Source: Planctomyces sp. (lineage in GTDB: Bacteria; Planctomycetota; Planctomycetia; Planctomycetales; Planctomycetaceae). From it: a stretch of DNA of 64,000 nucleotides. Position numbers and translations under genes: made by a program. Below the pieces are notes generated by a model. That model did not search any database and was not told the DNA's origin. It saw only the letters and a program-made list of their open reading frames with translations. The DNA lies in contig JAHBXW010000023.1 of the NCBI GenBank assembly GCA_019636235.1, positions 1 to 64,000 of the forward strand. Reading direction: 5' to 3'. How positions within the stretch are numbered: the first letter of the stretch is position 1; every line of letters begins with the position of its first letter. This document shows, one piece after another, positions 1 through 64,000 of the stretch.

Positions 1-110
1 TCAATGGTCATCGCGGCCTGGTCATCCGTTTGAACCACGCGGATCGCGCAACGGGCCGGAAGCGTCAGCGACGGCGTTCCTGCAACCAGCACACCAGCGT
101 TCGGACCCAC
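1..110 (-). CDS. Possible 5' part of a gene that runs out of the window
   Basis: One minus-strand frame stays open from just downstream of the O-antigen ligase stop to the window edge and reads as a plausible beta-rich peptide (GVLVAGTPSLTLPARCAIRV). A GTG at 110-108 is a possible start, with only a weak purine-rich stretch upstream. It would be the next gene of the polysaccharide operon. Only about 36 codons are visible, GC at third positions is lower than in the neighbours, and both start and product are uncertain. Confidence 0.3.
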   Translation of the reverse strand, partial: MGPNAGVLVAGTPSLTLPARCAIRVVQTDDQAAMTI

Positions 111-124
111 GACCGTGCGCTCGT

Positions 125-2809
125 TCAGCGAGTGACGCTGTCGCCGTCCTGTTCCGCCGCGATCCGCGTCCGAGACGCTTCCCCCATCCGCAGGATCGCG
201 GTCTCAGTGCGCTTCCGAAGCTGCGCGTCGTCCGGTCGGCGGTGCACGCACCACGTCAGGTGCTCCGACGCCTCTTCGTACGCCCCCTGATTGAACAGCA
301 CGTTCCCCAGCAGCAGCCGCGCGTCGAGCGACGACGGGTTCGCCTTGACGGCCGCACGGGCCGCCGCCGCCGACCGGCGCGGCTCCTGGAGTTCGTTGAA
401 CAGTCCGCAGGCCGTCATCCAGTGCCTGGCCGCCGCGTCCCCGACCGCCGCCTTGGCTGACTGGCATTCCACGACCGACAGCCTGGAGACGACCGTCCGG
501 TATCCGGCCTCGTCGGGCGACTCGCGATACGCGATCCGCAGAATGATCAGGGCATCCCGGTCGATGTCGAAGTTCTCCAGGAAGAATCGTGCGGGGACCA
601 TGCCGACCAGCGACACGACGAGCTGGCGTCGATAATTGGCGTCCCGATGAAAGGCCTCGCGCCAATGGGCCAGCGCGTCGTCAAACCGCTGGGCTTTGAA
701 GTCCTCGCAGCCCAGCATGTAATGGACCCGCGCGTCGAAGGGTCGGACGCTGTGCGCCTGGGCGAGCAATTCGAGTTCGACGTCCTCCGTCGCCCCCTGG
801 ATCCAGGCCACGTCCGACACCAGCAGGTAGGCCCTTGCTGAAAGCGGACAGCCCTGCAGCGACCGCCGCGCAGCCGCGCCGGCCGCCTCCAGCAGCTTGC
901 GACGATCGCCGAGCACGCCCGGCTTCGCCAGCCAGGTTCGCATGTCCTGGATCGTTTCGAAATTGCTGCGCGCCGCCTCGCGGACCTGCGGCAGGGGCAT
1001 GCCGTTGTCCGACTGCTCCTGCTGGGCCCGCGCGTACTGGTAGTAGCTGCGGGCGGCGGCGAGCTGCATCCGATGCGCGCCGGGATTCGCTCGGACGGCC
1101 GCCACCGCGGCGCCCAGCCGCTGCCGCGCCAGGCCCACATCGCTCTCCGGATCCGCCTCCGCGTTCGAATTCTGAGTCGCCTGCGTCAGCCGGATGTAAT
1201 CGAACCAGTGCGGCTCGGCCAGCACCGCAGGCCACTCCTGACGCACCGAAAACGTCGCGAACGCCACCAGTGCGATCGCCATCGTGGCCCAGCCCGTCCG
1301 AACCAGCGGAGCCGCTTCCGCGGCCGGTTCCGGCGCGGGGGAAGACAACTGGTACAGCCGGAATGCGCAGGCCGTCATGAGCAGCGCATGCACCATGCAG
1401 CTCGGGACATACCAGATGAAATCCGTCACCGAGTGCGCCAGGTTGATCGCCAGGCAGGCCGTCGCGGCCGCCAGCGGGGCTCCGATCTGCACTTCCTTCG
1501 CCAGCCGCAACCCCCTGAGGCACCAATACCCCACCAGCAGAATGAACAGGCCCGCGAGCGTCAGGCCGGTCAGGCCCAGCTCCATCGCGATCTGCAGGTA
1601 GCCATTCTCCGCATGCGTGTATTCGATGCCTGACGACGGCGAGTCGTCGTACGTCGGGTACACCTCGACATGGCTGCTCAGCCCAGTTCCGGCGATCGGA
1701 AATTCTTTGGCTGCGGCCAGCACGGCCCGCCACACGCGGCGCCGGGCCTCCCCCTGGTCGAGCTTGTCGAGGTCGGTCGTTGCGATTTCGTTCAGATTGC
1801 GCTCGACGAGCTGTTCGATCCGCCCGCCGAACATGACCAGCGCGATGCCGCCCGCCGCGGCAATCGCGGATACCGACCCGACGGTTCCCACGCCCACGAG
1901 CCGCTGCCGCCACAGGCAGAACAGCGTCACGGCCGCGCCCCCCGCGCCCACCGCCAGTCCGCCCCGGGACTGCGACACGAGGAGCGCCAGCGAGATCACG
2001 GCCAGACACACGCCGGCGACAATCGCGTCCAGTCGCTGCCGCGGATCGCCCACCCGGCCCTCCTGCCAGCCCCGGCTGTCCGCCCCTCCAGCGCCGGCCG
2101 TCACGAACCGCCACAGCCAGATCGGAATCCCCAGCGCCACGAAGTGCGCGAAGTGATTGGCGTTCGTGAACGCCCCCTTCGCCACATGGCGGGTGTCGGT
2201 GAACGGGTGCTCGTAGACCCAGAAGAACTTGCCGTTGCCGGCCACCAGCTGTGCGGCGCCGAACGCCGCCATCCCGGCCGCGGACAGCCCGATCCACGTC
2301 ATCAGCCGCGCCACATCCTGCTTGCGCTGCAGCCGCTGCACCGCCACCACGAACAGCAGCATGCAGGCGGCGACGCACAGCAGACTGTCCAGCGTGTCCT
2401 GCGGCGTCAGGCTGATCGTCCGCCATTCGCCGAACGGCGCATCGGCCGACCACATCGGCAGCCGCTCGGCAATCGCTGGCGACACCCGGTTGAGCGTCTG
2501 CTGCGGCAAGCGCACGATCTGCAGCACAACCAGGGCGACCCCCATCACAAACAGGGGTTCCGCGCCCGACCAGCGCCAGCGCGGCCGCTCCGTCAGAATC
2601 TGATGGATGGCCCAGGCCAGCGCCGTGAAGCAGGCGATCAGCGTGAGCGCCAGATGCCCCCACGCCTGCCGCCCCCCCATCACCAGCGGCAGCACGAACA
2701 CCGCGGCAGCCAGCCCGGCGTCCGTCGCGTTCACCAGCAGCCCGGCGGGCGATTGCTCGCCCCGGCCGCGGGACCGGGAATGACGAGCCGACGTGGAGAA
2801 TCCATCCAT
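125..2809 (-). CDS. O-antigen ligase / Wzy-like polysaccharide polymerase with C-terminal TPR region
   Basis: An inner-membrane protein of 894 residues. The first ~480 residues hold about ten hydrophobic segments and the signature region of O-antigen ligase/Wzy_C proteins: a KGAFTNANHFAHF segment near residue 210 and the later segment GTGLSSHVEVYP...YTHAENGYLQIAMELG. The last ~350 residues are soluble, alanine-rich helical repeats of TPR type. Proteins of this family join or polymerise lipid-linked oligosaccharide units at the periplasmic face. The ATG at 2809 is chosen over a TTG at 2818. It lies 12 bases after the stop of the Wzc-like gene, so the two are surely co-transcribed. Whether it acts as ligase or polymerase cannot be told from sequence alone. 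Confidence 0.85.
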   Translation of the reverse strand: MDGFSTSARHSRSRGRGEQSPAGLLVNATDAGLAAAVFVLPLVMGGRQAWGHLALTLIACFTALAWAIHQILTERPRWRWSGAEPLFVMGVALVVLQIVRLPQQTLNRVSPAIAERLPMWSADAPFGEWRTISLTPQDTLDSLLCVAACMLLFVVAVQRLQRKQDVARLMTWIGLSAAGMAAFGAAQLVAGNGKFFWVYEHPFTDTRHVAKGAFTNANHFAHFVALGIPIWLWRFVTAGAGGADSRGWQEGRVGDPRQRLDAIVAGVCLAVISLALLVSQSRGGLAVGAGGAAVTLFCLWRQRLVGVGTVGSVSAIAAAGGIALVMFGGRIEQLVERNLNEIATTDLDKLDQGEARRRVWRAVLAAAKEFPIAGTGLSSHVEVYPTYDDSPSSGIEYTHAENGYLQIAMELGLTGLTLAGLFILLVGYWCLRGLRLAKEVQIGAPLAAATACLAINLAHSVTDFIWYVPSCMVHALLMTACAFRLYQLSSPAPEPAAEAAPLVRTGWATMAIALVAFATFSVRQEWPAVLAEPHWFDYIRLTQATQNSNAEADPESDVGLARQRLGAAVAAVRANPGAHRMQLAAARSYYQYARAQQEQSDNGMPLPQVREAARSNFETIQDMRTWLAKPGVLGDRRKLLEAAGAAARRSLQGCPLSARAYLLVSDVAWIQGATEDVELELLAQAHSVRPFDARVHYMLGCEDFKAQRFDDALAHWREAFHRDANYRRQLVVSLVGMVPARFFLENFDIDRDALIILRIAYRESPDEAGYRTVVSRLSVVECQSAKAAVGDAAARHWMTACGLFNELQEPRRSAAAARAAVKANPSSLDARLLLGNVLFNQGAYEEASEHLTWCVHRRPDDAQLRKRTETAILRMGEASRTRIAAEQDGDSVTR

Positions 2810-2821
2810 GGCAATCAACTT

Positions 2822-5080
2822 TCAGGCCGCCAGCCGCTGCGACTCTTCCGCGGCGCCGGATTCGTCCCGCGCGTCGTCGTGATACTCATACCCGTAGCCG
2901 TATCCGTAACCGTACGAGTACTCATCCCCGTTGTTCACCGACAGTTGGTTCACCACGATGCCGATCAGCGGGCAGCCCAGCGCCGTCAGAGATTCCACCG
3001 CGCGGAGCACCATCTTCCGACGGTTGCGGTTGGGACGGATCGTCAGCAGCGAGCCATCGACGACCCGGCCGATGATCTGCACGTCCGAGACCGCCAGCGA
3101 GGGGGGCGCGTCGACGAGAATCTGGTCGTATCGCCCCTCGGCCCAGGCGATGAGTTCCGGGAGGCGATCGCTGCTCAACAGCTCCGCCGGATTCGACGGC
3201 CGCGGCCCGCTGGAGATGATGTCCAGATTCGGCAGGTCGGGACGATAGATCAGCGGCTCGACGAGTTCCTCGATCGGCCGATCCGATTTCAGCAGATTCG
3301 ACAGCCCGGCCCGTTGGCCCAGGTTGAACAGTTTCGTGAGGCCCGGGCGGCGCATGTCGCCGTCGATGGCCAGCGTCCGCTTGCCGGCCTGCGCGAAGGC
3401 CACCGCGAGGCTCGCCACCACGGTCGTTTTGCCGTCTCCCGGCTCGGTGCTGGAGATCGTCAGGCTCCGCGTCTCGGTCCCCGAAAAATCAATCGCCGTG
3501 CGCAACGACCGGAACGATTCCGATTCCACCGACGTCGGACGGGCGAAGGGATACAGCGATTCCAGCCCGTGCGGCGCCAGTTGCGGAAGCTTGCGCACCA
3601 TCGTGAGGATCGGCGCGCCGACCTGCTGGCGGATGTCGTCGGGCGACCGGAAATGGTCGTCGATCAGATCCATGACATACACGGCGACCAAGCCCGTCCC
3701 CAGTCCAGCCGCCACGGACAGCAACAGGATCAGCGACAGCTTCGGCGCGACCGGCTCGCGGTTGATCCGGGGATCGGTGATGACTTTCGCCCGCACGCCC
3801 GCCTCGCGCCCCAGATCCAGGGCCCGCATCCGGTCCAGCAGCAGCTTGTGATAGTCCTGCAGTTGCTTGATATCGAGGTTCAGCTTCTGCACTTCGGCGA
3901 CCTGCGCGTTCGTGCTCAGCGCGAGTTCCCGCTTGGCTTCGAATTCCGCATCCAGCTCCTGCTCCCGACTCTGAGCCATCGCCGCCCGATGCCGGGCGAT
4001 CTCCAGCAGCCGCGGACCGAGGACGTCCCGGTTCTGCTGATCGGCCGATTCCGAAACGACCGCCTGCCGGGTGGCCAGGTAGGCCTGCGTGTTCCGGATG
4101 CGGTCCTTCATCGCCACGATCTCGGGATGCTTCTCACCGAGCCGCCCGAGTTTGTTCTGCAGCGTCGCCCGGTCGTCGACGAGCATCTGTTCCAGCCGGC
4201 TGACGGTCAGCGAGTCGTTGTGGGCCAGACCGCTGGACTTCTTGAACAGTTCGGTCGCCAGGCTTTCATTGAGCTTGAGCGCGAAGGCCTGCACGTCCTC
4301 GCGGTTTCGCACGGCCGACTGCAGCGCCAACAGCAGGGACCGCGCGTCGATCGTTTCCTTGCGAGCCTCGATCCGGTCCTGATTCAGCCGGATGATGCCT
4401 TCGTTCAGCACATTGACGACCTTCTCCTCCGATCCGAACAGCACCTGTGATTCGCGCGTCAGCCGGATCTGTCGCTCGTGCTTGCGCTGCAGCTCCTGTT
4501 CGATCTGCTTCCGCTCCTTCTGGAGCATCTTCAGCATCTCGAGGGCCGAGTCGGAGTGCATCGTGTTCAGAAACTCGAGCGACGACGACACCAGCGAACT
4601 GACCACGAAATGCGCGGTCTCCGGGTCCTTCGAACGGAAGCCGACCTGAATGACGTTCGTCCGGCGGGCAGTCGACACGCTCAGCCGCTCGCGGAACACG
4701 TCCAGCCAGGTGTCCGCCGGTTTGCCCAGAAAGTCTCTGCGGAACTCCGGAGGCAGCTCCCGGAGCGTCTGCTTCAGCACTCGGTCGCTGGTGAACACGC
4801 GCTCGAAGTTCGGCATCTGGTCGGTGAGCGTGCTCCCCTGACCGCGATCCTTTTCCAGCACGCTGCCCCCCTGCTCGAGCACCAGCACCTCCGCATGCGA
4901 TTCGAACAGCCGGGTGGATGTCGCGTACCGCACTCCGCCCAGGCAGAGGAACGCGAAAAAGCACAGCAGCAGCGTGTTCTTGCGGGCGCGGGCGGTCTTC
5001 AGAAAGCGCACCATCCAGGCCACGACGTCGAGATTCTCGACCGTCGCCGCGGGTCCGTGCGCCGTGTTGCCTGAACTCAT
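2822..5080 (-). CDS. Wzc-like polysaccharide co-polymerase / tyrosine autokinase
   Basis: A 752-residue inner-membrane protein combining a Wzz chain-length domain with a cytoplasmic BY-kinase. A first membrane segment lies near residues 36-52, a long periplasmic coiled coil follows at ~190-430, and the second membrane segment (LSLILLLSVAAGLGTGLVAV) is near 480-500. The kinase domain has Walker A EPGDGKTTVV, Walker A' TLAIDGDMRRPG and Walker B ILVDAPPS. The C-terminus carries a tyrosine cluster of alternating Gly and Tyr, the usual autophosphorylation site. Such kinases control polymer length and export together with the Wza channel. The ATG at 5080 follows a strong GGAGGGGG ribosome site; the longer frame upstream overlaps the exporter gene and is not needed. 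Confidence 0.95.
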   Translation of the reverse strand: MSSGNTAHGPAATVENLDVVAWMVRFLKTARARKNTLLLCFFAFLCLGGVRYATSTRLFESHAEVLVLEQGGSVLEKDRGQGSTLTDQMPNFERVFTSDRVLKQTLRELPPEFRRDFLGKPADTWLDVFRERLSVSTARRTNVIQVGFRSKDPETAHFVVSSLVSSSLEFLNTMHSDSALEMLKMLQKERKQIEQELQRKHERQIRLTRESQVLFGSEEKVVNVLNEGIIRLNQDRIEARKETIDARSLLLALQSAVRNREDVQAFALKLNESLATELFKKSSGLAHNDSLTVSRLEQMLVDDRATLQNKLGRLGEKHPEIVAMKDRIRNTQAYLATRQAVVSESADQQNRDVLGPRLLEIARHRAAMAQSREQELDAEFEAKRELALSTNAQVAEVQKLNLDIKQLQDYHKLLLDRMRALDLGREAGVRAKVITDPRINREPVAPKLSLILLLSVAAGLGTGLVAVYVMDLIDDHFRSPDDIRQQVGAPILTMVRKLPQLAPHGLESLYPFARPTSVESESFRSLRTAIDFSGTETRSLTISSTEPGDGKTTVVASLAVAFAQAGKRTLAIDGDMRRPGLTKLFNLGQRAGLSNLLKSDRPIEELVEPLIYRPDLPNLDIISSGPRPSNPAELLSSDRLPELIAWAEGRYDQILVDAPPSLAVSDVQIIGRVVDGSLLTIRPNRNRRKMVLRAVESLTALGCPLIGIVVNQLSVNNGDEYSYGYGYGYGYEYHDDARDESGAAEESQRLAA

Positions 5081-5132
5081 TCCGCCCTGCCCCCTCCGAT
5101 GTCCGGCCCGACTCGCTGGATTTCCGCCTCCG

Positions 5133-6248
5133 CTAGAACAACGCTCCGCCCACATTCACGCCGACCGACCGCACCGCCTCGAGGAACACCGTCCCCGGCG
5201 TCTGCTCCACCGACACCGTGTCGCCCGGCTCGAGCAGCAGATTCTCCGCTCCGTTCCGCTTGGCCTTGCGAATGCTGCCCTCCACGAGCATCGGCTCGCC
5301 CCGCTCGCGCCGCCGGATCACGTACACCTTGTCGGCCAGCGCGTTCGACGTCCCCGACGCGAGCGAGATCGCATCCAGCAGCCGCAGGTTCTTGCCGACC
5401 GGGAACTCATACCGATTCGGCTTCTGCACCAGACCGATCACCTGCAGCGCCGGCGGATCGCGCTTCTCGACCATCACGACTGATCCGTCCGGAAGCTCCA
5501 GCCGATCCCGGCTCTCCTGCGACAGGGACGCCAGGTCGACCCGGAACGCCCGCGGACGAAATTCCCCCGTGGGCTGCTCGTGCGAAGCGAGCTGGTTGCC
5601 GTCCAGCTCCTCGCCGGCCGCGATGGGGGGCGTGCCGCGACGCGAGCCCTCGCGGAACCCCGGGTGCGTGACTTCGACCATCGTGCCGGCGTCCTCGGTC
5701 AGGCCGCCCGCCTGAACGATGGCCTGCAGCAGGTCGCTGTTGCCGCTTCGCAACTCCACGGTCTGCGGCTTCTCGACCGCGCCCAGCACCGTCACCCGAT
5801 TCACCTTGGGACGTTTGAGAGTCACGGTGACCAGCGGCGAAACATAGATCTGCTGCTGGACGCAGGCCCTCAGGATCGCGGCCTCGGCCTCGACCAGCTC
5901 CAGGTCCTCGACCGGCACCGGCCCCACGTGCAGGACGTCGACCGTGCCGTCGTCGTTGACGCGGGCCGGCATTGTCAGAATGTCATCCCGCCCCGAACCG
6001 GCCGCGACGGTGATGTCCAGCACATCGCCTCGCGCGATGCGGCTTTCGGGAACGGTCGCGCTGGCCAGCTTGGTGAGGTCCAAGGTCCGAGTATTCGTGA
6101 TCGGCGCCGCATGCCACTCCCGGGGCAGCGTCGACACGGAATAGATCTTCGTCGACGCACAGCCGCCGGACAGCCCAGCCAGCAGCAACAGAGCCAGGCG
6201 AACAAAGTTCGCGGGCGCGGATCGCTGTGTACGCGAGGCGGGCATCAT
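5133..6248 (-). CDS. Wza-like outer-membrane polysaccharide export lipoprotein
   Basis: A 371-residue lipoprotein. The N-terminus has a hydrophobic signal (FVRLALLLLAGLSGGC) with a lipobox ending at Cys30, so it should be lipidated. A poly_export domain follows (SRIARGDVLDITVAAG...VNDDGTVDVLHVGPVPVEDL), then two SLBB-type segments (VTVLGAVEKPQTVELRSGN and VIGLVQKPNRYEFPVGKN). The protein forms the periplasm-spanning channel through which the polymer leaves the cell. It is the first gene of the operon with the Wzc-like kinase, 52 bases downstream. Two adjacent ATG codons (6248 and 6245) can start it, and no clear ribosome site is visible for either. Confidence 0.92.
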   Translation of the reverse strand: MMPASRTQRSAPANFVRLALLLLAGLSGGCASTKIYSVSTLPREWHAAPITNTRTLDLTKLASATVPESRIARGDVLDITVAAGSGRDDILTMPARVNDDGTVDVLHVGPVPVEDLELVEAEAAILRACVQQQIYVSPLVTVTLKRPKVNRVTVLGAVEKPQTVELRSGNSDLLQAIVQAGGLTEDAGTMVEVTHPGFREGSRRGTPPIAAGEELDGNQLASHEQPTGEFRPRAFRVDLASLSQESRDRLELPDGSVVMVEKRDPPALQVIGLVQKPNRYEFPVGKNLRLLDAISLASGTSNALADKVYVIRRRERGEPMLVEGSIRKAKRNGAENLLLEPGDTVSVEQTPGTVFLEAVRSVGVNVGGALF

Positions 6249-6589
6249 GCCGGATCGTCGGGGGCGTCGTGCCTGTCCTTCCCGGACGGCCTGGAGGCCG
6301 CACCGCTTCCGTTCGGCACGCCGCGGCACAAATTGCCGGACGCCGGGAAAGATCGGGCGAAACCTACGCCAACCCCCAAAAATGGGTCAAGACGTTCTTC
6401 CGCCGGGCGAATGGCGCGTATCCATGGCGAAACCGCGATCCTGCCCGTTTTCCCAATCTGGCGAACTGCCGTTCCGGCTCATCTTGTCTTTCCGGCAACG
6501 CTTTCCAATCATTTCGGAAGCTGGCTGCCGGACCGCGCACTCGGAGCGGCCAGGCCATCTCACCGCGTTCACTGCTGGAGCCGTTGTCC
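6249..6589. other. Divergent intergenic region between the polysaccharide operon and sppA
   Basis: This 341-base stretch separates two divergently transcribed genes and should hold promoters for both. For the minus strand a TTGACC box (6390-6385) stands 18 bases from TAGGTT (6366-6361), which is weak. For the plus strand see the separate promoter entry. I see no small gene or stable hairpin in it. Confidence 0.5.
6484..6512 (+). promoter_or_regulatory. Candidate sigma70-type promoter of sppA
   Basis: TTGTCT (6484-6489) and AATCAT (6507-6512) are separated by 17 bases and lie about 78 bases upstream of the sppA ATG. Each box matches four of six consensus positions. This is pattern matching only. 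Confidence 0.3.
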
Positions 6590-8446
6590 ATGTTGCCTAA
6601 GCGCTATGCGATTCTCACCGGACTGGCCGCGTTGGTGGCCTCGGCCACAGCACGTCCGACCGCCGCGCTCGCCGCCCCTGCCAAAGGCGCCGAAACCGCC
6701 ACGATCGCCGTCTTCACCCTGGATTCCGTTTCTGAGGTCCCCACTCCCGATGACCCCATCTTCGGGGCCATGGGGGGCGAGTCGCTGATCGGACTCGTCC
6801 AGCGGATCGATAAGGCCGCCAAGGATCCGGCCGTCAAAGGCATCATTCTGCTCGTTGGCGGCGGGGGCCTGGGACAGGGCCAAATTGAAGAGGTCCGGCA
6901 GGTGCTGGCCCGCTTCCGGGAATCCGGCAAGCCGATCTACGCCCACGCCGACTCCCTGACGACCGGCACGTACTCGGTCCTCTGCGGCTCGAACCGGCTC
7001 AGCGTCTCCCCGACCGGCGACGTGTTCCTGACCGGCATTTATGGCGAACAGATGTACCTTCACGGGCTGCTCAGCAAATTTCAGATCGAGCCCGACTTTC
7101 TGACCTGCGGCTCTTACAAGAGCGCCGCGGAAATGTTCACCCGCAGCGGGCCCAGCGATGAAGCCCGCGAGATGTACACCTGGCTGTATGACTCCATCTA
7201 CGACTCGATGATCGCGCTGATCGCGGAAGGCCGCGGAGTGTCGGGCGACCAGGCGCGGGAGTGGATCGACCGCGGGCTGTTCTCCGCCGAACGGGCTCTG
7301 GCCGGCGGCCTGATTGACGCCGCCGAGCACCGCCAGTCATTCCAGGAGCATGTCTCCGCCCAGCACGGCGGAACGGTCAAGTACGACCGTTCGTACGGCC
7401 GCGCGAAGGGGCCGGAGATCGACCTCAACAACCCGTTCGCAGCCCTGCAGTTGTGGGCGCAGATTCTGTCCGGCCCGCAGCAGAAGAAGTCGACCAAGGA
7501 CGCCATCGCCATCGTGTACGTCGACGGACCGATCATGGTCGGCAACGCCGACATCTCGCCGCTCGGCGGCACGGGGGGCGCCTTCAGCGAACCGATCCGC
7601 AAGGCGCTCGACGAAGCCGCCCGGGATGACAAGGTCAAGGCCGTCGTCCTGCGCGTCGATTCCCCCGGCGGCTCGGCCATCGCCAGCGAAATCATCCTCA
7701 ATGCCACGCGACGGGTGAAGGAGAAGAAGCCCCTGATCGTGTCAATGGGCAACGTCGCCGGCAGCGGCGGCTATTACGTGGCCTGCGGCAGCGACGTGAT
7801 TTTTGCGGACAAGGCCACCATCACCGGGTCGATCGGCGTCGTCGCCGGCAAGCTGGGCACGAACGCCATGTGGGAGAACCTGGGCATCCACTTCGAGCCG
7901 ATCGCCCGCGGCAAGCGCGCCGGCATCCTGTCCAGCGGCGAACGCTTCACCGACGAGGAACGCCAGGAACTGCAGGGCTGGATGGATGAGGTCTATGGCG
8001 TCTTTAAGGGACATGTTGTCAGCATCCGCGGCGACCGCCTGAAAAAGCCGATCGACGATCTCGCCGGCGGACGGGTCTTCACCGGCGCCCAGGCGCTGGA
8101 GTACGGACTCGTCGACCGGCTGGGGACGTTGAGCGACGCGATCGCGCACGCCGCCGAACAGGCCGGCGTGACCGATTATGAAACCCGCGCCCTGCCCAAG
8201 CCGACGAACTTCCTCGAGCAACTGCTCGGCGACGTCACCGGCCCGAAAAAGGACGATCAGCACATCACCACCGAGACCCGCGTGAACCTGTCCCCGCTGG
8301 GCCAGCTCCGCAACTTCGCCCTGCCCGCGCTCAGCGAACTGGAGCCGCAGCGGGCCAAGCTGGTGCTGCAGGCGCTGACGCAGCTGCAGATCCTGCATCA
8401 GGAGCGGGTGTCGCTGTCGATGCCGATCCTCGACGTGCGGCACTGA
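6590..8446 (+). CDS. sppA: Signal peptide peptidase SppA, long (two-domain) type
   Basis: A 618-residue membrane-associated serine protease of family S49 that degrades signal peptides left in the membrane. An N-terminal hydrophobic signal/anchor (YAILTGLAALVASATA) precedes two tandem S49 domains. The Lys/Ser catalytic dyad is visible: Lys177 in CGSYKSAAEMF of the first domain and Ser392 in GNVAGSGGYYVAC of the second. Length matches the 67-kDa E. coli type rather than the short SppA36 form. The ATG at 6590 is preceded by GGAG ten bases upstream; the longer reading frame upstream has no signal peptide and was rejected. It is transcribed away from the polysaccharide operon, apparently alone. 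Confidence 0.93.
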   Translation: MLPKRYAILTGLAALVASATARPTAALAAPAKGAETATIAVFTLDSVSEVPTPDDPIFGAMGGESLIGLVQRIDKAAKDPAVKGIILLVGGGGLGQGQIEEVRQVLARFRESGKPIYAHADSLTTGTYSVLCGSNRLSVSPTGDVFLTGIYGEQMYLHGLLSKFQIEPDFLTCGSYKSAAEMFTRSGPSDEAREMYTWLYDSIYDSMIALIAEGRGVSGDQAREWIDRGLFSAERALAGGLIDAAEHRQSFQEHVSAQHGGTVKYDRSYGRAKGPEIDLNNPFAALQLWAQILSGPQQKKSTKDAIAIVYVDGPIMVGNADISPLGGTGGAFSEPIRKALDEAARDDKVKAVVLRVDSPGGSAIASEIILNATRRVKEKKPLIVSMGNVAGSGGYYVACGSDVIFADKATITGSIGVVAGKLGTNAMWENLGIHFEPIARGKRAGILSSGERFTDEERQELQGWMDEVYGVFKGHVVSIRGDRLKKPIDDLAGGRVFTGAQALEYGLVDRLGTLSDAIAHAAEQAGVTDYETRALPKPTNFLEQLLGDVTGPKKDDQHITTETRVNLSPLGQLRNFALPALSELEPQRAKLVLQALTQLQILHQERVSLSMPILDVRH

Positions 8447-8486
8447 CTGATCCGCCAGGCCGTTTTACTGGGATTGGATTTCGCCG

Positions 8487-8512
8487 AGCCCGGAGGCTAG
8501 TGCCTTCGGGCT
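8487..8512. terminator. Hairpin downstream of sppA
   Basis: AGCCCG (8487-8492) pairs with CGGGCT (8507-8512), and inside them GGC pairs with GCC around a four-base loop. It lies 40 bases after the sppA stop and before the convergent DUF2237 gene, so it could end transcription from both sides. No T-run follows on the plus strand, so it is not a classical intrinsic terminator. Confidence 0.45.
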
Positions 8513-8615
8513 GGTGTCATTGACGCCCGGCGCCTGCCGTTTCCGACTGGCGCCGCCGCGCCCGCCCGCGAGCCGGGGCGGGGAATGTGAATCCCCGCTG
8601 CGAATCCCGCTCAAG

Positions 8616-9008
8616 TCACTTCGTCGGCGCGTCGACGGCATGCGCGCGGAGATCTTCGAGCGACACGAACTCGATCGCCGACATGTGGGTCGCCTCGAGC
8701 ACCACCGGCGGCGCCATTCCCGCCTCCAGCGCCTCCTGCCAGCGCGCGGCGCACAGGCACCAGCGGTCTCCCGGCTTCAGCCCCGGAAACCCGAACTCCG
8801 GCGCGGGAGTCGAGAGGTCATTCCCCCGTTCCCGGCTGAACGCCAGAAACTCGGCCGTCATCTGCGCACAGACGATGTGCATCCCCAGATCGCCCGAGGC
8901 GGCCTCGCAACAGCCGGTCCGCAGGTAGCCCGTCAAAGGCGACTCGCTGCACATCGCAAGCGGTCCGCCCAACACATTCTTTCCGCGCGATGCGGGGGTT
9001 GAGTCCAC
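8616..9008 (-). CDS. DUF2237 family protein
   Basis: A 130-residue cytosolic protein with the hallmark segments of the DUF2237 family: NVLGGPLAMCSESPLTGYLR near the start, GDLGMHIVCAQMTAEFLAFS, RGNDLSTPAPEFGFPGLKPG and the closing DRWCLCAARWQEA. Several conserved cysteines (CCEAA, VCAQ, WCLCA) suggest metal binding or structural roles. The biochemical function of the family is unknown to me. It is a single gene, convergent with sppA and divergent from the oxidoreductase. The ATG at 9008 gives a full-length family member. Confidence 0.85.
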   Translation of the reverse strand: MDSTPASRGKNVLGGPLAMCSESPLTGYLRTGCCEAASGDLGMHIVCAQMTAEFLAFSRERGNDLSTPAPEFGFPGLKPGDRWCLCAARWQEALEAGMAPPVVLEATHMSAIEFVSLEDLRAHAVDAPTK

Positions 9009-9252
9009 GGCAGTGTCAGTTTCGTGAGAGACTTGAAGAGCCCGGCGGCCTCAGCGGGTCGCGTCGGCTGAGCGCCGTTGTATCGGCCCGCGGGGACCTC
9101 ACGCCAGTCCGCCCGGCGGGCGCCGCATGTCCTCGATTCCCAAAGCGGCGGCTCCTATCCTGTGCCCCTGCACACCCGCCCTCCCGCACGATCCGGCCGC
9201 GCCGACGATCCCCGGGAGAATTTCCCGAGTCTTCAGCTCCCTTCGCATTGCC

Positions 9253-10260
9253 ATGAAAGCCGCGTACATCGAGCAGACCGGCGTCCCGGAAGTCATCCAG
9301 GTCGGCGATCTCCCCACGCCCGTCCCGTCCGGCCAGGAGGTGCTGGTCCGCATCGGCGCCGCGTCGGTGAATCCCATCGACACCTATATCCGCGGCGGCG
9401 TCATCGGCATGGCGTCGCAGTTTCCGTACATTCCCGGCTGCGATCTGGCGGGTACGGTGGAGGCGGTCGGACCGGGGGTCCAGCGCTTCAAGGCGGGCGA
9501 TCGCGTCTGGGGCAGCAACCAGAGCCTGTTCGGACGGCAGGGAACGTACGCCGAATTCGCCGCGGTCGACGAAGCCTGGCTGTACCCCACGCCGCGCGGC
9601 CAATCCGATGAGTCCGCGGCGGCCGGAGCGCTGGTCGGCATCACGGCGCAACTGGGGCTGTTTCTGCATGCGGGCCTCGCGCCCGGGGACTGGGTGTACG
9701 TGAATGGCGGTTCCGGCGGCGTGGGCTCGGCCGTCATCCAGTTCGCGGCCGCAGCGGGGGCGCACGTCATCGCCTCGGCCGGCAGCGAGTTCAATCGCGA
9801 GTATTGCCGCAGCCTGGGGGCGGAAGTCGTTCTGGATTACCGGTCGGGGACGATCGACGACGAAATCCGTGAGGCCGCCGCGGGCAACAAAGGCGTGGAC
9901 CTGTGGTGGGAAACGCAGCGCGAGCCGGACTTCGACCGGATCGTCGGGCATCTGAAGCGGCGCGGACGGATCGTGCTGATGGCGGGTCGCGCTGCGCGGC
10001 CGGAGTTCCCGGTCGGTCCGTTTTATGTCAACGATCTGCGGATGTTCGGCTTCGCGATGTTCAACGCCTCTCCGGACGAACAGCGGGCGGCCGCCGAGCG
10101 GATGAACGCCGAGTTTGAACTGGGCCGCTGGGCGCCGCGGATCGGCTGCCGGTTCGCGCTCGAGGAAACCGGCGCGGCCCACCGGCTGCAGGAGGACAAC
10201 ACGCTGGGCGGCAAACGCACGCTCAGCGGCAAGATTGTGATTCTCCCCTCGGGGAGTTGA
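9253..10260 (+). CDS. Zinc-independent NADPH:quinone oxidoreductase (MDR family)
   Basis: A 335-residue cytosolic medium-chain dehydrogenase/reductase of the quinone oxidoreductase (QOR) group. The N-terminal GroES-like domain begins MKAAYIEQTGVPEVIQVGDL and the Rossmann domain shows YVNGGSGGVGSAVIQFAAAA, the GxGxxG-type nucleotide loop. The zinc ligands of alcohol dehydrogenases are absent. Members reduce quinones or enones with NADPH; the actual substrate cannot be inferred. The ATG at 9253 matches the family start; the longer frame back to 9127 adds a proline-rich stretch unlike the family. No strong ribosome site is seen. Confidence 0.88.
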   Translation: MKAAYIEQTGVPEVIQVGDLPTPVPSGQEVLVRIGAASVNPIDTYIRGGVIGMASQFPYIPGCDLAGTVEAVGPGVQRFKAGDRVWGSNQSLFGRQGTYAEFAAVDEAWLYPTPRGQSDESAAAGALVGITAQLGLFLHAGLAPGDWVYVNGGSGGVGSAVIQFAAAAGAHVIASAGSEFNREYCRSLGAEVVLDYRSGTIDDEIREAAAGNKGVDLWWETQREPDFDRIVGHLKRRGRIVLMAGRAARPEFPVGPFYVNDLRMFGFAMFNASPDEQRAAAERMNAEFELGRWAPRIGCRFALEETGAAHRLQEDNTLGGKRTLSGKIVILPSGS

Positions 10261-10489
10261 TGGAGCGTATCAGCCCGACCGGCCGCGACGGCCCCCGTGC
10301 GACCACCAAGGATTCTGGCGAAACAGCTTGAAACCCGGGAACTTTCTGCAATTCCGGACCGCGAGTCCGCGTCGTAGGTTCGGGGAGTCGCGCCCTTTTC
10401 GAGGCGAGGAAGCCCTTTGCCTTGGGTGCGGCGCGCAACCCACAATGAACGGGAAGACGTCATCGGCGCTGGATGATCTCGAGGAACCT

Positions 10490-13400
10490 ATGCCCTGCGA
10501 CATTGCGTCGCCGTCGCGTGCTGCGCGGCGGACGACCCGGCTGTTGTGCGTATTGACCGGTGTGTGCGCGTTATGGCTGGCCGCGACCCCGCCATCAGGC
10601 GCTCAGGACGCTCCGCCGGCGCCCCCCGCCGCCGAGCCCGATTCCGACGCTGACGCCGCGGCGACCAGCGCGCCGCACGCGGAGGAGGAATCTCGGGCCG
10701 CGGAGGCCGATCCGGACGACATCCCGCGGCTGATCTATGTTCCGTTCCGCGACCTGGCCGCGACGCTCGGCGACCCGCAGTCGACGGTCATGGTCCCGCT
10801 GACCGAGTATCTGCAGCTCAAGCGGCGCGGGGCCGCGGCGGTCACCGAACTGCAGGGGGCCGTCATCACACGGGCTCAGTACCGGGCGGTCGTCGAGGGG
10901 GATGTCGCCTCGATCCGGGCGGAGCTGACCGTTCAGGTTCTCGGCCGGCCCTGGGTCGAGTTGCCGCTGAATTTCGGGGACGCCGCGATCGGCCGGATGC
11001 AGTCCGAATCGGACCAGGTGCTGCTCCGCGGGCAACCCGACGGCGGGACGGTCCTGTTGCTGGGCGCTCCCGGCGCGCATCAGATCTCGCTCGAGCTGGC
11101 GGCGCGGGTGCATACGCTGCCGGATGGCCGTCAATTGTCGCTGTCGGTCCCGCCCGTGGCCATCACGACGTTCGAGCTGCAGTTGCCGGACGCTGAGCAG
11201 ACCGTCGAGATTCAACCCCGGCAGGCGTCCGCGCTGCCGGCGGAGGCGCCCGGGGGCGGCGCGCTCGTGACGGCGAACGTCGGCGCGACGGCGGCGATCT
11301 CGGCGAAGTGGTATCCCCAGACCAGTCGGCGTCCCGCGATGGAGCTGCTGGCCAGCGCCGTCAACGAGCAGATCGTCAGCGCCGACGAGGGCCTGCTGCA
11401 TCGCGACGCCTGGATCCGGTTCGACGTGCTCCGCGGTCAGCTCGAGCAGTTGCGGATCGCGGTCCCGACAGGGCAGCGGGTGCTGGACGTCGCCGGGGAT
11501 GCGCGGATTCGCGGCTGGAAGGTCGCGGAGGAAGGCCTGCGGCAGGTCATTACGGTTGAGCTGTTGACGGCGGCGGAATCGGCGGTGAACGTCGAAGTGC
11601 ACACCGAGGGGCCCCTGCCCTCGGGTCCGTTTCCGGCCGCGGGGTTGAGCGCCGACGGCACGGCGCACGGCATCCATGCGCTGGATGTCATGCGCGAGAC
11701 CGGACAGGTCGCGATCCGGGCCGGCAGCGGCCTGGAAACGGCCGTGCTGGAGCAACAGGGGGTCAGCCGGGTGGACGCTGCGCAGGCCCCGGAGCGGCTG
11801 CGGCTGCCGGCGGCGACGATCTTTCAGTACTTCGCGCCGGCCTTCAGCCTGCAGGTCGAGGCGCGGACCCTGCAGCCGCGGCTGGTCGTCACCCACGACG
11901 CGCGGCTCGTGTTTCATGAAGAGGAGCTGCAACTCACGGCGTCGCTGAAGTACGTCATCGAGCGCGCCGGCGTGTTCGAGCTGCAGATCCGGCTGCCGGA
12001 GAATCTGTCTATCGACGACGTGCAGTGTCCGGCGATGAAGGAATTCCGGATCGACGACGCGGCGCGGCTGCTGATCATCACGCTGGCGGAGCGGACGCAG
12101 GGCCAGACCGAGGTCGCGATTCGCGCGCGGCGGGCGTTTTCGGCGGGGACGGACGCCGGCGAGCAGGTGCTGCCGCTGGTCGAACCGCTGGCCGTCGATC
12201 GTGAACTGGGGACGGTGCTGGTGTTCGCCAGCGAATCGGTGGATGTGGTGACGACCGAGACGGGCGTCGTCGGCGCCCAGCCCGTCGCGGCCGGCGCGCA
12301 GCGCGTGCGGGACGCCCGACTGACTTCGGCCTGGAGCTTCACCCGCCGCCCGGTGACGATCCCCGTCCGCACGATCCGCAAGCCGGCCCGACTGACGGCC
12401 GAACTCGCCACGACGATCATCGTGCAACCGCAGATCACGCATGTCGAAACGCGGATCGATTACCTGGTCGAATATGCCGGTCTGGCGACGTTCCGGCTGC
12501 TGGCGCCCGAGGCGATCTCCGGACAACTGCGGTTTGAAGCGGTCGATGACGGGCACTCGATTCGCCAGCAGACGGCCGGGCCGGCGGAGAACGGATGGGT
12601 CCCGTGGACGATCGTCATGCAGCGGGAGTCGCTGGGCCGCGTGCGGCTGAAAGCGGCCTATGACATCCGGTCGGCCGAGGCCGCCGCAGCAGACGCCGGC
12701 GAAGTCCGCGTGTCGCTGCTGCGTCCCGCCGGCGCGCGGGCCGTCGGCGACGTGGACGTGCCGTTGACGCAGGCCTCCGGGCAGGCGTCGATTCAACGGG
12801 ACGACTCGCTGAGCGTCACCGCCGCCGCGTCGGGCGGGGATGTGGAAGCCATCGATGTTCGGGAGCTGACGCTGCTGCCTCCCACGGGGGCGAGCGCATT
12901 CCGTTACTTCCGCCAGCCGGCCGAGGGAGGCATAGAGATCACTTTGACCCGGTCGCGGAATGACGTTCAGCCGGTGGTGGCGACCGTCGTCCGCCGCGCG
13001 CTGATCGAAGTCGTCGCGGGCGACCGCAGCGATTCCGCCGTGACTTACCGCTGCCGGTTTCGGATCAAGACCAGCGAGCGCCAGCGGCTGCTGCTGCACC
13101 TGCCGGTCAAGCTTGAACTGCTGGGGGCGTTCGTGAACCAGCGGGACGTGGGTCTGGAGCTGGCCGGTCTGCCGGCCGGGCAGAAACCCGGCGAGGCCTG
13201 GGATGCGTACTGGCTGAACGTCGCCCGCGACACCGGGGATGAAGAAGAGTTCGTGGTGTCGCTGCAGTTCCTGTGGCGGCTGAATCCGTCGCTGGGCGGA
13301 TCGGGTTATGGGCGAGGTTCGATCGAACTGCCACTGCCTGTCATTGGACCGGTGGAATCGCCGGCCGCCGTCCAGGAACAGCGCGTCGCCGTCTGGACGC

Positions 13401-13945
13401 CGCGCGAGTTCCTGCTGATCGGCGATCCCGAAGGCTTCCGTCGCATCGACGTGCCTGATCCGTGGTCGCGGCTGCTGAGCCGTCCCGCGCCGCGCGACGA
13501 TTCCGCGCTCGACCGCTGGTTCGGCGACGGGGCGATCGGCAGCCTGGGCAGCCTGCCCCGCGAGGGCCGCAACGCGTTCAATTACAGCAGCATCGGCGGC
13601 GCTTCGCTGCTCCGCGTCGACTGGTGGCGACGCACGTCGGCGACGCTGTTCGTCAGCGTGGCCATCGCCATCATCGGGCTCGTGCTGGTCCGGACGACTT
13701 GGGAGAACAAGCTCAGCATGCTGCTGATCGGCGCGCTGGCCCTGGCGGTGTATGCGATCCAGGACCTGTCATCGGCGGTGGAACTGGCCGCCGCCGGGCG
13801 GCTGGGACTGGCATTCCTGATTGCGTTGTGGGTCGTCCATGGCCTGCTCGGGCGTCGACGCGTCGAGGCCGCTGCGAAGCCGATTCCGCCCGCGCCGCCG
13901 TCGCCCCCCGCTCCCGCTGATGCGACTGTTCCGCCCTCGTCCTGA
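10490..13945 (+). CDS. Large secreted/membrane protein of unknown function, single-module form
   Basis: I do not recognise this 1151-residue protein by function. It has an Arg-rich N-terminus with a signal peptide (LLCVLTGVCALWLAATPPSGAQ), an acidic Ala/Pro linker, then ~950 residues of beta-rich sequence, and about three membrane segments near the C-terminus (TLFVSVAIAIIGLVLV, MLLIGALALAVYAI, GLAFLIALWVVHGLLG) followed by a Pro/Ala tail. It is therefore probably an extracytoplasmic protein anchored at its C-terminus. The ATG at 10490 follows a good GAGGAA site. It lies 59 bases before the giant gene downstream and shares the same order of sequence patterns with both halves of it, so I read them as paralogous modules. 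Confidence 0.8.
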   Translation: MPCDIASPSRAARRTTRLLCVLTGVCALWLAATPPSGAQDAPPAPPAAEPDSDADAAATSAPHAEEESRAAEADPDDIPRLIYVPFRDLAATLGDPQSTVMVPLTEYLQLKRRGAAAVTELQGAVITRAQYRAVVEGDVASIRAELTVQVLGRPWVELPLNFGDAAIGRMQSESDQVLLRGQPDGGTVLLLGAPGAHQISLELAARVHTLPDGRQLSLSVPPVAITTFELQLPDAEQTVEIQPRQASALPAEAPGGGALVTANVGATAAISAKWYPQTSRRPAMELLASAVNEQIVSADEGLLHRDAWIRFDVLRGQLEQLRIAVPTGQRVLDVAGDARIRGWKVAEEGLRQVITVELLTAAESAVNVEVHTEGPLPSGPFPAAGLSADGTAHGIHALDVMRETGQVAIRAGSGLETAVLEQQGVSRVDAAQAPERLRLPAATIFQYFAPAFSLQVEARTLQPRLVVTHDARLVFHEEELQLTASLKYVIERAGVFELQIRLPENLSIDDVQCPAMKEFRIDDAARLLIITLAERTQGQTEVAIRARRAFSAGTDAGEQVLPLVEPLAVDRELGTVLVFASESVDVVTTETGVVGAQPVAAGAQRVRDARLTSAWSFTRRPVTIPVRTIRKPARLTAELATTIIVQPQITHVETRIDYLVEYAGLATFRLLAPEAISGQLRFEAVDDGHSIRQQTAGPAENGWVPWTIVMQRESLGRVRLKAAYDIRSAEAAAADAGEVRVSLLRPAGARAVGDVDVPLTQASGQASIQRDDSLSVTAAASGGDVEAIDVRELTLLPPTGASAFRYFRQPAEGGIEITLTRSRNDVQPVVATVVRRALIEVVAGDRSDSAVTYRCRFRIKTSERQRLLLHLPVKLELLGAFVNQRDVGLELAGLPAGQKPGEAWDAYWLNVARDTGDEEEFVVSLQFLWRLNPSLGGSGYGRGSIELPLPVIGPVESPAAVQEQRVAVWTPREFLLIGDPEGFRRIDVPDPWSRLLSRPAPRDDSALDRWFGDGAIGSLGSLPREGRNAFNYSSIGGASLLRVDWWRRTSATLFVSVAIAIIGLVLVRTTWENKLSMLLIGALALAVYAIQDLSSAVELAAAGRLGLAFLIALWVVHGLLGRRRVEAAAKPIPPAPPSPPAPADATVPPSS

Positions 13946-14004
13946 CGATCCGCGCAGCGGCGGAACAACTGAGGACAGATCGCGGCGCGCAGCAGGAATC
14001 GGAC

Positions 14005-17000
14005 ATGATCACTATCGTCAGACACCTTTCGAAACGCCCCCACGGCCCGCGATCCGTCCTGTGGGTCGCGCTGGTCGGGCTGATCGCCCATGGCGCAGCA
14101 CGCGCGGCCGATCTCCGCGAACCGGTGATTCGCCGGCACATCCCGGCGACGGAGCTGCAGGCCGTCCTGGTCGGCGATCGCCCCGGCGCGCTGCTGCCGG
14201 CCGAGGAGTTCGAAACGCTGCTCGCGGCTGCGCGCGCCGCGGCGAATGCTTCGGTTCCTCCGGAACAGGGCATCCTGACCGCGGCGGATTATGTCGCGGA
14301 AATCGAGGGCGATCGGCTGCGACTCACGTGCCGGCTGTCGTTCCGCGCATTTCAGCGCGGCTGGACCACGATCAGCCTGCCAGCCTTGGGGGTCAGCGTC
14401 CTGTCCGCCAGAGTGCTGGAGACATCGCCCGACGCTGCGCCGCAGGCGGATGCGGAGACCGCAGGGCCTGCGCCGATCGCCCGGGATCCCGATAACCCTG
14501 ACCGGATTCTGGTTTTCCTGAACGAGCCGGGGCCCCTGCAGATCGAACTCACGCTCGCCACGCTGCTCCACGCCGTGGGCAGCGACCTCGCTGCCGGATT
14601 CCAACTGGCCGCCGCCCCGGAAGGCCAACTGCGGCTCAGCGTGCCGGCGGGACGGCGGCTGCAGGTGGACGGCGCGCTGCCGCCCCGGCCGGCCCCCGAT
14701 GACCAGCCCGCGGACTATGTGCTCGCCGTCGGCGGGCGCAACGACATCCAGCTGATGATCACCGACCGCCGGGAAGAGCGTCGCGAGGATGCCGCCACAT
14801 TCGCGCACACCGCGATCGGCGTCGTGGCGTCTCCCGGAGAAGCCTCCTGGACCGCGCGCACGCAGTTGTCGGTGTTCGGCCGCCCGCTCGATCAACTCGA
14901 GTGCGACGTGCCGGCAGGGCTGGAACTGACGTCGGTGGAGTCGATGGGGCTGGAGGCCTGGGAGCTGTCGGACGGCGGCAACGGCGCCACGCGATTGACT
15001 CTGACCTGGCGGCAGCCGTTCTCCGGCGTGCGGGCCATTTCACTGCGCGGCATTTTCTCGCGCTCCGCGGATGGCCGCTGGACCGTGCCGCCGCTGGTTG
15101 TGCAAAACGTGTCGTCGCACACGGGATTGCTGGTGCTGGAGCGTCCTCCCGGCGTGCGGTTGCAGGTGCTGGAAGCGACGGGGCTGCGCCAGACTTCGGC
15201 GGCCGAGGCACGGCTGCGTTCGGCGGCGGAGGACCCCACGGCGGCGGGGGACGACAGTTCCAGCCTGTACTTTCAGATCTGGACCGAGCGGTTCTCGCTG
15301 ACCTATCAGCCGGCCGAGCGGGAACGGGAAGTTCAAGCCGCGATGACCACGCTGTTGAGCGTCAACGCGCAGGGCGTCGATCTGCTGTCGATCGTGGAGT
15401 TTCAGACGCGGTTCGCGGCGATGTTCGAAGCGGACCTGGAGCTGCCGGCCGCGTGGCGGATCGACGGCGTGACGTCCGGCGGGCACGCGGTCGTGCAGTG
15501 GCAACTGATTCCCCGGGAGGCGGGACGCAACCGAGTTCGGATTCCCCTTGATCCGCCGCTGCTGCCCGGCGAGTCTCGCACGCTGACGCTGTCGGCGCAT
15601 TTTGATCCCGAGCCCTGGCCCGTGCAGGACGAACCGGTCCGGCTGGCGATCCCAGAGGTGCGGCTGCCTCAGGCGGGCGTCATCGAGGCGCTGTACGGCA
15701 TCGCCGCGGACGATGATCTCGACATCGCGCCGGTGGAAATCACCGGGCTCGATCCGGCCCGCCGCCGCGATCTGGAAACCTTGAACCGGCAACTCAGCCC
15801 GTTTCAGCGCACGGCCCGGCTGGGCTTCACCTACCAGGACACGGTGTTTCAGGGGCAACTCGAAGTCCGCCGGATGCCGGTCCGCCTGTCCGCCGTCACG
15901 GTGGCGTTGATGAGGCTGGAGCCCGAGACAGCGCTGACGCATGTCGAGGCCCAGTTGACGATCGGCGGAGGAGGGTTGCGGGAGTTCGTCGTGGCGCTGC
16001 CGGAATCGGCGGGTCGCGACATCCGGTTCACGCTCGCGCCGCATCGGCCGGCGCCGCTGTTCGGCACGGGCGGCGACGCCGCGCTGGCCGGCCGCATCGC
16101 CCAGCAGGCGGCCCAGATCGCGCCCGACCTGCCATTTATCCTGGAACAGCAACCGGGGACGGCCGTGAACGGCGTGCTCCCGTGGAACATTCGGCTCGAC
16201 CGGTATGCGCGCGGCACGTTCGTGCTGCAGGCCCGCATCGCTCAGCCGCGTCCGCCCGCCGAGGACGGCGCGCCGCAGACGTGGACCGTGCCCGCCATCA
16301 GCATTCCCGGCGCGGACCGCGAATCGGGAGCCGTCGGCGTGGAGGCCGCGGACGAGCAGCATCTGTCGTTCACGGCCGTCGATTCCGCCGGCCGGCCGCT
16401 GCCGGCGCTCGATCCGATCGACTTCCCGCCGGCGCATGTCCGCCCCGAAGAGCGGTTGGTCGGCGCCTGGAGTTTCGTGCGTCCGGGATGGAACGTGACC
16501 GTCTCCGAGGAGCGGCTGCCCCGCACGCCGATTCCCTCGGCGGTGATTGAGTCGCTGAATGTGGCCTCGCTGGTCGATTCCAGCGGCATCCGGCAGACGC
16601 AGCTCGATGCGCGGTTCAGCGCCGTCGGCATGCAGGCGTTCGACATCGCGCTGCCGGAAACCGACGAGTTGTGGTCCGCGCTGATCGATGACCGTCCGGT
16701 GGAGGTCCGCCGCGCGGACGGCGCGATTCGCATCCCGCTGTCGGCCGTCACACCCCCCGACCTGCGTCGCACGTTGCGACTGGTGACCGCGCCCGTTGCA
16801 GCGCGGGGCGCCGCGCCGCTGGAGCCACGGGGCGATTTGCAGATTCAACACCCGCTGCCCCGGTTCGCGGTCGTCACCGGTCAGGGAGCCGTCGAGCCGA
16901 TCGACATTCTGGAAACGAACTGGACATTGCACGCCCCCGACGACCTGGCGGTCGTCGATGCTCGCGGACGGTTCCGTCCCGTCGACTCAACCAAGGGCGA

Positions 17001-20000
17001 CAGCCTGATTCGCCGGTTGGCCCGGTTTGTGGAATCGCCGACGCTGCGAGATCCCCTGTCGAGGGTCCTGTTCCTGGCGGTCATTGTTGTGATCGGGGCG
17101 GCGGTGGGCTGGGCGCGTCGGCGGTCGACGCCGTTGTTTGCGGGTTGCCTGTGCGTGCTGGCGGCAGCGATGGTCGTCGGCGTGCTGCTGCAGGGACTGT
17201 CAGGGCCGCTGCAGCGCCTGCCGGGTTCGCGCGGCGGAGAATGGGTGACCGGGGGCAGAGACAAATTCTTCCTCGAAAGGGCGCGCAGCGAAGCGCCTGC
17301 GTCGGCGACTCCGCTGCCTGCGGCGTCTGAGCCGGCTTACGACTTCGCTGCGCACGCGCCGCTCGCTGCCGACGAGCGAAAGCTGAACGAAGCGATTCCC
17401 CAGTCCGAGATGAGCGACCTGGCCCTTCCGGCGCCTCCTGTCGCGTCGGGCGAAGGAGCCCCGAACTTGCCGGGGGCCGCGAGCGGGTCAGGACCAATGT
17501 TGGGGGCGGAAACCGCCGCAGGCGCGAGCATCGCCATCGCCCAGCCCTCACCGGCTCGACGTCCAGCCAGCGGAGCGCTCTTGTCCGTCGCGTTCGCGCT
17601 CGCCCCTCCTGAAGGCTCCGCGCCCAGCACGCTGCGAACGACATCGTCGGCTGTGGACTCGGAGACTCCGGGCCTGGATGTCACCCTCCGCAATCGACGT
17701 CAGGATCAGACCAGCCTGCTGCTGATCGCGGTGATCGTGGCGGCGTTCGGTTGGTGGCTGCGGGGGGCGTCGCCGCGCGTGCGGACGCTGTATGCCGTTG
17801 TGACGCTGCTCGGTCCGATCGCGGCGCGACATCTGATTTCCGGCGAATGGCTGCCGGCGGCCGACGGCGTCTGGTTGGGCGGTCTGCTGACAGTGGCGCT
17901 GTGGGCCCTGCGTTTCGCCGTTCGTCTGATCGCGGTCGGTGTGGAGCGTGTGCGGGCGCGGCGGTTGTCATCCGCCGTCGCGCGGACCGCCGCTGGCCTC
18001 GCCCTCGTGGGCGGCCTGTTGTGGGCGGGGTCGACGCCGGCAGAGGCCGACAATCCCGATCCGCTGACGGTGTACGTGCCCTACGGAGATCCGGCTTCGC
18101 CGCTGGCTGCGCGGAACGTGTTCGTGCCGCAGTCGGCATTCGAGCAGTTGTGGCAGGCTGCACATCCGGAGTCCGCGCCGCCTGCGGCAGCGCCCCGCGA
18201 CGGCGCCGTGGCGCTCGCCTCATACGTCGCCGATCTCCGGCAAATTGACGTCGCGTCCGATGTCCAGCGGTCTCCGGCGACCGTCCGCGTACAGGGGCGT
18301 CTTCTGCTCCACAACTTCCGCGAGTCGCCCATCCGCCTGCTCCTGCCGCTGCGCAGCGTGCCGCTGCGGTCGGCGACGCTGAACGGCGAGCCGGCCGTCG
18401 TCGAAGTGGACGCCGGCTCTGGAATGCTGGCGGTGGCTGTTCCCCGCAGCGGCGTCTCCGTCCTCGATCTGTCGTTCGACCAACCGGTGGAGACGACCGG
18501 TCCCGCGGGGCGGCTGGCCTGGCAGCATGGTCCGGTCGCCGCGGGGCAGCTTTCGTTGCGACTTCCGGAGGGCGCCCTGGAGACGCGGATCGACGGCGTG
18601 CGCATCGCGCCCCGACCGGCCGACGACGGAGGCGCTGTCCTCGAACTGGCTGTTGATCGCGGCGCGGCGGCCGTCGCCTGGCAACCGCGTTCCGCACAGG
18701 CCGCCGATCAGGCCGCGGTCGAACTGCAAGCGATCGCGGTCGTCGCCGTCAGCGACGCCAGCCTCGACGTCCGGTCGCAGTGCGCGCTCCGCGTGCGCCA
18801 GGGAACCGTCAGCGAGTTCGAGTTCAGCCTGCCGGCGAACGTGCGATTGAAACGCATCAGCGGGCCGGATCTGGCCGGCTGGCGGATCGATGACGAGGCG
18901 CAGGATCGGCGGCTGACGGTGTCCTTCCGCCGTCCGATCGACACGACGACGGAATTTTCGATTGAGGTCTTCCTGCCGCTGGAGATCGCAGACGCGGGCA
19001 GCGACTTCGAGCTGACGCTTCCCGCCCCCCGCGGCGTCGCCCGCGAGACGCTCCGGCTGGGCCTGTTCGCCGAACCGCATCTGGCGGTCCGGCCGGGCGA
19101 GCTGACGGGACTGGCCCGGGATGAGACGAGCAGTTTCCCGAACCCTCCGCCGGGCGGCTCCCCCTCGCCCACCAGCGCGCTGCAATTCGCATATCGCGCG
19201 ATTGAGAGCCCGGCCGTGCTCCGTGGCCGTGTGGAACGGCGGCTTCCCGAAACCCGAGCCGTCGCGCGGCATGGCGTGCTGGTGTCGCTCCGCAGGCAGC
19301 AGGTGTCCAGCCGCATCAGCTTCCAGATCGCCGGCGCGCCCCGCTCGACGCTGCAGGTGGCCCTGCCGGACGGCTTTCTGCTGGTGGATGCTGCCTCGCC
19401 CCACCTGCAGGACTACTCGGTTCTGCGCGAGCCCGGCCGCGGCGACATCCTGAACATCGACCTCCAGCAGCCGACGACCGGCGCCGTCGACGTACAGGTC
19501 GATGGCCTCATTCGCCGCGAGCCGCAGGAGCCGACCGCAAGCGTCGCCGTCCCCGCGCCGCTGCAGGTCGCGCGACTTGATTCGGAACTTGCGGTGTGGG
19601 TCGACGACACGTACACATCGACGATCGACAGCCAGGCCGACTGGCGGGCGGTCGACCCGGCCACGCTGTTCGAGGAGCTGCGGTCTCTGCGGCCCGGGCC
19701 GGTGCAGTTCGCATTCCGGACGACGGTTCTGGCGCCCCCCGCCGCGGTCATCGCCCTGCGGGAGCAAGCCGCGGAACTCGCGGCCGACGTGCTGACGCTG
19801 ATCGCTGTCGGCGACGCTGCGGTGGACTACGGGTTCACGTTTCAGTGGACGATCGCCCGCGCCGCGACCGATCGGCTGACGTTTACGACGCCGGCCTGGC
19901 TGCGCGGCCGCCTGGATTTCGCCGGCGACCAGGTGCGGCAGATCGTGTCGACCGACGGCCCGGATGATCGCATCCGCTGGACGATCCTGCTGACCGATCC

Positions 20001-21981
20001 CGTCCGCGACAAGTTCCTGCTGACGGCGGCCGCGTCGCTGCCTGCCCCGGTGGATGCCCGCGTCCCGGCGCCGGAGTTGCGGTTCGAGAAGCCCGGCGCC
20101 GATGGCGAACCCGTGCCGCTCGACGTTCAGAACCAGTACGTGATCGCGGTCAATCTGTCGCGCAGTCCGCTGGCCCTCGAAGACCCGTCGGCCGTGACAG
20201 CGATCGCCCGGGAGAACCTGCCGCTGCGGCTGCCCGACGCGCTCGTCCAGCAGGCGATGAGCATTGTCCGCGTGCTGCCCGATCGGGCCGCCGCCTGGAC
20301 GATCCAGCCCACTGGCACGACCGCCTCGGTGCAGGCGATGGTGATGGCTTCCCGGCTGCAGACGATCGTCGACTGGGACGGTTCCTGGCGGACGCGCGTG
20401 GCCTACACCGTTCGCAATCGCGGCCGGCAGTATCTGCCCGTCGAACTGCCGAGCGCCGATGTCCGGCTGCTGTCGGTGCTGGTTCAGAGCCGGCCCTCCC
20501 GGTCGGTGTCGACCGTCATCGGCAACCGCCGCGTGCAGCTCGTGCCGCTGCCTCCCAGCAGCGAGGCCGACCTGTCGTACGACGTCGTGCTGCATCTGGC
20601 TGGCAAGCTGGCGTCGCCGCTGCCCGATCGGCCGTCGCTGGCGGCGGAGTCGCTGCCGCTGCCCGCGCCGCGGATCGTCACGACGGCCGAATCCGCCGAG
20701 TACGGGATGCCGGTGGCCCAGACATCGTGGATGGTGACGCTGCCGGACGGCGTCGAGGCGTCCGTCGACGACCTTTCCAATCTGACGCCCCACCAGTCGG
20801 ACGAATGGGGTCTGATGCTGGTGTCGCAGTCGCTGGACCAGTTCGAAGCGGAGATCGCGGAGATGTCCCGCATCGCGGCCGATGCGCGGAACTCGACGTC
20901 GCGCCGGATCCAAGCGCAGTCGAACCTCAAAAAGTTGTCGCTGATGTTGGAGAGCTATGAACCGGCGACGTCCTCGGCGACATACGGTCGGGAGATTGCC
21001 GGGAAGGCGGGCGAGTTGCAGGCGGACAACACCCGCCGCTATCGGGAGTTGTCCGCACAGGTGAAGAAGGAGCTGAGCGATTCCTCCGAACTGGACGGCG
21101 CGGCGCCGACTGTCGAGTTTGACGCGGAGGGCCTGGACCTCTCATTCCGGCAGGGGTCATTCCAGGCCAACGGGGGCGACGCCGTGTGGGGGGAACCGGG
21201 ACAGGGACAGGCCTTTGTCGTGGGGAACGCCGGCGAGATCCTGAGATTCAACCGGAACGACCTGCAGCCAGCCGATACTCTGAGCGACGGCGAACGGACC
21301 TTCGGCTTCCGCCTGTTTTCATCAGCGGTCGGCGACAAAACCCGCGTCCAGTCGCAGGTCGAACTCGAATCGCGGCGGAGCCGGTCGGGGCTGAAAGATT
21401 CCCTCAGCCGGCAGGACGCGGGGCTGGGAGGAGGCCGAGGCGGCTTTGTCCAGGGAGGGGCGGGGTTGGACAATGATCGTCTCGGGCGAATCCAACTCGA
21501 TCGGTTTGGCGCCAGCCGGCGGAATCTCGAATTGGCGACGGAAGAGGGCGAATCGCAGCAGCGCGGAATGCAGATCGACACGCTTGAGAGCCTGGCGGCA
21601 TTGCCGGCGCCCGCGCAGGGTTGGCAGGAAATCGGCGGCCTGTCGCTGCCGATCGAGCTGCCGGCGTTGCAGGGGCGGGAGCTGGGATTCTCGAAGTCCG
21701 GGGGTGATCCGCGGCTGGTGCTCAGGGCGCGATCCGCCGAGGCACGCACCATCGCCTGGAGTTCCGGGGAGGCGCTGCTCTGGCTGGCCGTGGGCCTGAT
21801 GCTCGTCGCCGCCGCGGGACAGCCCCGGTTCAGCGCGCTGATCGGGACGCTGGCTGCGATCGGCGCCGGAGCGGGATTCCTGCTGGCGCCCGGCGACCTG
21901 CGGTGGGCGTTCCTGGCGGTGTTCGCGGTCGCCGCGCTGTCGATGCTGCTCCGCCGGCCGATTCCGCGGACGGCTCCTTAA
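14005..21981 (+). CDS. Giant two-module membrane protein of unknown function
   Basis: A 2658-residue protein with no recognisable enzyme motif. The N-terminal signal is VLWVALVGLIAHGAARA. Module 1 (about 20-1010) is beta-rich and ends in two membrane segments near 1017-1065. A low-complexity Ala/Pro linker follows, then further membrane segments near 1236-1330. The last of these, AAGLALVGGLLWAGSTPAEA, looks like a signal peptide that is now internal. Module 2 (~1350-2580) begins LTVYVPYGDP, includes a helical coiled-coil-like stretch near 2270-2360 and a Gly/Arg-rich patch near 2480, and the protein ends with about three membrane segments. The ATG at 14005 has AGGAA upstream. It is probably co-transcribed with the gene before it. 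The frame is intact across all 8 kb, which argues against an annotation artefact. Confidence 0.82.
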   Translation: MITIVRHLSKRPHGPRSVLWVALVGLIAHGAARAADLREPVIRRHIPATELQAVLVGDRPGALLPAEEFETLLAAARAAANASVPPEQGILTAADYVAEIEGDRLRLTCRLSFRAFQRGWTTISLPALGVSVLSARVLETSPDAAPQADAETAGPAPIARDPDNPDRILVFLNEPGPLQIELTLATLLHAVGSDLAAGFQLAAAPEGQLRLSVPAGRRLQVDGALPPRPAPDDQPADYVLAVGGRNDIQLMITDRREERREDAATFAHTAIGVVASPGEASWTARTQLSVFGRPLDQLECDVPAGLELTSVESMGLEAWELSDGGNGATRLTLTWRQPFSGVRAISLRGIFSRSADGRWTVPPLVVQNVSSHTGLLVLERPPGVRLQVLEATGLRQTSAAEARLRSAAEDPTAAGDDSSSLYFQIWTERFSLTYQPAEREREVQAAMTTLLSVNAQGVDLLSIVEFQTRFAAMFEADLELPAAWRIDGVTSGGHAVVQWQLIPREAGRNRVRIPLDPPLLPGESRTLTLSAHFDPEPWPVQDEPVRLAIPEVRLPQAGVIEALYGIAADDDLDIAPVEITGLDPARRRDLETLNRQLSPFQRTARLGFTYQDTVFQGQLEVRRMPVRLSAVTVALMRLEPETALTHVEAQLTIGGGGLREFVVALPESAGRDIRFTLAPHRPAPLFGTGGDAALAGRIAQQAAQIAPDLPFILEQQPGTAVNGVLPWNIRLDRYARGTFVLQARIAQPRPPAEDGAPQTWTVPAISIPGADRESGAVGVEAADEQHLSFTAVDSAGRPLPALDPIDFPPAHVRPEERLVGAWSFVRPGWNVTVSEERLPRTPIPSAVIESLNVASLVDSSGIRQTQLDARFSAVGMQAFDIALPETDELWSALIDDRPVEVRRADGAIRIPLSAVTPPDLRRTLRLVTAPVAARGAAPLEPRGDLQIQHPLPRFAVVTGQGAVEPIDILETNWTLHAPDDLAVVDARGRFRPVDSTKGDSLIRRLARFVESPTLRDPLSRVLFLAVIVVIGAAVGWARRRSTPLFAGCLCVLAAAMVVGVLLQGLSGPLQRLPGSRGGEWVTGGRDKFFLERARSEAPASATPLPAASEPAYDFAAHAPLAADERKLNEAIPQSEMSDLALPAPPVASGEGAPNLPGAASGSGPMLGAETAAGASIAIAQPSPARRPASGALLSVAFALAPPEGSAPSTLRTTSSAVDSETPGLDVTLRNRRQDQTSLLLIAVIVAAFGWWLRGASPRVRTLYAVVTLLGPIAARHLISGEWLPAADGVWLGGLLTVALWALRFAVRLIAVGVERVRARRLSSAVARTAAGLALVGGLLWAGSTPAEADNPDPLTVYVPYGDPASPLAARNVFVPQSAFEQLWQAAHPESAPPAAAPRDGAVALASYVADLRQIDVASDVQRSPATVRVQGRLLLHNFRESPIRLLLPLRSVPLRSATLNGEPAVVEVDAGSGMLAVAVPRSGVSVLDLSFDQPVETTGPAGRLAWQHGPVAAGQLSLRLPEGALETRIDGVRIAPRPADDGGAVLELAVDRGAAAVAWQPRSAQAADQAAVELQAIAVVAVSDASLDVRSQCALRVRQGTVSEFEFSLPANVRLKRISGPDLAGWRIDDEAQDRRLTVSFRRPIDTTTEFSIEVFLPLEIADAGSDFELTLPAPRGVARETLRLGLFAEPHLAVRPGELTGLARDETSSFPNPPPGGSPSPTSALQFAYRAIESPAVLRGRVERRLPETRAVARHGVLVSLRRQQVSSRISFQIAGAPRSTLQVALPDGFLLVDAASPHLQDYSVLREPGRGDILNIDLQQPTTGAVDVQVDGLIRREPQEPTASVAVPAPLQVARLDSELAVWVDDTYTSTIDSQADWRAVDPATLFEELRSLRPGPVQFAFRTTVLAPPAAVIALREQAAELAADVLTLIAVGDAAVDYGFTFQWTIARAATDRLTFTTPAWLRGRLDFAGDQVRQIVSTDGPDDRIRWTILLTDPVRDKFLLTAAASLPAPVDARVPAPELRFEKPGADGEPVPLDVQNQYVIAVNLSRSPLALEDPSAVTAIARENLPLRLPDALVQQAMSIVRVLPDRAAAWTIQPTGTTASVQAMVMASRLQTIVDWDGSWRTRVAYTVRNRGRQYLPVELPSADVRLLSVLVQSRPSRSVSTVIGNRRVQLVPLPPSSEADLSYDVVLHLAGKLASPLPDRPSLAAESLPLPAPRIVTTAESAEYGMPVAQTSWMVTLPDGVEASVDDLSNLTPHQSDEWGLMLVSQSLDQFEAEIAEMSRIAADARNSTSRRIQAQSNLKKLSLMLESYEPATSSATYGREIAGKAGELQADNTRRYRELSAQVKKELSDSSELDGAAPTVEFDAEGLDLSFRQGSFQANGGDAVWGEPGQGQAFVVGNAGEILRFNRNDLQPADTLSDGERTFGFRLFSSAVGDKTRVQSQVELESRRSRSGLKDSLSRQDAGLGGGRGGFVQGGAGLDNDRLGRIQLDRFGASRRNLELATEEGESQQRGMQIDTLESLAALPAPAQGWQEIGGLSLPIELPALQGRELGFSKSGGDPRLVLRARSAEARTIAWSSGEALLWLAVGLMLVAAAGQPRFSALIGTLAAIGAGAGFLLAPGDLRWAFLAVFAVAALSMLLRRPIPRTAP

Positions 21982-22047
21982 CGGGGACCGGCGGACTCGG
22001 GGCCAGACAAACGTCGCTCTTCGCCGCGGGCCGGGGGCTGCGGGAGT

Positions 22048-22075
22048 TTTCACGTCTTCCGAAAAACGCTACCGT
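22048..22075 (+). promoter_or_regulatory. Candidate promoter of tpiA
   Basis: TTTCAC (22048-22053), a 16-base spacer and TACCGT (22070-22075) lie about 92 bases upstream of the tpiA ATG. The fit to consensus is only moderate. A small palindrome, CGCCTG/CAGGCG with a seven-base loop, sits just downstream in the presumed leader. Confidence 0.25.
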
Positions 22076-22166
22076 CCCCGCGGTTCCGCCTGACGCCGGC
22101 AGGCGTGGGGCCGCAGTTTGCGAGGCTGCATTCACCGGCGGGCATCCCTGAAGGGTTTTCAAGACG

Positions 22167-22937
22167 ATGCGTCAATTTCTGGTCGCCGGCAACTGGAAGA
22201 TGAACACACAGCGGGCGACGGCCGTCGCACTGGCGACCGATGTCGCCCGCGGCGCCGCGTCCGCGACCGGCGTCGAGGTGCTGGTCTGCCCGCCGTTTCC
22301 TTATCTGGAGGCGGTGGCCGGGGCGATCCGGGGCTCGTCGGTGCGGCTGGGCGCTCAGAATGCGTCCGCCGAAAAGCCCGGGGCGTACACTGGCGAAACC
22401 GCCATTGAAATGCTGATCGACTGCGGCTGCGCGTCGGTGATTCTGGGGCACAGCGAGCGGCGCACGCTTTACGGCGAGACGGACGCGCTGGTGAACCGGA
22501 AGGTCAAGGCGGTGCGCACGCAGGGGCTGCAGGCGATCCTCTGCGTCGGCGAGCAACTCGCCGATCGGGAGGCCGAACGCACGGAACAGATCCTGGACGG
22601 CCAGATGACGGGGAGCCTGGAGGGGGTTGACGGGGACGCGGTTGCGGACCTGGTGATCGCCTATGAGCCGGTGTGGGCGATCGGGACGGGGAAGACCGCC
22701 TCGCCGGAGCAGGCCCAGGCGGCGCATGCCCATCTTCGCAAGTGGCTCGCGGGCCGCTACAATCCGGCGGTTGCCGACGGCATCCGGATTCTGTACGGCG
22801 GCAGCGTGAAGGCGGACAACGCCCTGACGCTGCTCCAGCAGCCGGATATCGACGGCGCTCTGGTGGGAGGGGCCAGCCTGTCGGCGGCCAATTTCCTGCC
22901 GATTGTCGAAGCGGGCGTTCAGGCCCAAGGCAAGTGA
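22167..22937 (+). CDS. tpiA: Triosephosphate isomerase
   Basis: A 256-residue cytosolic glycolytic enzyme interconverting dihydroxyacetone phosphate and glyceraldehyde 3-phosphate. All catalytic residues are present: Lys11 in GNWKMN, His95 in GHSERR and Glu167 in AYEPVWAIGTG. The phosphate-binding LYGGSVK segment lies near the C-terminus. Length is typical for bacterial TIM. It is followed by secG in the same direction, a pairing common in bacteria. The ATG at 22167 starts the canonical N-terminus. Confidence 0.98.
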   Translation: MRQFLVAGNWKMNTQRATAVALATDVARGAASATGVEVLVCPPFPYLEAVAGAIRGSSVRLGAQNASAEKPGAYTGETAIEMLIDCGCASVILGHSERRTLYGETDALVNRKVKAVRTQGLQAILCVGEQLADREAERTEQILDGQMTGSLEGVDGDAVADLVIAYEPVWAIGTGKTASPEQAQAAHAHLRKWLAGRYNPAVADGIRILYGGSVKADNALTLLQQPDIDGALVGGASLSAANFLPIVEAGVQAQGK

Positions 22938-23051
22938 CGTCAGACAGTTGCGTGGCCGGATTCACGGCGACTCGCGCGGAGTCCCGGATGCCGGAAATCG
23001 AGAGTGAGAGCCAGTCCCGCAGTCGCGCCAGCGGGAAGGAGTGGACGTGAC

Positions 23052-23579
23052 GTGGTAATTGCCGCTGTCCTGCTGAGAATCCTGCTGTTTTTCCTGAGCA
23101 TCGTGCTGATCGTGCTGGTGCTGCTGCAGCGCGGCCGCGGCGGCGGATTGGCCGGCGCGTTCGGCGGCATGGGAGGGCAAAGCGCCTTCGGCACCAAAGC
23201 CGGCGACATCTTCACGCGGGTCACGATCATCGTGGCCATCATCTGGGTCGGGACGGCCGGCCTCAGCGGACTGACGGCTCGGGCCGCGCAGGACGCACGC
23301 GCCAGCCGCGAACTGCCGAAAGGCAATGTCGGGGACGATGAACAGACCAAGGGCGGCGCTGGCGCGACGGGCACGACGTCCGACAGCGGCGCCGGAGCGG
23401 CCGATCCGTTCAACACGCTGCCCGGGACGACCGGGAAGGCGACTCCCGATGTGGGGACGGACGCGGGCGCCGGCGAAGACTCGTCGACGCTGGATGCCGC
23501 CCCGCCGCAGGGTGAAACTGCGACGCCCCCCTCTGGGAATGAGGCCGACGCGCCCGCCGACGATAACGCGACCCCCTGA
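23052..23579 (+). CDS. secG: Protein translocase subunit SecG
   Basis: A small inner-membrane partner of SecYEG, 175 residues from a GTG start. Two hydrophobic segments ([20 protein letters not shown] and [20 protein letters not shown]) flank the family loop [26 protein letters not shown]. About 100 residues of Gly/Asp/Thr-rich low-complexity tail follow, which is longer than in E. coli SecG. The GTG at 23052 is chosen because GGAAGGAG lies ten bases upstream; a longer ATG frame from 23004 lacks such a site and would put a charged extension before the first membrane segment. Confidence 0.9.
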
Positions 23580-23720
23580 ACAGACCGGACGTGCATCGCC
23601 GCTGACAGCCTGGGTTCGCTCCCGGCACGCCTCCCCGATCATCCGCATCCGGCGGACCGCGGGACGTTCGGGAAGGGGCGTCAACGGCGGCGACACGCTT
23701 CGTGCCAAGGAACGAATTCC

Positions 23721-24602
23721 GTGCTGCTGAGCATGACGGGTTTCGGCGACGCCCGTCGCCAGGACGATCGGCTGCAGGTTTCGGCGGAGATCCGCTCGGT
23801 CAACAACCGGCATCTCAAGATCACCGTGCGCTGCCCCGAGGCGGCGCTGGGGGTCGAGAACGAAGTCGAACGGCTCGTCCGGCAGTCGGTGGGCCGCGGG
23901 ACGGTGAACGTCAACCTGCGGATCGTCCGGCTGGACAGCGGCGGCACGTCGCGGATCAACCGGGATCGGCTGATCGGCTACTGGAACGAATTCAATCAGG
24001 TCGCCAGGGATCTGCACCTGCCGGCGCCCACCGACATGGGCGCGTTCCTCGAGCTGCCGGGCGTCATCTCGGAATCCAACGAGCCGCTGGTCGACAGCGA
24101 GCACTGGCCGCTGGTCGAGGCGGTCGTCCGCGACTGCCTGTCGCAGCTGGGTTCGTTCCGGCAGCGCGAGGGCCGGGCGATGCGGGATGAGATGGCCGGA
24201 CTGCTGGCCGCGCTGCAGGCCCGCACGGCCGTCGTGTCCGAACGCGCCTCGCAGGTGGTCGTCGAATACCGCGACAAGCTCAAGCAGCGGGTCACGGAAC
24301 TGCTCCGGGAATCGGAAGTCATCGTGGGAGACGCGGACCTGATCCGCGAGGTCAGCCTGTTCGCCGATCGCTGCGACGTCACCGAGGAACTGGCGCGGCT
24401 GCGAAGCCACATCGAACAGTTCCAGCGGCTGCTGGACGCGACGCCCAGCAGCGGGCGGCAACTGGAATTCCTCTGCCAGGAGCTGGTTCGCGAGCTGAAC
24501 ACGATCGGCTCGAAGGCCAACGACATCGCGATCGCACATGCGGTCGTGGAGGGCAAGGCCGCCGTGGAGAAGATTCGCGAAATCGTCCAGAATGTGGAGT
24601 AG
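23721..24602 (+). CDS. yicC: YicC family endoribonuclease
   Basis: A 293-residue cytosolic protein of the YicC/YloC family, implicated in RNA turnover. The start LLSMTGFGDARR and the following SAEIRSVNNRHLKITVRCPE match the family N-terminus. The C-terminal DUF1732 region is clear: TEELARLRSHIEQFQRLL, then GRQLEFLCQELVRELNTIGSKAND. The start is GTG with AAGGA upstream. It lies directly before gmk, the order also seen in other bacteria, and is probably part of one transcription unit from tpiA or secG to coaC. Confidence 0.93.
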   Translation: MLLSMTGFGDARRQDDRLQVSAEIRSVNNRHLKITVRCPEAALGVENEVERLVRQSVGRGTVNVNLRIVRLDSGGTSRINRDRLIGYWNEFNQVARDLHLPAPTDMGAFLELPGVISESNEPLVDSEHWPLVEAVVRDCLSQLGSFRQREGRAMRDEMAGLLAALQARTAVVSERASQVVVEYRDKLKQRVTELLRESEVIVGDADLIREVSLFADRCDVTEELARLRSHIEQFQRLLDATPSSGRQLEFLCQELVRELNTIGSKANDIAIAHAVVEGKAAVEKIREIVQNVE

Positions 24603-24661
24603 CTTCGCGGGCCCGGGCCGTCCGGGTTCCATTGTGTTCCGTCCGCTGTTGAACTTCGCCC

Positions 24662-25276
24662 GTGTCCTCCGTCCCCGGCTCATCGGCTTCCGGCCGCCAG
24701 CGCATCGTCGTCTTGTCCGGCCCCAGCGGCAGCGGCAAGACGACGATCGTCCATCGCTTGCTGAAGGACAGCCCGGCGCCGCTGCGAATGTCGGTGTCGG
24801 CGACGACGCGCCCGATGCGGAAAGGGGAGGTCGACGGCCGGGACTACTATTTTCTGCCGCCCGAGGAGTTCGAGCGCCGGCGTCAGGCCGGCGAATTCCT
24901 GGAGTGGGCGGAAGTGCACAAAAGCGGCTTCTGGTATGGCACGCTGTGGTCCGAGGTGGATCGGGCCCGGGAGGCGGGGGCCTGGCCGCTGCTGGAGGTC
25001 GACGTGCAGGGCGCGCTGAACGTCATGGCACGTTACCCGGATGCCGTGTCGATCTTCCTGATGACGCCGTCCGTCGATGAATACGAGCAGCGGCTGCGCG
25101 GCCGCGGCACGGAGGATGACGCCGTGATCCAGCGTCGATTGCAGACGGCGCGGGAGGAGCTTAAACTGGCGGATTGCTATCGGTACCGGGTCATCAATGA
25201 CGATCTGGACCGGGCTGTCGCGGAGATCTGCGGCCTGCTGGCCGATGAGGCGAAACAGACATGTACGACGAGTTGA
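24662..25276 (+). CDS. gmk: Guanylate kinase
   Basis: A 204-residue cytosolic enzyme phosphorylating GMP to GDP. The P-loop GPSGSGKT spans residues 20-27. It is followed by the GMP-binding segments [21 protein letters not shown] and GTLWSEVD and the LLEVDVQGA strand. The start is GTG at 24662, 59 bases after yicC. Its last codons overlap the start of rpoZ by 16 bases, which implies coupled translation of the two. Confidence 0.97.
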
Positions 25277-25527
25277 AGGAAGAAAGCATCGTCAACAAGG
25301 TTGGCGGTCGGTTCAAGCTGTCGACGCTGATCCAGAAGCGTCTGGTGCAGTTGAATCGGGGTTCGCCGGTCCTGGTGGACACGCAGCACCGTCCGGGGAT
25401 CGAGACGGTGATCCAGGAGATTCTGCAGGACAAGATCTACCTGGATTCGTCGCAGAACGTGGTGATGGCGGTCGACGACGCGCCGGACGTGATCGACGAC
25501 GGCGGCCCGAACCTGGACGACCTGTAA
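25261..25527 (+). CDS. rpoZ: DNA-directed RNA polymerase omega subunit
   Basis: An 88-residue subunit that helps fold and retain beta' in RNA polymerase. The conserved omega core is visible: [21 protein letters not shown] followed by LNRGSPVLV. The C-terminus is acidic. The gmk-rpoZ-coaBC order is widely conserved, which supports the call for such a short protein. The ATG lies inside the 3' end of gmk, in another frame. Confidence 0.92.
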
Positions 25528-25560
25528 TCCGGTCGCCGATCCGCTGAAAGGCCGGCGGCC

Positions 25561-26145
25561 ATGTCATCAGAGCTGCAAGGGCGGGAAATCCTGCTGGGCG
25601 TCAGCGGGGGCATCGCCGCGTACAAATCCGCCGACCTCGCCAGCAAGCTCGTGCAGGCCGGGGCGCGGGTGACGACTGTGCTGACGTCCGCCGCCCAGCA
25701 GTTCATCGGCCGCACGACGTTCGAGGCGCTCACCGGGCGGCCGGTATACGTCGACATGTTCCAGCCGATCGAACATCCGATCGGCGAGCACATCGGCCTG
25801 GCGCGCCGGGCGGACGTCTACGTCATCGCCCCGGCCACGGCCGACGTCATGGCCAAACTGGCCAACGGACACGCGGACGACCTGCTGACCACGCTCGCGC
25901 TGTCGACGATCTGCCCGCTGCTCGTCGCCCCGGCGATGAACAACGACATGTGGGCCAAGCCCGCGGTGCAGCGGAATCTCCGCCAGCTCGACGCCGATGG
26001 CGTGCACATCGTCGGACCGGGAGAAGGCTGGCTGAGCTGCGGCGCGCGGGGCCCCGGCCGCATGGCGGAACCGGCCGAGATTCTCGCGGCCGTCGTGCAG
26101 CGCTGCGCCGCACTGCCCGCGAATTCCGGACCGGCCCCGGCCTGA
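25561..26145 (+). CDS. coaC: Phosphopantothenoylcysteine decarboxylase (CoaC domain only)
   Basis: A 194-residue flavoprotein of coenzyme A synthesis that decarboxylates 4'-phosphopantothenoylcysteine. Family motifs are [20 protein letters not shown] at the FMN site, the active His77 in [11 protein letters not shown], the PAMN motif at 124-127 and the active-site Cys160 in [13 protein letters not shown]. The usual bacterial protein is a ~400-residue CoaBC fusion; here the frame ends right after the decarboxylase domain, so the CoaB synthetase must be a separate gene outside this window. The position after rpoZ matches the standard neighbourhood. Confidence 0.93.
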
Positions 26146-26194
26146 CATCTCCACGCAACCGGCCTTGTGCGATTTTTTTCCACGGACCGCATTG

Positions 26195-26686
26195 ATGCCG
26201 CCCGAAGTCTGCCTGCGAGAGGCCGTTCACCCCTCGGACCGCGACGCCGTAAGACGCATTGTGACGGACTCGGGATTCTTCACGGCGGCCGAAGTGGACG
26301 TCGCGGTCGAACTTGTCGACGAACGGCTGGCGAAGGGCGAGGCGTCGGGCTACGAGTTCCTGTTCGCGGATCAGGATGGGGCTGTGGCGGGATACGCCTG
26401 CTACGGCGAGATCGCCTGCACTGTCGGCAGCTACGACCTGTACTGGGTGGCCGTCGATCCGGCGCTCCAGCGGCAGGGGTTGGGGCGACGGCTGGTCGAT
26501 GAAGTCGAACGTCGGATTGCAGAACGCCAGGGACGGAAGGCGTACATCGAGACGTCCAGTCGCGCGCTCTACGAACCGACTCGCCAGTTCTACCTCCGCT
26601 GCGGCTACCGCGAGGTCGCCCGATTCCCGGACTTCTATGCTCCGGAGGACGACAAGGTCGTCTATGAGAAGTCGCTCAGCAGGTGA
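26195..26686 (+). CDS. GNAT family N-acetyltransferase
   Basis: A 163-residue cytosolic acetyltransferase. The acetyl-CoA site is clear as VAVDPALQRQGLGRRLVDEVE (the R/Q-x-x-G-x-G/A loop), followed by AYIETSSRALYEPTRQFYLRCGYREV, the usual C-terminal half. The substrate is unknown. The ATG at 26195 is preferred to an upstream TTG at 26165. It is 49 bases after coaC and may be co-transcribed with it. Confidence 0.87.
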   Translation: MPPEVCLREAVHPSDRDAVRRIVTDSGFFTAAEVDVAVELVDERLAKGEASGYEFLFADQDGAVAGYACYGEIACTVGSYDLYWVAVDPALQRQGLGRRLVDEVERRIAERQGRKAYIETSSRALYEPTRQFYLRCGYREVARFPDFYAPEDDKVVYEKSLSR

Positions 26687-26782
26687 GCGCTGGCGGCGCC
26701 CGGCGGTCGCGAGGGGGCGCTGGCTGGCGGCGGCGCAGATTCGGAGTTGTCTCCAGGGGGGCCTTCCGACCATTCTCTCGGA

Positions 26783-28120
26783 ATGCTCAGCGCCTGCCTC
26801 GTATCGCTGCCCGCGGCGCCGGTGATCGATCCGGCGCTTCCCGGCGGCATTGGCGGCACGGAGACGCGCGCCTGGCTGTTCGCGCGGGCGCTGGCGCGGC
26901 GCGACGACTGCCGCGTGCAGTTCGTCGTCCGGCATTCGACGCCGCTCGTTCCTGACGTTCGCGACGGCGTCAGCCTGCGCACGTTCGTCGACCGTCGGCA
27001 TCAGCTCGACGAGCAGGTCGGGCTGTGCGTCGAGCGCCGGGTTGGGTTTCCCTGGCTGCGGCTGAAGCGCTGGCGCTGGCCGCTGCTGTGGCAGGCGCCG
27101 CGGCTGGCTCTGCTGCGCGGCTTCGCGGGACCGCCCGACTGGACGCGCCCCCACGATTTCTATCAGCGGATTGAGGCCGACGTCTTCGTGACGTTCGGCG
27201 TGCAGATGAATTCCGCGCGGGTGATCGCCTCCGCGCACGCGTCGGGACGGCCGGCGGTGCTCGTGATCGGCTCGGATGGCGACCTCGACGAGACATTCCT
27301 CACGCACCCGCAGGCCGTGAACTCCTATGGCGATCGCGGCGCGACGTGCGCCTGGATCCTTCAACAGGCCGATGCAATCGTCTGCCAGACGGAATCGCAG
27401 CTGCGAAGGTTGCGGGACATCTTCGGGCGGGACGGGACGGTCGTCGCGAACCCGATTGACATCGCCGCATGGGACATCGCGGCAGACTCCCCGCCAGCGG
27501 TCGTTCCAGAGCGAGAGTTCGTCCTGTGGGTCGGCCGGGCGGAACCGCATCACAAGCGGCCCATGCGATGCGTCGAACTGGCGCGGCTGTGCCCGGACCT
27601 GCGCTTCCTGATGATTCTGAACCCCCGGCTGGCGGATGAGGAGCGCCGGGTGCGGGAGGGGGCCGGGACGAATGTCACGATCCTCCAGACCGTTCCGGCC
27701 GACCGGATGCCGGCCGTGATGTCCCGCGCGGCCGCGCTCGTCAACACGTCGGCGCTCGAGGGCTTTCCGAACACGTTTCTGCAGGCGGGCGCTGCGGGAA
27801 AGCCGGTTGTGTCGCTCGAGGTCGGCCGCGAATACCTGGAGGCCTCAGGCGGCGGCGCGTTCGCCGCAGGCAATCTGGAACTGGCGGCAGCGCGGCTCCG
27901 CGAATACGTACAGGATCTGGCGCTTCGCGATGAGACGGGCGCCCGGGGCCGGGATTGGGTGCGGGCTCATCACTCCGCGGACGCCCAGGCTGGCCGGCTG
28001 CTCGATGTCCTGCGCCGCGCCTCCCGAAACGGCCCGGAGCAACCCGCCGAAACCAGCGGCGTCACCCCGTCCGCGGCAGGTCCAGGAACGAGCCGAACCG
28101 ATCAAGCACCTGCAGTTTGA
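26783..28120 (+). CDS. Family GT4 glycosyltransferase
   Basis: A 445-residue GT-B type transferase. The N-terminal domain has the donor/acceptor loop PGGIGGTETRAWLFARAL and the C-terminal domain begins LWVGRAEPHHKRPM, with the GT4 E-x7-E region as NTSALEGFPNTFLQAGAAGKP. It would transfer a nucleotide-activated sugar to an unknown acceptor, perhaps a surface glycan. The ATG at 26783 is used; a GTG at 26747 would add 12 residues. Its 3' end overlaps the 3' end of the convergent recG by 59 bases. Confidence 0.88.
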   Translation: MLSACLVSLPAAPVIDPALPGGIGGTETRAWLFARALARRDDCRVQFVVRHSTPLVPDVRDGVSLRTFVDRRHQLDEQVGLCVERRVGFPWLRLKRWRWPLLWQAPRLALLRGFAGPPDWTRPHDFYQRIEADVFVTFGVQMNSARVIASAHASGRPAVLVIGSDGDLDETFLTHPQAVNSYGDRGATCAWILQQADAIVCQTESQLRRLRDIFGRDGTVVANPIDIAAWDIAADSPPAVVPEREFVLWVGRAEPHHKRPMRCVELARLCPDLRFLMILNPRLADEERRVREGAGTNVTILQTVPADRMPAVMSRAAALVNTSALEGFPNTFLQAGAAGKPVVSLEVGREYLEASGGGAFAAGNLELAAARLREYVQDLALRDETGARGRDWVRAHHSADAQAGRLLDVLRRASRNGPEQPAETSGVTPSAAGPGTSRTDQAPAV

Positions 28121-30137
28121 GCGGCAGGAACTCGGGAGTATCGATCGCCGCCGACTCCACCAGCGGGAACGCCGCGGCGCGGGCTTCCTCCAGCAGATCG
28201 CGGTCGCGGACCAGGTCCGCGGATCGCAGCGGCAATTCGCCGTGTTGACGAGTGCCCAGCACATCCCCCGGCCCGCGCAGCTCGAAATCCGCCTCGGCGA
28301 TCCGGAAGCCGTCCGCCGACTGCTCGAGCGCCGACAGTCGCGACGCCGCCTCCGGCGCGACAGCCTCGGAGAACAGGAAGCAGTACCCCTGGAATGAGCC
28401 GCGGGCGATCCGGCCGCGAAGCTGATGCAATTGCGACAGGCCGAACCGCTCGGCTTCGTGGACGATCATCAGCGTCGCGTTCGGCACGTCGACGCCGACT
28501 TCGATGACGGTCGTCGCGACCAGCGCCTGCAGGTCGCCGTTGCGGAACTGCTCCATCACACGGTCCCGCCGCTCGCGGTCCATCTGCCCGTGCACGAGCC
28601 CGATCGAATGTCCCTGAAGATCGCCGCCGCGCAACTCCTCGTACACCTGCTCGGCGCCGGCTCCGGACCGCGCCGTCTCCTCAGCGTCGACCAGCGGGCA
28701 GACGACGTACAATTGCCGCCCCTGCCGGATCCGCTCGCGAACGAAGTCCCAGGCCTTGCGCCGCGAGGCCGGCCCCTGAATCCGCGACGTCACCACGCGC
28801 TGCCGGCCGGGGGGCAGATCGGACATCACCGACAGGTCCAGGTCGCCGAACTGCGTCAGGCACAGGCTGCGGGGAATGGGCGTCGCCGTCATCACCAGGA
28901 CATGCGGCGGATGGCTCTCCTGCTCGGCAAACCGCGAGCGTTGCGCCACGCCGAACTTGTGTTGTTCGTCGATGACCGCGACGCCCAGGCGGCCGAACCT
29001 GACGCCGCTTTGAATGACGGCCTGCGTGCCGACGATGAGATCGAGTTCCCGGTCGGCGATCTGCCGCTGGATCTCCTTCCGCTGGGCCGCCGTGAGGTTG
29101 CCGGTGAGCAGCGCCCGTCGGACCCGGCTGCCGGCCAGCCAATCATCAATGGTCCGCCAGTGCTGGCGGGCCAGAAGTTCGGTCGGCGTCATCAATACGG
29201 CCTGGTGTTCGTTGGCGACGGCGGCCAACATCGCATAGATCGCCACAACTGTTTTTCCGGCCCCGACATCGGCCTGCAGCAGCCGATGCATCGCACGCCC
29301 CGACGCCAGGTCGGCAGCGATGTCCCGGATCGCCGTTTCCTGCCCTGCGGTCAGCCGAAACGGAAACCGCCGGCGGATGCGGGCATCGATCTTGGCGGTC
29401 ACTTCCAGCCGCGGAGCGTCGGACCGACGCCCCCACACGCGCCGCCGCAGCGCGACGCCCACCTGGAACTCAAACAGGTCGTCGAACAGCAACCGCCGCC
29501 TGCCGGCATCGTAGTCGGCGATCGCCCTGGGCAGGTGCACCTTCCGCAGCGCGTCGGCGAGCGGCGGCAGTTTCTGCTCGGTGCGGAATTCTTCGGGCAG
29601 CGGATCGGCAACGGCCGCCGCCCCCATTTCGACCGCCGCGCGGACCACCCGCTGCATTTCGACCTGAGTCAGTCCTTCCGTCAGCCCGTACCGCGGGACG
29701 ATGCCGCCGCTGGCCTGGTCGTCCTCCGCGGTCAGCATCTGCACGCGCGGATGCGTGAACTCCCAGCGGCCGCGGTAGCGCTTCGGCTTGCCGGAGAACA
29801 GCACGTGCGTGCCCGGCGCCAGCTTTTGCCGCATCCAGGGCTGATTGAACCACAGTCCGCGGACGAAGTCGTCGCGGCAGTCCAGCAGCACGGCGACCAG
29901 GTTTCCCTTTCGCGTTTCGCGGCCATCGCTTTCCGCGACGACGCCCCGCACCGTCTGCAGTTCCTCTTCGACGAGATCCGCCGGCGAGCGGACTTCCGTC
30001 AGGTCCAGCACGTCCCGAGGCAGCCGCCACAGGACGTCGGCCACCGTCCGCAGCTCCAGCCGCCGCAGCAGCTCGGCCCGCGCCGGCCCGACGCCCGGCA
30101 GGAACTGCAGCGGCGTCTCAAGCGGGTTCTCAGACAT
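28062..30137 (-). CDS. recG: ATP-dependent DNA helicase RecG
   Basis: A 691-residue helicase that remodels stalled replication forks and Holliday junctions. The N-terminal wedge/OB region begins LQFLPGVGPARAELL. The helicase core has Walker A GAGKT at 292-296, the DEQH box at 390-393 and TATPIPR at 417-423. Later motifs include VIEVGVDVPNATLM and QLHQLRGRIARG. Length is typical. Its ATG overlaps the rnhA stop in a TGATG arrangement, so the two are translationally coupled. Confidence 0.97.
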   Translation of the reverse strand: MSENPLETPLQFLPGVGPARAELLRRLELRTVADVLWRLPRDVLDLTEVRSPADLVEEELQTVRGVVAESDGRETRKGNLVAVLLDCRDDFVRGLWFNQPWMRQKLAPGTHVLFSGKPKRYRGRWEFTHPRVQMLTAEDDQASGGIVPRYGLTEGLTQVEMQRVVRAAVEMGAAAVADPLPEEFRTEQKLPPLADALRKVHLPRAIADYDAGRRRLLFDDLFEFQVGVALRRRVWGRRSDAPRLEVTAKIDARIRRRFPFRLTAGQETAIRDIAADLASGRAMHRLLQADVGAGKTVVAIYAMLAAVANEHQAVLMTPTELLARQHWRTIDDWLAGSRVRRALLTGNLTAAQRKEIQRQIADRELDLIVGTQAVIQSGVRFGRLGVAVIDEQHKFGVAQRSRFAEQESHPPHVLVMTATPIPRSLCLTQFGDLDLSVMSDLPPGRQRVVTSRIQGPASRRKAWDFVRERIRQGRQLYVVCPLVDAEETARSGAGAEQVYEELRGGDLQGHSIGLVHGQMDRERRDRVMEQFRNGDLQALVATTVIEVGVDVPNATLMIVHEAERFGLSQLHQLRGRIARGSFQGYCFLFSEAVAPEAASRLSALEQSADGFRIAEADFELRGPGDVLGTRQHGELPLRSADLVRDRDLLEEARAAAFPLVESAAIDTPEFLPLKLQVLDRFGSFLDLPRTG

Positions 30138-30610
30138 CACCCCTCACGATACTGCCTCGACGCGGCCACCGCCAATTCGTCGCAGCGCTCGTTCTCCGGA
30201 TGCCCGCTGTGCCCCTTCACCACCGTGAACGTCACATCGTGCTTGCTCAGAAGCCCATCCAGCTCCTGCCAGTATTCTACGTTCTTCAGTGGCTTCAGCC
30301 GCCCCCCCTCGCGCCGCTGCCAGCCGTTCCGCTTCCAGCCCGGCAGCCACTCGCGGCAGCCTTTGGCGACATACTGACTGTCGGTAATGACTTCAACCCG
30401 GCTCCGCGACGTCAGCGCGGACAGCCCGGAGATCACGCCCTGCAGCTCCATCTGGTTGTTAGTCGTCAGCGGCGCCCCGCCCGACGCCTCCCGCGACTTG
30501 CCGCTGGCCGGATGCCGCAGGATGTAAGCCCAGCCGCCGGGGCCGGGGTTCCCGCTGCACGCGCCATCGGTGAACAACTGCACGAAGGGAAGGTTCGAAG
30601 CGGCGGTCAT
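30137..30610 (-). CDS. rnhA: Ribonuclease HI
   Basis: A 157-residue type 1 RNase H that removes RNA from RNA-DNA hybrids. All four acidic catalytic residues are visible: Asp15 in FTDGACSGNPGPGG, Glu55 in NNQMELQG, Asp77 in ITDSQYV and Asp144 in NERCDELA. His134 of the flexible loop (VKGHSGHPEN) is present too. It overlaps recG by one base and follows the HAD gene by 41 bases, suggesting one operon. Confidence 0.97.
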   Translation of the reverse strand: MTAASNLPFVQLFTDGACSGNPGPGGWAYILRHPASGKSREASGGAPLTTNNQMELQGVISGLSALTSRSRVEVITDSQYVAKGCREWLPGWKRNGWQRREGGRLKPLKNVEYWQELDGLLSKHDVTFTVVKGHSGHPENERCDELAVAASRQYREG

Positions 30611-30651
30611 TCGGTCAAATCCGTCGTCATCCTGACAGTGGGAAATCGAGC

Positions 30652-31383
30652 CTATTCCGCAGGGCGGACGCCGACCTCATCGAGATGCGCCAGCAGGTCC
30701 GCCGGATCCTCGTAGACGCGGTAGGCCCCCGCCCGCGCCAGTTCGTCCTCGCCGTAGCCGCCGGACAGCAGGCCGATCCCCAGCGCCCGGGCGCGGCGGG
30801 CAGCCAGCAGGTCCCACACGCTGTCCCCCACCACGACCGTGTTCTCGATTGGAAACTCCAGCCGTGCGGCCGCGGCCAGAAACAGGTCCGGATCGGGCTT
30901 CGCGTATCGGACCTGATCGCGGGTGACGACTGTCGCCGTGTCGGCCACGCCCAGCGCCCGGAGCGCCGGCGCGGCGCTGTCCGTCTTGCCGCTCGTGGCG
31001 ATCGCCCACGGGACGCCCTGATTCGTCAACGCTGTCAGCAGTTCTCGCGCTCCCGGCAGCGGGCGCAACTGGCGGGCCAGTTTGTTGTAAGCCTCCGCAT
31101 GCAGTTTCTGCATCCGCTCGACCGATTCGGGGGACACCGGATGGCCGATCTCCCGCAGCAGGGCGTTGATGAACAGCCCGCCGCTCATGCCGATGCGGCG
31201 ATGAATCCGCCAGACGGCCAGGCCCACGCCCGCGGCCTCCAGCGCCTCCCGCCACGCCAGGACGTGCAGGTACACGCTGTCGACCAGCGTGCCGTCGAGG
31301 TCAAACAGAAACGCGATGCTGGATCGATCCGGACTGTGGAGCGCGCGGGCTGCGGCCGCGGGATCAGGAGTGGCTGGGGACAT
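30652..31383 (-). CDS. HAD superfamily phosphatase (phosphoglycolate phosphatase-like)
   Basis: A 243-residue cytosolic hydrolase. Motif I is FLFDLDGTLVDS with nucleophile Asp28 and acid/base Asp30. The helical cap follows (subfamily IA), then motif II WAIATSGKTDS, motif III Lys in RYAKPDPDLFL and motif IV VVVGDSVWDLLAARRA. The overall form is like Gph or beta-phosphoglucomutase. The substrate is uncertain. It is the first gene of the minus-strand set with rnhA and recG. Confidence 0.9.
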   Translation of the reverse strand: MSPATPDPAAAARALHSPDRSSIAFLFDLDGTLVDSVYLHVLAWREALEAAGVGLAVWRIHRRIGMSGGLFINALLREIGHPVSPESVERMQKLHAEAYNKLARQLRPLPGARELLTALTNQGVPWAIATSGKTDSAAPALRALGVADTATVVTRDQVRYAKPDPDLFLAAAARLEFPIENTVVVGDSVWDLLAARRARALGIGLLSGGYGEDELARAGAYRVYEDPADLLAHLDEVGVRPAE

Positions 31384-31591
31384 GACGGGACTTTCGGAAC
31401 ATCGGGGCGCGAAAGCCGGTCGGCGCGCCCCCAGACGCTTCTAACGCTTCGGTTCGGAAAACGGAACCGCGCGGCCGGGAATCGGCTGCGCATCGGACGC
31501 CTGGCGTTTCGCGACGCGACGGGCCGCGGACCCTATCATGGCGGGCCGAGAGAGAGGCAGGACGGGCCGGAGACCATTGAAAGACGCTGGC

Positions 31592-32893
31592 ATGGAGAAG
31601 CGGGAATCACGCAGCCTGTTCGGCGATGAAGCACCTCGGCCGCCAGAGCCGCCGGCCGCCGATGCGCCGCTCGCGGACCGGATGCGTCCTAGGACGATCG
31701 ACGAATTCGTCGGTCAGGAGCATCTGCTGGGAGCAGACCGGCTGGTGCGGCGGCTCATCGAAGGCCGCGCTCCGCTGCCGTCGCTGATCCTGTGGGGCGG
31801 ACCGGGCACGGGCAAGACGACGCTGGCGCGGCTGCTGGCGCTGCAGACGTCGGCCAGGTTCGTGCCCATTTCCGCGGTGCTGTCCGGCGTGAAGGATCTC
31901 CGGGAGGCGATCGCCGAGGCCCGGACCGAACGCCGCCGCGGCCGGAAAACGATTCTCTTCGTCGACGAGATTCATCGGTTCAACAAGTCCCAGCAGGACG
32001 CGCTGCTGCCGGCCGTCGAGGATGGAACCGTCACGCTGATCGGCGCAACGACGGAGAATCCGTCGTTCGAGGTGAATTCCGCCCTGCTCTCGCGTTCGCG
32101 GGTGCTGTCCTTGAATCCGCTCAGCGAGGAGGAGGTGGGGACTGTGCTGCGTCGGGCGCTTGCGGACGCGGAGCGCGGGCTGGGAGGCCTGCATCCGGCC
32201 GTTTCCGAAGCGGACGTGCTGCGTCTGGCCCGGATCGCCGGCGGGGATGCGCGGGTCGCGCTGACGGCGCTGGAGACGGCCGCGACGGCCACGTCCCCGG
32301 ACGCGACCGGCACGCGCGTGATCTCCTGGGAGCTGTTGTCCGAGGCGCTGGGGCGGGCGCGGTTCGCCTACGACAAGGGGGGCGAAGACCACTACAACCT
32401 GGCGTCAGCGCTCATCAAGTCGGTGCGGAACAGCGATCCCAACGCCAGCCTGTACTGGCTGGCGCGGCTGATCGAGGGGGGCGCGGACCCGCTGTTCATC
32501 GCGCGGCGGCTGTGCATTCTGGCGTCCGAAGATATTGGTCTGGCCGATCCGCAGGCGCTGACGCAGGCCGCTGCGGCGGCGCAGGTTGTGCATCTGATTG
32601 GCCTGCCGGAGGGGCTGTTTCCGCTGTCGCAGGCGACGCTGTACCTGGCGCGGGCGCCGAAGTCGAACGCGATTCTCCGCGCGTATGAGGCCGCGCGGGT
32701 TGATGCGCAGGCGACGGCCCGGGAGCCCGTGCCGCTGCATTTGCGCAACGCGGTGACGCCGCTGATGCGGGCGGGCGGTTACGGGGAGGGATATCGCTAC
32801 GCGCACGACGATCCGGCGGCGAGCGCGGAGATGCGCTGCCTGCCGGAGTCGCTGGCGGGGAAGGCGTATGTGGACGGGACGGGTTCGTCGTGA
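31592..32893 (+). CDS. rarA: Replication-associated recombination protein A (RarA/MgsA AAA+ ATPase)
   Basis: A 433-residue AAA+ clamp-loader-like ATPase acting at stalled forks. Residues 29-50 carry the family start [19 protein letters not shown]. Walker A is GGPGTGKT at 69-76 and Walker B is [16 protein letters not shown] with DEIH at 125-128. Sensor 1 is [20 protein letters not shown]. The C-terminal region matches MgsA proteins ([14 protein letters not shown]-like segment, [17 protein letters not shown]). The ATG at 31592 is chosen because the upstream extension is not family-like. Confidence 0.96.
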
Positions 32894-32932
32894 GCGCAGC
32901 GTTGCGGTCGACGCAATGCGTCGCCGAACCGA

Positions 32933-33262
32933 TCAAGTCGGAGGCTCAATTGCCTCAACTTCATAAATGAAGCACGTCCGCACTCGAACCGTCGCGACAA
33001 CGGAAGAGACCATCGTGCTCCCCACGTGTCTTGCGGTGCCAGGCGATTGTGCAACACACCCCAGCGTAAAGGGAGTTCCGAGCGGCCCATTTGTGGCGTC
33101 GCGACACTGCGCCGTGGGATTGCCCATGTTTGCAAAGTGCGATTCTTTCGTATGGTCCCATGTGACAGTTGCATCAACCGTGACGACCCTCATTCCCGAT
33201 CCAGGGGGAGTTTCTCGAACCGTGACGACCAGCGGATCAATCTTCCCAGAGCCAACAGGCAT
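32933..33262 (-). CDS. Small hypothetical protein downstream of the kinase
   Basis: I do not recognise this 109-residue frame. It starts with ATG 23 bases after the kinase stop, with an AAGGG-like site upstream, and predicts a soluble, valine/threonine-rich, beta-type protein with several cysteines. No signal peptide or membrane segment is seen. The DNA here is visibly lower in GC than its neighbours. A competing plus-strand frame (32967-33419) covers the same bases but has no matching context. Both could be non-coding. Confidence 0.45.
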   Translation of the reverse strand: MPVGSGKIDPLVVTVRETPPGSGMRVVTVDATVTWDHTKESHFANMGNPTAQCRDATNGPLGTPFTLGCVAQSPGTARHVGSTMVSSVVATVRVRTCFIYEVEAIEPPT

Positions 33263-33285
33263 ACAGGCGCCCTTTCACAAAATGG

Positions 33286-35205
33286 TCATCTCAAACTGGA
33301 GATTGACGCGAACAGGAGTCGGCCATCCTTGCCACAAATCCCCCAACCTGTGTCCAAGTGGTTGGCATGGAATCGATCCGGAAGAACAATCCGCTCCTCC
33401 AACAGGGGAGCGGCATTGAGCCAGACGCCTTCGATGGCATCGGAAGTCGCAGCCAGACGCAGCGTCGCCCGTTCGATGGACTTGAGGGGGGTCGCTTGTC
33501 GAATGAAAGTTTCCTGAAGTTGAACCCCTCTCCGGCCGCCGGGACGGTCGGTGATCGTCAATTCAGAGACTGAGAAGTCGACGAAGCCCCGTCTTGGCGA
33601 TTCCCCGACCATCAGCGCCAGACATCGAATCACGCCTCCCTCCTCCGGCAGAATTCTCCATACGACCCCGCCATTTCCGACTCCGTTCTGAATCTGAAAC
33701 GTCGCCGAGAGACTCACCGCGTCCGAAGGAACGGTCCCCGCCTGAAATGCCGCGACGCCGTGCGCGTCAAACAGAAAATCCCGCTCCTCCGGCCGGTACT
33801 GGTACACATCCAGCATCCCGCTCGGCTCCCAAGCGATTGGGTTCCGCGCCAGCGCCGCCAATGAACTCTCAGCGACTGCTGCCCCCGCCTCCGGCAGTGC
33901 CCGTTGAGGCGCCGCATCCCGATTTCGCAGCGCCGCCACGGCCCCCAGCCCCAGCATCCCCGCCGCCAGCGCCGCCGCTCCGGCCGCCGGCCACCAACTT
34001 CGCCGTGGACGCCCCCACTCCGACCGCCACGCGCTCAACCGTTCCGCGAAGTCGATCGCCGTCGACGGACGCCGCGCCGGCTCCGTATCCAAACAGGCCA
34101 TGCAGATCGCTTCCAGCCCCGGAGGAATCCCGGCGTTCACCTGCCGCAGCGGACGCGGCGGACGCGTCGAGATCTGCTCCAGGTATTTGCGGGTCGACGT
34201 CTCCGAGAATGGCAGCCGGCCCGACAGCAGCCGGTACAGGATCAGCGCCAGGCTGTAGATGTCCGAGCGCGCGTCGGTGAGATGGCTCTTCCCCAGCGCC
34301 TGTTCGGGCGACATGTAGGCCACCGTTCCCACGGTGCCAGGCGGTTCGTCCAGCAATTCGACTTCGCTGATCGCCAGCCCGAAGTCCGCGAGGTGCGGGT
34401 CCTCCCCCGCATCGAAAAGAATGTTGGAAGGCTTGATGTCGCGATGCACGTAGCCGCGCTCGTGCGCGTGCTGCAGGGCACGCGCCAGCGTGATGATCCA
34501 GCTCACCGAACGCTCGAGGGCTTCCGGGGACTGCCCCAGCCGGCGCGACAGCGAACCCCCGGGCATCAGCTCCGAAACGAGGTACACGCGCCCGTCCGCG
34601 CGGCCGGCGTCGAGCACGCGGACGATGTTGGGGTGATCCAGACGCGCCAGCCGCCGCCCCTCCTGCAGCAGCGAATCTCCCCCGTCCGTCGCGGGCTGAT
34701 CCCGGAGCACTTTGATCGCCACGCGGCGATCCAGAATGGGATCCCGGGCCGCCCAGACCTCGCCGAACGCGCCCCGCCCGAGGCGCTCCTGCAGTTCATA
34801 GCGGTCGAGTCGTTCGACGGGCGTCGCCGGCCGCCGGGCTGCTTGAGCCTCACCCGGAATCAGGATCGTCGAGGAATCCGGGTCCGAAGTGCCCTCCGCG
34901 CCGCTCAGGCGGGCCGTGATGGCCTGTTCGCAATCCGGGAATCGGGAGATGTATTCGCTGGCGGTCGGGGCTTCTCCCTGCGTCCGGCGAAAGCCCATGT
35001 GCGCGGCCACGAGTTCGGCAACCGCCTGCGGCCGGCATTCCGAGGGGACTCGCTCCAGATAGGGATTCCACGACGAATGGCGATCCATCGCCAGCGCGGA
35101 AACGAACTCTTCGCACACCTCCGCGAGGAGTCGGGAGGAGTCGCCCTGACTGGACAGTGGCTGCCCTGGCGAGCGCATCGGCCGCGCCTTGTCGGGCTGA
35201 ATCAT
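33286..35205 (-). CDS. Receptor-type serine/threonine protein kinase
   Basis: A 639-residue membrane kinase. Residues 25-100 form the N-terminal region common in planctomycete kinases (YLERVPSECRPQAVAELVAA...EYISRFPDCEQAI). The kinase domain (~136-395) has LGRGAFGEVW, the ATP lysine Lys165 in VAIKVLRD, YVHRDIKPSNILF, LADFGLA and GTVAYMSPEQ. A proline/arginine linker, one membrane segment (AAGAAALAAGMLGLGAVAAL, ~405-425) and an extracytoplasmic beta-sandwich-like domain of ~200 residues follow. That last domain resembles DUF1080/lectin-type folds in pattern only. It probably senses an external ligand and phosphorylates cytosolic targets. The ATG at 35205 has only a weak ribosome site. Confidence 0.93.
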   Translation of the reverse strand: MIQPDKARPMRSPGQPLSSQGDSSRLLAEVCEEFVSALAMDRHSSWNPYLERVPSECRPQAVAELVAAHMGFRRTQGEAPTASEYISRFPDCEQAITARLSGAEGTSDPDSSTILIPGEAQAARRPATPVERLDRYELQERLGRGAFGEVWAARDPILDRRVAIKVLRDQPATDGGDSLLQEGRRLARLDHPNIVRVLDAGRADGRVYLVSELMPGGSLSRRLGQSPEALERSVSWIITLARALQHAHERGYVHRDIKPSNILFDAGEDPHLADFGLAISEVELLDEPPGTVGTVAYMSPEQALGKSHLTDARSDIYSLALILYRLLSGRLPFSETSTRKYLEQISTRPPRPLRQVNAGIPPGLEAICMACLDTEPARRPSTAIDFAERLSAWRSEWGRPRRSWWPAAGAAALAAGMLGLGAVAALRNRDAAPQRALPEAGAAVAESSLAALARNPIAWEPSGMLDVYQYRPEERDFLFDAHGVAAFQAGTVPSDAVSLSATFQIQNGVGNGGVVWRILPEEGGVIRCLALMVGESPRRGFVDFSVSELTITDRPGGRRGVQLQETFIRQATPLKSIERATLRLAATSDAIEGVWLNAAPLLEERIVLPDRFHANHLDTGWGICGKDGRLLFASISSLR

Positions 35206-35776
35206 CGCCGGCCCAGGCCCTGCAACTTCCGCAGCAAGATTGCACAGGCCCGTAGAGGCAGACGATTCAACGGGAATCGAAACTGACTCGCTTCCAGCAG
35301 CCTACGCGGGCGTTCACAGCAACGCCAGAGGCAGCCGGACGGATTTCCCGGGTGCGACTGAACGCGGGCAAGATGCCTGGCCGGCGTTCTGACCGCTCGC
35401 GGCAGCGTCGCCGTTCGAAACCTCTGCAAGACGTTCTCGGGAAGAACGCGGCGCGACGCGGCAGGCTGCTAAGAATTCGGGCATCTCAGCGGCGCCGGCC
35501 TGCGGCATTTCCGCGGAGCACGGGGTTCGGAACGCGCCGGATTCCTCGATTTCGAGCACACCAGCCGCGCGACTGAGGCTAGTCCGCGGCCCGACGCCAT
35601 CCCGGTATGAGATTTGCCAATTCATCGCGCAGGATCGGCAGGGAGGCGATCCTTCGCGCGGTCTGCGAGGCGTTCATCCCGTGTGCTACAGTCCCGGACG
35701 GGCGACGCCTCCCCGCCGGACACACGCAGTGCTCCCGGCGCGCGGACGCGGACACGCCGACAGGGAGTGACGCCGC
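35206..35776. other. Divergent intergenic region between the kinase and pfkA
   Basis: This 571-base gap must hold promoters for both flanking genes. On the plus strand GCTACAGT ends at 35692, 85 bases before the pfkA ATG, and includes a -10-like TACAGT without a good -35. A 103-codon minus-strand frame (35314-35625) has no ribosome site or family-like sequence and is not called. I see no RNA gene or stable hairpin here. Confidence 0.4.
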
Positions 35777-37162
35777 ATGAAGCGAATCGCAATTCTGACC
35801 GCGGGGGGCGACACCCCCGCCCTGAACGCCACGCTGTTCGGCGCCGTCACGCGCGCCTGCGAGCGACGCGTGGAGATCGTGGGCCTCATCAAGGGCTTCA
35901 GCAGCCTGTTCAATTCCCGCGCTCCGCACGTCGTCCTGAACCCCCTGTTCACGCCGATCCCGGAACTCGATCCGACCTACGGCGGCACGATCATCGGCGC
36001 CTCGCGCGACTACGTCGACGCGAGCGACAAGTCCGCACTGGATGAGATCGCCGAGCGGCTCAAGAAGCTGCGAGTCGAGGGGCTGATCTGCATCGGCGGC
36101 GATGGCACGCTGAACGGCATGCAGGCGCTGTCCGAGTTCATGCCCACGGTCCTCGCGCCCAAGACGATCGACAACGATCTGGGCCTCAACTACCGGCACG
36201 AACCGGATGAATGGGTGCTCGAACCGGTCGCAGGGGGTGACGGCCGCGAGGAGTACGTCCGCAAGTCGAAACATGGCCACTTCGACCTGGATTACATGGT
36301 GAACTACGTGACGCCGGGGTTCGCGACGGCCGTGTTTGTCTCGGCCCAGGGCGTCGAGCGGCTGCGAACGACCGCGGAAAGCCATCGCCGGATCGCGATC
36401 GTCGAGGTCATGGGGCGACACTCGGGGTATCTCGCGCTGGGGGCGACGTTCGGCCAGCCGGATCTGGTGCTGCTGCCCGAATCGCCGCTCGACGTCGATC
36501 GGCTCGTCGAGCGGACAATCGAGATTTACGATCTGCAGAAGAATGTCGTGATCGTGTGCGGCGAGGGGGTCGTCGACGAACGGGGCGAAGAGCTGGGCGC
36601 GGAGACCGCCAGCACCGACCCGGCCGGCAACAAGATTCTGTCAGGCGCCGCCGAGGCGATCCGGTCGATCCTCATCGAGCGGCTGGGGGACAGCTACTTC
36701 ACCAGCAAGCGCCGCAACGAATCCGCCCGGGCCGCGATTTTCACTCGAAAGGTCGGTCACACGCAGCGCGGCGGCCGACCGATCTTTTTTGATCGGTTCT
36801 ACGGCGCCCAGCTCGGCGGACACGCCGTTGATCTGCTTCTCGAAGGCCACGTGAACGGCGTGGCCATCCTGCAGCGCAGCCAGGAGCGGGGGTTCTTCAT
36901 CGACAGCGTCAACGCGAACGATTTTCGCGACCGCTACGGCCTGATCCACGCGCGGCAGGTGCACCCGTCGTTCTACGACCGTGAACGGCTGCGGCCCTCC
37001 ACGGTCGGCGCGGACTACCTGATGCCGATCTTCACGAACGCGCTCGCCGCGGACGACATGGAAGCCCACCGTCTGACGCTGTTCCGTTCCGGCAACCTGA
37101 CGCAGCCGTACCATTCCGTGAATGTCGACGTCAACAAGCGCATTCGTTATCTCGACAGTTAG
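35777..37162 (+). CDS. pfkA: 6-phosphofructokinase with a long insertion
   Basis: A 461-residue glycolytic enzyme phosphorylating fructose 6-phosphate. Family motifs are TAGGDTPALNA near the start, IGGDGT (106-111), the catalytic PKTIDND (128-134) and VEVMGRHSG (209-217). Gly110 at the position of E. coli Gly104 favours ATP as donor, while Lys129 instead of glycine is shared with pyrophosphate-using enzymes; this Gly/Lys pair also occurs in some ATP-dependent actinobacterial enzymes. Between PKTIDND and GFATAV lies an insertion of roughly 30-35 residues rich in charged residues. The ATG at 35777 gives the normal N-terminus. ppc follows after 58 bases. Confidence 0.93.
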   Translation: MKRIAILTAGGDTPALNATLFGAVTRACERRVEIVGLIKGFSSLFNSRAPHVVLNPLFTPIPELDPTYGGTIIGASRDYVDASDKSALDEIAERLKKLRVEGLICIGGDGTLNGMQALSEFMPTVLAPKTIDNDLGLNYRHEPDEWVLEPVAGGDGREEYVRKSKHGHFDLDYMVNYVTPGFATAVFVSAQGVERLRTTAESHRRIAIVEVMGRHSGYLALGATFGQPDLVLLPESPLDVDRLVERTIEIYDLQKNVVIVCGEGVVDERGEELGAETASTDPAGNKILSGAAEAIRSILIERLGDSYFTSKRRNESARAAIFTRKVGHTQRGGRPIFFDRFYGAQLGGHAVDLLLEGHVNGVAILQRSQERGFFIDSVNANDFRDRYGLIHARQVHPSFYDRERLRPSTVGADYLMPIFTNALAADDMEAHRLTLFRSGNLTQPYHSVNVDVNKRIRYLDS

Positions 37163-37220
37163 AAGTTCGGAGTTGTCCATTTTGCCCGTGTTCGCCGAGT
37201 CGCAGACGTTCGCTTTCGCC

Positions 37221-40031
37221 ATGGATTCCGCTTCCGCGTCCTCCGCAGTTCCGGCCGAGCCGTCGCCCCCGCTGGCGACGAGCGACCTCGACGCCGACAT
37301 CGCCTTCTACGACGGCGTGCTCAGCGGCGTCATTCGCCGGCTGGAAGGGGAGGAGACGCTGCAACTCGTGCAGCGGGTTCGACAGGCGGCCCAGGAACTG
37401 AGGGCGCGTCCATCGATCGACGAGGCCCGCCGGCTGCGGGATGAACTCGCGGGACTCGACCTCGCCAGCCTCCGCAAGCTGACCCGGGCCTTCAGCATTT
37501 ACTTCGACCTGATCAACCTGGCGGAGCAGCGGGCGCGGCTCCGCGTGCTGCGGCGGCGGGCCCATGAGGAAGGCGTCATTGCCGACAGCGTCGAAGCGGC
37601 CGTGCAGCAACTCCTGAACGCGGGCGTCACGACCGATCAGATGCGCAGCTTTCTGCGGCAGTCGCTGGTGATGCCGGTGTTCACGGCCCATCCCAGCGAG
37701 GCCCGACGACGGTCGATCCTCGAGAAGTTGAGCAGCATCGCCCGGCAGATGGACGTGCTCGAACTCCGACAACTGCTTCCGCAGGAGCGCCAGGCGGCCC
37801 GGGCGCAGATCGTCGAGGAGATCGAACAGTTCTGGATGACGAATCTCGTCCGCAGCGTGCGTCCGACGGTGCGGGATGAAGTCCGGCAGGGGCTGTCGAT
37901 GGTCGAGTCCCTGTTCGAGGTCGTGCCGCGGATCGACCGCGAACTCGAGCGGCTGCTGCCCGCGGGGCGGCCCTCCGACAGCGCGCTGGGCGGGCTGCGG
38001 TTCGGATCCTGGATCGGCGGCGACCGGGACGGCAATCCCCGGGTCACCCACGATGTGACGATCGAAGCCGTCCGCATGCAGCAACTGGCCGTGCTGCGGC
38101 TGTATGTGCGGCGGATGGAGGAGCTCGGTCGCCGGTTGAGCCTGTCGGAGGAGTCGGCGCCGCCGGGCGATGCCCTGCGGGATGTGCTGTCGCAATCGGC
38201 TCGCGGCATTGCGGAAGCGTCCCCCGGCCTGGCCCGCGAGCCGCTGCGGCTCGTGTGTCGGCTGGTCCGGGACCGGCTGCGGCGGACGATCGAACACGTG
38301 GAGACGGTGTCGCTGACGTGGACGGCCGAGCCGGCCAGCAGTCCGGACGGAGTGTACCGCCAGAAAGAGGAGCTGCTGGCGGATTTGCGGCTGATCGATG
38401 TCGAACTGCGGCGAGTGCGGGCGGAGGCGTCGGCGGATGGACTGCTGCGGGACCTGATCCGGCTGGTTGACGTGTTCGGGCTGCACTTCCTGACGCTGGA
38501 CATCCGCCAGAACAGCGCCGCGCACGGCCAGGCCGTGGAGGAGATCCTGAGTTGGGCCGGGCTGTGCGACGGCTATCTCAAGCTGGCCCCGAACGAGCGG
38601 TTCGACATTCTGTCGCGCGAGCTGCAGTGCAACCGGCCGCTGATTCCGACGCATCTGCCCTACTCGCCGGAGGTCTGCGAGGTCATTCAGACATTCCGCA
38701 GCGTGTCGGCCGTGCTCGAGCGGCAATGCACGGAATCGATCGAAAACTACATCATCAGCAACGCGACCGAGCCGGCGCACGTGCTGGAGGTGCTGCTCCT
38801 GGCGCGGGAGGCCGGGTTGTTCCGGCCGTGGGAGAACGTCAGTCGTCTGAACATCATTCCGCTGTTCGAGGCGCAGGCGCCGCTGAGCAGCGCGGCGACG
38901 ATCATTCAGCGAGTCATCACCGAACCCGCGTACCGGTCGCATCTCGCCCTGCGGGGCAACGTCCAGGAAGTGATGATCGGCTACTCCGACAGCAACAAGG
39001 AGACGGGCTTCCTGCAGTCGTCTTGGGCGCTGTACCAGGCGCAGCGGAGCCTGGCGGAGATTCAACGGCGGAGCGGCGTGACGCTGCAGTTCTTCCATGG
39101 CCGCGGCGGGGCCATCGGACGCGGCGGCGGACCCGCGAACCGGGCGATCCTCGCCCAGCCGCCGGGAACCCTGCAGGGACGCCTGCGGTTCACCGAGCAG
39201 GGAGAGGTCATCGCCGATCGCTACGGCTCGACGGGCCTCGCCGAACGCCACCTCGAGCAGATTCTGAACGCCGTCCTCCGCAGCAGTTTTTCTGTCGTCG
39301 CCGATCCGCCCCCGCCCGCGTGGGAACGGCTTCTGGAGCGGCTCGCGGAACGCGCCTGCCGGCAGTATCGCAGCCTCGTGTACGAAGACGCTGGCTTTCT
39401 GACGTACTTCGAAGAGGCGACGCCGATCCATGAAATCGGCCAGTTGAAGATCGCCTCCCGGCCGGCCCGCCGCACAGAAGGCGCGCCTTCGGACAACGCC
39501 GCCCGGCTCGACAAGCTGCGGGCCATTCCGTGGGTGTTCAGCTGGATGCAGTGCCGGCACACGCTGCCGGGCTGGTACGGATTGGGCAGCGCGGTGCTGG
39601 AGTACGTCGAAGAGAATCCCGACGCCCGCGAGACGCTGTCGCGGATGTACGAGCAGTGGCCGTTCTGGCGGACGTTGATCGACAACGCGCAGATGATTCT
39701 CGCCAAGGCCGACCTGGAGATCGCCCGGCTGTATGCGGACCTGGTGACCGATCGTGAGCTGGGGGACCGGATTTACGGCCGCATCGCCCGGGAGTACGAA
39801 CGGACGACCGAGGCGGTGTTCGTGATCACTGGCCGCCGCGAACTGCTGGACCACATGCCGGTCCTGAAACACTCGATCGCCCGCCGGAACCCGTATGTCG
39901 ATCCGCTGAGCATCATTCAGCTCGTGCTGCTGAAGCGTCTCCGGGGAGGCGAGCAGCCCGAGGACGAGCTGCTGGCGGGCGTGCTGGAAAGCATCAACGG
40001 CATCGCCTCGGGTCTGAAGAACACGGGATGA
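37221..40031 (+). CDS. ppc: Phosphoenolpyruvate carboxylase
   Basis: A 936-residue cytosolic enzyme adding bicarbonate to PEP to give oxaloacetate. The catalytic histidine lies in VFTAHPSEARRRS (His157). Other signatures are GSWIGGDRDGNPRVT, MIGYSDSNKETGFLQSSWAL, FFHGRGGAIGRGGGP and the invariant C-terminus GLKNTG. Length is normal. The ATG at 37221 is used; a longer frame back into pfkA has no support. With pfkA it forms an anaplerotic branch directly downstream of glycolysis. Confidence 0.97.
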   Translation: MDSASASSAVPAEPSPPLATSDLDADIAFYDGVLSGVIRRLEGEETLQLVQRVRQAAQELRARPSIDEARRLRDELAGLDLASLRKLTRAFSIYFDLINLAEQRARLRVLRRRAHEEGVIADSVEAAVQQLLNAGVTTDQMRSFLRQSLVMPVFTAHPSEARRRSILEKLSSIARQMDVLELRQLLPQERQAARAQIVEEIEQFWMTNLVRSVRPTVRDEVRQGLSMVESLFEVVPRIDRELERLLPAGRPSDSALGGLRFGSWIGGDRDGNPRVTHDVTIEAVRMQQLAVLRLYVRRMEELGRRLSLSEESAPPGDALRDVLSQSARGIAEASPGLAREPLRLVCRLVRDRLRRTIEHVETVSLTWTAEPASSPDGVYRQKEELLADLRLIDVELRRVRAEASADGLLRDLIRLVDVFGLHFLTLDIRQNSAAHGQAVEEILSWAGLCDGYLKLAPNERFDILSRELQCNRPLIPTHLPYSPEVCEVIQTFRSVSAVLERQCTESIENYIISNATEPAHVLEVLLLAREAGLFRPWENVSRLNIIPLFEAQAPLSSAATIIQRVITEPAYRSHLALRGNVQEVMIGYSDSNKETGFLQSSWALYQAQRSLAEIQRRSGVTLQFFHGRGGAIGRGGGPANRAILAQPPGTLQGRLRFTEQGEVIADRYGSTGLAERHLEQILNAVLRSSFSVVADPPPPAWERLLERLAERACRQYRSLVYEDAGFLTYFEEATPIHEIGQLKIASRPARRTEGAPSDNAARLDKLRAIPWVFSWMQCRHTLPGWYGLGSAVLEYVEENPDARETLSRMYEQWPFWRTLIDNAQMILAKADLEIARLYADLVTDRELGDRIYGRIAREYERTTEAVFVITGRRELLDHMPVLKHSIARRNPYVDPLSIIQLVLLKRLRGGEQPEDELLAGVLESINGIASGLKNTG

Positions 40032-40043
40032 GGCGAGCCAGTT

Positions 40044-40359
40044 GGGTGGCGTCGAGCCGAGTGAGCCCGGAGGGCGAGCCGGCGATGACCCACCAATTCG
40101 CGCGGCGACCAGGATTGGTCATTGGTCATCGCAGACTGGCCCATTGTCATTGAATGAAGCGGATCCAAGCCGACGGCTCCGCCGTCGGGCGCCGGGCGGC
40201 CGTAGGGTGGCGTCGAGCCGCGTGAGCCCAAAGGGCGAGCCGGCGATGACCCACCAATTCGCGCGGCGACCAGGATTGGTCATTGGTCATCGCAGACTGG
40301 TCAATTGTCATTGAATGAAGCGGATCCAAGCCGACGGCTCCGCCGTCGGGCGCCGGGCG
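40044..40359. repeat. Two tandem copies of a 161-base intergenic repeat
   Basis: Units start at 40044 and 40205 and end together at the phrase gccgtcgggcgccgggcg. The copies are nearly identical over their full length. Each opens with GGGTGGCGTCGAGCC, continues through GGCGAGCCGGCGATGACCC, then holds TTGGTCATTGGTCATCGCAG and a GC-rich palindrome (CCGACGGCTCCGCCGTCGG). They fill almost the whole gap between the convergent ppc and transglutaminase genes. Related but rearranged copies lie at 52498-52915. No coding sense is apparent. Confidence 0.92.
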
Positions 40360-40362
40360 CGA

Positions 40363-41250
40363 TCACTCTCCGGCGGGCGCTGTTTCCTCGACGTCGACGC
40401 TCACCTGCAACTGGTGCGAGCCGCCGCCGATGTAGACCCCCTTGAGCGGCGCAACGTCGCCGTAGTCCCGCCCCCACGCGACCGTCACGTGATCCTCGAT
40501 CACCAGCGTCCCGAGGACCGGATCGACGTCGACCCAGCCCAAAGGACCGCAATACACCGACGCCCACGCATGCGATGCGTCGGCCCCTACCAGCCGCGGT
40601 TTGCCGGGCGGCGGCAACGTCCGCAGATAGCCGCTGATGTACCGCGCGGCCAACCCCTGAGAGCGGATGATCGAAATCAGGAGATGGGCGAAGTCCTGGC
40701 AGACCCCCCGCCGATCGCGGAACACGTGTTCCACGGGCGTCGTGACCGTCGTCGCCTCCGGATCGAACTGGAAGTCGCCATGAAACCGCTCGACGAGTTC
40801 CAGCAGCGCTTCGACAATCGGCCGCCCCGGCGCGAATGACGGAGCCGCGTACGCCGCGAAATCGCCGTGCGTCCGGCAGCGCGGAGAGTCGAATAGAAAC
40901 TCGCAGGCCTCAAGCTCGGCCGCCGATTCGTGCCGCTGGAGAGCCTCCGCGACCGCATCCCATGCCAGTGAGTCCGAGGCCGGTCGCTCCGCGGGACGGT
41001 CCAGCTCGATGTCGCTGACGGCCGTCACCGTGAGCGCATCGTATCCCTGGTTGAACGAGAACTGCGTGACCGTATTGCCGAAGGCGTCGGTCCGGGTCGA
41101 AACGACGGATGGCTGGGGAATGATCGTCAGCGAATGCGACAGCAGCCGCTGCAGGCCCGTGGCGCGAGGCGTCAGCCAGGCCTCGTTGTGGCCGACGGAA
41201 ACCGCCTCGCTGCCCGTGTAGCGGGTTGTGTGCTGAATGTGGAACGTCAT
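40363..41250 (-). CDS. Transglutaminase-like cysteine peptidase/ligase family protein
   Basis: A 295-residue protein. Residues 1-85 form the bacterial transglutaminase-like N-terminal domain (MTFHIQHTTRYTGSEAVSVG). The papain-like core has Cys184 in RRGVCQDFAHLL, His227 in GADASHAWASVY and Asp243 in GWVDVDPVLG, a complete catalytic triad. No signal peptide is present. The start codon overlaps the stop of the ATP-grasp/alpha-E gene in an ATGA arrangement, so the longer frame reaching to 42708 is only a shadow. Such genes are known to travel with ATP-grasp/alpha-E proteins. Confidence 0.93.
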   Translation of the reverse strand: MTFHIQHTTRYTGSEAVSVGHNEAWLTPRATGLQRLLSHSLTIIPQPSVVSTRTDAFGNTVTQFSFNQGYDALTVTAVSDIELDRPAERPASDSLAWDAVAEALQRHESAAELEACEFLFDSPRCRTHGDFAAYAAPSFAPGRPIVEALLELVERFHGDFQFDPEATTVTTPVEHVFRDRRGVCQDFAHLLISIIRSQGLAARYISGYLRTLPPPGKPRLVGADASHAWASVYCGPLGWVDVDPVLGTLVIEDHVTVAWGRDYGDVAPLKGVYIGGGSHQLQVSVDVEETAPAGE

Positions 41251-43787
41251 GTCGTCGCCACCACGTCCGGTTCGATCGTGATTTGCCGGGGCTGGCCGGA
41301 ATGGAGCAGGTATTTGCGGCTGAGCGTGTCCGTCAGAGCCCGCAGCGCGAGATCGACGTCGATCATGATGTCGCGCAGGTCGGCCGTCTGGGGCCGCGCC
41401 AACTGGTCCGGCGGCAGCATCCGCACCGCGTGCAGAGCCCCCATGATGACCCGCTTCTCCTCGCTGCGCAGCGGGCTGGCGGCGTCCTGCGGCAGCAGGT
41501 CGACGTGGTCGGCCAGCGCCGCCAGCTGCGACGCGATCGACCGCGGACAGGTTTCGTCGGTGATGCACAGGTCCAGCACCGCGTTCTGCTGGATGTTGTC
41601 GAGGTACCGCGCGCGATACGTCATGCGGCAGTCCATGACCTCGAGCAAGGCCTTCAGCACGGGGCGCTCGATCGGCTCGCCGTCGCTCATCAGGCTGCGC
41701 AGCAGTCCGGCGACGTTCCGCGTCCGCTCGACGCGGCGGCCGATGTCCAGCAGCCGCCAGGCCGGGCCGCGGATCATGCCGTCCTGGATCAGGCCGCTGA
41801 CCGCCGCCAGGTCCAGAATGACCTGATTGACGGCGTCGAGGACGTCGTAGGGGCCGGTCCAGCCCGACGACACCGAAGCGTGAAATGTGGCCGCCGTCTC
41901 GTGAATCTTCCGCCACGCGTCGGGGGAGATCCACAGCCGCTCCAGCGAGGCCAGCCGTTCCAGCTCGCGCACCGCCGCCGCGAGGCCCCGGGACTCCGAC
42001 GCGTCCGAAACCATTCGCGGCAGTTCCTCGCCGAAGGCCGGCATCGGCCCCGCGAGAATCTCGATCGCAAAGCCCGGCTCGATCTGCCCCTGATCGGCCA
42101 GGATCCGCACCAGGGACGGAAGTTCCGCGGCATCCAGCGGCGCATCGGTCGTCAACCGCTCGACGACGGCCCGCAGCAGACGGCTGAGGAAGTCCGCGCG
42201 GTCCAGCGACTGGCCGACCCAGAACAGATCGTCCGCGACGCGGCTCGGAAAAATGGCGCTCGTCCGTTGCAGCTTGACCGGCTCGTTTTCCGAGGACAGC
42301 AGCGTCACGGGCCGCACGGGTCCGTCCGCCAGCACCCACAAATCCTTGCTGCCCACGCCGGCCGAAATCGACAGCTCCATCGGCGCGGTGTTGGGCGCGA
42401 CGCGGACCAGCCCGCCCGGCATCAGCGAGAACTCGCCGCCTTCGGCCACCATGAAGACTCGCACGGCCGCATGACCCGGACGCACGGCCCCCTGGCTGAA
42501 CACCGGCACGGCGGAGCGCTCGATCAGCTCCTGTGCGACGAACGCATACGGCCGGGCGAGAATCCGCTCGCGCAGCGCGCCGCGTTCCGCCGCGGACACC
42601 CGGGAGACGATCGTCTCCCGACCGCCGCTGCGCTCGAACGCCGGCTTGATCACGAGACCTTCGAATTGGTCCAGCACGTAGGCCCGCTGCGCGTCGTCGC
42701 CGCACCACCAGGTGGGGATCGAGGGCATCAGCAGCTCTTCATCGAGGCAGCGGCGGCACAGCTCCGGCAGAAACGCCATGAACACGGGCGTCTCCATCAG
42801 GCCGCTGCCGGGTCGGTTGGAGATCGTGACGTTGCCGCGGCGCATGGCGTGCAGCACGCCAGGGACGCCGTAGGGCGAGTTCCCGCCCAGTTCGAGCGGG
42901 TCGATCGCGCGCTCTGGACCGCGGGCCATGATCACGTCGACCGGCGCCAGCCCCGCCAGCGTCTTCAGGTACACCCGGTCCTCCCGCACCGCCAGATCGC
43001 CGCTCTCGACCAGCGTGTAGCCCAGATATCGCGCCAGATAGACATCCTCGAAGTAGTAAGGATGCGACGCTCCCGATGAGAGCAGCACGATCCGCGGATT
43101 CGGCGAGTGCCGCGCCCCGAGTTCCGTCAGCGTGTTCTGCAGTTGCAGGAAGAAGGGCGCCAGCCGCAGGACGGGCTGGTGGTGCAGCGCGGGGGGAATC
43201 GTGCGGGAGGTGATGATGCGGTTTTCGAGGGCGAAGGCCATGCCGGCCGGTGCAGCGGCGCGGTCGGCCATCACGCACCACTGCCCGTCCGGCCCCCGCG
43301 CCAGTTCCGCCGCGTAGGTGGCGATCGACGGCCCCGGACCGGCGTGCAGGCCGCAGAACGCGCGAATGAAGCCCGGGTTGGCGAACAGCACCTCGGGGGG
43401 CAGCGAGCCGTCATAAATCAGCTGCCGCGATCCGTAGCAGTCCTGAACGATCCAGCGCAGCAGCCGTGCCCGCTGGTTCAGCCCCTTCTCGACCTTTCTC
43501 CATTCCGCCGCGCTGAGGATGAACGGCAGCAGGTCGAGCCGCCAGGGCCGCTGCAGTTGCGAGCCTTCATGGAACACGTTGAATGTGACGCCGTTCTCGC
43601 GGAGCTGCTCTTCCGCCTGCGTGGCGCGGCGGGCGAGTTCCTCGGGGGGCGCGTGGCGGAGGGCGTCGAGGAACTCCCGCCAACCGTCGCGGGGCGTGCC
43701 GGACGGGTCGAGCGCTTCGTTGTAGACGCCCGTCGGAACGGACCAGTCGAATCGGAGCGGCGGCCCGATCTTCTCAGCGGTGGACAT
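41247..43787 (-). CDS. Circularly permuted ATP-grasp protein fused to an alpha-E domain
   Basis: An 846-residue cytosolic protein. The first ~480 residues are a circularly permuted ATP-grasp ligase (formerly DUF404/DUF407; for example QDCYGSRQLIYDGSLPPEV, GASHPYYFEDVYLARYLGY and VIKPAFERSGGRETIVSR). Residues from ~505 to the end form the helical alpha-E domain (formerly DUF403; RVADDLFWVGQSLDRADFLS). In many genomes the two are separate neighbouring genes; here they are fused. ATP-grasp enzymes of this kind are predicted to make peptide or amide bonds, but the product is not known. It is translationally coupled to the transglutaminase downstream. Confidence 0.92.
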   Translation of the reverse strand: MSTAEKIGPPLRFDWSVPTGVYNEALDPSGTPRDGWREFLDALRHAPPEELARRATQAEEQLRENGVTFNVFHEGSQLQRPWRLDLLPFILSAAEWRKVEKGLNQRARLLRWIVQDCYGSRQLIYDGSLPPEVLFANPGFIRAFCGLHAGPGPSIATYAAELARGPDGQWCVMADRAAAPAGMAFALENRIITSRTIPPALHHQPVLRLAPFFLQLQNTLTELGARHSPNPRIVLLSSGASHPYYFEDVYLARYLGYTLVESGDLAVREDRVYLKTLAGLAPVDVIMARGPERAIDPLELGGNSPYGVPGVLHAMRRGNVTISNRPGSGLMETPVFMAFLPELCRRCLDEELLMPSIPTWWCGDDAQRAYVLDQFEGLVIKPAFERSGGRETIVSRVSAAERGALRERILARPYAFVAQELIERSAVPVFSQGAVRPGHAAVRVFMVAEGGEFSLMPGGLVRVAPNTAPMELSISAGVGSKDLWVLADGPVRPVTLLSSENEPVKLQRTSAIFPSRVADDLFWVGQSLDRADFLSRLLRAVVERLTTDAPLDAAELPSLVRILADQGQIEPGFAIEILAGPMPAFGEELPRMVSDASESRGLAAAVRELERLASLERLWISPDAWRKIHETAATFHASVSSGWTGPYDVLDAVNQVILDLAAVSGLIQDGMIRGPAWRLLDIGRRVERTRNVAGLLRSLMSDGEPIERPVLKALLEVMDCRMTYRARYLDNIQQNAVLDLCITDETCPRSIASQLAALADHVDLLPQDAASPLRSEEKRVIMGALHAVRMLPPDQLARPQTADLRDIMIDVDLALRALTDTLSRKYLLHSGQPRQITIEPDVVATT

Positions 43788-43833
43788 CGACAGGAGCGGG
43801 ATCCGGGGAAGACGCGAGGCGGGTCGAGGCTCA

Positions 43834-43872
43834 GGGACGATTCCGGCGGAACATTCCGTTCCGGATCGTCCC
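43834..43872. other. Long inverted repeat between ceramidase-like and ATP-grasp genes
   Basis: The outer arms GGGACGAT (43834-43841) and ATCGTCCC (43865-43872) are perfectly complementary. Inside them CGGAAC (43847-43852) pairs with GTTCCG (43858-43863) around the loop ATTCC. It lies 47 bases upstream of the ATP-grasp start and 79 bases after the ceramidase stop, both on the minus strand. No T-run follows on either strand, so it may be an operator, an mRNA hairpin or a factor-dependent terminator. Confidence 0.5.
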
Positions 43873-43950
43873 CGGTTCGAGATTATCCGAGCGGCCGGGA
43901 TTCTGAACAGACTGCTTCCAGGGCAATTCCCGGCCCCGTGCGGGCGGACG

Positions 43951-45306
43951 TCACTCCCGCCCCACTTCCTCCAGCATCCGCACGCACTCGTCGACGATCG
44001 CCTCGCCGGTTCCCCGCTCCACGAAACTGTGGAGGCCCGTCCATGTCTGGTAGCCCCCCAGATCGTAGGCGTCCCGATTCGGCACGTAACCGATGTAGTC
44101 GTTCGACAGGCCGAACACGAACGTGTTGCGGTGCGGGGATCGGCGTTTGATCTCGATGCCCAGCACGGTGAAGTATTCGGCCGGCACGGCGACGAAATAG
44201 GCGTCGCCGATGCGCAGCGCCTGCAACCATGTCGACCGCTCCTGCCCCTGCTGAGGCCGCAGGATTTCCCGCATGTCGCGGAACACCTGGGCGATGTACT
44301 CCGCTCCCTGGGGCGCGTACTTCTGGCAATAGTCGACGCATTTCCGCTCTTCCGTCTCTTCGTCGAACTCCCGCACTCGGTACGTGAACTCCCGCTTCAC
44401 TGCGGCGAGGCGGGTGCTGGACATCGGCTGCGCCGCCTGCAACGAGTCGTGAATGGCGCCCTTCAGCCGCAGCACCATTTCGTCGGTCGTCAAAATCAGG
44501 TTGTGCGTCGAGCCGGCGGCGCCGCTGAAGAAGGCGCACGGCGCCTCCAGTTCCTCGGACAGTTCCTGCGCCGCCAGTCCGTAGAATCCCGGCGAACGCT
44601 TCGGCTGGCGGGTCCCGATGCAGTGCGTGGAGTGATTGAACAGCAGTCCGGCGTAACCGCCGTCGGGCTTGCGGAACGCCAGCACCGGCAGGTCGACGTC
44701 AAACGGACCCGTCGGCCGCAGCGCGTTCTCCCGCGGGCCGATCCAGAAGACGAAGCCGTCATTGAGCAATAGCCGGCTGTTCTGTCCGACGGTCGCCTCC
44801 TGTCCCAGCCGGTACACCGGCTGGCATTCGACGGACGCCTCGGCCCGCGCGTTGGCCTCCTTCGCGGCGGCGACGATCGCTTCGACCGTCCGCCGGCAGA
44901 ATTCCTCTTCCCGCTGGTAGCCGTGAATCGTCACCGTCGAGGGCGCGTGATGCGTGTGGCTCGAATTGATGAGAATATTCTCGAACGGAATGCCGCACTC
45001 CTCCTCAATCCGCTTCGCAGCCGGGTCGAGGTAATCGCGGTTGATCATCAGCACGTCGACGGCGACCAGGCACAGCCGCGTATCGCCCGCGACCACCAGG
45101 GCCGTCGCCTGCAACTTGCCTTCCTGTCCCGTCAGACGGCCGGGGCCGATCCCGCCGCCGATGACCATCTCGTCTTCGGCCTGCATTTCGACAGTCGCCG
45201 CGCCGACGCGGAGCGCATCCGCCGCCTGCACGCGGTCGACCCGGGCAGACAGCCCGCCGCACAGAATCACGAGGCCGCAGGCCGCACTTCGCCAGAATCC
45301 CGTCAT
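43951..45306 (-). CDS. Secreted neutral/alkaline ceramidase-like protein
   Basis: A 451-residue protein with a signal peptide (SAACGLVILCGGLSARVDRVQA). It follows the N-terminal domain of neutral/alkaline non-lysosomal ceramidases: LRVGAATVEM at the mature start, VDVLMINRDYLD, the zinc-site NSSHTHHAPS, FNHSTHC and the later VAVPAEYFTVLG and GLSNDYIGYVPNRDAY segments. The C-terminal immunoglobulin-like domain of true ceramidases is missing, so the real substrate (a lipid amide or other amide) is open. It lies 71 bases downstream of the PVC cytochrome gene and may share its transcript. Confidence 0.88.
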   Translation of the reverse strand: MTGFWRSAACGLVILCGGLSARVDRVQAADALRVGAATVEMQAEDEMVIGGGIGPGRLTGQEGKLQATALVVAGDTRLCLVAVDVLMINRDYLDPAAKRIEEECGIPFENILINSSHTHHAPSTVTIHGYQREEEFCRRTVEAIVAAAKEANARAEASVECQPVYRLGQEATVGQNSRLLLNDGFVFWIGPRENALRPTGPFDVDLPVLAFRKPDGGYAGLLFNHSTHCIGTRQPKRSPGFYGLAAQELSEELEAPCAFFSGAAGSTHNLILTTDEMVLRLKGAIHDSLQAAQPMSSTRLAAVKREFTYRVREFDEETEERKCVDYCQKYAPQGAEYIAQVFRDMREILRPQQGQERSTWLQALRIGDAYFVAVPAEYFTVLGIEIKRRSPHRNTFVFGLSNDYIGYVPNRDAYDLGGYQTWTGLHSFVERGTGEAIVDECVRMLEEVGRE

Positions 45307-45377
45307 CGGTTCACCTCGGTGTCGTGGTCATCGCTGCCGTCGTCGTGAGTCCTGCGGGCGTCGCCGCCCGATTGCCC

Positions 45378-48300
45378 CTAAGGCCCGCCGGCGTCCGCCG
45401 TCGGCGGCTGGCCAGTCCGCAGAAACGCGAGCAGGTCCGCCAGTCCCTGCTCCGTCAACTTCTCGAATCCCTCGGGCATCAGCGAACGTCCTGTGTTCCG
45501 CAGCTCTTCAATGTCCGCTCGATCGAGAACGTCCTCGCCGTCCGCGCGGCGAAGCATCAGCTGTCGCGGCGATTCTCCGGCCAGCAGCCCTGACAGAATG
45601 CGTCCATCTGACAAGACCGCGACATAACTCATGCCGTCCGCGGGGACGTTCCGGTTGGGATCGAGGATGTCGACCAGCACATCGGCCGGGGGACGGTTGG
45701 CGACGCTGGCCAGGTCCGGTCCCAGCCGGCGGCCCTGTCCCTGAATGGAGTGACAGCTCTGACAATTCTCGACGAACACGCGTGACCCGCGCCGGGCATC
45801 TCCGGACAGCGCCAGCGCCGGCTGGAACGCAGCCACCACCTCCGTCCGGTTCGAGTTCCCCTCGCGGCGAAGCAGTTCTCGCACGCGGGCCGCCTGCCCG
45901 GCATCGCAGAGCCGCACCAGCCGGTCCGCGTTCAACGCATCGACCTCTGCGGGCTCGATGCGCCCGTCCTCAAGCGCGTCAACCACCGCGCCGGCGAACT
46001 CCCGTCGCGTCAGCAGCCCGTCCAGCAGGGTCCGTCTGAGTGCGGGAGTCGCACGCGGCCACGCGTCCAGCAACCGTCCCGCCGCTTCCGGTTCTGCGAA
46101 TCCCGAGAGCGCTCGAATCGCCGCCTGCTGGACCTCCACCGGATGCTCCGGCTGCAACAGGGCTTCCAAAGTTGCCCTCGCCGCGTCCCACTCCTCGTGG
46201 CCGATGACCCGGATCGCCATGACGCGCTCCGCCGGGGAGGCGTCCGCCGTCCCGGCCAGCGTTCCGGCGACACGCTGCCACTCGGACGCGGACTGCGGAT
46301 TCAGGCCTTCCCCCCGCGAATCGGAGGATCGATCCGCCTGCAGGATCCCGGAATACAGCGCGAGTCCAACTGCGCCGGCGTCCGCCTCCTTCAGCTCGGT
46401 GAGGAACTTGTCCGGCGCCAATTCGTCACTCAGCCGCGTCTGCCGCGCCGACGATTCCAGAAACTCGAAGTCCTCCAGAGACAGGCCCGCCGCGGGAGTC
46501 TCCTTCAGCTCCTCGACGACGACTGGCAGCAGCGCTGCCAGGGCGGATCGTCCCGCCCCGCCGCGCTGGCCGCCGATCGCCAGCAACAGCCGTCGAGCCC
46601 ACGGGCTGCCGTTGCTGTCCGCCCGCCACAACCGCCGCAGGGCGTCCTCGGCAATATCGCGATGAGCGCCGGCGTCGTTCGCATCCGTCGCGACGCCGGC
46701 CCGACAGATTGCCCACAGCGCTAAAAGCCGCAGCGACTCGTCATCGCTGCTTGCGAACTGCGACAGCCATCGTTGTGATGCCGCATCCGCTCCGGGGACT
46801 CGCGACGCCGCCAGCGCTGCGTGCCGACGAATGCGCAGGGAAGAATCGTCAAACAGCGCGGCCCCTTCAGTCAGCGCGTCCGGGCCTCCCAGAGTCCACA
46901 AGGCATGGATGCGGGCCAGATCGCTGGCCCCAGCATGGAAAACGACATCGCGGAGCCGTGCAACGCACGCCGGCCACTCCGGCGAGTCGCGACGCTCGCT
47001 GAGCAACCGCTGAGCCGTGTCCCGAATCCAGCCATTGCCGGACGACAACGCGTCCACAAGTTCAGGGCCGCTCAGCGCGGTCAGGTTCGGCCAGGGCCTC
47101 GGCGCCGCGCCCCGCGGGACAATTCTCCAGATCCGTCCGCGGTCATCCCCCTTGCGAAAGTCAGTCGTGCGGCGGGCCTGTTCGTCGGCGACGAACTGCG
47201 GATGCTCGACCAGCCGCCGATAGAAATCGACAACGTACAACGCCCCATCCGGACCGGTCGCGAGGTTCACCGGCCGGAACCAGCCATCAGTCGTCGCCAG
47301 GAACTCCGAAGCCTGCTCTCCGGGCGCGCGACTGGCGACGAACGTCGCCCCCTCCCGCCGCAGCAGGTCGCGATGAACGATGTTCGACAACGGCTCGCAG
47401 GCGAACGCGTTCCCGCGGCACTCCGCAGGCAGCCAGTCGCCGCGGTAGATCGTCAGTCCGCAGCTGGCGTTGAAAAAGCCAGGCTCCTCAGCATTGAAGC
47501 GTTCGGTCGTCCGGCTGATCGGATAGATCCGTCCGGTGGAACCATGGTCGGCGATCTCCGCACAGGCCGCCTGCGGGGTCAGCCTGAGTCCCGGAACGAA
47601 TCCCAGGGGATCGAGAACGACGTGCCGGATATGCACGGTGTTCCAGGACAGGAATCTCTCGCCGTCGTCGTCGAATGCGTGCCCGAACTGTGAGAATCCG
47701 GCCGTCGCCTCGACGACGCCCGTCCGCAGGTTCAACCGGAAGTCGCGTCCGCGGATCGAGACCGGCTCGACGGTCGCCGTCGCCGGCACTTCCTCTCCCG
47801 GACGCCCAAGAATCGACACGCAGCGCACCTCCCCGTCGCTGCGACCATTCGCCCCGTACACCCAGCCGTCGAGTCCCAGCATGAGGCCGTTCACGCGGAG
47901 TTGCTGGTTGCCTTCGCCAAAACCGGTGAACAGGACCTGACGGACATCGGCGCGGCCGTCCCCGTCACGATCCTGAAGAAAGAGGATGTCCGGGGCCGCC
48001 GAGACGAGCACGCCCCCGTGATACGGCAGCGCGCCCGTCGGGTAAGGCAGCCCGTCCGCGAACAGGACCGACCGGTCCGCCCGGCCGTCCCCATTCGTGT
48101 CCTCCAGCAGCCGAATCCGGCCGCCGGTCGGCTCCGCGGGATAGTCTCCCATTTCGCAGACGTACATCCGTCCGGCCGCGTCCCAGGAGATTGCCACCGG
48201 GTCCACGACATCCGGTTCCGCGGCGACGAGCTGGATCTCCAGGTCCGCGGGAAGCACGAACGCCGCGCGGGCCGCATCCGGAGACAACGGCGGCTCCAGC

Positions 48301-48383
48301 TGCGATGTCGGCGGCTCGGCCGACAACGCCCACGGCACACCCAGCGTCCACCAGGCCAGAGCCGTCAGCGTTCGCAGCAGCAT
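45378..48383 (-). CDS. PVC-type beta-propeller / HEAT / cytochrome c protein
   Basis: A 1001-residue exported protein with signal peptide MLLRTLTALAWWTLGVPWAL. Residues ~30-450 form a sugar-dehydrogenase-like propeller (MYVCEMGDYPAEPTGGRIRL, with Asp-rich loops DTNGDGRADR and DRDGDGRADV). A HEAT-repeat middle spans ~500-800. The C-terminal cytochrome c domain has the haem site ENCQSCHSIQGQG and a likely Met ligand in RSLMPEGFE. This architecture is characteristic of Planctomycetes, Verrucomicrobia and relatives, and is thought to oxidise carbohydrates or related compounds in the periplasm. The ATG at 48383 starts the signal peptide; the longer frame has no support. Confidence 0.93.
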   Translation of the reverse strand: MLLRTLTALAWWTLGVPWALSAEPPTSQLEPPLSPDAARAAFVLPADLEIQLVAAEPDVVDPVAISWDAAGRMYVCEMGDYPAEPTGGRIRLLEDTNGDGRADRSVLFADGLPYPTGALPYHGGVLVSAAPDILFLQDRDGDGRADVRQVLFTGFGEGNQQLRVNGLMLGLDGWVYGANGRSDGEVRCVSILGRPGEEVPATATVEPVSIRGRDFRLNLRTGVVEATAGFSQFGHAFDDDGERFLSWNTVHIRHVVLDPLGFVPGLRLTPQAACAEIADHGSTGRIYPISRTTERFNAEEPGFFNASCGLTIYRGDWLPAECRGNAFACEPLSNIVHRDLLRREGATFVASRAPGEQASEFLATTDGWFRPVNLATGPDGALYVVDFYRRLVEHPQFVADEQARRTTDFRKGDDRGRIWRIVPRGAAPRPWPNLTALSGPELVDALSSGNGWIRDTAQRLLSERRDSPEWPACVARLRDVVFHAGASDLARIHALWTLGGPDALTEGAALFDDSSLRIRRHAALAASRVPGADAASQRWLSQFASSDDESLRLLALWAICRAGVATDANDAGAHRDIAEDALRRLWRADSNGSPWARRLLLAIGGQRGGAGRSALAALLPVVVEELKETPAAGLSLEDFEFLESSARQTRLSDELAPDKFLTELKEADAGAVGLALYSGILQADRSSDSRGEGLNPQSASEWQRVAGTLAGTADASPAERVMAIRVIGHEEWDAARATLEALLQPEHPVEVQQAAIRALSGFAEPEAAGRLLDAWPRATPALRRTLLDGLLTRREFAGAVVDALEDGRIEPAEVDALNADRLVRLCDAGQAARVRELLRREGNSNRTEVVAAFQPALALSGDARRGSRVFVENCQSCHSIQGQGRRLGPDLASVANRPPADVLVDILDPNRNVPADGMSYVAVLSDGRILSGLLAGESPRQLMLRRADGEDVLDRADIEELRNTGRSLMPEGFEKLTEQGLADLLAFLRTGQPPTADAGGP

Positions 48384-48566
48384 GGGCAGACGTCCAGAAT
48401 TCAGGGCCGCGGACCACGTCGCGATCACGCTAGGGCATCGCCCCGCCGGACGCCAGCCTTCGACGATACGTGAATTGTCGCGATCCAATCCTCCGGCCGC
48501 CCCCAGGCCGGCCGAAGGGTTGGACGATACCGGACGGCGCAGCACCCGCCCCCCGGAAACTTCCGT

Positions 48567-48595
48567 TTGACTCCGCCCCCCTGCCGCCGATAGCC
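48567..48595 (+). promoter_or_regulatory. Candidate promoter of the cimA leader
   Basis: TTGACT (48567-48572) matches five of six -35 positions. A poor -10 (GATAGC at 48589 or ATAGCC at 48590) lies 16-17 bases downstream. Transcription would start about 20 bases before the leader peptide ATG at 48621. Confidence 0.4.
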
Positions 48596-48620
48596 TTTTG
48601 GATCAAACCCCTCAGCCAGC

Positions 48621-48725
48621 ATGCCCGCCACGCGCCGCCAGTTCTCGATCAACGACCTCCGCCGGCCCTTTGCCGCGCGCCGGACGATCGTGATTATTGG
48701 CCCCCCGCCCCTCCTGCGACGCTGA
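48621..48725 (+). CDS. Putative attenuation leader peptide upstream of cimA
   Basis: A 34-codon frame, ATG to TGA. Its end reads TIVIIGPPPLLRR: Ile-Val-Ile-Ile at codons 23-26 (ATC GTG ATT ATT) and Leu-Leu at codons 31-32. Runs of codons for the end products of the controlled pathway are the hallmark of leader peptides such as those of ilv and leu operons. An intrinsic terminator follows 18 bases after its stop, and cimA 107 bases after. The ribosome site is weak, and the peptide is short, so translation is inferred. Confidence 0.6.
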   Translation: MPATRRQFSINDLRRPFAARRTIVIIGPPPLLRR

Positions 48726-48743
48726 GGCTCGTTCAGTCTCTCC

Positions 48744-48775
48744 CCCCTCGGGTCGCTCGATCCGGGGGTTTTTTT
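48744..48775 (+). terminator. Intrinsic terminator inside the cimA leader (attenuator)
   Basis: CCCC (48744-48747) and CGGGTC (48749-48754) pair with GATCCG (48759-48764) and GGGG (48765-48768). T48 (48748) is bulged and the loop is GCTC, giving ten base pairs with one wobble. Seven T residues follow (48769-48775). The only upstream gene on this strand within 8 kb is the leader peptide, because the flanking gene at 48383 runs the other way. The hairpin therefore has no other transcript to end than that of cimA itself. Confidence 0.8.
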
Positions 48776-48832
48776 GTTGAACGCCCCGATCGATCGGCCG
48801 ACTTCCCAAAAAATTCCGGACAGTCAGCAACC

Positions 48833-50467
<1,635 letters not shown>

Positions 50468-50474
50468 CCGCGGA

Positions 50475-51689
50475 ATGCGAGCGCCCTGCATGGCCGCCCC
50501 CGACATTCAGGCTGAACCAACCGCCGCCGTCCCATCGACGGCGACTCCGGCGTCCCTTGCCTCGCGACTGAAGCACGCGGCCGTCGAGATCGGTTTTGAC
50601 CTTGTCGGCATCTCCGCGGCCGTCGCGCCGGACGGACTGTCGCGGCTGCGCGAATGGCTGGCCGCCGGAAACGCGGGGGAGATGGCGTACATCCAACGCC
50701 GCCTCGACGCCTACGCCGACCCCGCGCGCGTCCTGCCCGAAGTCCGCAGCGTCGTCATGCTGGCGACCAACTACCGGACCCGCGATCCGTTGCCGCTGCC
50801 AGCCGGCGCCGGACGGGTCTCCCGGTACGCCTGGGGCGAACGCGACTATCACGACGTCCTGCGGGAGCGGACGCGGCGGCTCGCGGACGTTCTGCATGCG
50901 GAGCGCCCCGACTGTCGAACCCGGTGCATTGTCGATTCCGCGCCGCTGCTGGAACGCGATTTCGCCCGCCGGGCCGGGTTGGGCTGGTTCGGCAAGAACA
51001 CGATGCTGATCAACAAGCGGCTGGGAAGCTGGTTCTTCCTGTCCGCGCTGCTGACGGACGTCGAGCTGCCCCCCGACGCTCCGCATGACACCGCTCACTG
51101 CGGAACCTGCACGCGCTGTCTGGAGGCCTGTCCCACTGATGCGTTCGACGCCCCCGGGCGGCTCGACGCCCGCAAATGCATCAGTTACCTGACGATCGAA
51201 CTGCGCGGACGGCCGATTCCGGAATCGCTCCGCTCGCCGCTGGGAGACTGGGCCTTCGGCTGCGACGTCTGCCAGGACGTCTGCCCCTGGAACACGAAGG
51301 CGCCCGTCAGCGGCGACCCCGCGTTCGCCCCCGCCGCAGAACGGGATCGAGTCGACCTGGCGGACCTCCTGTCGTTGACCGACGAGGAATTCGCAACTCG
51401 GCATCGCGGCACGCCGCTGGAACGCCCCGGTCGGGACGGCCTGCTGCAGAACGCCTGCATCGTCGCCGGGAACACGGGCGGACCGGATGCGCTGCCGTTG
51501 CTGGAGCGCGCGGCGCGGGAATCGTCGTCCGCCGTCCGCGAGGCCGCGGCCTGGGCGGAACGCGAACTGCGTCGCAGACATGCGGATTGTGCGGCGGACG
51601 CCGGTTTTGAGACTCACGACGTTTCCCGCCCCGGCCCCACGGACGTCACAGCCGGCCTCCCGAGCCCGGGGATCGGGAACGGGGACTGA
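50475..51689 (+). CDS. queG: Epoxyqueuosine reductase
   Basis: A ~404-residue cobalamin/iron-sulfur enzyme making the last step of queuosine in tRNA wobble positions. The N-terminal domain includes FDLVGISAA and MLATNYRTRDP. The two [4Fe-4S] sites are CGTCTRCLEACPTDA and FGCDVCQDVCPWN. GWFGKNTMLINKRLGSWFFL is a strong family segment. A short HEAT-like C-terminal region follows. The start could be ATG at 50475 or at 50490; neither has a convincing ribosome site. It is probably co-transcribed with cimA. Confidence 0.94.
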   Translation: MRAPCMAAPDIQAEPTAAVPSTATPASLASRLKHAAVEIGFDLVGISAAVAPDGLSRLREWLAAGNAGEMAYIQRRLDAYADPARVLPEVRSVVMLATNYRTRDPLPLPAGAGRVSRYAWGERDYHDVLRERTRRLADVLHAERPDCRTRCIVDSAPLLERDFARRAGLGWFGKNTMLINKRLGSWFFLSALLTDVELPPDAPHDTAHCGTCTRCLEACPTDAFDAPGRLDARKCISYLTIELRGRPIPESLRSPLGDWAFGCDVCQDVCPWNTKAPVSGDPAFAPAAERDRVDLADLLSLTDEEFATRHRGTPLERPGRDGLLQNACIVAGNTGGPDALPLLERAARESSSAVREAAAWAERELRRRHADCAADAGFETHDVSRPGPTDVTAGLPSPGIGNGD

Positions 51690-51798
51690 CGATTCTCCTG
51701 CGGCCGCTTCCCGCGTATGGCAGATAAGGAGAAGGGCCGAACGGCGCAGGCGGCAGCGCCCGGACACAAGGCCCACGCGCGGCCGGGAAGGAGCAGGC

Positions 51799-52500
51799 GT
51801 GCCCACCAACCATGAACGAGTCGCTGTCGCGCTCGATCTGCTGACGCAGGGGCTGGCCCCCTTCGCGGAACAGCGTCTACAGGCCGTCCATCAGGATCGC
51901 TGGACCGCCGCGGCCAGCGCCAGTTTCCGGGACGACCGCAACCGGCTGACCGAGGACGGCCAGGGCCTCCGCTGGGACGCCCACGCCCTCTTGACCGTCA
52001 TGTGGGACCAGTGGAACGCCGCCTTCCGCACCGATCTGGGGCACGCGGAACGCAGCCTCGTCAGCGAGCTCCGCGAGTTCCGCAATCGCTGGGCCCATCA
52101 GAAGGATTTCGACTTCGACGACACCTACCGGATTCTGGACAGCGTGCGGCGGCTGCTGGCCGCGGCTCGATCGCCCTTGCTGCCCAGAATCCAGGAGCAG
52201 AAGCGCGACCTGATTGAAAGCTACGTGGCGGAGGAGGTGAACTCGCAGCTCAAGCAGGCTTCGTTCCGGCGCGGCCGCTGGTGGGTCATCGCCATTTACG
52301 CGCTGTGCTGCGGGGCCATCATCTACAACATGATCGACACGGGCCCGGCGTCGTTGTTCTTCGTATCAACCGTGCTGCTGGTGTTCATCTATCTGATTTA
52401 CCAGCAGTACCGGCTCGACCCGCCCGTGCTGTACGGCCCGCATGAATGCCCGCGCTGCCGGAAGATCATCTATCGCCGGGACTGTCCGTACTGCGCGTAG
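51799..52500 (+). CDS. Swt1-type HEPN domain protein with membrane anchor and zinc ribbon
   Basis: A 233-residue protein from a GTG start with GGAAGGAG six bases upstream. Residues 6-125 match the HEPN domain of Swt1-like proteins (ALDLLTQGLAPFAEQRL, LTVMWDQWNAAFR, ERSLVSELREFRNRWAHQKDF). The HEPN ribonuclease motif R-x4-H is intact as Arg95-His100. Two membrane segments follow (161-178 and 184-203), then a C-terminal zinc ribbon with Cys217, Cys220, Cys229 and Cys232. Swt1-type HEPN domains occur in RNA-cleaving and defence-related proteins; membrane attachment and a zinc ribbon are unusual. The role is inferred only. Its TAG stop is also the first three bases of an intergenic repeat. Confidence 0.75.
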   Translation: MPTNHERVAVALDLLTQGLAPFAEQRLQAVHQDRWTAAASASFRDDRNRLTEDGQGLRWDAHALLTVMWDQWNAAFRTDLGHAERSLVSELREFRNRWAHQKDFDFDDTYRILDSVRRLLAAARSPLLPRIQEQKRDLIESYVAEEVNSQLKQASFRRGRWWVIAIYALCCGAIIYNMIDTGPASLFFVSTVLLVFIYLIYQQYRLDPPVLYGPHECPRCRKIIYRRDCPYCA

Positions 52501-52915
52501 GGTGGCGTTGAGCCTTCGAGGCGAGCCGACGATGACCCAACTTGAAGTGCCGCCAGCTGGGGACTGAAGTCTCCTTTCGACACAACAATTTGCACGTTGC
52601 AGTTGCCGTTTTGCAATTTGCAATGACCAATTGCTGATGACCAACGACCAATCCCGGTCGCCCGACCACGCCCATCGCTGCGCGTTCCACCCATCGCCGC
52701 ACACGGAAACTGTAGGGTGGCGTCGAGCCGGCGAGCCTTCGAGGCGAGCCGACGATGACCCACCTTGAACTGCCGCCTGCTGGGGACTGAAGTCTCCATT
52801 CGACACAACAATTTGCACTTTGCAATTGCCGTTTTGCAATTTGCAATGACCAATTGCTGATGACCAACGACCAATCCCCGGTCGCCCGGCCACGCTCGGC
52901 GGCCGGGCCGCACAC
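52498..52915. repeat. Two copies of a ~215-base composite intergenic repeat
   Basis: Units begin with TAGGGTGGCG at 52498 and 52713. Each holds GGCGAGCCGACGATGACCC, then GGGGACTGAAGTCTCC, a purine/pyrimidine block around TTTTGCAATTTGCAATGACC and CTGATGACCAACGACC. The copies differ by small indels (8 bases near the start) and scattered changes. They fill the whole gap between the convergent HEPN and GspK-like genes. The opening block matches the repeat at 40044-40359 in the same orientation; the TGACCAA block matches it in inverted orientation. Confidence 0.9.
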
Positions 52916-52916
52916 G

Positions 52917-55900
52917 TCACTTGATCAGCTTCCGGTAGATGATGAACTTCCGGAAGTCGAAGTATCCCGGAATGTTGTCTGTTGGATCGGGGTCCGTATA
53001 GGCCTCTTCGATGCGCGTCATGTCGCAGACCATGAAGGCCCGCCGCAGCGGGATGTCCTCGGCCAGACCGCCGACCTGGACCTCGCCCGAGGCGGTCAAC
53101 CGATGCGCCTCGAAGAACCCGACCGTCGTCCACACCATGAACACATGGCTGCGGTTCGTCGTCCGGTTGTGAATCTTCGCCAGCAGCCGGTTGCGGGTGT
53201 GGAAGTCGACGCTGTTGGCCGTCAGGTCGCCTTCGCTCCGGGCCTCGAACAATCCGAAGTTGCTCGTATTGGCATCATCCAGCGGACGGAGCGCACGCAA
53301 CAACGTATCGTCCAGGCTGGTGTCGCGCACCAGATCGTCCGAGTGCGTGCGGACATGGTTCAGCCCGCGGAATGGCTTGGAATGGACGCCCCCCGGGATC
53401 CGGACTTGAGGACTGGCGGTCAATAGCGGATCGACGCCGTCGCGCCGGGCCAGAAGGTTCGTGGCCACGACGTCATTGAACCAGCTGCGCGAATCATACC
53501 GGTCGACGACGGTCGGATAGCCCGTGCCCGGATCGACGGTCGCCAGCTGATCCGGATCGTCGACCAGCCCCTTCAGAACCGTCTCGTCGCGGATCGTGTT
53601 CAGATTGAGCCTGCCCGGAGTCCGACGTTGCCACTGCAACCGGTCCTCGACCGCCACTTCCGTCCGGTCCTGAACCGTCAGAAACTCCAGCAGGCGGTGC
53701 CAGCGGTTTCGATAATGCGCCGGAATGTCCGGAGCCAGCGAGTCATACGGCTCGCGGATCAGCGTGTCGTAAGGATTCAAAAACCGCACGGCGGCCGTGT
53801 ACTGGCCATTCATCACTCCCCCTACAGTGACCAGGCCGGATGTCGCACCGCCGATTCGGAACCGGTTCGTGCCGAACGGCGTCAGCGTGTCCGGATCGAC
53901 GGCCGTATTCCCCTGATGGCCATACAGGGGCAGCGACAGCAGCTCCATCACCGAGGAGTAATCGCGATTGAACACGGGTTCCCAGAAGTTGAACCGCGCG
54001 GTCGTCAGCGAATCGTTCGCCGCATGCAGATCGGCTTCGTTCAAGCCCCGCAGCGAATGATGCCGAATTCCAGTTCCTCCCGGATGAACCTGTTGCCGGA
54101 TCGGCGAGAACGGCTCCGGGCGCTCGAAACTGGCGATTGGCCGCGGCGGCACGCCGGTGCCGACCTCGAAGGCTTCGCGAACCGCCGCCTGGGTGTCTCC
54201 GGACGGCTGGAAGTCGACGACGTCCGTGTCTGTGATCCGGATCCGGTCCGTCTCGATCCACAGCTCCGCGCCGCCGGAAAGCTGCTCGCCATGACCGAAT
54301 GAGAACAGGTTCCGCCGACGCTGCAGGACGAGGTCGAAGTTCTTCACGGTCGAATCCCGACCGACAAGCGCCGCGCCCCCGGTCGCCGGATCGTTGGCCA
54401 GATAAGGAATCGTGACTTCATAAAACCCGTTGTGGCCAGGCCACGTCAGGTCGACGCGCGCCTGCGGATCGGGCACTGGGTCGGCGCTCGACGCGACCGT
54501 GCTGTTCGAGATCGGCACGACGGTTTCCAGTTCGGCCCCGTTCTCGACGTCCGCATAGAAGTCGGCCGGCATCAGTTGTCCGTTGGCATTTACGGAGCCA
54601 TCGTGACAACTGATCAGCAGGTTCTCGCCCGGATCAATGGCGATGGAGTTCATCCCGGATGATCGAAACTCGACCGCCGCCTCGACGTTCACATCCCCCG
54701 GTCCGACCGGCATGTCCATGGGAACACGGACCAGCCGCCAGCGGTTGTCTCCCAGGCTCAACGGAAAGGGCGTGGCATTCCGCAGTTCGACATACAGGAA
54801 CTGGTGTGCGGAATCGTCGTCCCGATGCATCGTCCGGTTCAGGTCGGCGGACTGGATCGGCTGATTGATCAGCATGACTTCGCTGAACGTCAACAGTTGC
54901 GATTCAACGCCATACGCGACGCGATCCGGATTGTTCCAGCCGTCGCTGAGATCGGCGTCGTATTCAAACCGCGTGATGCTCACGTCCCGGTCAAGCGCAT
55001 CCACGAAATTGACGGCGAACTGGGCCATCTCGCGGACCTGGTCGTCCGTGTAAATCCCCGGAACCTTTGCGTAATCCGAACCGTCCTGGCCGCCTCCCAG
55101 CGTCCACAACAGCACGTAAATGTCCCGGGCCATCCGCTGCCGGTCATACCGCGCCCACCATTCCTGAGCGGCGCGCCCGGCGGGGGTGCCAGGATTGATG
55201 TCGCCGAATGCGGGGCCGTTCGTGGGGTTGGCCTCATAATCCGTCAATTGCGTGTGATCCACGTCCGGGACCGACACGCCCGTGTCTCCCTGCTCGAACA
55301 CCGGATGCGGCGTCAGCGGCCGATAGACCGGGTTGCCGCTCGGATCGAAATTCACCAACAGCTGATTGATGTTCAATCGGTGCTGGACGCGTTTCAGGAG
55401 GGCGTTGAAGTTGGGGGCATCATTGAACCCGCCGCTGCGAATCCGCGTCCACAGCAGCCGCCGCAATTCGTGCCGGAAAGGATCCTCATCCCCACCGACC
55501 ACAGCCGCACCGAACATGGGCGGAAAATGAACGTCGCCCGCCGAATATGGGATGCCCATCAGGTCAGTTGCGCCTGTCCATTCGTTGAACTCCCACGCCC
55601 GCGGCGCGGCCGGATTTGGATAGGCGTGACTCACCTCCAGCCGGTCCCACGAGTCGGTCGTGAACCGCCGCCGGATGAGATCGGAATTCCCCGCGTCCCG
55701 AAATGCGAACGGCAGCAACTCCCGCAGCCGGGAATGCTCGCCTGTCAGACTGAAATCGGCGTTGGAGAGCTGCAGCCCCGCCATTTCCGCGGGCCGGAAG
55801 GGCATGTCGGCCACGTTGGGAAACCAGGAAGTCGCCGTGAATTCGCTGTCCTCGTCCACCAGATGGTTCTCGCCAATCGGCGCCTGCATGTCCAGAACGG

Positions 55901-57752
55901 GAGACATGGAGTAGGGCGCGATCAGATAATCCGTGACCTCGGAATTCACTTCCGGGTCATGCCAGAAGCCACGGTAAATCGGCCACGCGCTGGGATTCAA
56001 ATTCGGCAGCGGATCCGGCCCCAATCGCCGCACGGCTCCCATCCCGGGCGCTTCATCGCCCCCCACCAGATACCCGCTCCCGGGAAAAAGATTTCCCGTC
56101 GCGCCGTAGTCCAGCGGATGCACCATCGGAGGCACCGGCAGTCCGCCCAGCTTGGGCTCGAAATACGCATTTGACCCGCGCCCCAGGAACGACCCGTCGT
56201 CGTCGAGCCCCGTCGTTCCGGCCCGGGGATAGGCCGTGGACAATCCGTCCAGATAATCCGCCATCAGTCCCGGCTCGCCGTACCGCCCAGGCTGAATCGA
56301 GCCGCCGTCTCCCGGTCGACGTCCCATCAGCAGAAACAAAAGTTCCATGTTCGCGGCCTGCAGCGACGTCGTCGCTTCCCCCCCCCAGTTCGTGACAAAC
56401 GACTTCTGCGTCGCCAGCGCCGGAGCTTCGGCAGTTGCGGTCGTGGGATCGGCATCGCCAATCAACGCCCAGACAGGGTTGACCTCCGAGGGGCTCAGCC
56501 CCTGATTGGACTTCGACAGCGACTCTCCCAGCACCGCGCTCGAGAGCGTCTCGCCGATCGCCAGGCCGCGGTGGTTTCCATGCACATTGACATTCAGCAA
56601 TCCATCCGCGTCGAGAATCTTCACCGCCACCAGCGGGACGACCTGGCGGCCGTCCGGCAGATCGATCATGGGCAGACCGAGATCCATCCAGATCGCGTCC
56701 GGGACGCCATCGCCGTCGGTGTCGACGTCCAGCTCATAAAGGTCGTCCATGCGGCCGCTGAGGACGCCCAGATCGTTGGCGACGCCATCGCCGTCGCGGT
56801 CGATGACAAATCGGAACGGGGGCAGGATCCGGTTTGTGTTGCCGCTTTGAGCCGGCGTCGCCACTCGCAAGAACCGATAGTTCGCATCGCGCAGCGTGCG
56901 CACGCCGGTTGGATCTTCAGGCCCAGGCGGACCCGCGACAAATGTCGACGTTCGATGCAGGTAATGCGGCCGCAGCGATCGAGCGGCCGTATTGCTGATG
57001 GTCGTCGGCCCGATGTTCGTGAAATACTCGGTGAATCCCTCCGGGTGAGTGCTCCTCCAATTCACTTCCAGCTGCGGCCGAAAAAACGACGGAATAGTGA
57101 CCCGACGTCCCCCGACCTGAGCATCATAAGCGAGGAACAAACTGTTGATGTCGGGATAGGTGATTCCAGCATTGGGACGATAGTTCGCGATATACGGGTA
57201 CAATCCCATCGCGTCGATCGGATTGGGCTCAGTGTCCGGCCGGGCAGCCGGGCTGAAATTCAGCACCAGCGGGTTCGCGTTGTCGTCGAGAATCGCATCC
57301 GGCACGCCGTCGCCGTCGAAGTCAAAGTAGATATCATCGCCTGGAACATACACTCCGTCACTGTCGGGGTCGTCAAACGTCACCGTAATCCCCATCCCCG
57401 AATACAGCGCATCGTCCAGCGGCTGCAGGTTGGCGTTGATCGGCCCCACGATGTGCGACAGGATCGAATGCCGCCCGCCCCATAGGGCACTCGGCCCATA
57501 GGCGTCCCGCGTACCGACCAGCAGCTGTTCGTAGGCCTGGTCCAGCACCTCCTCGATCCGGACTTCGTAGTCCTCGGTCGACGCATAGCCCCGCGCGGCC
57601 ATCTGCTCCTGGTTCGTCCACTGGTAAAAGAAGAACCCCAGGAACGCCAGCGTCGCCAGCAGCGTCAGCGTGATGATGATCACCGCCCCGCCCGACCGTG
57701 GATGCGGCCGTAGCGCAGCGGGAGGCGTATTGAGTTTACGGGTGCGGAACAT
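52917..57752 (-). CDS. Giant GspK-like minor pseudopilin
   Basis: A 1611-residue protein at the K position of a pseudopilin operon. The N-terminus RSGGAVIIITLTLLATLAFLG is a pilin-like membrane helix. Like GspK of type II secretion it has no Glu at +5. The body has the K-family phrase ILDADGLLNVNVHGN and several calcium-loop-like repeats (DFDGDGVPDAI, DRDGDGVANDL, DTDGDGVPDAI). It is about five times the length of ordinary GspK, with the excess in large inserts after the helix. GspK caps the pseudopilus tip, so the inserts would be exposed there. 57752 is the ATG; gspJ ends 114 bases upstream. Confidence 0.78.
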   Translation of the reverse strand: MFRTRKLNTPPAALRPHPRSGGAVIIITLTLLATLAFLGFFFYQWTNQEQMAARGYASTEDYEVRIEEVLDQAYEQLLVGTRDAYGPSALWGGRHSILSHIVGPINANLQPLDDALYSGMGITVTFDDPDSDGVYVPGDDIYFDFDGDGVPDAILDDNANPLVLNFSPAARPDTEPNPIDAMGLYPYIANYRPNAGITYPDINSLFLAYDAQVGGRRVTIPSFFRPQLEVNWRSTHPEGFTEYFTNIGPTTISNTAARSLRPHYLHRTSTFVAGPPGPEDPTGVRTLRDANYRFLRVATPAQSGNTNRILPPFRFVIDRDGDGVANDLGVLSGRMDDLYELDVDTDGDGVPDAIWMDLGLPMIDLPDGRQVVPLVAVKILDADGLLNVNVHGNHRGLAIGETLSSAVLGESLSKSNQGLSPSEVNPVWALIGDADPTTATAEAPALATQKSFVTNWGGEATTSLQAANMELLFLLMGRRPGDGGSIQPGRYGEPGLMADYLDGLSTAYPRAGTTGLDDDGSFLGRGSNAYFEPKLGGLPVPPMVHPLDYGATGNLFPGSGYLVGGDEAPGMGAVRRLGPDPLPNLNPSAWPIYRGFWHDPEVNSEVTDYLIAPYSMSPVLDMQAPIGENHLVDEDSEFTATSWFPNVADMPFRPAEMAGLQLSNADFSLTGEHSRLRELLPFAFRDAGNSDLIRRRFTTDSWDRLEVSHAYPNPAAPRAWEFNEWTGATDLMGIPYSAGDVHFPPMFGAAVVGGDEDPFRHELRRLLWTRIRSGGFNDAPNFNALLKRVQHRLNINQLLVNFDPSGNPVYRPLTPHPVFEQGDTGVSVPDVDHTQLTDYEANPTNGPAFGDINPGTPAGRAAQEWWARYDRQRMARDIYVLLWTLGGGQDGSDYAKVPGIYTDDQVREMAQFAVNFVDALDRDVSITRFEYDADLSDGWNNPDRVAYGVESQLLTFSEVMLINQPIQSADLNRTMHRDDDSAHQFLYVELRNATPFPLSLGDNRWRLVRVPMDMPVGPGDVNVEAAVEFRSSGMNSIAIDPGENLLISCHDGSVNANGQLMPADFYADVENGAELETVVPISNSTVASSADPVPDPQARVDLTWPGHNGFYEVTIPYLANDPATGGAALVGRDSTVKNFDLVLQRRRNLFSFGHGEQLSGGAELWIETDRIRITDTDVVDFQPSGDTQAAVREAFEVGTGVPPRPIASFERPEPFSPIRQQVHPGGTGIRHHSLRGLNEADLHAANDSLTTARFNFWEPVFNRDYSSVMELLSLPLYGHQGNTAVDPDTLTPFGTNRFRIGGATSGLVTVGGVMNGQYTAAVRFLNPYDTLIREPYDSLAPDIPAHYRNRWHRLLEFLTVQDRTEVAVEDRLQWQRRTPGRLNLNTIRDETVLKGLVDDPDQLATVDPGTGYPTVVDRYDSRSWFNDVVATNLLARRDGVDPLLTASPQVRIPGGVHSKPFRGLNHVRTHSDDLVRDTSLDDTLLRALRPLDDANTSNFGLFEARSEGDLTANSVDFHTRNRLLAKIHNRTTNRSHVFMVWTTVGFFEAHRLTASGEVQVGGLAEDIPLRRAFMVCDMTRIEEAYTDPDPTDNIPGYFDFRKFIIYRKLIK

Positions 57753-57866
57753 GAACTGTCCCTCCTGTGCCAGACGGAGCGGCCGCCGCGCGAATGCGCA
57801 GCCGCCGTCGCGTGCTGGTTCAATGTGGCGAATGGATCGCCGGATGTGTCTTCAAGGCGGCCCGGA

Positions 57867-59723
57867 TCACTCCACGAAGGAATGCACGATCGTCATCTGC
57901 CGGGGAAGGTTGGCGCCGGGATCGCGATACCGGATCGTGATGCGGATCATCTGCAGGCCGATGCGGTTGTCGAAACACTTCCAGATCACGCCGCCGTCGA
58001 CCAGCGTCTGCCCCGGCTCGCGCGGCCACTCCGGCTGGCGAAAGCCGGTGGCGTGCGTGCTCGGATCCGCCGGATTGAGGAAGCCGATGACAGCGTAGTA
58101 AAAGGTCGGGTCTGCCGGATCCAGAATTCCATTGCCATTGCGATCGTCGTCCCCATCGTCGATGCCGTTCAGGTTGATGTCTTCGACGCCGGGAAAAAAT
58201 AGTTGGCCGATCGGCACGCCGGCCAGCGGCGCCCAGTGTGCGGATGTCGGCAGCGGGCCTGTTCCAGGATCAAAAACCACCGGAACCCGCAGCGGCGCGA
58301 ACGGCGGATGGAACAAGCCGTCCATGTCCGCCACGCCGGAGGCCGCCAGCGGATGCCACGTGTCGAAGCAGCGGTTATCCGGAACGCCCAGCGCCCCGTA
58401 TCCAGTGTTCTGCCGGCCGTGCGTCGGATTCCGGACTCCGGCAATCGCCCGGAAGTAGCCCAAATCCGTCTCGTGTCCCAATTCCACCCACTGCGGCGGA
58501 AGCAGGTCGCGCACGCCATTGCCGTTCACATCTTCAAATCCATCCAGCACGCCATTGCCATTGAGGTCCGGCTCCGAAAACCCATCGTCCCACACGTCGA
58601 TCTCAAACGCCTCGACGCCGGACAGGATCAGGTCCTCCCCGGAACGCGGGCCGTCCACAAAGGAATCGAGAGCGGCCGCGGGAGGCACATGCGACGCGCC
58701 CGGGTAGGCGAATCCGGGATTGGACGTTTCCTCGTGCGTGTAGCGGCCAATGAACCCATACGGCGCCGCAAACTCGATCGGCTGCCCGCTGTCGGGAAAA
58801 TGTCCGAATCGGTGCTGCGGCACGGCGATTGGAAACGGCGTCGCCCCGATCGTGTTCTGCAGCGAATCGACGCCGTTGAACATCAGCCAGAATGTTTCTG
58901 GCGTGCCGTCGCCGTCCTCATCCCGGGCCCAGTTCCAGGTCGAGTAGTCGAAGTCGTTCCAGAAACTCCGCAGAGGCGCCGGCGTGGTGTAAGGCCCCAC
59001 GAACAGGCGGTCATTGATGGTGTCTGGCGGAATCAGTTCCGCGCCGGTCGGACCGATGCCCGGCTGCGCGGAGAACCGAGACGGCGAAACCGGAGCCGTC
59101 GGTGTGGGAGGCTCCCGCAGCAGCAGCTGCCGACGATAAAGGTTTCCGTCTCGGACGAAATAGGCCACCTCCGCCGCAGGCGATTCTCCGATGCCGTTCC
59201 CGAACAAGCCGTCGTCGTATTCCGGCTGGTTCAGATCGGCCGCCCCGCCGACGATGGCCGCGCGACCCCGGAGGATGCCGGGCGTCGGGTCCCGGTCATT
59301 CACCCGCAGGTCGATCGTCCAGTGCAGGACGTTGTCCGACGGGTCGTGATGATTATTCTCAGAGAAGTACAGGAACCCCCGCTGGCGGGCCGCGTCGATC
59401 GGCCCGGTCGGCGTCAGCGGCACGAGCCCATAGACCCCCTTGACGCGCGGCTGACGAAACGTCGCCTTCGCCAGGTCGCTGCGCAGCTGCGTATCGACCG
59501 CCCGGGCCTTCTGATCGTTCTGCGCCTGGGCCTGCTGGTTCCGCATCGACCCCACGGCCGTCCCGAAGATCTGTGCGAACAGCATCAGCATCAGCAGGAC
59601 GAGCGCCGTGGCGACCAGCATTTCCACGAGCGTGAATCCGCGCGGCGGCCGGGGAATGAACCGGCCGGCGTCAGCGGGACGGCGGATGGCGTGAGGTCGA
59701 TGGCGTCTCATGCGGGGCCTCAC
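57867..59723 (-). CDS. GspJ-like minor pseudopilin, oversized
   Basis: A 618-residue prepilin. The cleavage site RGFTLVEMLVATALVL has Gly29 at -1 and Glu34 at +5, followed by a long hydrophobic helix. The mature part is much longer than usual GspJ (~200 residues) and contains Asn/Asp-Gly loops (DLNGNGVLDGFEDVNGNGVR; DINLNGIDDGDDDRNGNGI) typical of calcium binding. The ATG overlaps the stop of the preceding gspI-like gene by four bases (ATGA). A prepilin peptidase encoded elsewhere must process it. Confidence 0.82.
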   Translation of the reverse strand: MRPRMRRHRPHAIRRPADAGRFIPRPPRGFTLVEMLVATALVLLMLMLFAQIFGTAVGSMRNQQAQAQNDQKARAVDTQLRSDLAKATFRQPRVKGVYGLVPLTPTGPIDAARQRGFLYFSENNHHDPSDNVLHWTIDLRVNDRDPTPGILRGRAAIVGGAADLNQPEYDDGLFGNGIGESPAAEVAYFVRDGNLYRRQLLLREPPTPTAPVSPSRFSAQPGIGPTGAELIPPDTINDRLFVGPYTTPAPLRSFWNDFDYSTWNWARDEDGDGTPETFWLMFNGVDSLQNTIGATPFPIAVPQHRFGHFPDSGQPIEFAAPYGFIGRYTHEETSNPGFAYPGASHVPPAAALDSFVDGPRSGEDLILSGVEAFEIDVWDDGFSEPDLNGNGVLDGFEDVNGNGVRDLLPPQWVELGHETDLGYFRAIAGVRNPTHGRQNTGYGALGVPDNRCFDTWHPLAASGVADMDGLFHPPFAPLRVPVVFDPGTGPLPTSAHWAPLAGVPIGQLFFPGVEDINLNGIDDGDDDRNGNGILDPADPTFYYAVIGFLNPADPSTHATGFRQPEWPREPGQTLVDGGVIWKCFDNRIGLQMIRITIRYRDPGANLPRQMTIVHSFVE

Positions 59724-61216
59724 AGTTCGAACAGCTCGATGATCCCGCGCATCAGGATCGCCCGGCCGACCGACGCCGGCGCCGTGGGATCCAGCGTGCG
59801 GTGGGCGGTCGGAACGGGCCGGTTGACAGTCAGCAGCGCTGATCCGTCGGTGCGATCAGAGACATCGACAATCCGGTACCACGTCGCATGGCGGGCATCG
59901 AGCAGGAAGTTGCCTGGCCGCAACAACGGATCCGGCTCGGCGGCGACGTCCCAATTCAAGCGGATTTGATCGGGGAAAATGATGCTCCACTGACCCGTCG
60001 CCGAAGTGTTCCCGAAGTTCGCGTCATACACATGTTCGTCGGCCGGGGAAAACGCCCGGTTGTAGAACACGGCGACGGTCGTATGCGTGTGTCCCTGCAG
60101 GTCCTTGTTGACCGTCGCCAGCCAGGAGTACCGGCGGGTGTAGGTTTCAATTCGCGCGGGGCCGTCGGCGACGAATCCCACGGGCAGCGGCTCGACCCAG
60201 CTGACGCTGTTGATCGTCGCGCCCGTGATGGGGCGGGTCATGACCCGGCTGTCCTGCAGGCTGGTCAGAACGATGCGGTTGAAGCCTGAAACGTTCGACA
60301 GGTCGATCCCGGCAACGAATGTCGCGGTGGGAATGGCGTCGTTGGGCAGCGGATCGGCCAGCGTGCTGGTAAGCTCCACCGTCCAACTGTCGGGGCTGGC
60401 GATCAGTGATTCCGCGGCGGGGACCGTCGTCGCTCCTCCATTGAGGCGCAGGAGGTAGGGCGAGACGGCCAGCGCGGCCGTCGTCGGACGCGGCGGGACG
60501 CTGTTCGCCAGACCAGTCGTCCGTTCGACCTTGAATCCGAAGTCATTCGGGGAGGAGCCGGTCAGGAGGTCGGCGGTCTGATTGGCGTACACCGCCCAGC
60601 CCAGCGGATCGATCACATAGTTCCGGGCGCTGTACCAAGTCACATCGACTGGGGGCGATGTCGTCCGCAGCATGACGACGGGCGGACCTCCCGAGCCTGT
60701 CGGGTCGAACCAGGAAGTCCAAGCCGCCATGAAATCCTGGATTGGCGCCCCGGGCACGTTCGGCGCCTGCCAGTTCGGCTCGATGGAACCGCTGTCGCCC
60801 GCAGCGGTGCAGACAAACCAGACGTTCGGCTGTGGAGTCCGGCTGCCAGCCGGCCGCGTGGGGATGACAATCTGGTCAATTGCATAAGTCGTGTTCGGCT
60901 GCCATTCGCCGCGGAACTGCGGGTCCGTGACCGGCAGCCCCGGAATCGTCGAATGATTCCCGATATCAAACCGCACTTCCGGCAGCGCCGCGTCCTGAAA
61001 ACTCGCCGACAGCACCTGCTCCGCGTTCTGACGCATCAGCCGCGCGTTCGTCAGCTGCGTCGCCTGGATCGAACGCAGCATCGAAATCGGAAACAGCGTG
61101 ATGACCGACAGGATGCCCACGCCCATGATCAAGAGCGACATCAGCACTTCGGTCAGCGTCGCGCCGCTGCGACTCGCCGGGCGGCGGCCGGAGACGGGCA
61201 GTCGGCCGGATCTCAT
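59720..61216 (-). CDS. GspI/PilV-like minor pseudopilin, oversized
   Basis: A 498-residue prepilin with SGATLTEVLMSLLIMGVGIL: Gly18 at -1 and Glu23 at +5. The mature domain is beta-rich without a motif I recognise. ATG at 61216 overlaps the stop of the gspH-like gene (ATGA), which fixes the start; the longer frame to 61297 runs into that gene. It is coupled at its own end to the gspJ-like gene. Ordinary GspI has only about 125 residues. Confidence 0.82.
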   Translation of the reverse strand: MRSGRLPVSGRRPASRSGATLTEVLMSLLIMGVGILSVITLFPISMLRSIQATQLTNARLMRQNAEQVLSASFQDAALPEVRFDIGNHSTIPGLPVTDPQFRGEWQPNTTYAIDQIVIPTRPAGSRTPQPNVWFVCTAAGDSGSIEPNWQAPNVPGAPIQDFMAAWTSWFDPTGSGGPPVVMLRTTSPPVDVTWYSARNYVIDPLGWAVYANQTADLLTGSSPNDFGFKVERTTGLANSVPPRPTTAALAVSPYLLRLNGGATTVPAAESLIASPDSWTVELTSTLADPLPNDAIPTATFVAGIDLSNVSGFNRIVLTSLQDSRVMTRPITGATINSVSWVEPLPVGFVADGPARIETYTRRYSWLATVNKDLQGHTHTTVAVFYNRAFSPADEHVYDANFGNTSATGQWSIIFPDQIRLNWDVAAEPDPLLRPGNFLLDARHATWYRIVDVSDRTDGSALLTVNRPVPTAHRTLDPTAPASVGRAILMRGIIELFEL

Positions 61217-62394
61217 TTCGCCTCCCGGCCGCGAATGGCATAGCGGAATGGTCTGGATGCGTCGCCGAAGGCAGACCCCGCGCGGTTGTTCTGCCACTGA
61301 CTGGGATCCGCATCGTCCCCCGGATCAATGAACACTTCCGAGGACGCGATCCGCCCTGACGTCAGAAAGGCCGAGACGATCCGCTGCGACGTCAGCGGGT
61401 CGGCCATGACAAACGGATACGGCAAATAAGGAGCGGGCGGAACCGTCGAAGCCGTCACATTGGCGGGATGCTCATTGACCTGCACACGTAACTGCTCCGC
61501 ATCCTCCACCGTAGATACGACGAAATGAATCATGCCCGTGCGAGCCGCGAACTGCCCGGCGAATGCCCCGCGCGGCGAGAACATAATGTCCATCTGCCCT
61601 CCATAAGGGGCTGGAGGACTGGACGTCGCTGGCCACATCACAGGCCGCCACGAATCGGGAAGGGCGGACGCATCCAGATCAATCACCACGCCCCGTGGCA
61701 GCGGGTTCGCCGTGTCGGGCAGGACAGTCGGCCCCAGTTCCAGCCGGTAGTCCAGGGCCTGGCCAATGTATTGCGCGAAGTTCCGGACCGGCTGCCCCAG
61801 CAGCAGAAACGGGGGGCTGCCCGTATCGACGCCCTGCACGGGATACCAGTGCCCGCTGCCCCGCGGCACCTCGATTCGAAGTCCGTGATTCTGCGCCGTG
61901 ATCGTGGAAAGAGAACCGTTCTCGATCAACGCCGTCCAATCGGCGGCCGTCACGTTCGATCCGATGATCGGGGCGTCGCTCGAATCCACCGCGAAGGGGC
62001 GGATCAACAGGCCGTTCAGTGAGACGCCGACGATCTTTCGCTCAGTGATGCCGCCCGCCACAGCCAGCGGCACCCCCGTATCGGTTTCGTCAAATCCCAC
62101 GCCGCCGATGTACGCCACGCTGGTGCAGAACCGCGGGTTGTTGGCGTCGGGCAGCAGGCGGATGCCGCGTGGCTGCTGGTCGTGGATGGCCATCGAGCGG
62201 GCGTGTTCGAACCAGCCTTTGACCTGCTGGGCGCCGGCCGAGATGCGGTCGTCCTTGTTGACGCCCCGGAACGAGCCGATGGCGATGACGGTCAGGATCA
62301 GGAAAATGCCCATGGCGACGAGGAGTTCGATGAGCGTGAAGGCACAACGAACGTCGACGCGGGGGGGCGTGGGACGGGGGCGTACTGGCGACAT
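61213..62394 (-). CDS. GspH-like minor pseudopilin
   Basis: A 393-residue prepilin. The N-terminal helix reads CAFTLIELLVAMGIFLILTV with Glu23 at +5; the residue before the cleavage point is Ala18 rather than the usual Gly. A GspH-type segment follows (AGAQQVKGWFEHARSMAIHDQ), as in FimT/GspH proteins. It is longer than usual (~170 residues). It starts two bases after the stop of the gspG-like gene. Confidence 0.82.
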   Translation of the reverse strand: MSPVRPRPTPPRVDVRCAFTLIELLVAMGIFLILTVIAIGSFRGVNKDDRISAGAQQVKGWFEHARSMAIHDQQPRGIRLLPDANNPRFCTSVAYIGGVGFDETDTGVPLAVAGGITERKIVGVSLNGLLIRPFAVDSSDAPIIGSNVTAADWTALIENGSLSTITAQNHGLRIEVPRGSGHWYPVQGVDTGSPPFLLLGQPVRNFAQYIGQALDYRLELGPTVLPDTANPLPRGVVIDLDASALPDSWRPVMWPATSSPPAPYGGQMDIMFSPRGAFAGQFAARTGMIHFVVSTVEDAEQLRVQVNEHPANVTASTVPPAPYLPYPFVMADPLTSQRIVSAFLTSGRIASSEVFIDPGDDADPSQWQNNRAGSAFGDASRPFRYAIRGREAK

Positions 62395-62396
62395 GA

Positions 62397-63455
62397 TCAG
62401 CCTCCCACCCGCTGCAGGTTTGTGAGGTTGTCGGCGGCTTCAGACATCGCATCGGCGCCAGCGCTTAGCACTCCCAGACGGTTGAAGTCGGCCTCAGTGG
62501 GTTCATGCAGGCCGAGTTGCTCATCAGCCCCGCAGGAGACGATCATCGGCCGGAAGAAGGTGCTGGGCGTGCGGAACATCGCCTCCGCGTCGAAGACCGC
62601 CTGCGTGCGCAGGGCGCCTCGCGAGTCGAACGGGTCCTGGTTGAAGGCCTGGGCAAAGTAACCGGGGTCGGTCGGCGCGCCGGTGGGCGTCGGGGGAACG
62701 CTGGCGATCAGAGCGGCGGTCAGCGCGTGCTGCGCCGGAGTCGGAGTCGGAGCGGCGAGGCCGCCGGGCCGGACGAGCCTGGTCGGCGCGTTGTAGAACC
62801 GCAGCGGGTTGCCCCAGTCGTCATAGATTTCCGGCAGGCCGTTGCCGTCCTTGTCCTGGATGTGGCGCGGGCTGATGTCCTCCAGAATCTCCTTGCCCGC
62901 CCCGGAACTCACGCCTGTCGTCAGCGCAAGATACAGCAGTTCGCTGCTTTCGAGGTTCCGGTCCGTCTTGGGACCTGGATTGAAGTTGCGCCAGATCGTC
63001 AGCAACGGCGAATTGTCCGGGACCGCGCCAAACTCGTCGTCGTCAATGCCAAAGAGATCCTCTTCTCGCTGTGGAAACGTCCCGCGATACCGGTCCGCCC
63101 GCACAACGGCGAGCCGCGTCTGCATCGGCAGCGACGTCAACAGCGGATGATTGTCGGCCGTGTTCTGGATGTTGATCCAGTCGCTGGTCCGCAGCTTCTT
63201 CTTCTCCTGCTCGTCGAAGTTCTTCCGCAGTTCGTCGAACCGGGCCTGCAGCAGCGAGTCCAGCTTGCGAAGCGTCGTCAGCGTCGCCGCCTTGCGGGCC
63301 TCTTCGCCCGTGCGGCCCAGCATGACGAACGCCGTGCCGGCCAGAATCGCCAGGATCGACATCACAATCAACAGCTCAATCAGCGACATGCCGCCGCGAA
63401 GAGCGCGGGGGCAGCGTCGAGCGACTGGCCGGGAATGTGAACGCCGGATGTGCAT
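62397..63455 (-). CDS. GspG-like pseudopilin
   Basis: A 352-residue prepilin with GGMSLIELLIVMSILAILAG: Gly22 at -1 and Glu27 at +5. A charged helical segment follows (TLTTLRKLDSLLQARFDELR) and a C-terminal domain including DGNGLPEIYDDWGNPLRFYN, similar to the calcium-binding GspG end. It is larger than the usual 140-residue major pseudopilin, so it may be a minor or paralogous form. It lies 18 bases downstream of another pseudopilin gene that enters from the right edge. Confidence 0.82.
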   Translation of the reverse strand: MHIRRSHSRPVARRCPRALRGGMSLIELLIVMSILAILAGTAFVMLGRTGEEARKAATLTTLRKLDSLLQARFDELRKNFDEQEKKKLRTSDWINIQNTADNHPLLTSLPMQTRLAVVRADRYRGTFPQREEDLFGIDDDEFGAVPDNSPLLTIWRNFNPGPKTDRNLESSELLYLALTTGVSSGAGKEILEDISPRHIQDKDGNGLPEIYDDWGNPLRFYNAPTRLVRPGGLAAPTPTPAQHALTAALIASVPPTPTGAPTDPGYFAQAFNQDPFDSRGALRTQAVFDAEAMFRTPSTFFRPMIVSCGADEQLGLHEPTEADFNRLGVLSAGADAMSEAADNLTNLQRVGG

Positions 63456-63473
63456 GTCTGCTCCCTCCGCGGA

Positions 63474-64000
63474 TCAACCCAGCGGTCCGGCCTTGAAGTT
63501 GGTGATGTTGTCCCGCTCTTTTCGCAGTTCATCGCCGTTGTCGCGTGCGGGGTTGTCATGCGGCGCACTGAATCTCACGCCATTCTCCGGATGGCAGTAT
63601 CCGCCGAATCCGTACTCGCCGTCGAAACCCGGAGAGATGATCTGATAGCTGTTCGCCTTATAGGGCGTCGCGGGCGATGTCGCAGTTCCCTCGGACTGGT
63701 TGTAGACCGACGTCATCGTCGCCTGCGACGGCGGCGGCGTGGCAGGAATACGGAGCATTTCGTCGTCCACATGTCCGGCCACCGTATTGGCCGTGTCCAG
63801 TCCGTTGATCCGGTACCCCTTGCCGCCGTAGCTGCTGAAATACTGATAGGGATTCGTCTGACCGGGAATTGGATCCATGTACTCAAAGATTCCGTCGGCA
63901 TCCCGATCCACGAACCGCGCCGGATCAAACTCCATGAACGGACCAATCCGCGTGCCCGTCAAGCCAATAAACGGTGTTGCCGGATTCGACGAAAAACCCC
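63474..64000 (-). CDS. C-terminal part of another pseudopilin-like protein (5' end outside the window)
   Basis: The frame is open from its stop to the window edge, giving about 175 residues of the C-terminal end. It contains DPARFVDRDADGIFEYMDPI, YQYFSSYGGKGYRI and NSYQIISPGFDGEYGFGGYC. The last of these matches the calcium-loop end of GspG-type pseudopilins (ISPGxDG). The N-terminal helix is not visible. It is the upstream neighbour in the pseudopilin operon and probably the true major G-type subunit or a close relative. Confidence 0.7.
   Translation of the reverse strand, partial: GFSSNPATPFIGLTGTRIGPFMEFDPARFVDRDADGIFEYMDPIPGQTNPYQYFSSYGGKGYRINGLDTANTVAGHVDDEMLRIPATPPPSQATMTSVYNQSEGTATSPATPYKANSYQIISPGFDGEYGFGGYCHPENGVRFSAPHDNPARDNGDELRKERDNITNFKAGPLG

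Follow-up and report, generated by a model that had tools for sequence, protein, structure and literature searches.

Genes A and BC, which lie side by side in the 64,000-nucleotide stretch of Planctomyces sp. DNA analysed here (the window), belong to a family that looks like an unstudied three-part cell-envelope complex of Planctomycetota. Both genes are on the same strand and free of internal stops, with a ribosome-binding-like sequence 5′ of each start (in gene A, GAGGAA just 5′ of the ATG at 10490). They encode three large modules, A, B and C, whose limits at about 10.71-13.61, 14.12-17.03 and 18.05-20.80 kb agree with the segments, in two adjacent same-strand genes, that an earlier note on this DNA had pointed out. 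The features of the locus are:

10490-13945, plus strand: gene A, an open frame of 1151 aa with a signal peptide, a beta-repeat ectodomain and three C-terminal hydrophobic helices
10490-10603, plus strand: putative signal peptide of A, a hydrophobic segment at residues 18-36 after RRTTR, read by eye
10712-13609, plus strand: ectodomain of module A, predicted all-beta (ortholog alignment A1; AF2 mean pLDDT 82.5)
11507-12007, plus strand: internal repeat of module A, about residues 340-506, which matches the stretch after it in a profile comparison (95.8% probability, E 7.7e-9)
12035-12520, plus strand: the repeat after that one in module A, about residues 516-677 (partner in the same 95.8% profile match)
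13628-13840, plus strand: C-terminal hydrophobic helices of A, then RRRVE (hydropathy; model of A)
14005-21981, plus strand: gene BC, an open frame of 2658 aa with two complete modules in an in-frame fusion, co-linear with A in relatives
14005-14109, plus strand: putative signal peptide of B, about residues 1-35, with a hydrophobic segment at 17-35 that ends in AARAA
14116-17034, plus strand: ectodomain of module B (ortholog alignment A2; hhalign with A and C)
17038-17214, plus strand: hydrophobic helices 1-2 of B (hydropathy)
17704-17946, plus strand: later hydrophobic helices of B, ahead of the internal signal-peptide-like segment (hydropathy)
17947-18048, plus strand: internal signal-peptide-like segment, RARRLSSAVARTAAGLALVGGLLWAGSTPAEA/D, ahead of module C (sequence; recurrence in orthologs)
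18049-20799, plus strand: ectodomain of module C (ortholog alignment A3; AF2 mean pLDDT 83.9, 996 residues)
20893-20970, plus strand: DUF1559-like helical motif in C, STSRRIQAQSNLKKLSLMLESYEPAT (Pfam DUF1559 matches in C orthologs)
21748-21954, plus strand: C-terminal hydrophobic helices of C, then RRP (hydropathy)

Searches of Pfam and NCBIfam give no match for A or BC at E up to 1, PDB sequence searches returned chance-level matches only, with none meaningful for A, and no description of the A/BC family was found in the literature searched. Another open frame in the window, 1611 aa long at 52920-57752 on the minus strand, is also without a Pfam match.

Compared as single sequences by blastp, the modules resemble each other weakly (A-C, 25% over 511 aa; A-B, 24% over 489 aa). 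Profiles built from 23 orthologs each align near-globally and in register in all three hhalign pairings, with E=1e-47 over 855 columns for A-B, E=2e-50 over 859 columns for A-C and E=9e-45 over 848 columns for B-C; in a control of 327 comparisons, in which 220-residue profile windows were set against reversed profiles, the maximum was a score of 24 at 4.8% probability. Judged from these alignments, homology among A, B and C extends over most of each module, and the near-global pairings bear out the earlier description of three diverged copies of one beta-rich module. The same profiles indicate a feature absent from that description, namely that every module is a tandem array of beta repeats of about 180 aa. 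Windows out of register match one another, the best pair being A_441-660 and C_221-440 (98.4% probability, E 6e-15), and matches are also found within module A (A_221-440 vs A_441-660, 95.8% probability, E 7.7e-9) and within module C (C_221-440 vs C_441-660, 97.4% probability, E 9.2e-12). In this profile-window comparison the repeat offsets group near 170-180 residues, from which about four repeats per module are estimated.

Signal-peptide and transmembrane assignments rest on hydropathy and the sequences, and give one topology throughout: a signal peptide, then the ectodomain, then C-terminal hydrophobic helices with positive ends. The C-terminal membrane segments described earlier are thus present in all three sets, and in A they appear in the predicted model as well. 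The signal peptide of A is probably cleaved at A38/Q39, as an A/Q-type site recurs among the orthologs. At RARRLSSAVARTAAGLALVGGLLWAGSTPAEA/D within BC, a hydrophobic stretch and an A-type cleavage site likewise recur in most orthologs; the earlier note did not mention this internal segment. BC has the appearance of an in-frame fusion of two precursors, not of one two-domain protein. Among 40 distant loci, two (L235 and L246) encode B and C in separate genes, and in L235 the stand-alone C gene opens with a signal peptide of its own. The conserved signal-peptide-like segment before C and these two separated cases together indicate that the unit is three subunits. Of the cell-surface or envelope location suggested in the earlier note, the envelope is plausible, whereas the topology points away from the cell surface and to the inner membrane and periplasm.

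Within the family of the window's genome (61 genomes), A matches 55 and BC matches 52, where very strong matches are read as type I genes, the version carried by the window, and weak ones as paralogs. Of 294 genomes sampled from the phylum, 90 match profile A1. When 84,980 species were scanned with a pattern, 105 relatives came up, and the 80 of these that were listed have planctomycete titles or are untitled MAGs. The earlier suggestion that the system may be specific to the phylum fits these searches, which placed relatives across Planctomycetota, but the pattern scan reaches close relatives only, so that absence elsewhere is unproven. One 97% complete, single-contig genome (G007) has neither an A1 nor an A4 match (A4 being the type II profile described below) and another (G426) has no A4 match, so the system is dispensable at least there, which counts against the reading as an envelope complex proposed below.

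The order of the genes and the identity of the subunits are kept over these distances. A and BC run co-linearly in the 22 type I loci that supplied the profiles, and 40 loci from other families and classes (L215-L254) usually have a gene of about 1150 aa followed by one of about 2400 aa; L243 has the two-module gene alone. In 17 loci outside the profile set, the own-letter profile was the best match for 48 of 51 modules, the exceptions being sL092_B, L216_C and L239_B. In a quick FastTree analysis the type I A, B and C modules cluster by letter across classes, except L239_B (support 0.99, 0.93 and 0.83), and type II A′, B′ and C′ form three further groups. Because letter identity is kept across classes in both profiles and tree, the triplication is older than the classes sampled.

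The AlphaFold models of A (1077 aa, pLDDT 82.5, pTM 0.42) and C (996 aa, pLDDT 83.9, pTM 0.42) are all-beta, with long hairpins in similar order. The search for differing folds proposed in the earlier note, run for A and C, thus returned the opposite: two all-beta structures whose elements follow a similar order and whose top fold matches coincide. The structure models cover A and C, and the membership of module B in the family rests on its profile match. In Foldseek searches against PDB, Ost1/ribophorin I ranks first for both (E 1.3e-9 for A and 4.6e-10 for C), followed mainly by integrin alpha chains. Ribophorin I/Ost1 is a non-catalytic oligosaccharyltransferase subunit of eukaryotes and of TACK and Asgard archaea (PMC7226087, PMC11417166), a membrane-anchored luminal beta protein (PMC7226087) with two similar luminal beta domains, one TM helix and a ribosome-binding cytosolic domain (PMC7226087, PMC11417166). 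What it may have in common with the models of A and C is a putatively non-catalytic ectodomain of tandem beta domains on the trans side of a membrane; A, B and C differ from it in having about four repeats per module, three paralogous subunits and several C-terminal helices. Whole-chain TM-scores to Ost1 are low (0.12-0.31 for models A and C), and we therefore regard the likeness as a local fold resemblance that is no evidence of common descent. Sequence searches detected no relation to Ost1: with an E limit of 1, Pfam scans of the window proteins, of 23 A orthologs and of 23 C orthologs gave no Ribophorin_I match, and the PDB profile search gave no Ost1 chain even with E allowed to reach 10. 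The neighbour clusters listed include no STT3-type oligosaccharyltransferase.

By analogy with Ost1, the arrays might be accessories of secretion or modification that hold exported polypeptides near a translocon, a glycosyltransferase or a pilus machine. The top PDB rank of Ost1/ribophorin I for both A and C, the non-catalytic, membrane-anchored and luminal character of Ost1 itself (PMC7226087), the DUF1559-like motif in C and the Tad pilus genes that about six genomes of the family have close to the type II locus are all in keeping with such a role; the low global TM-scores and the lack of a Ribophorin_I match in the searches above speak against it, as do the Tad genes, which do not recur in 40 wider loci, and we consider it distinctly unlikely. 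The Tad linkage was accordingly treated as local synteny.

Integrin alpha chains, the recurrent second match, are likewise membrane-anchored rods of tandem beta-sandwiches, but their TM-scores are low (0.09-0.18) and beta-sandwich chains readily match each other. Tandem beta-sandwich arrays are common in adhesins, and surface attachment is widespread among planctomycetes. A role as an adhesin or as a surface rod in attachment or in contact between cells would suit this build and lifestyle; the topology, however, is of inner-membrane type with no outer-membrane anchor seen, and a strict three-subunit order across classes would be unusual for adhesins, which makes this explanation very unlikely. 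A further local resemblance, between about 200 residues of module A and the N-terminal beta domain of the M1 aminopeptidase LTA4 hydrolase (about 200 columns, Foldseek probability 1.00), is not accompanied by the HExxH zinc site, which is absent from the window proteins and from all type I orthologs checked. The hypothesis of an enzyme was rejected on this ground and because the invariant residues are mostly Gly, Pro, Trp, Arg and Glu.

Since no catalytic constellation is obvious among the invariant residues of A and BC orthologs and HExxH is missing, and since the closest fold matches of models A and C, Ost1/ribophorin I and integrin alpha, are ectodomains without catalytic function, we infer from topology, conservation and operon context that the system is a periplasmic scaffold, heteromeric and non-enzymatic, which is held in the inner membrane and in some lineages is perhaps monitored by a VWA anti-sigma factor. 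To this reading we give slightly less than an even chance. A, B and C would be ancient, non-interchangeable subunits of one heteromeric Planctomycetota envelope complex, each exported by its own signal peptide, with signal-peptidase cleavage inside BC probably releasing C from B. Each subunit would stay in the inner membrane through its C-terminal helices, and its roughly four beta-sandwich repeats would extend as a rod into the periplasm, where the complex would hold or brace envelope components. In some lineages a YfbK-type VWA protein (partly zinc-finger anti-sigma-like) would read the state of the complex and probably control an ECF sigma factor. A bolder version, in which an ancient three-subunit periplasmic array complex of Ost1-like build supports the planctomycete envelope and some lineages report its state through VWA anti-sigma factors, is doubtful but conceivable; if true, it would provide a bacterial system comparable in build to the non-catalytic luminal scaffolds of the eukaryotic ER. 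The novelty lies at the level of the family and the putative system, beta-sandwich rods as such being already known.

Gene neighbourhoods bear on the proposed sigma control. The genes next to the type I pair show no conservation, and the ADH, TPI and SecG neighbours in the window do not recur; gene context is therefore little of a functional anchor within the family. In seven loci (L084, L239, L240, L243, L248, L251 and L254), the gene directly upstream matches a VWA profile, which was built from six of the seven and recovered L251 with 658 bits. In the four that were scanned (L084, L239, L243 and L248), YfbK_C and VWA are confirmed by Pfam, which also gives sigma-70 regions in the gene upstream of the VWA gene in L239, and zf-HC2 in L248. 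Of the linked VWA proteins, those of L240, L243 and L248 show an HxxxCxxC zinc-finger motif, which those of L239, L254 and L084 lack. Six of the loci (L239, L240, L243, L248, L254 and L084) have an ECF sigma gene followed by a gene for a large membrane-type protein with a YfbK-like VWA end; the VWA-ended open frame of L239 is 1903 aa long.

These loci could also mean that the ectodomains of A, B and C sense envelope stress and relay it to an anti-sigma factor, with any scaffold role secondary. The ECF sigma and VWA genes stand directly upstream of, and overlap or abut, A or the two-module gene in the seven loci, the VWA protein is zinc-finger anti-sigma-like in L240, L243 and L248, and coordinates suggest the same sigma/VWA arrangement in three more genomes (G077, G137 and G171). 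Most type I and type II loci, however, have no adjoining sigma or VWA genes, and the window's genome has no YfbK_C gene. Sigma control therefore cannot be general, and we hold a primarily signalling device to be unlikely. For the scaffold reading, monitoring by a VWA protein would be confined to some lineages. A VWA gene directly ahead of beta-rich membrane genes also recalls the Bat operon and MoxR-VWA systems, but here the VWA is of YfbK type, follows an ECF sigma gene and occurs in a subset of loci only; Pfam gave no BatD-type match for the window proteins or for the A and C orthologs with E as high as 1, and no MoxR or DUF58 gene is among the recurrent neighbours listed.

Module C has one further mark of its own. 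Pfam finds DUF1559 in 6 of 23 C orthologs (best E 3.4e-6) but not in the window's own C, and in a second scan 2 of 7 C orthologs were matched, over 22-32 profile positions. What C has in common with the DUF1559 pseudopilin-like proteins of planctomycetes is a helix motif of about 30 residues (NLKQL/NLKQI), in which N2307 is at least 95% identical; unlike those proteins, it has no full-length domain, with only about 30 of 268 profile positions matching where checked, and within the A/B/C family the motif was found only in type I C. The strict motif pattern occurs in 26 of 76 large type I open frames as against 0 of 62 large open frames from type II or wider-class loci, and a background of 1.28 million residues, DUF1559 proteins included, gave 7 matches. 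Elsewhere in the window, two proteins encoded on the minus strand (57870-59723 and 61216-62394) have an N-terminal methylation motif of pilin type (E about 5e-5).

The planctomycete envelope is unusual. A transposon study of Planctopirus limnophila gives 108 essential phylum-restricted proteins of unknown function (PMC10632474). To this problem, a conserved three-subunit unit together with a paralogous second version offers a concrete, testable object. The second version, type II, was missed by the earlier note and is present in the window's own genome (C45:167569-170748, locus L184). Within the class, the type II profile A4 finds matches in 156 of 199 genomes, in some cases only with E values of 1e-6 to 1e-15, and it also picks up type I A weakly. 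In 25 loci (from L081-L098 and L215-L234; 13 in the family and 12 of 20 class loci), a gene of the inositol-monophosphatase family, PF00459 in the one member checked, immediately precedes A′ and shares its strand. In the window's own genome, the type II A′/B′C′ locus occupies 7429-16880 of L184 (C45, about 167.4-176.9 kb), and a UppP-like gene lies just downstream in convergent orientation (16910-17803, minus strand).
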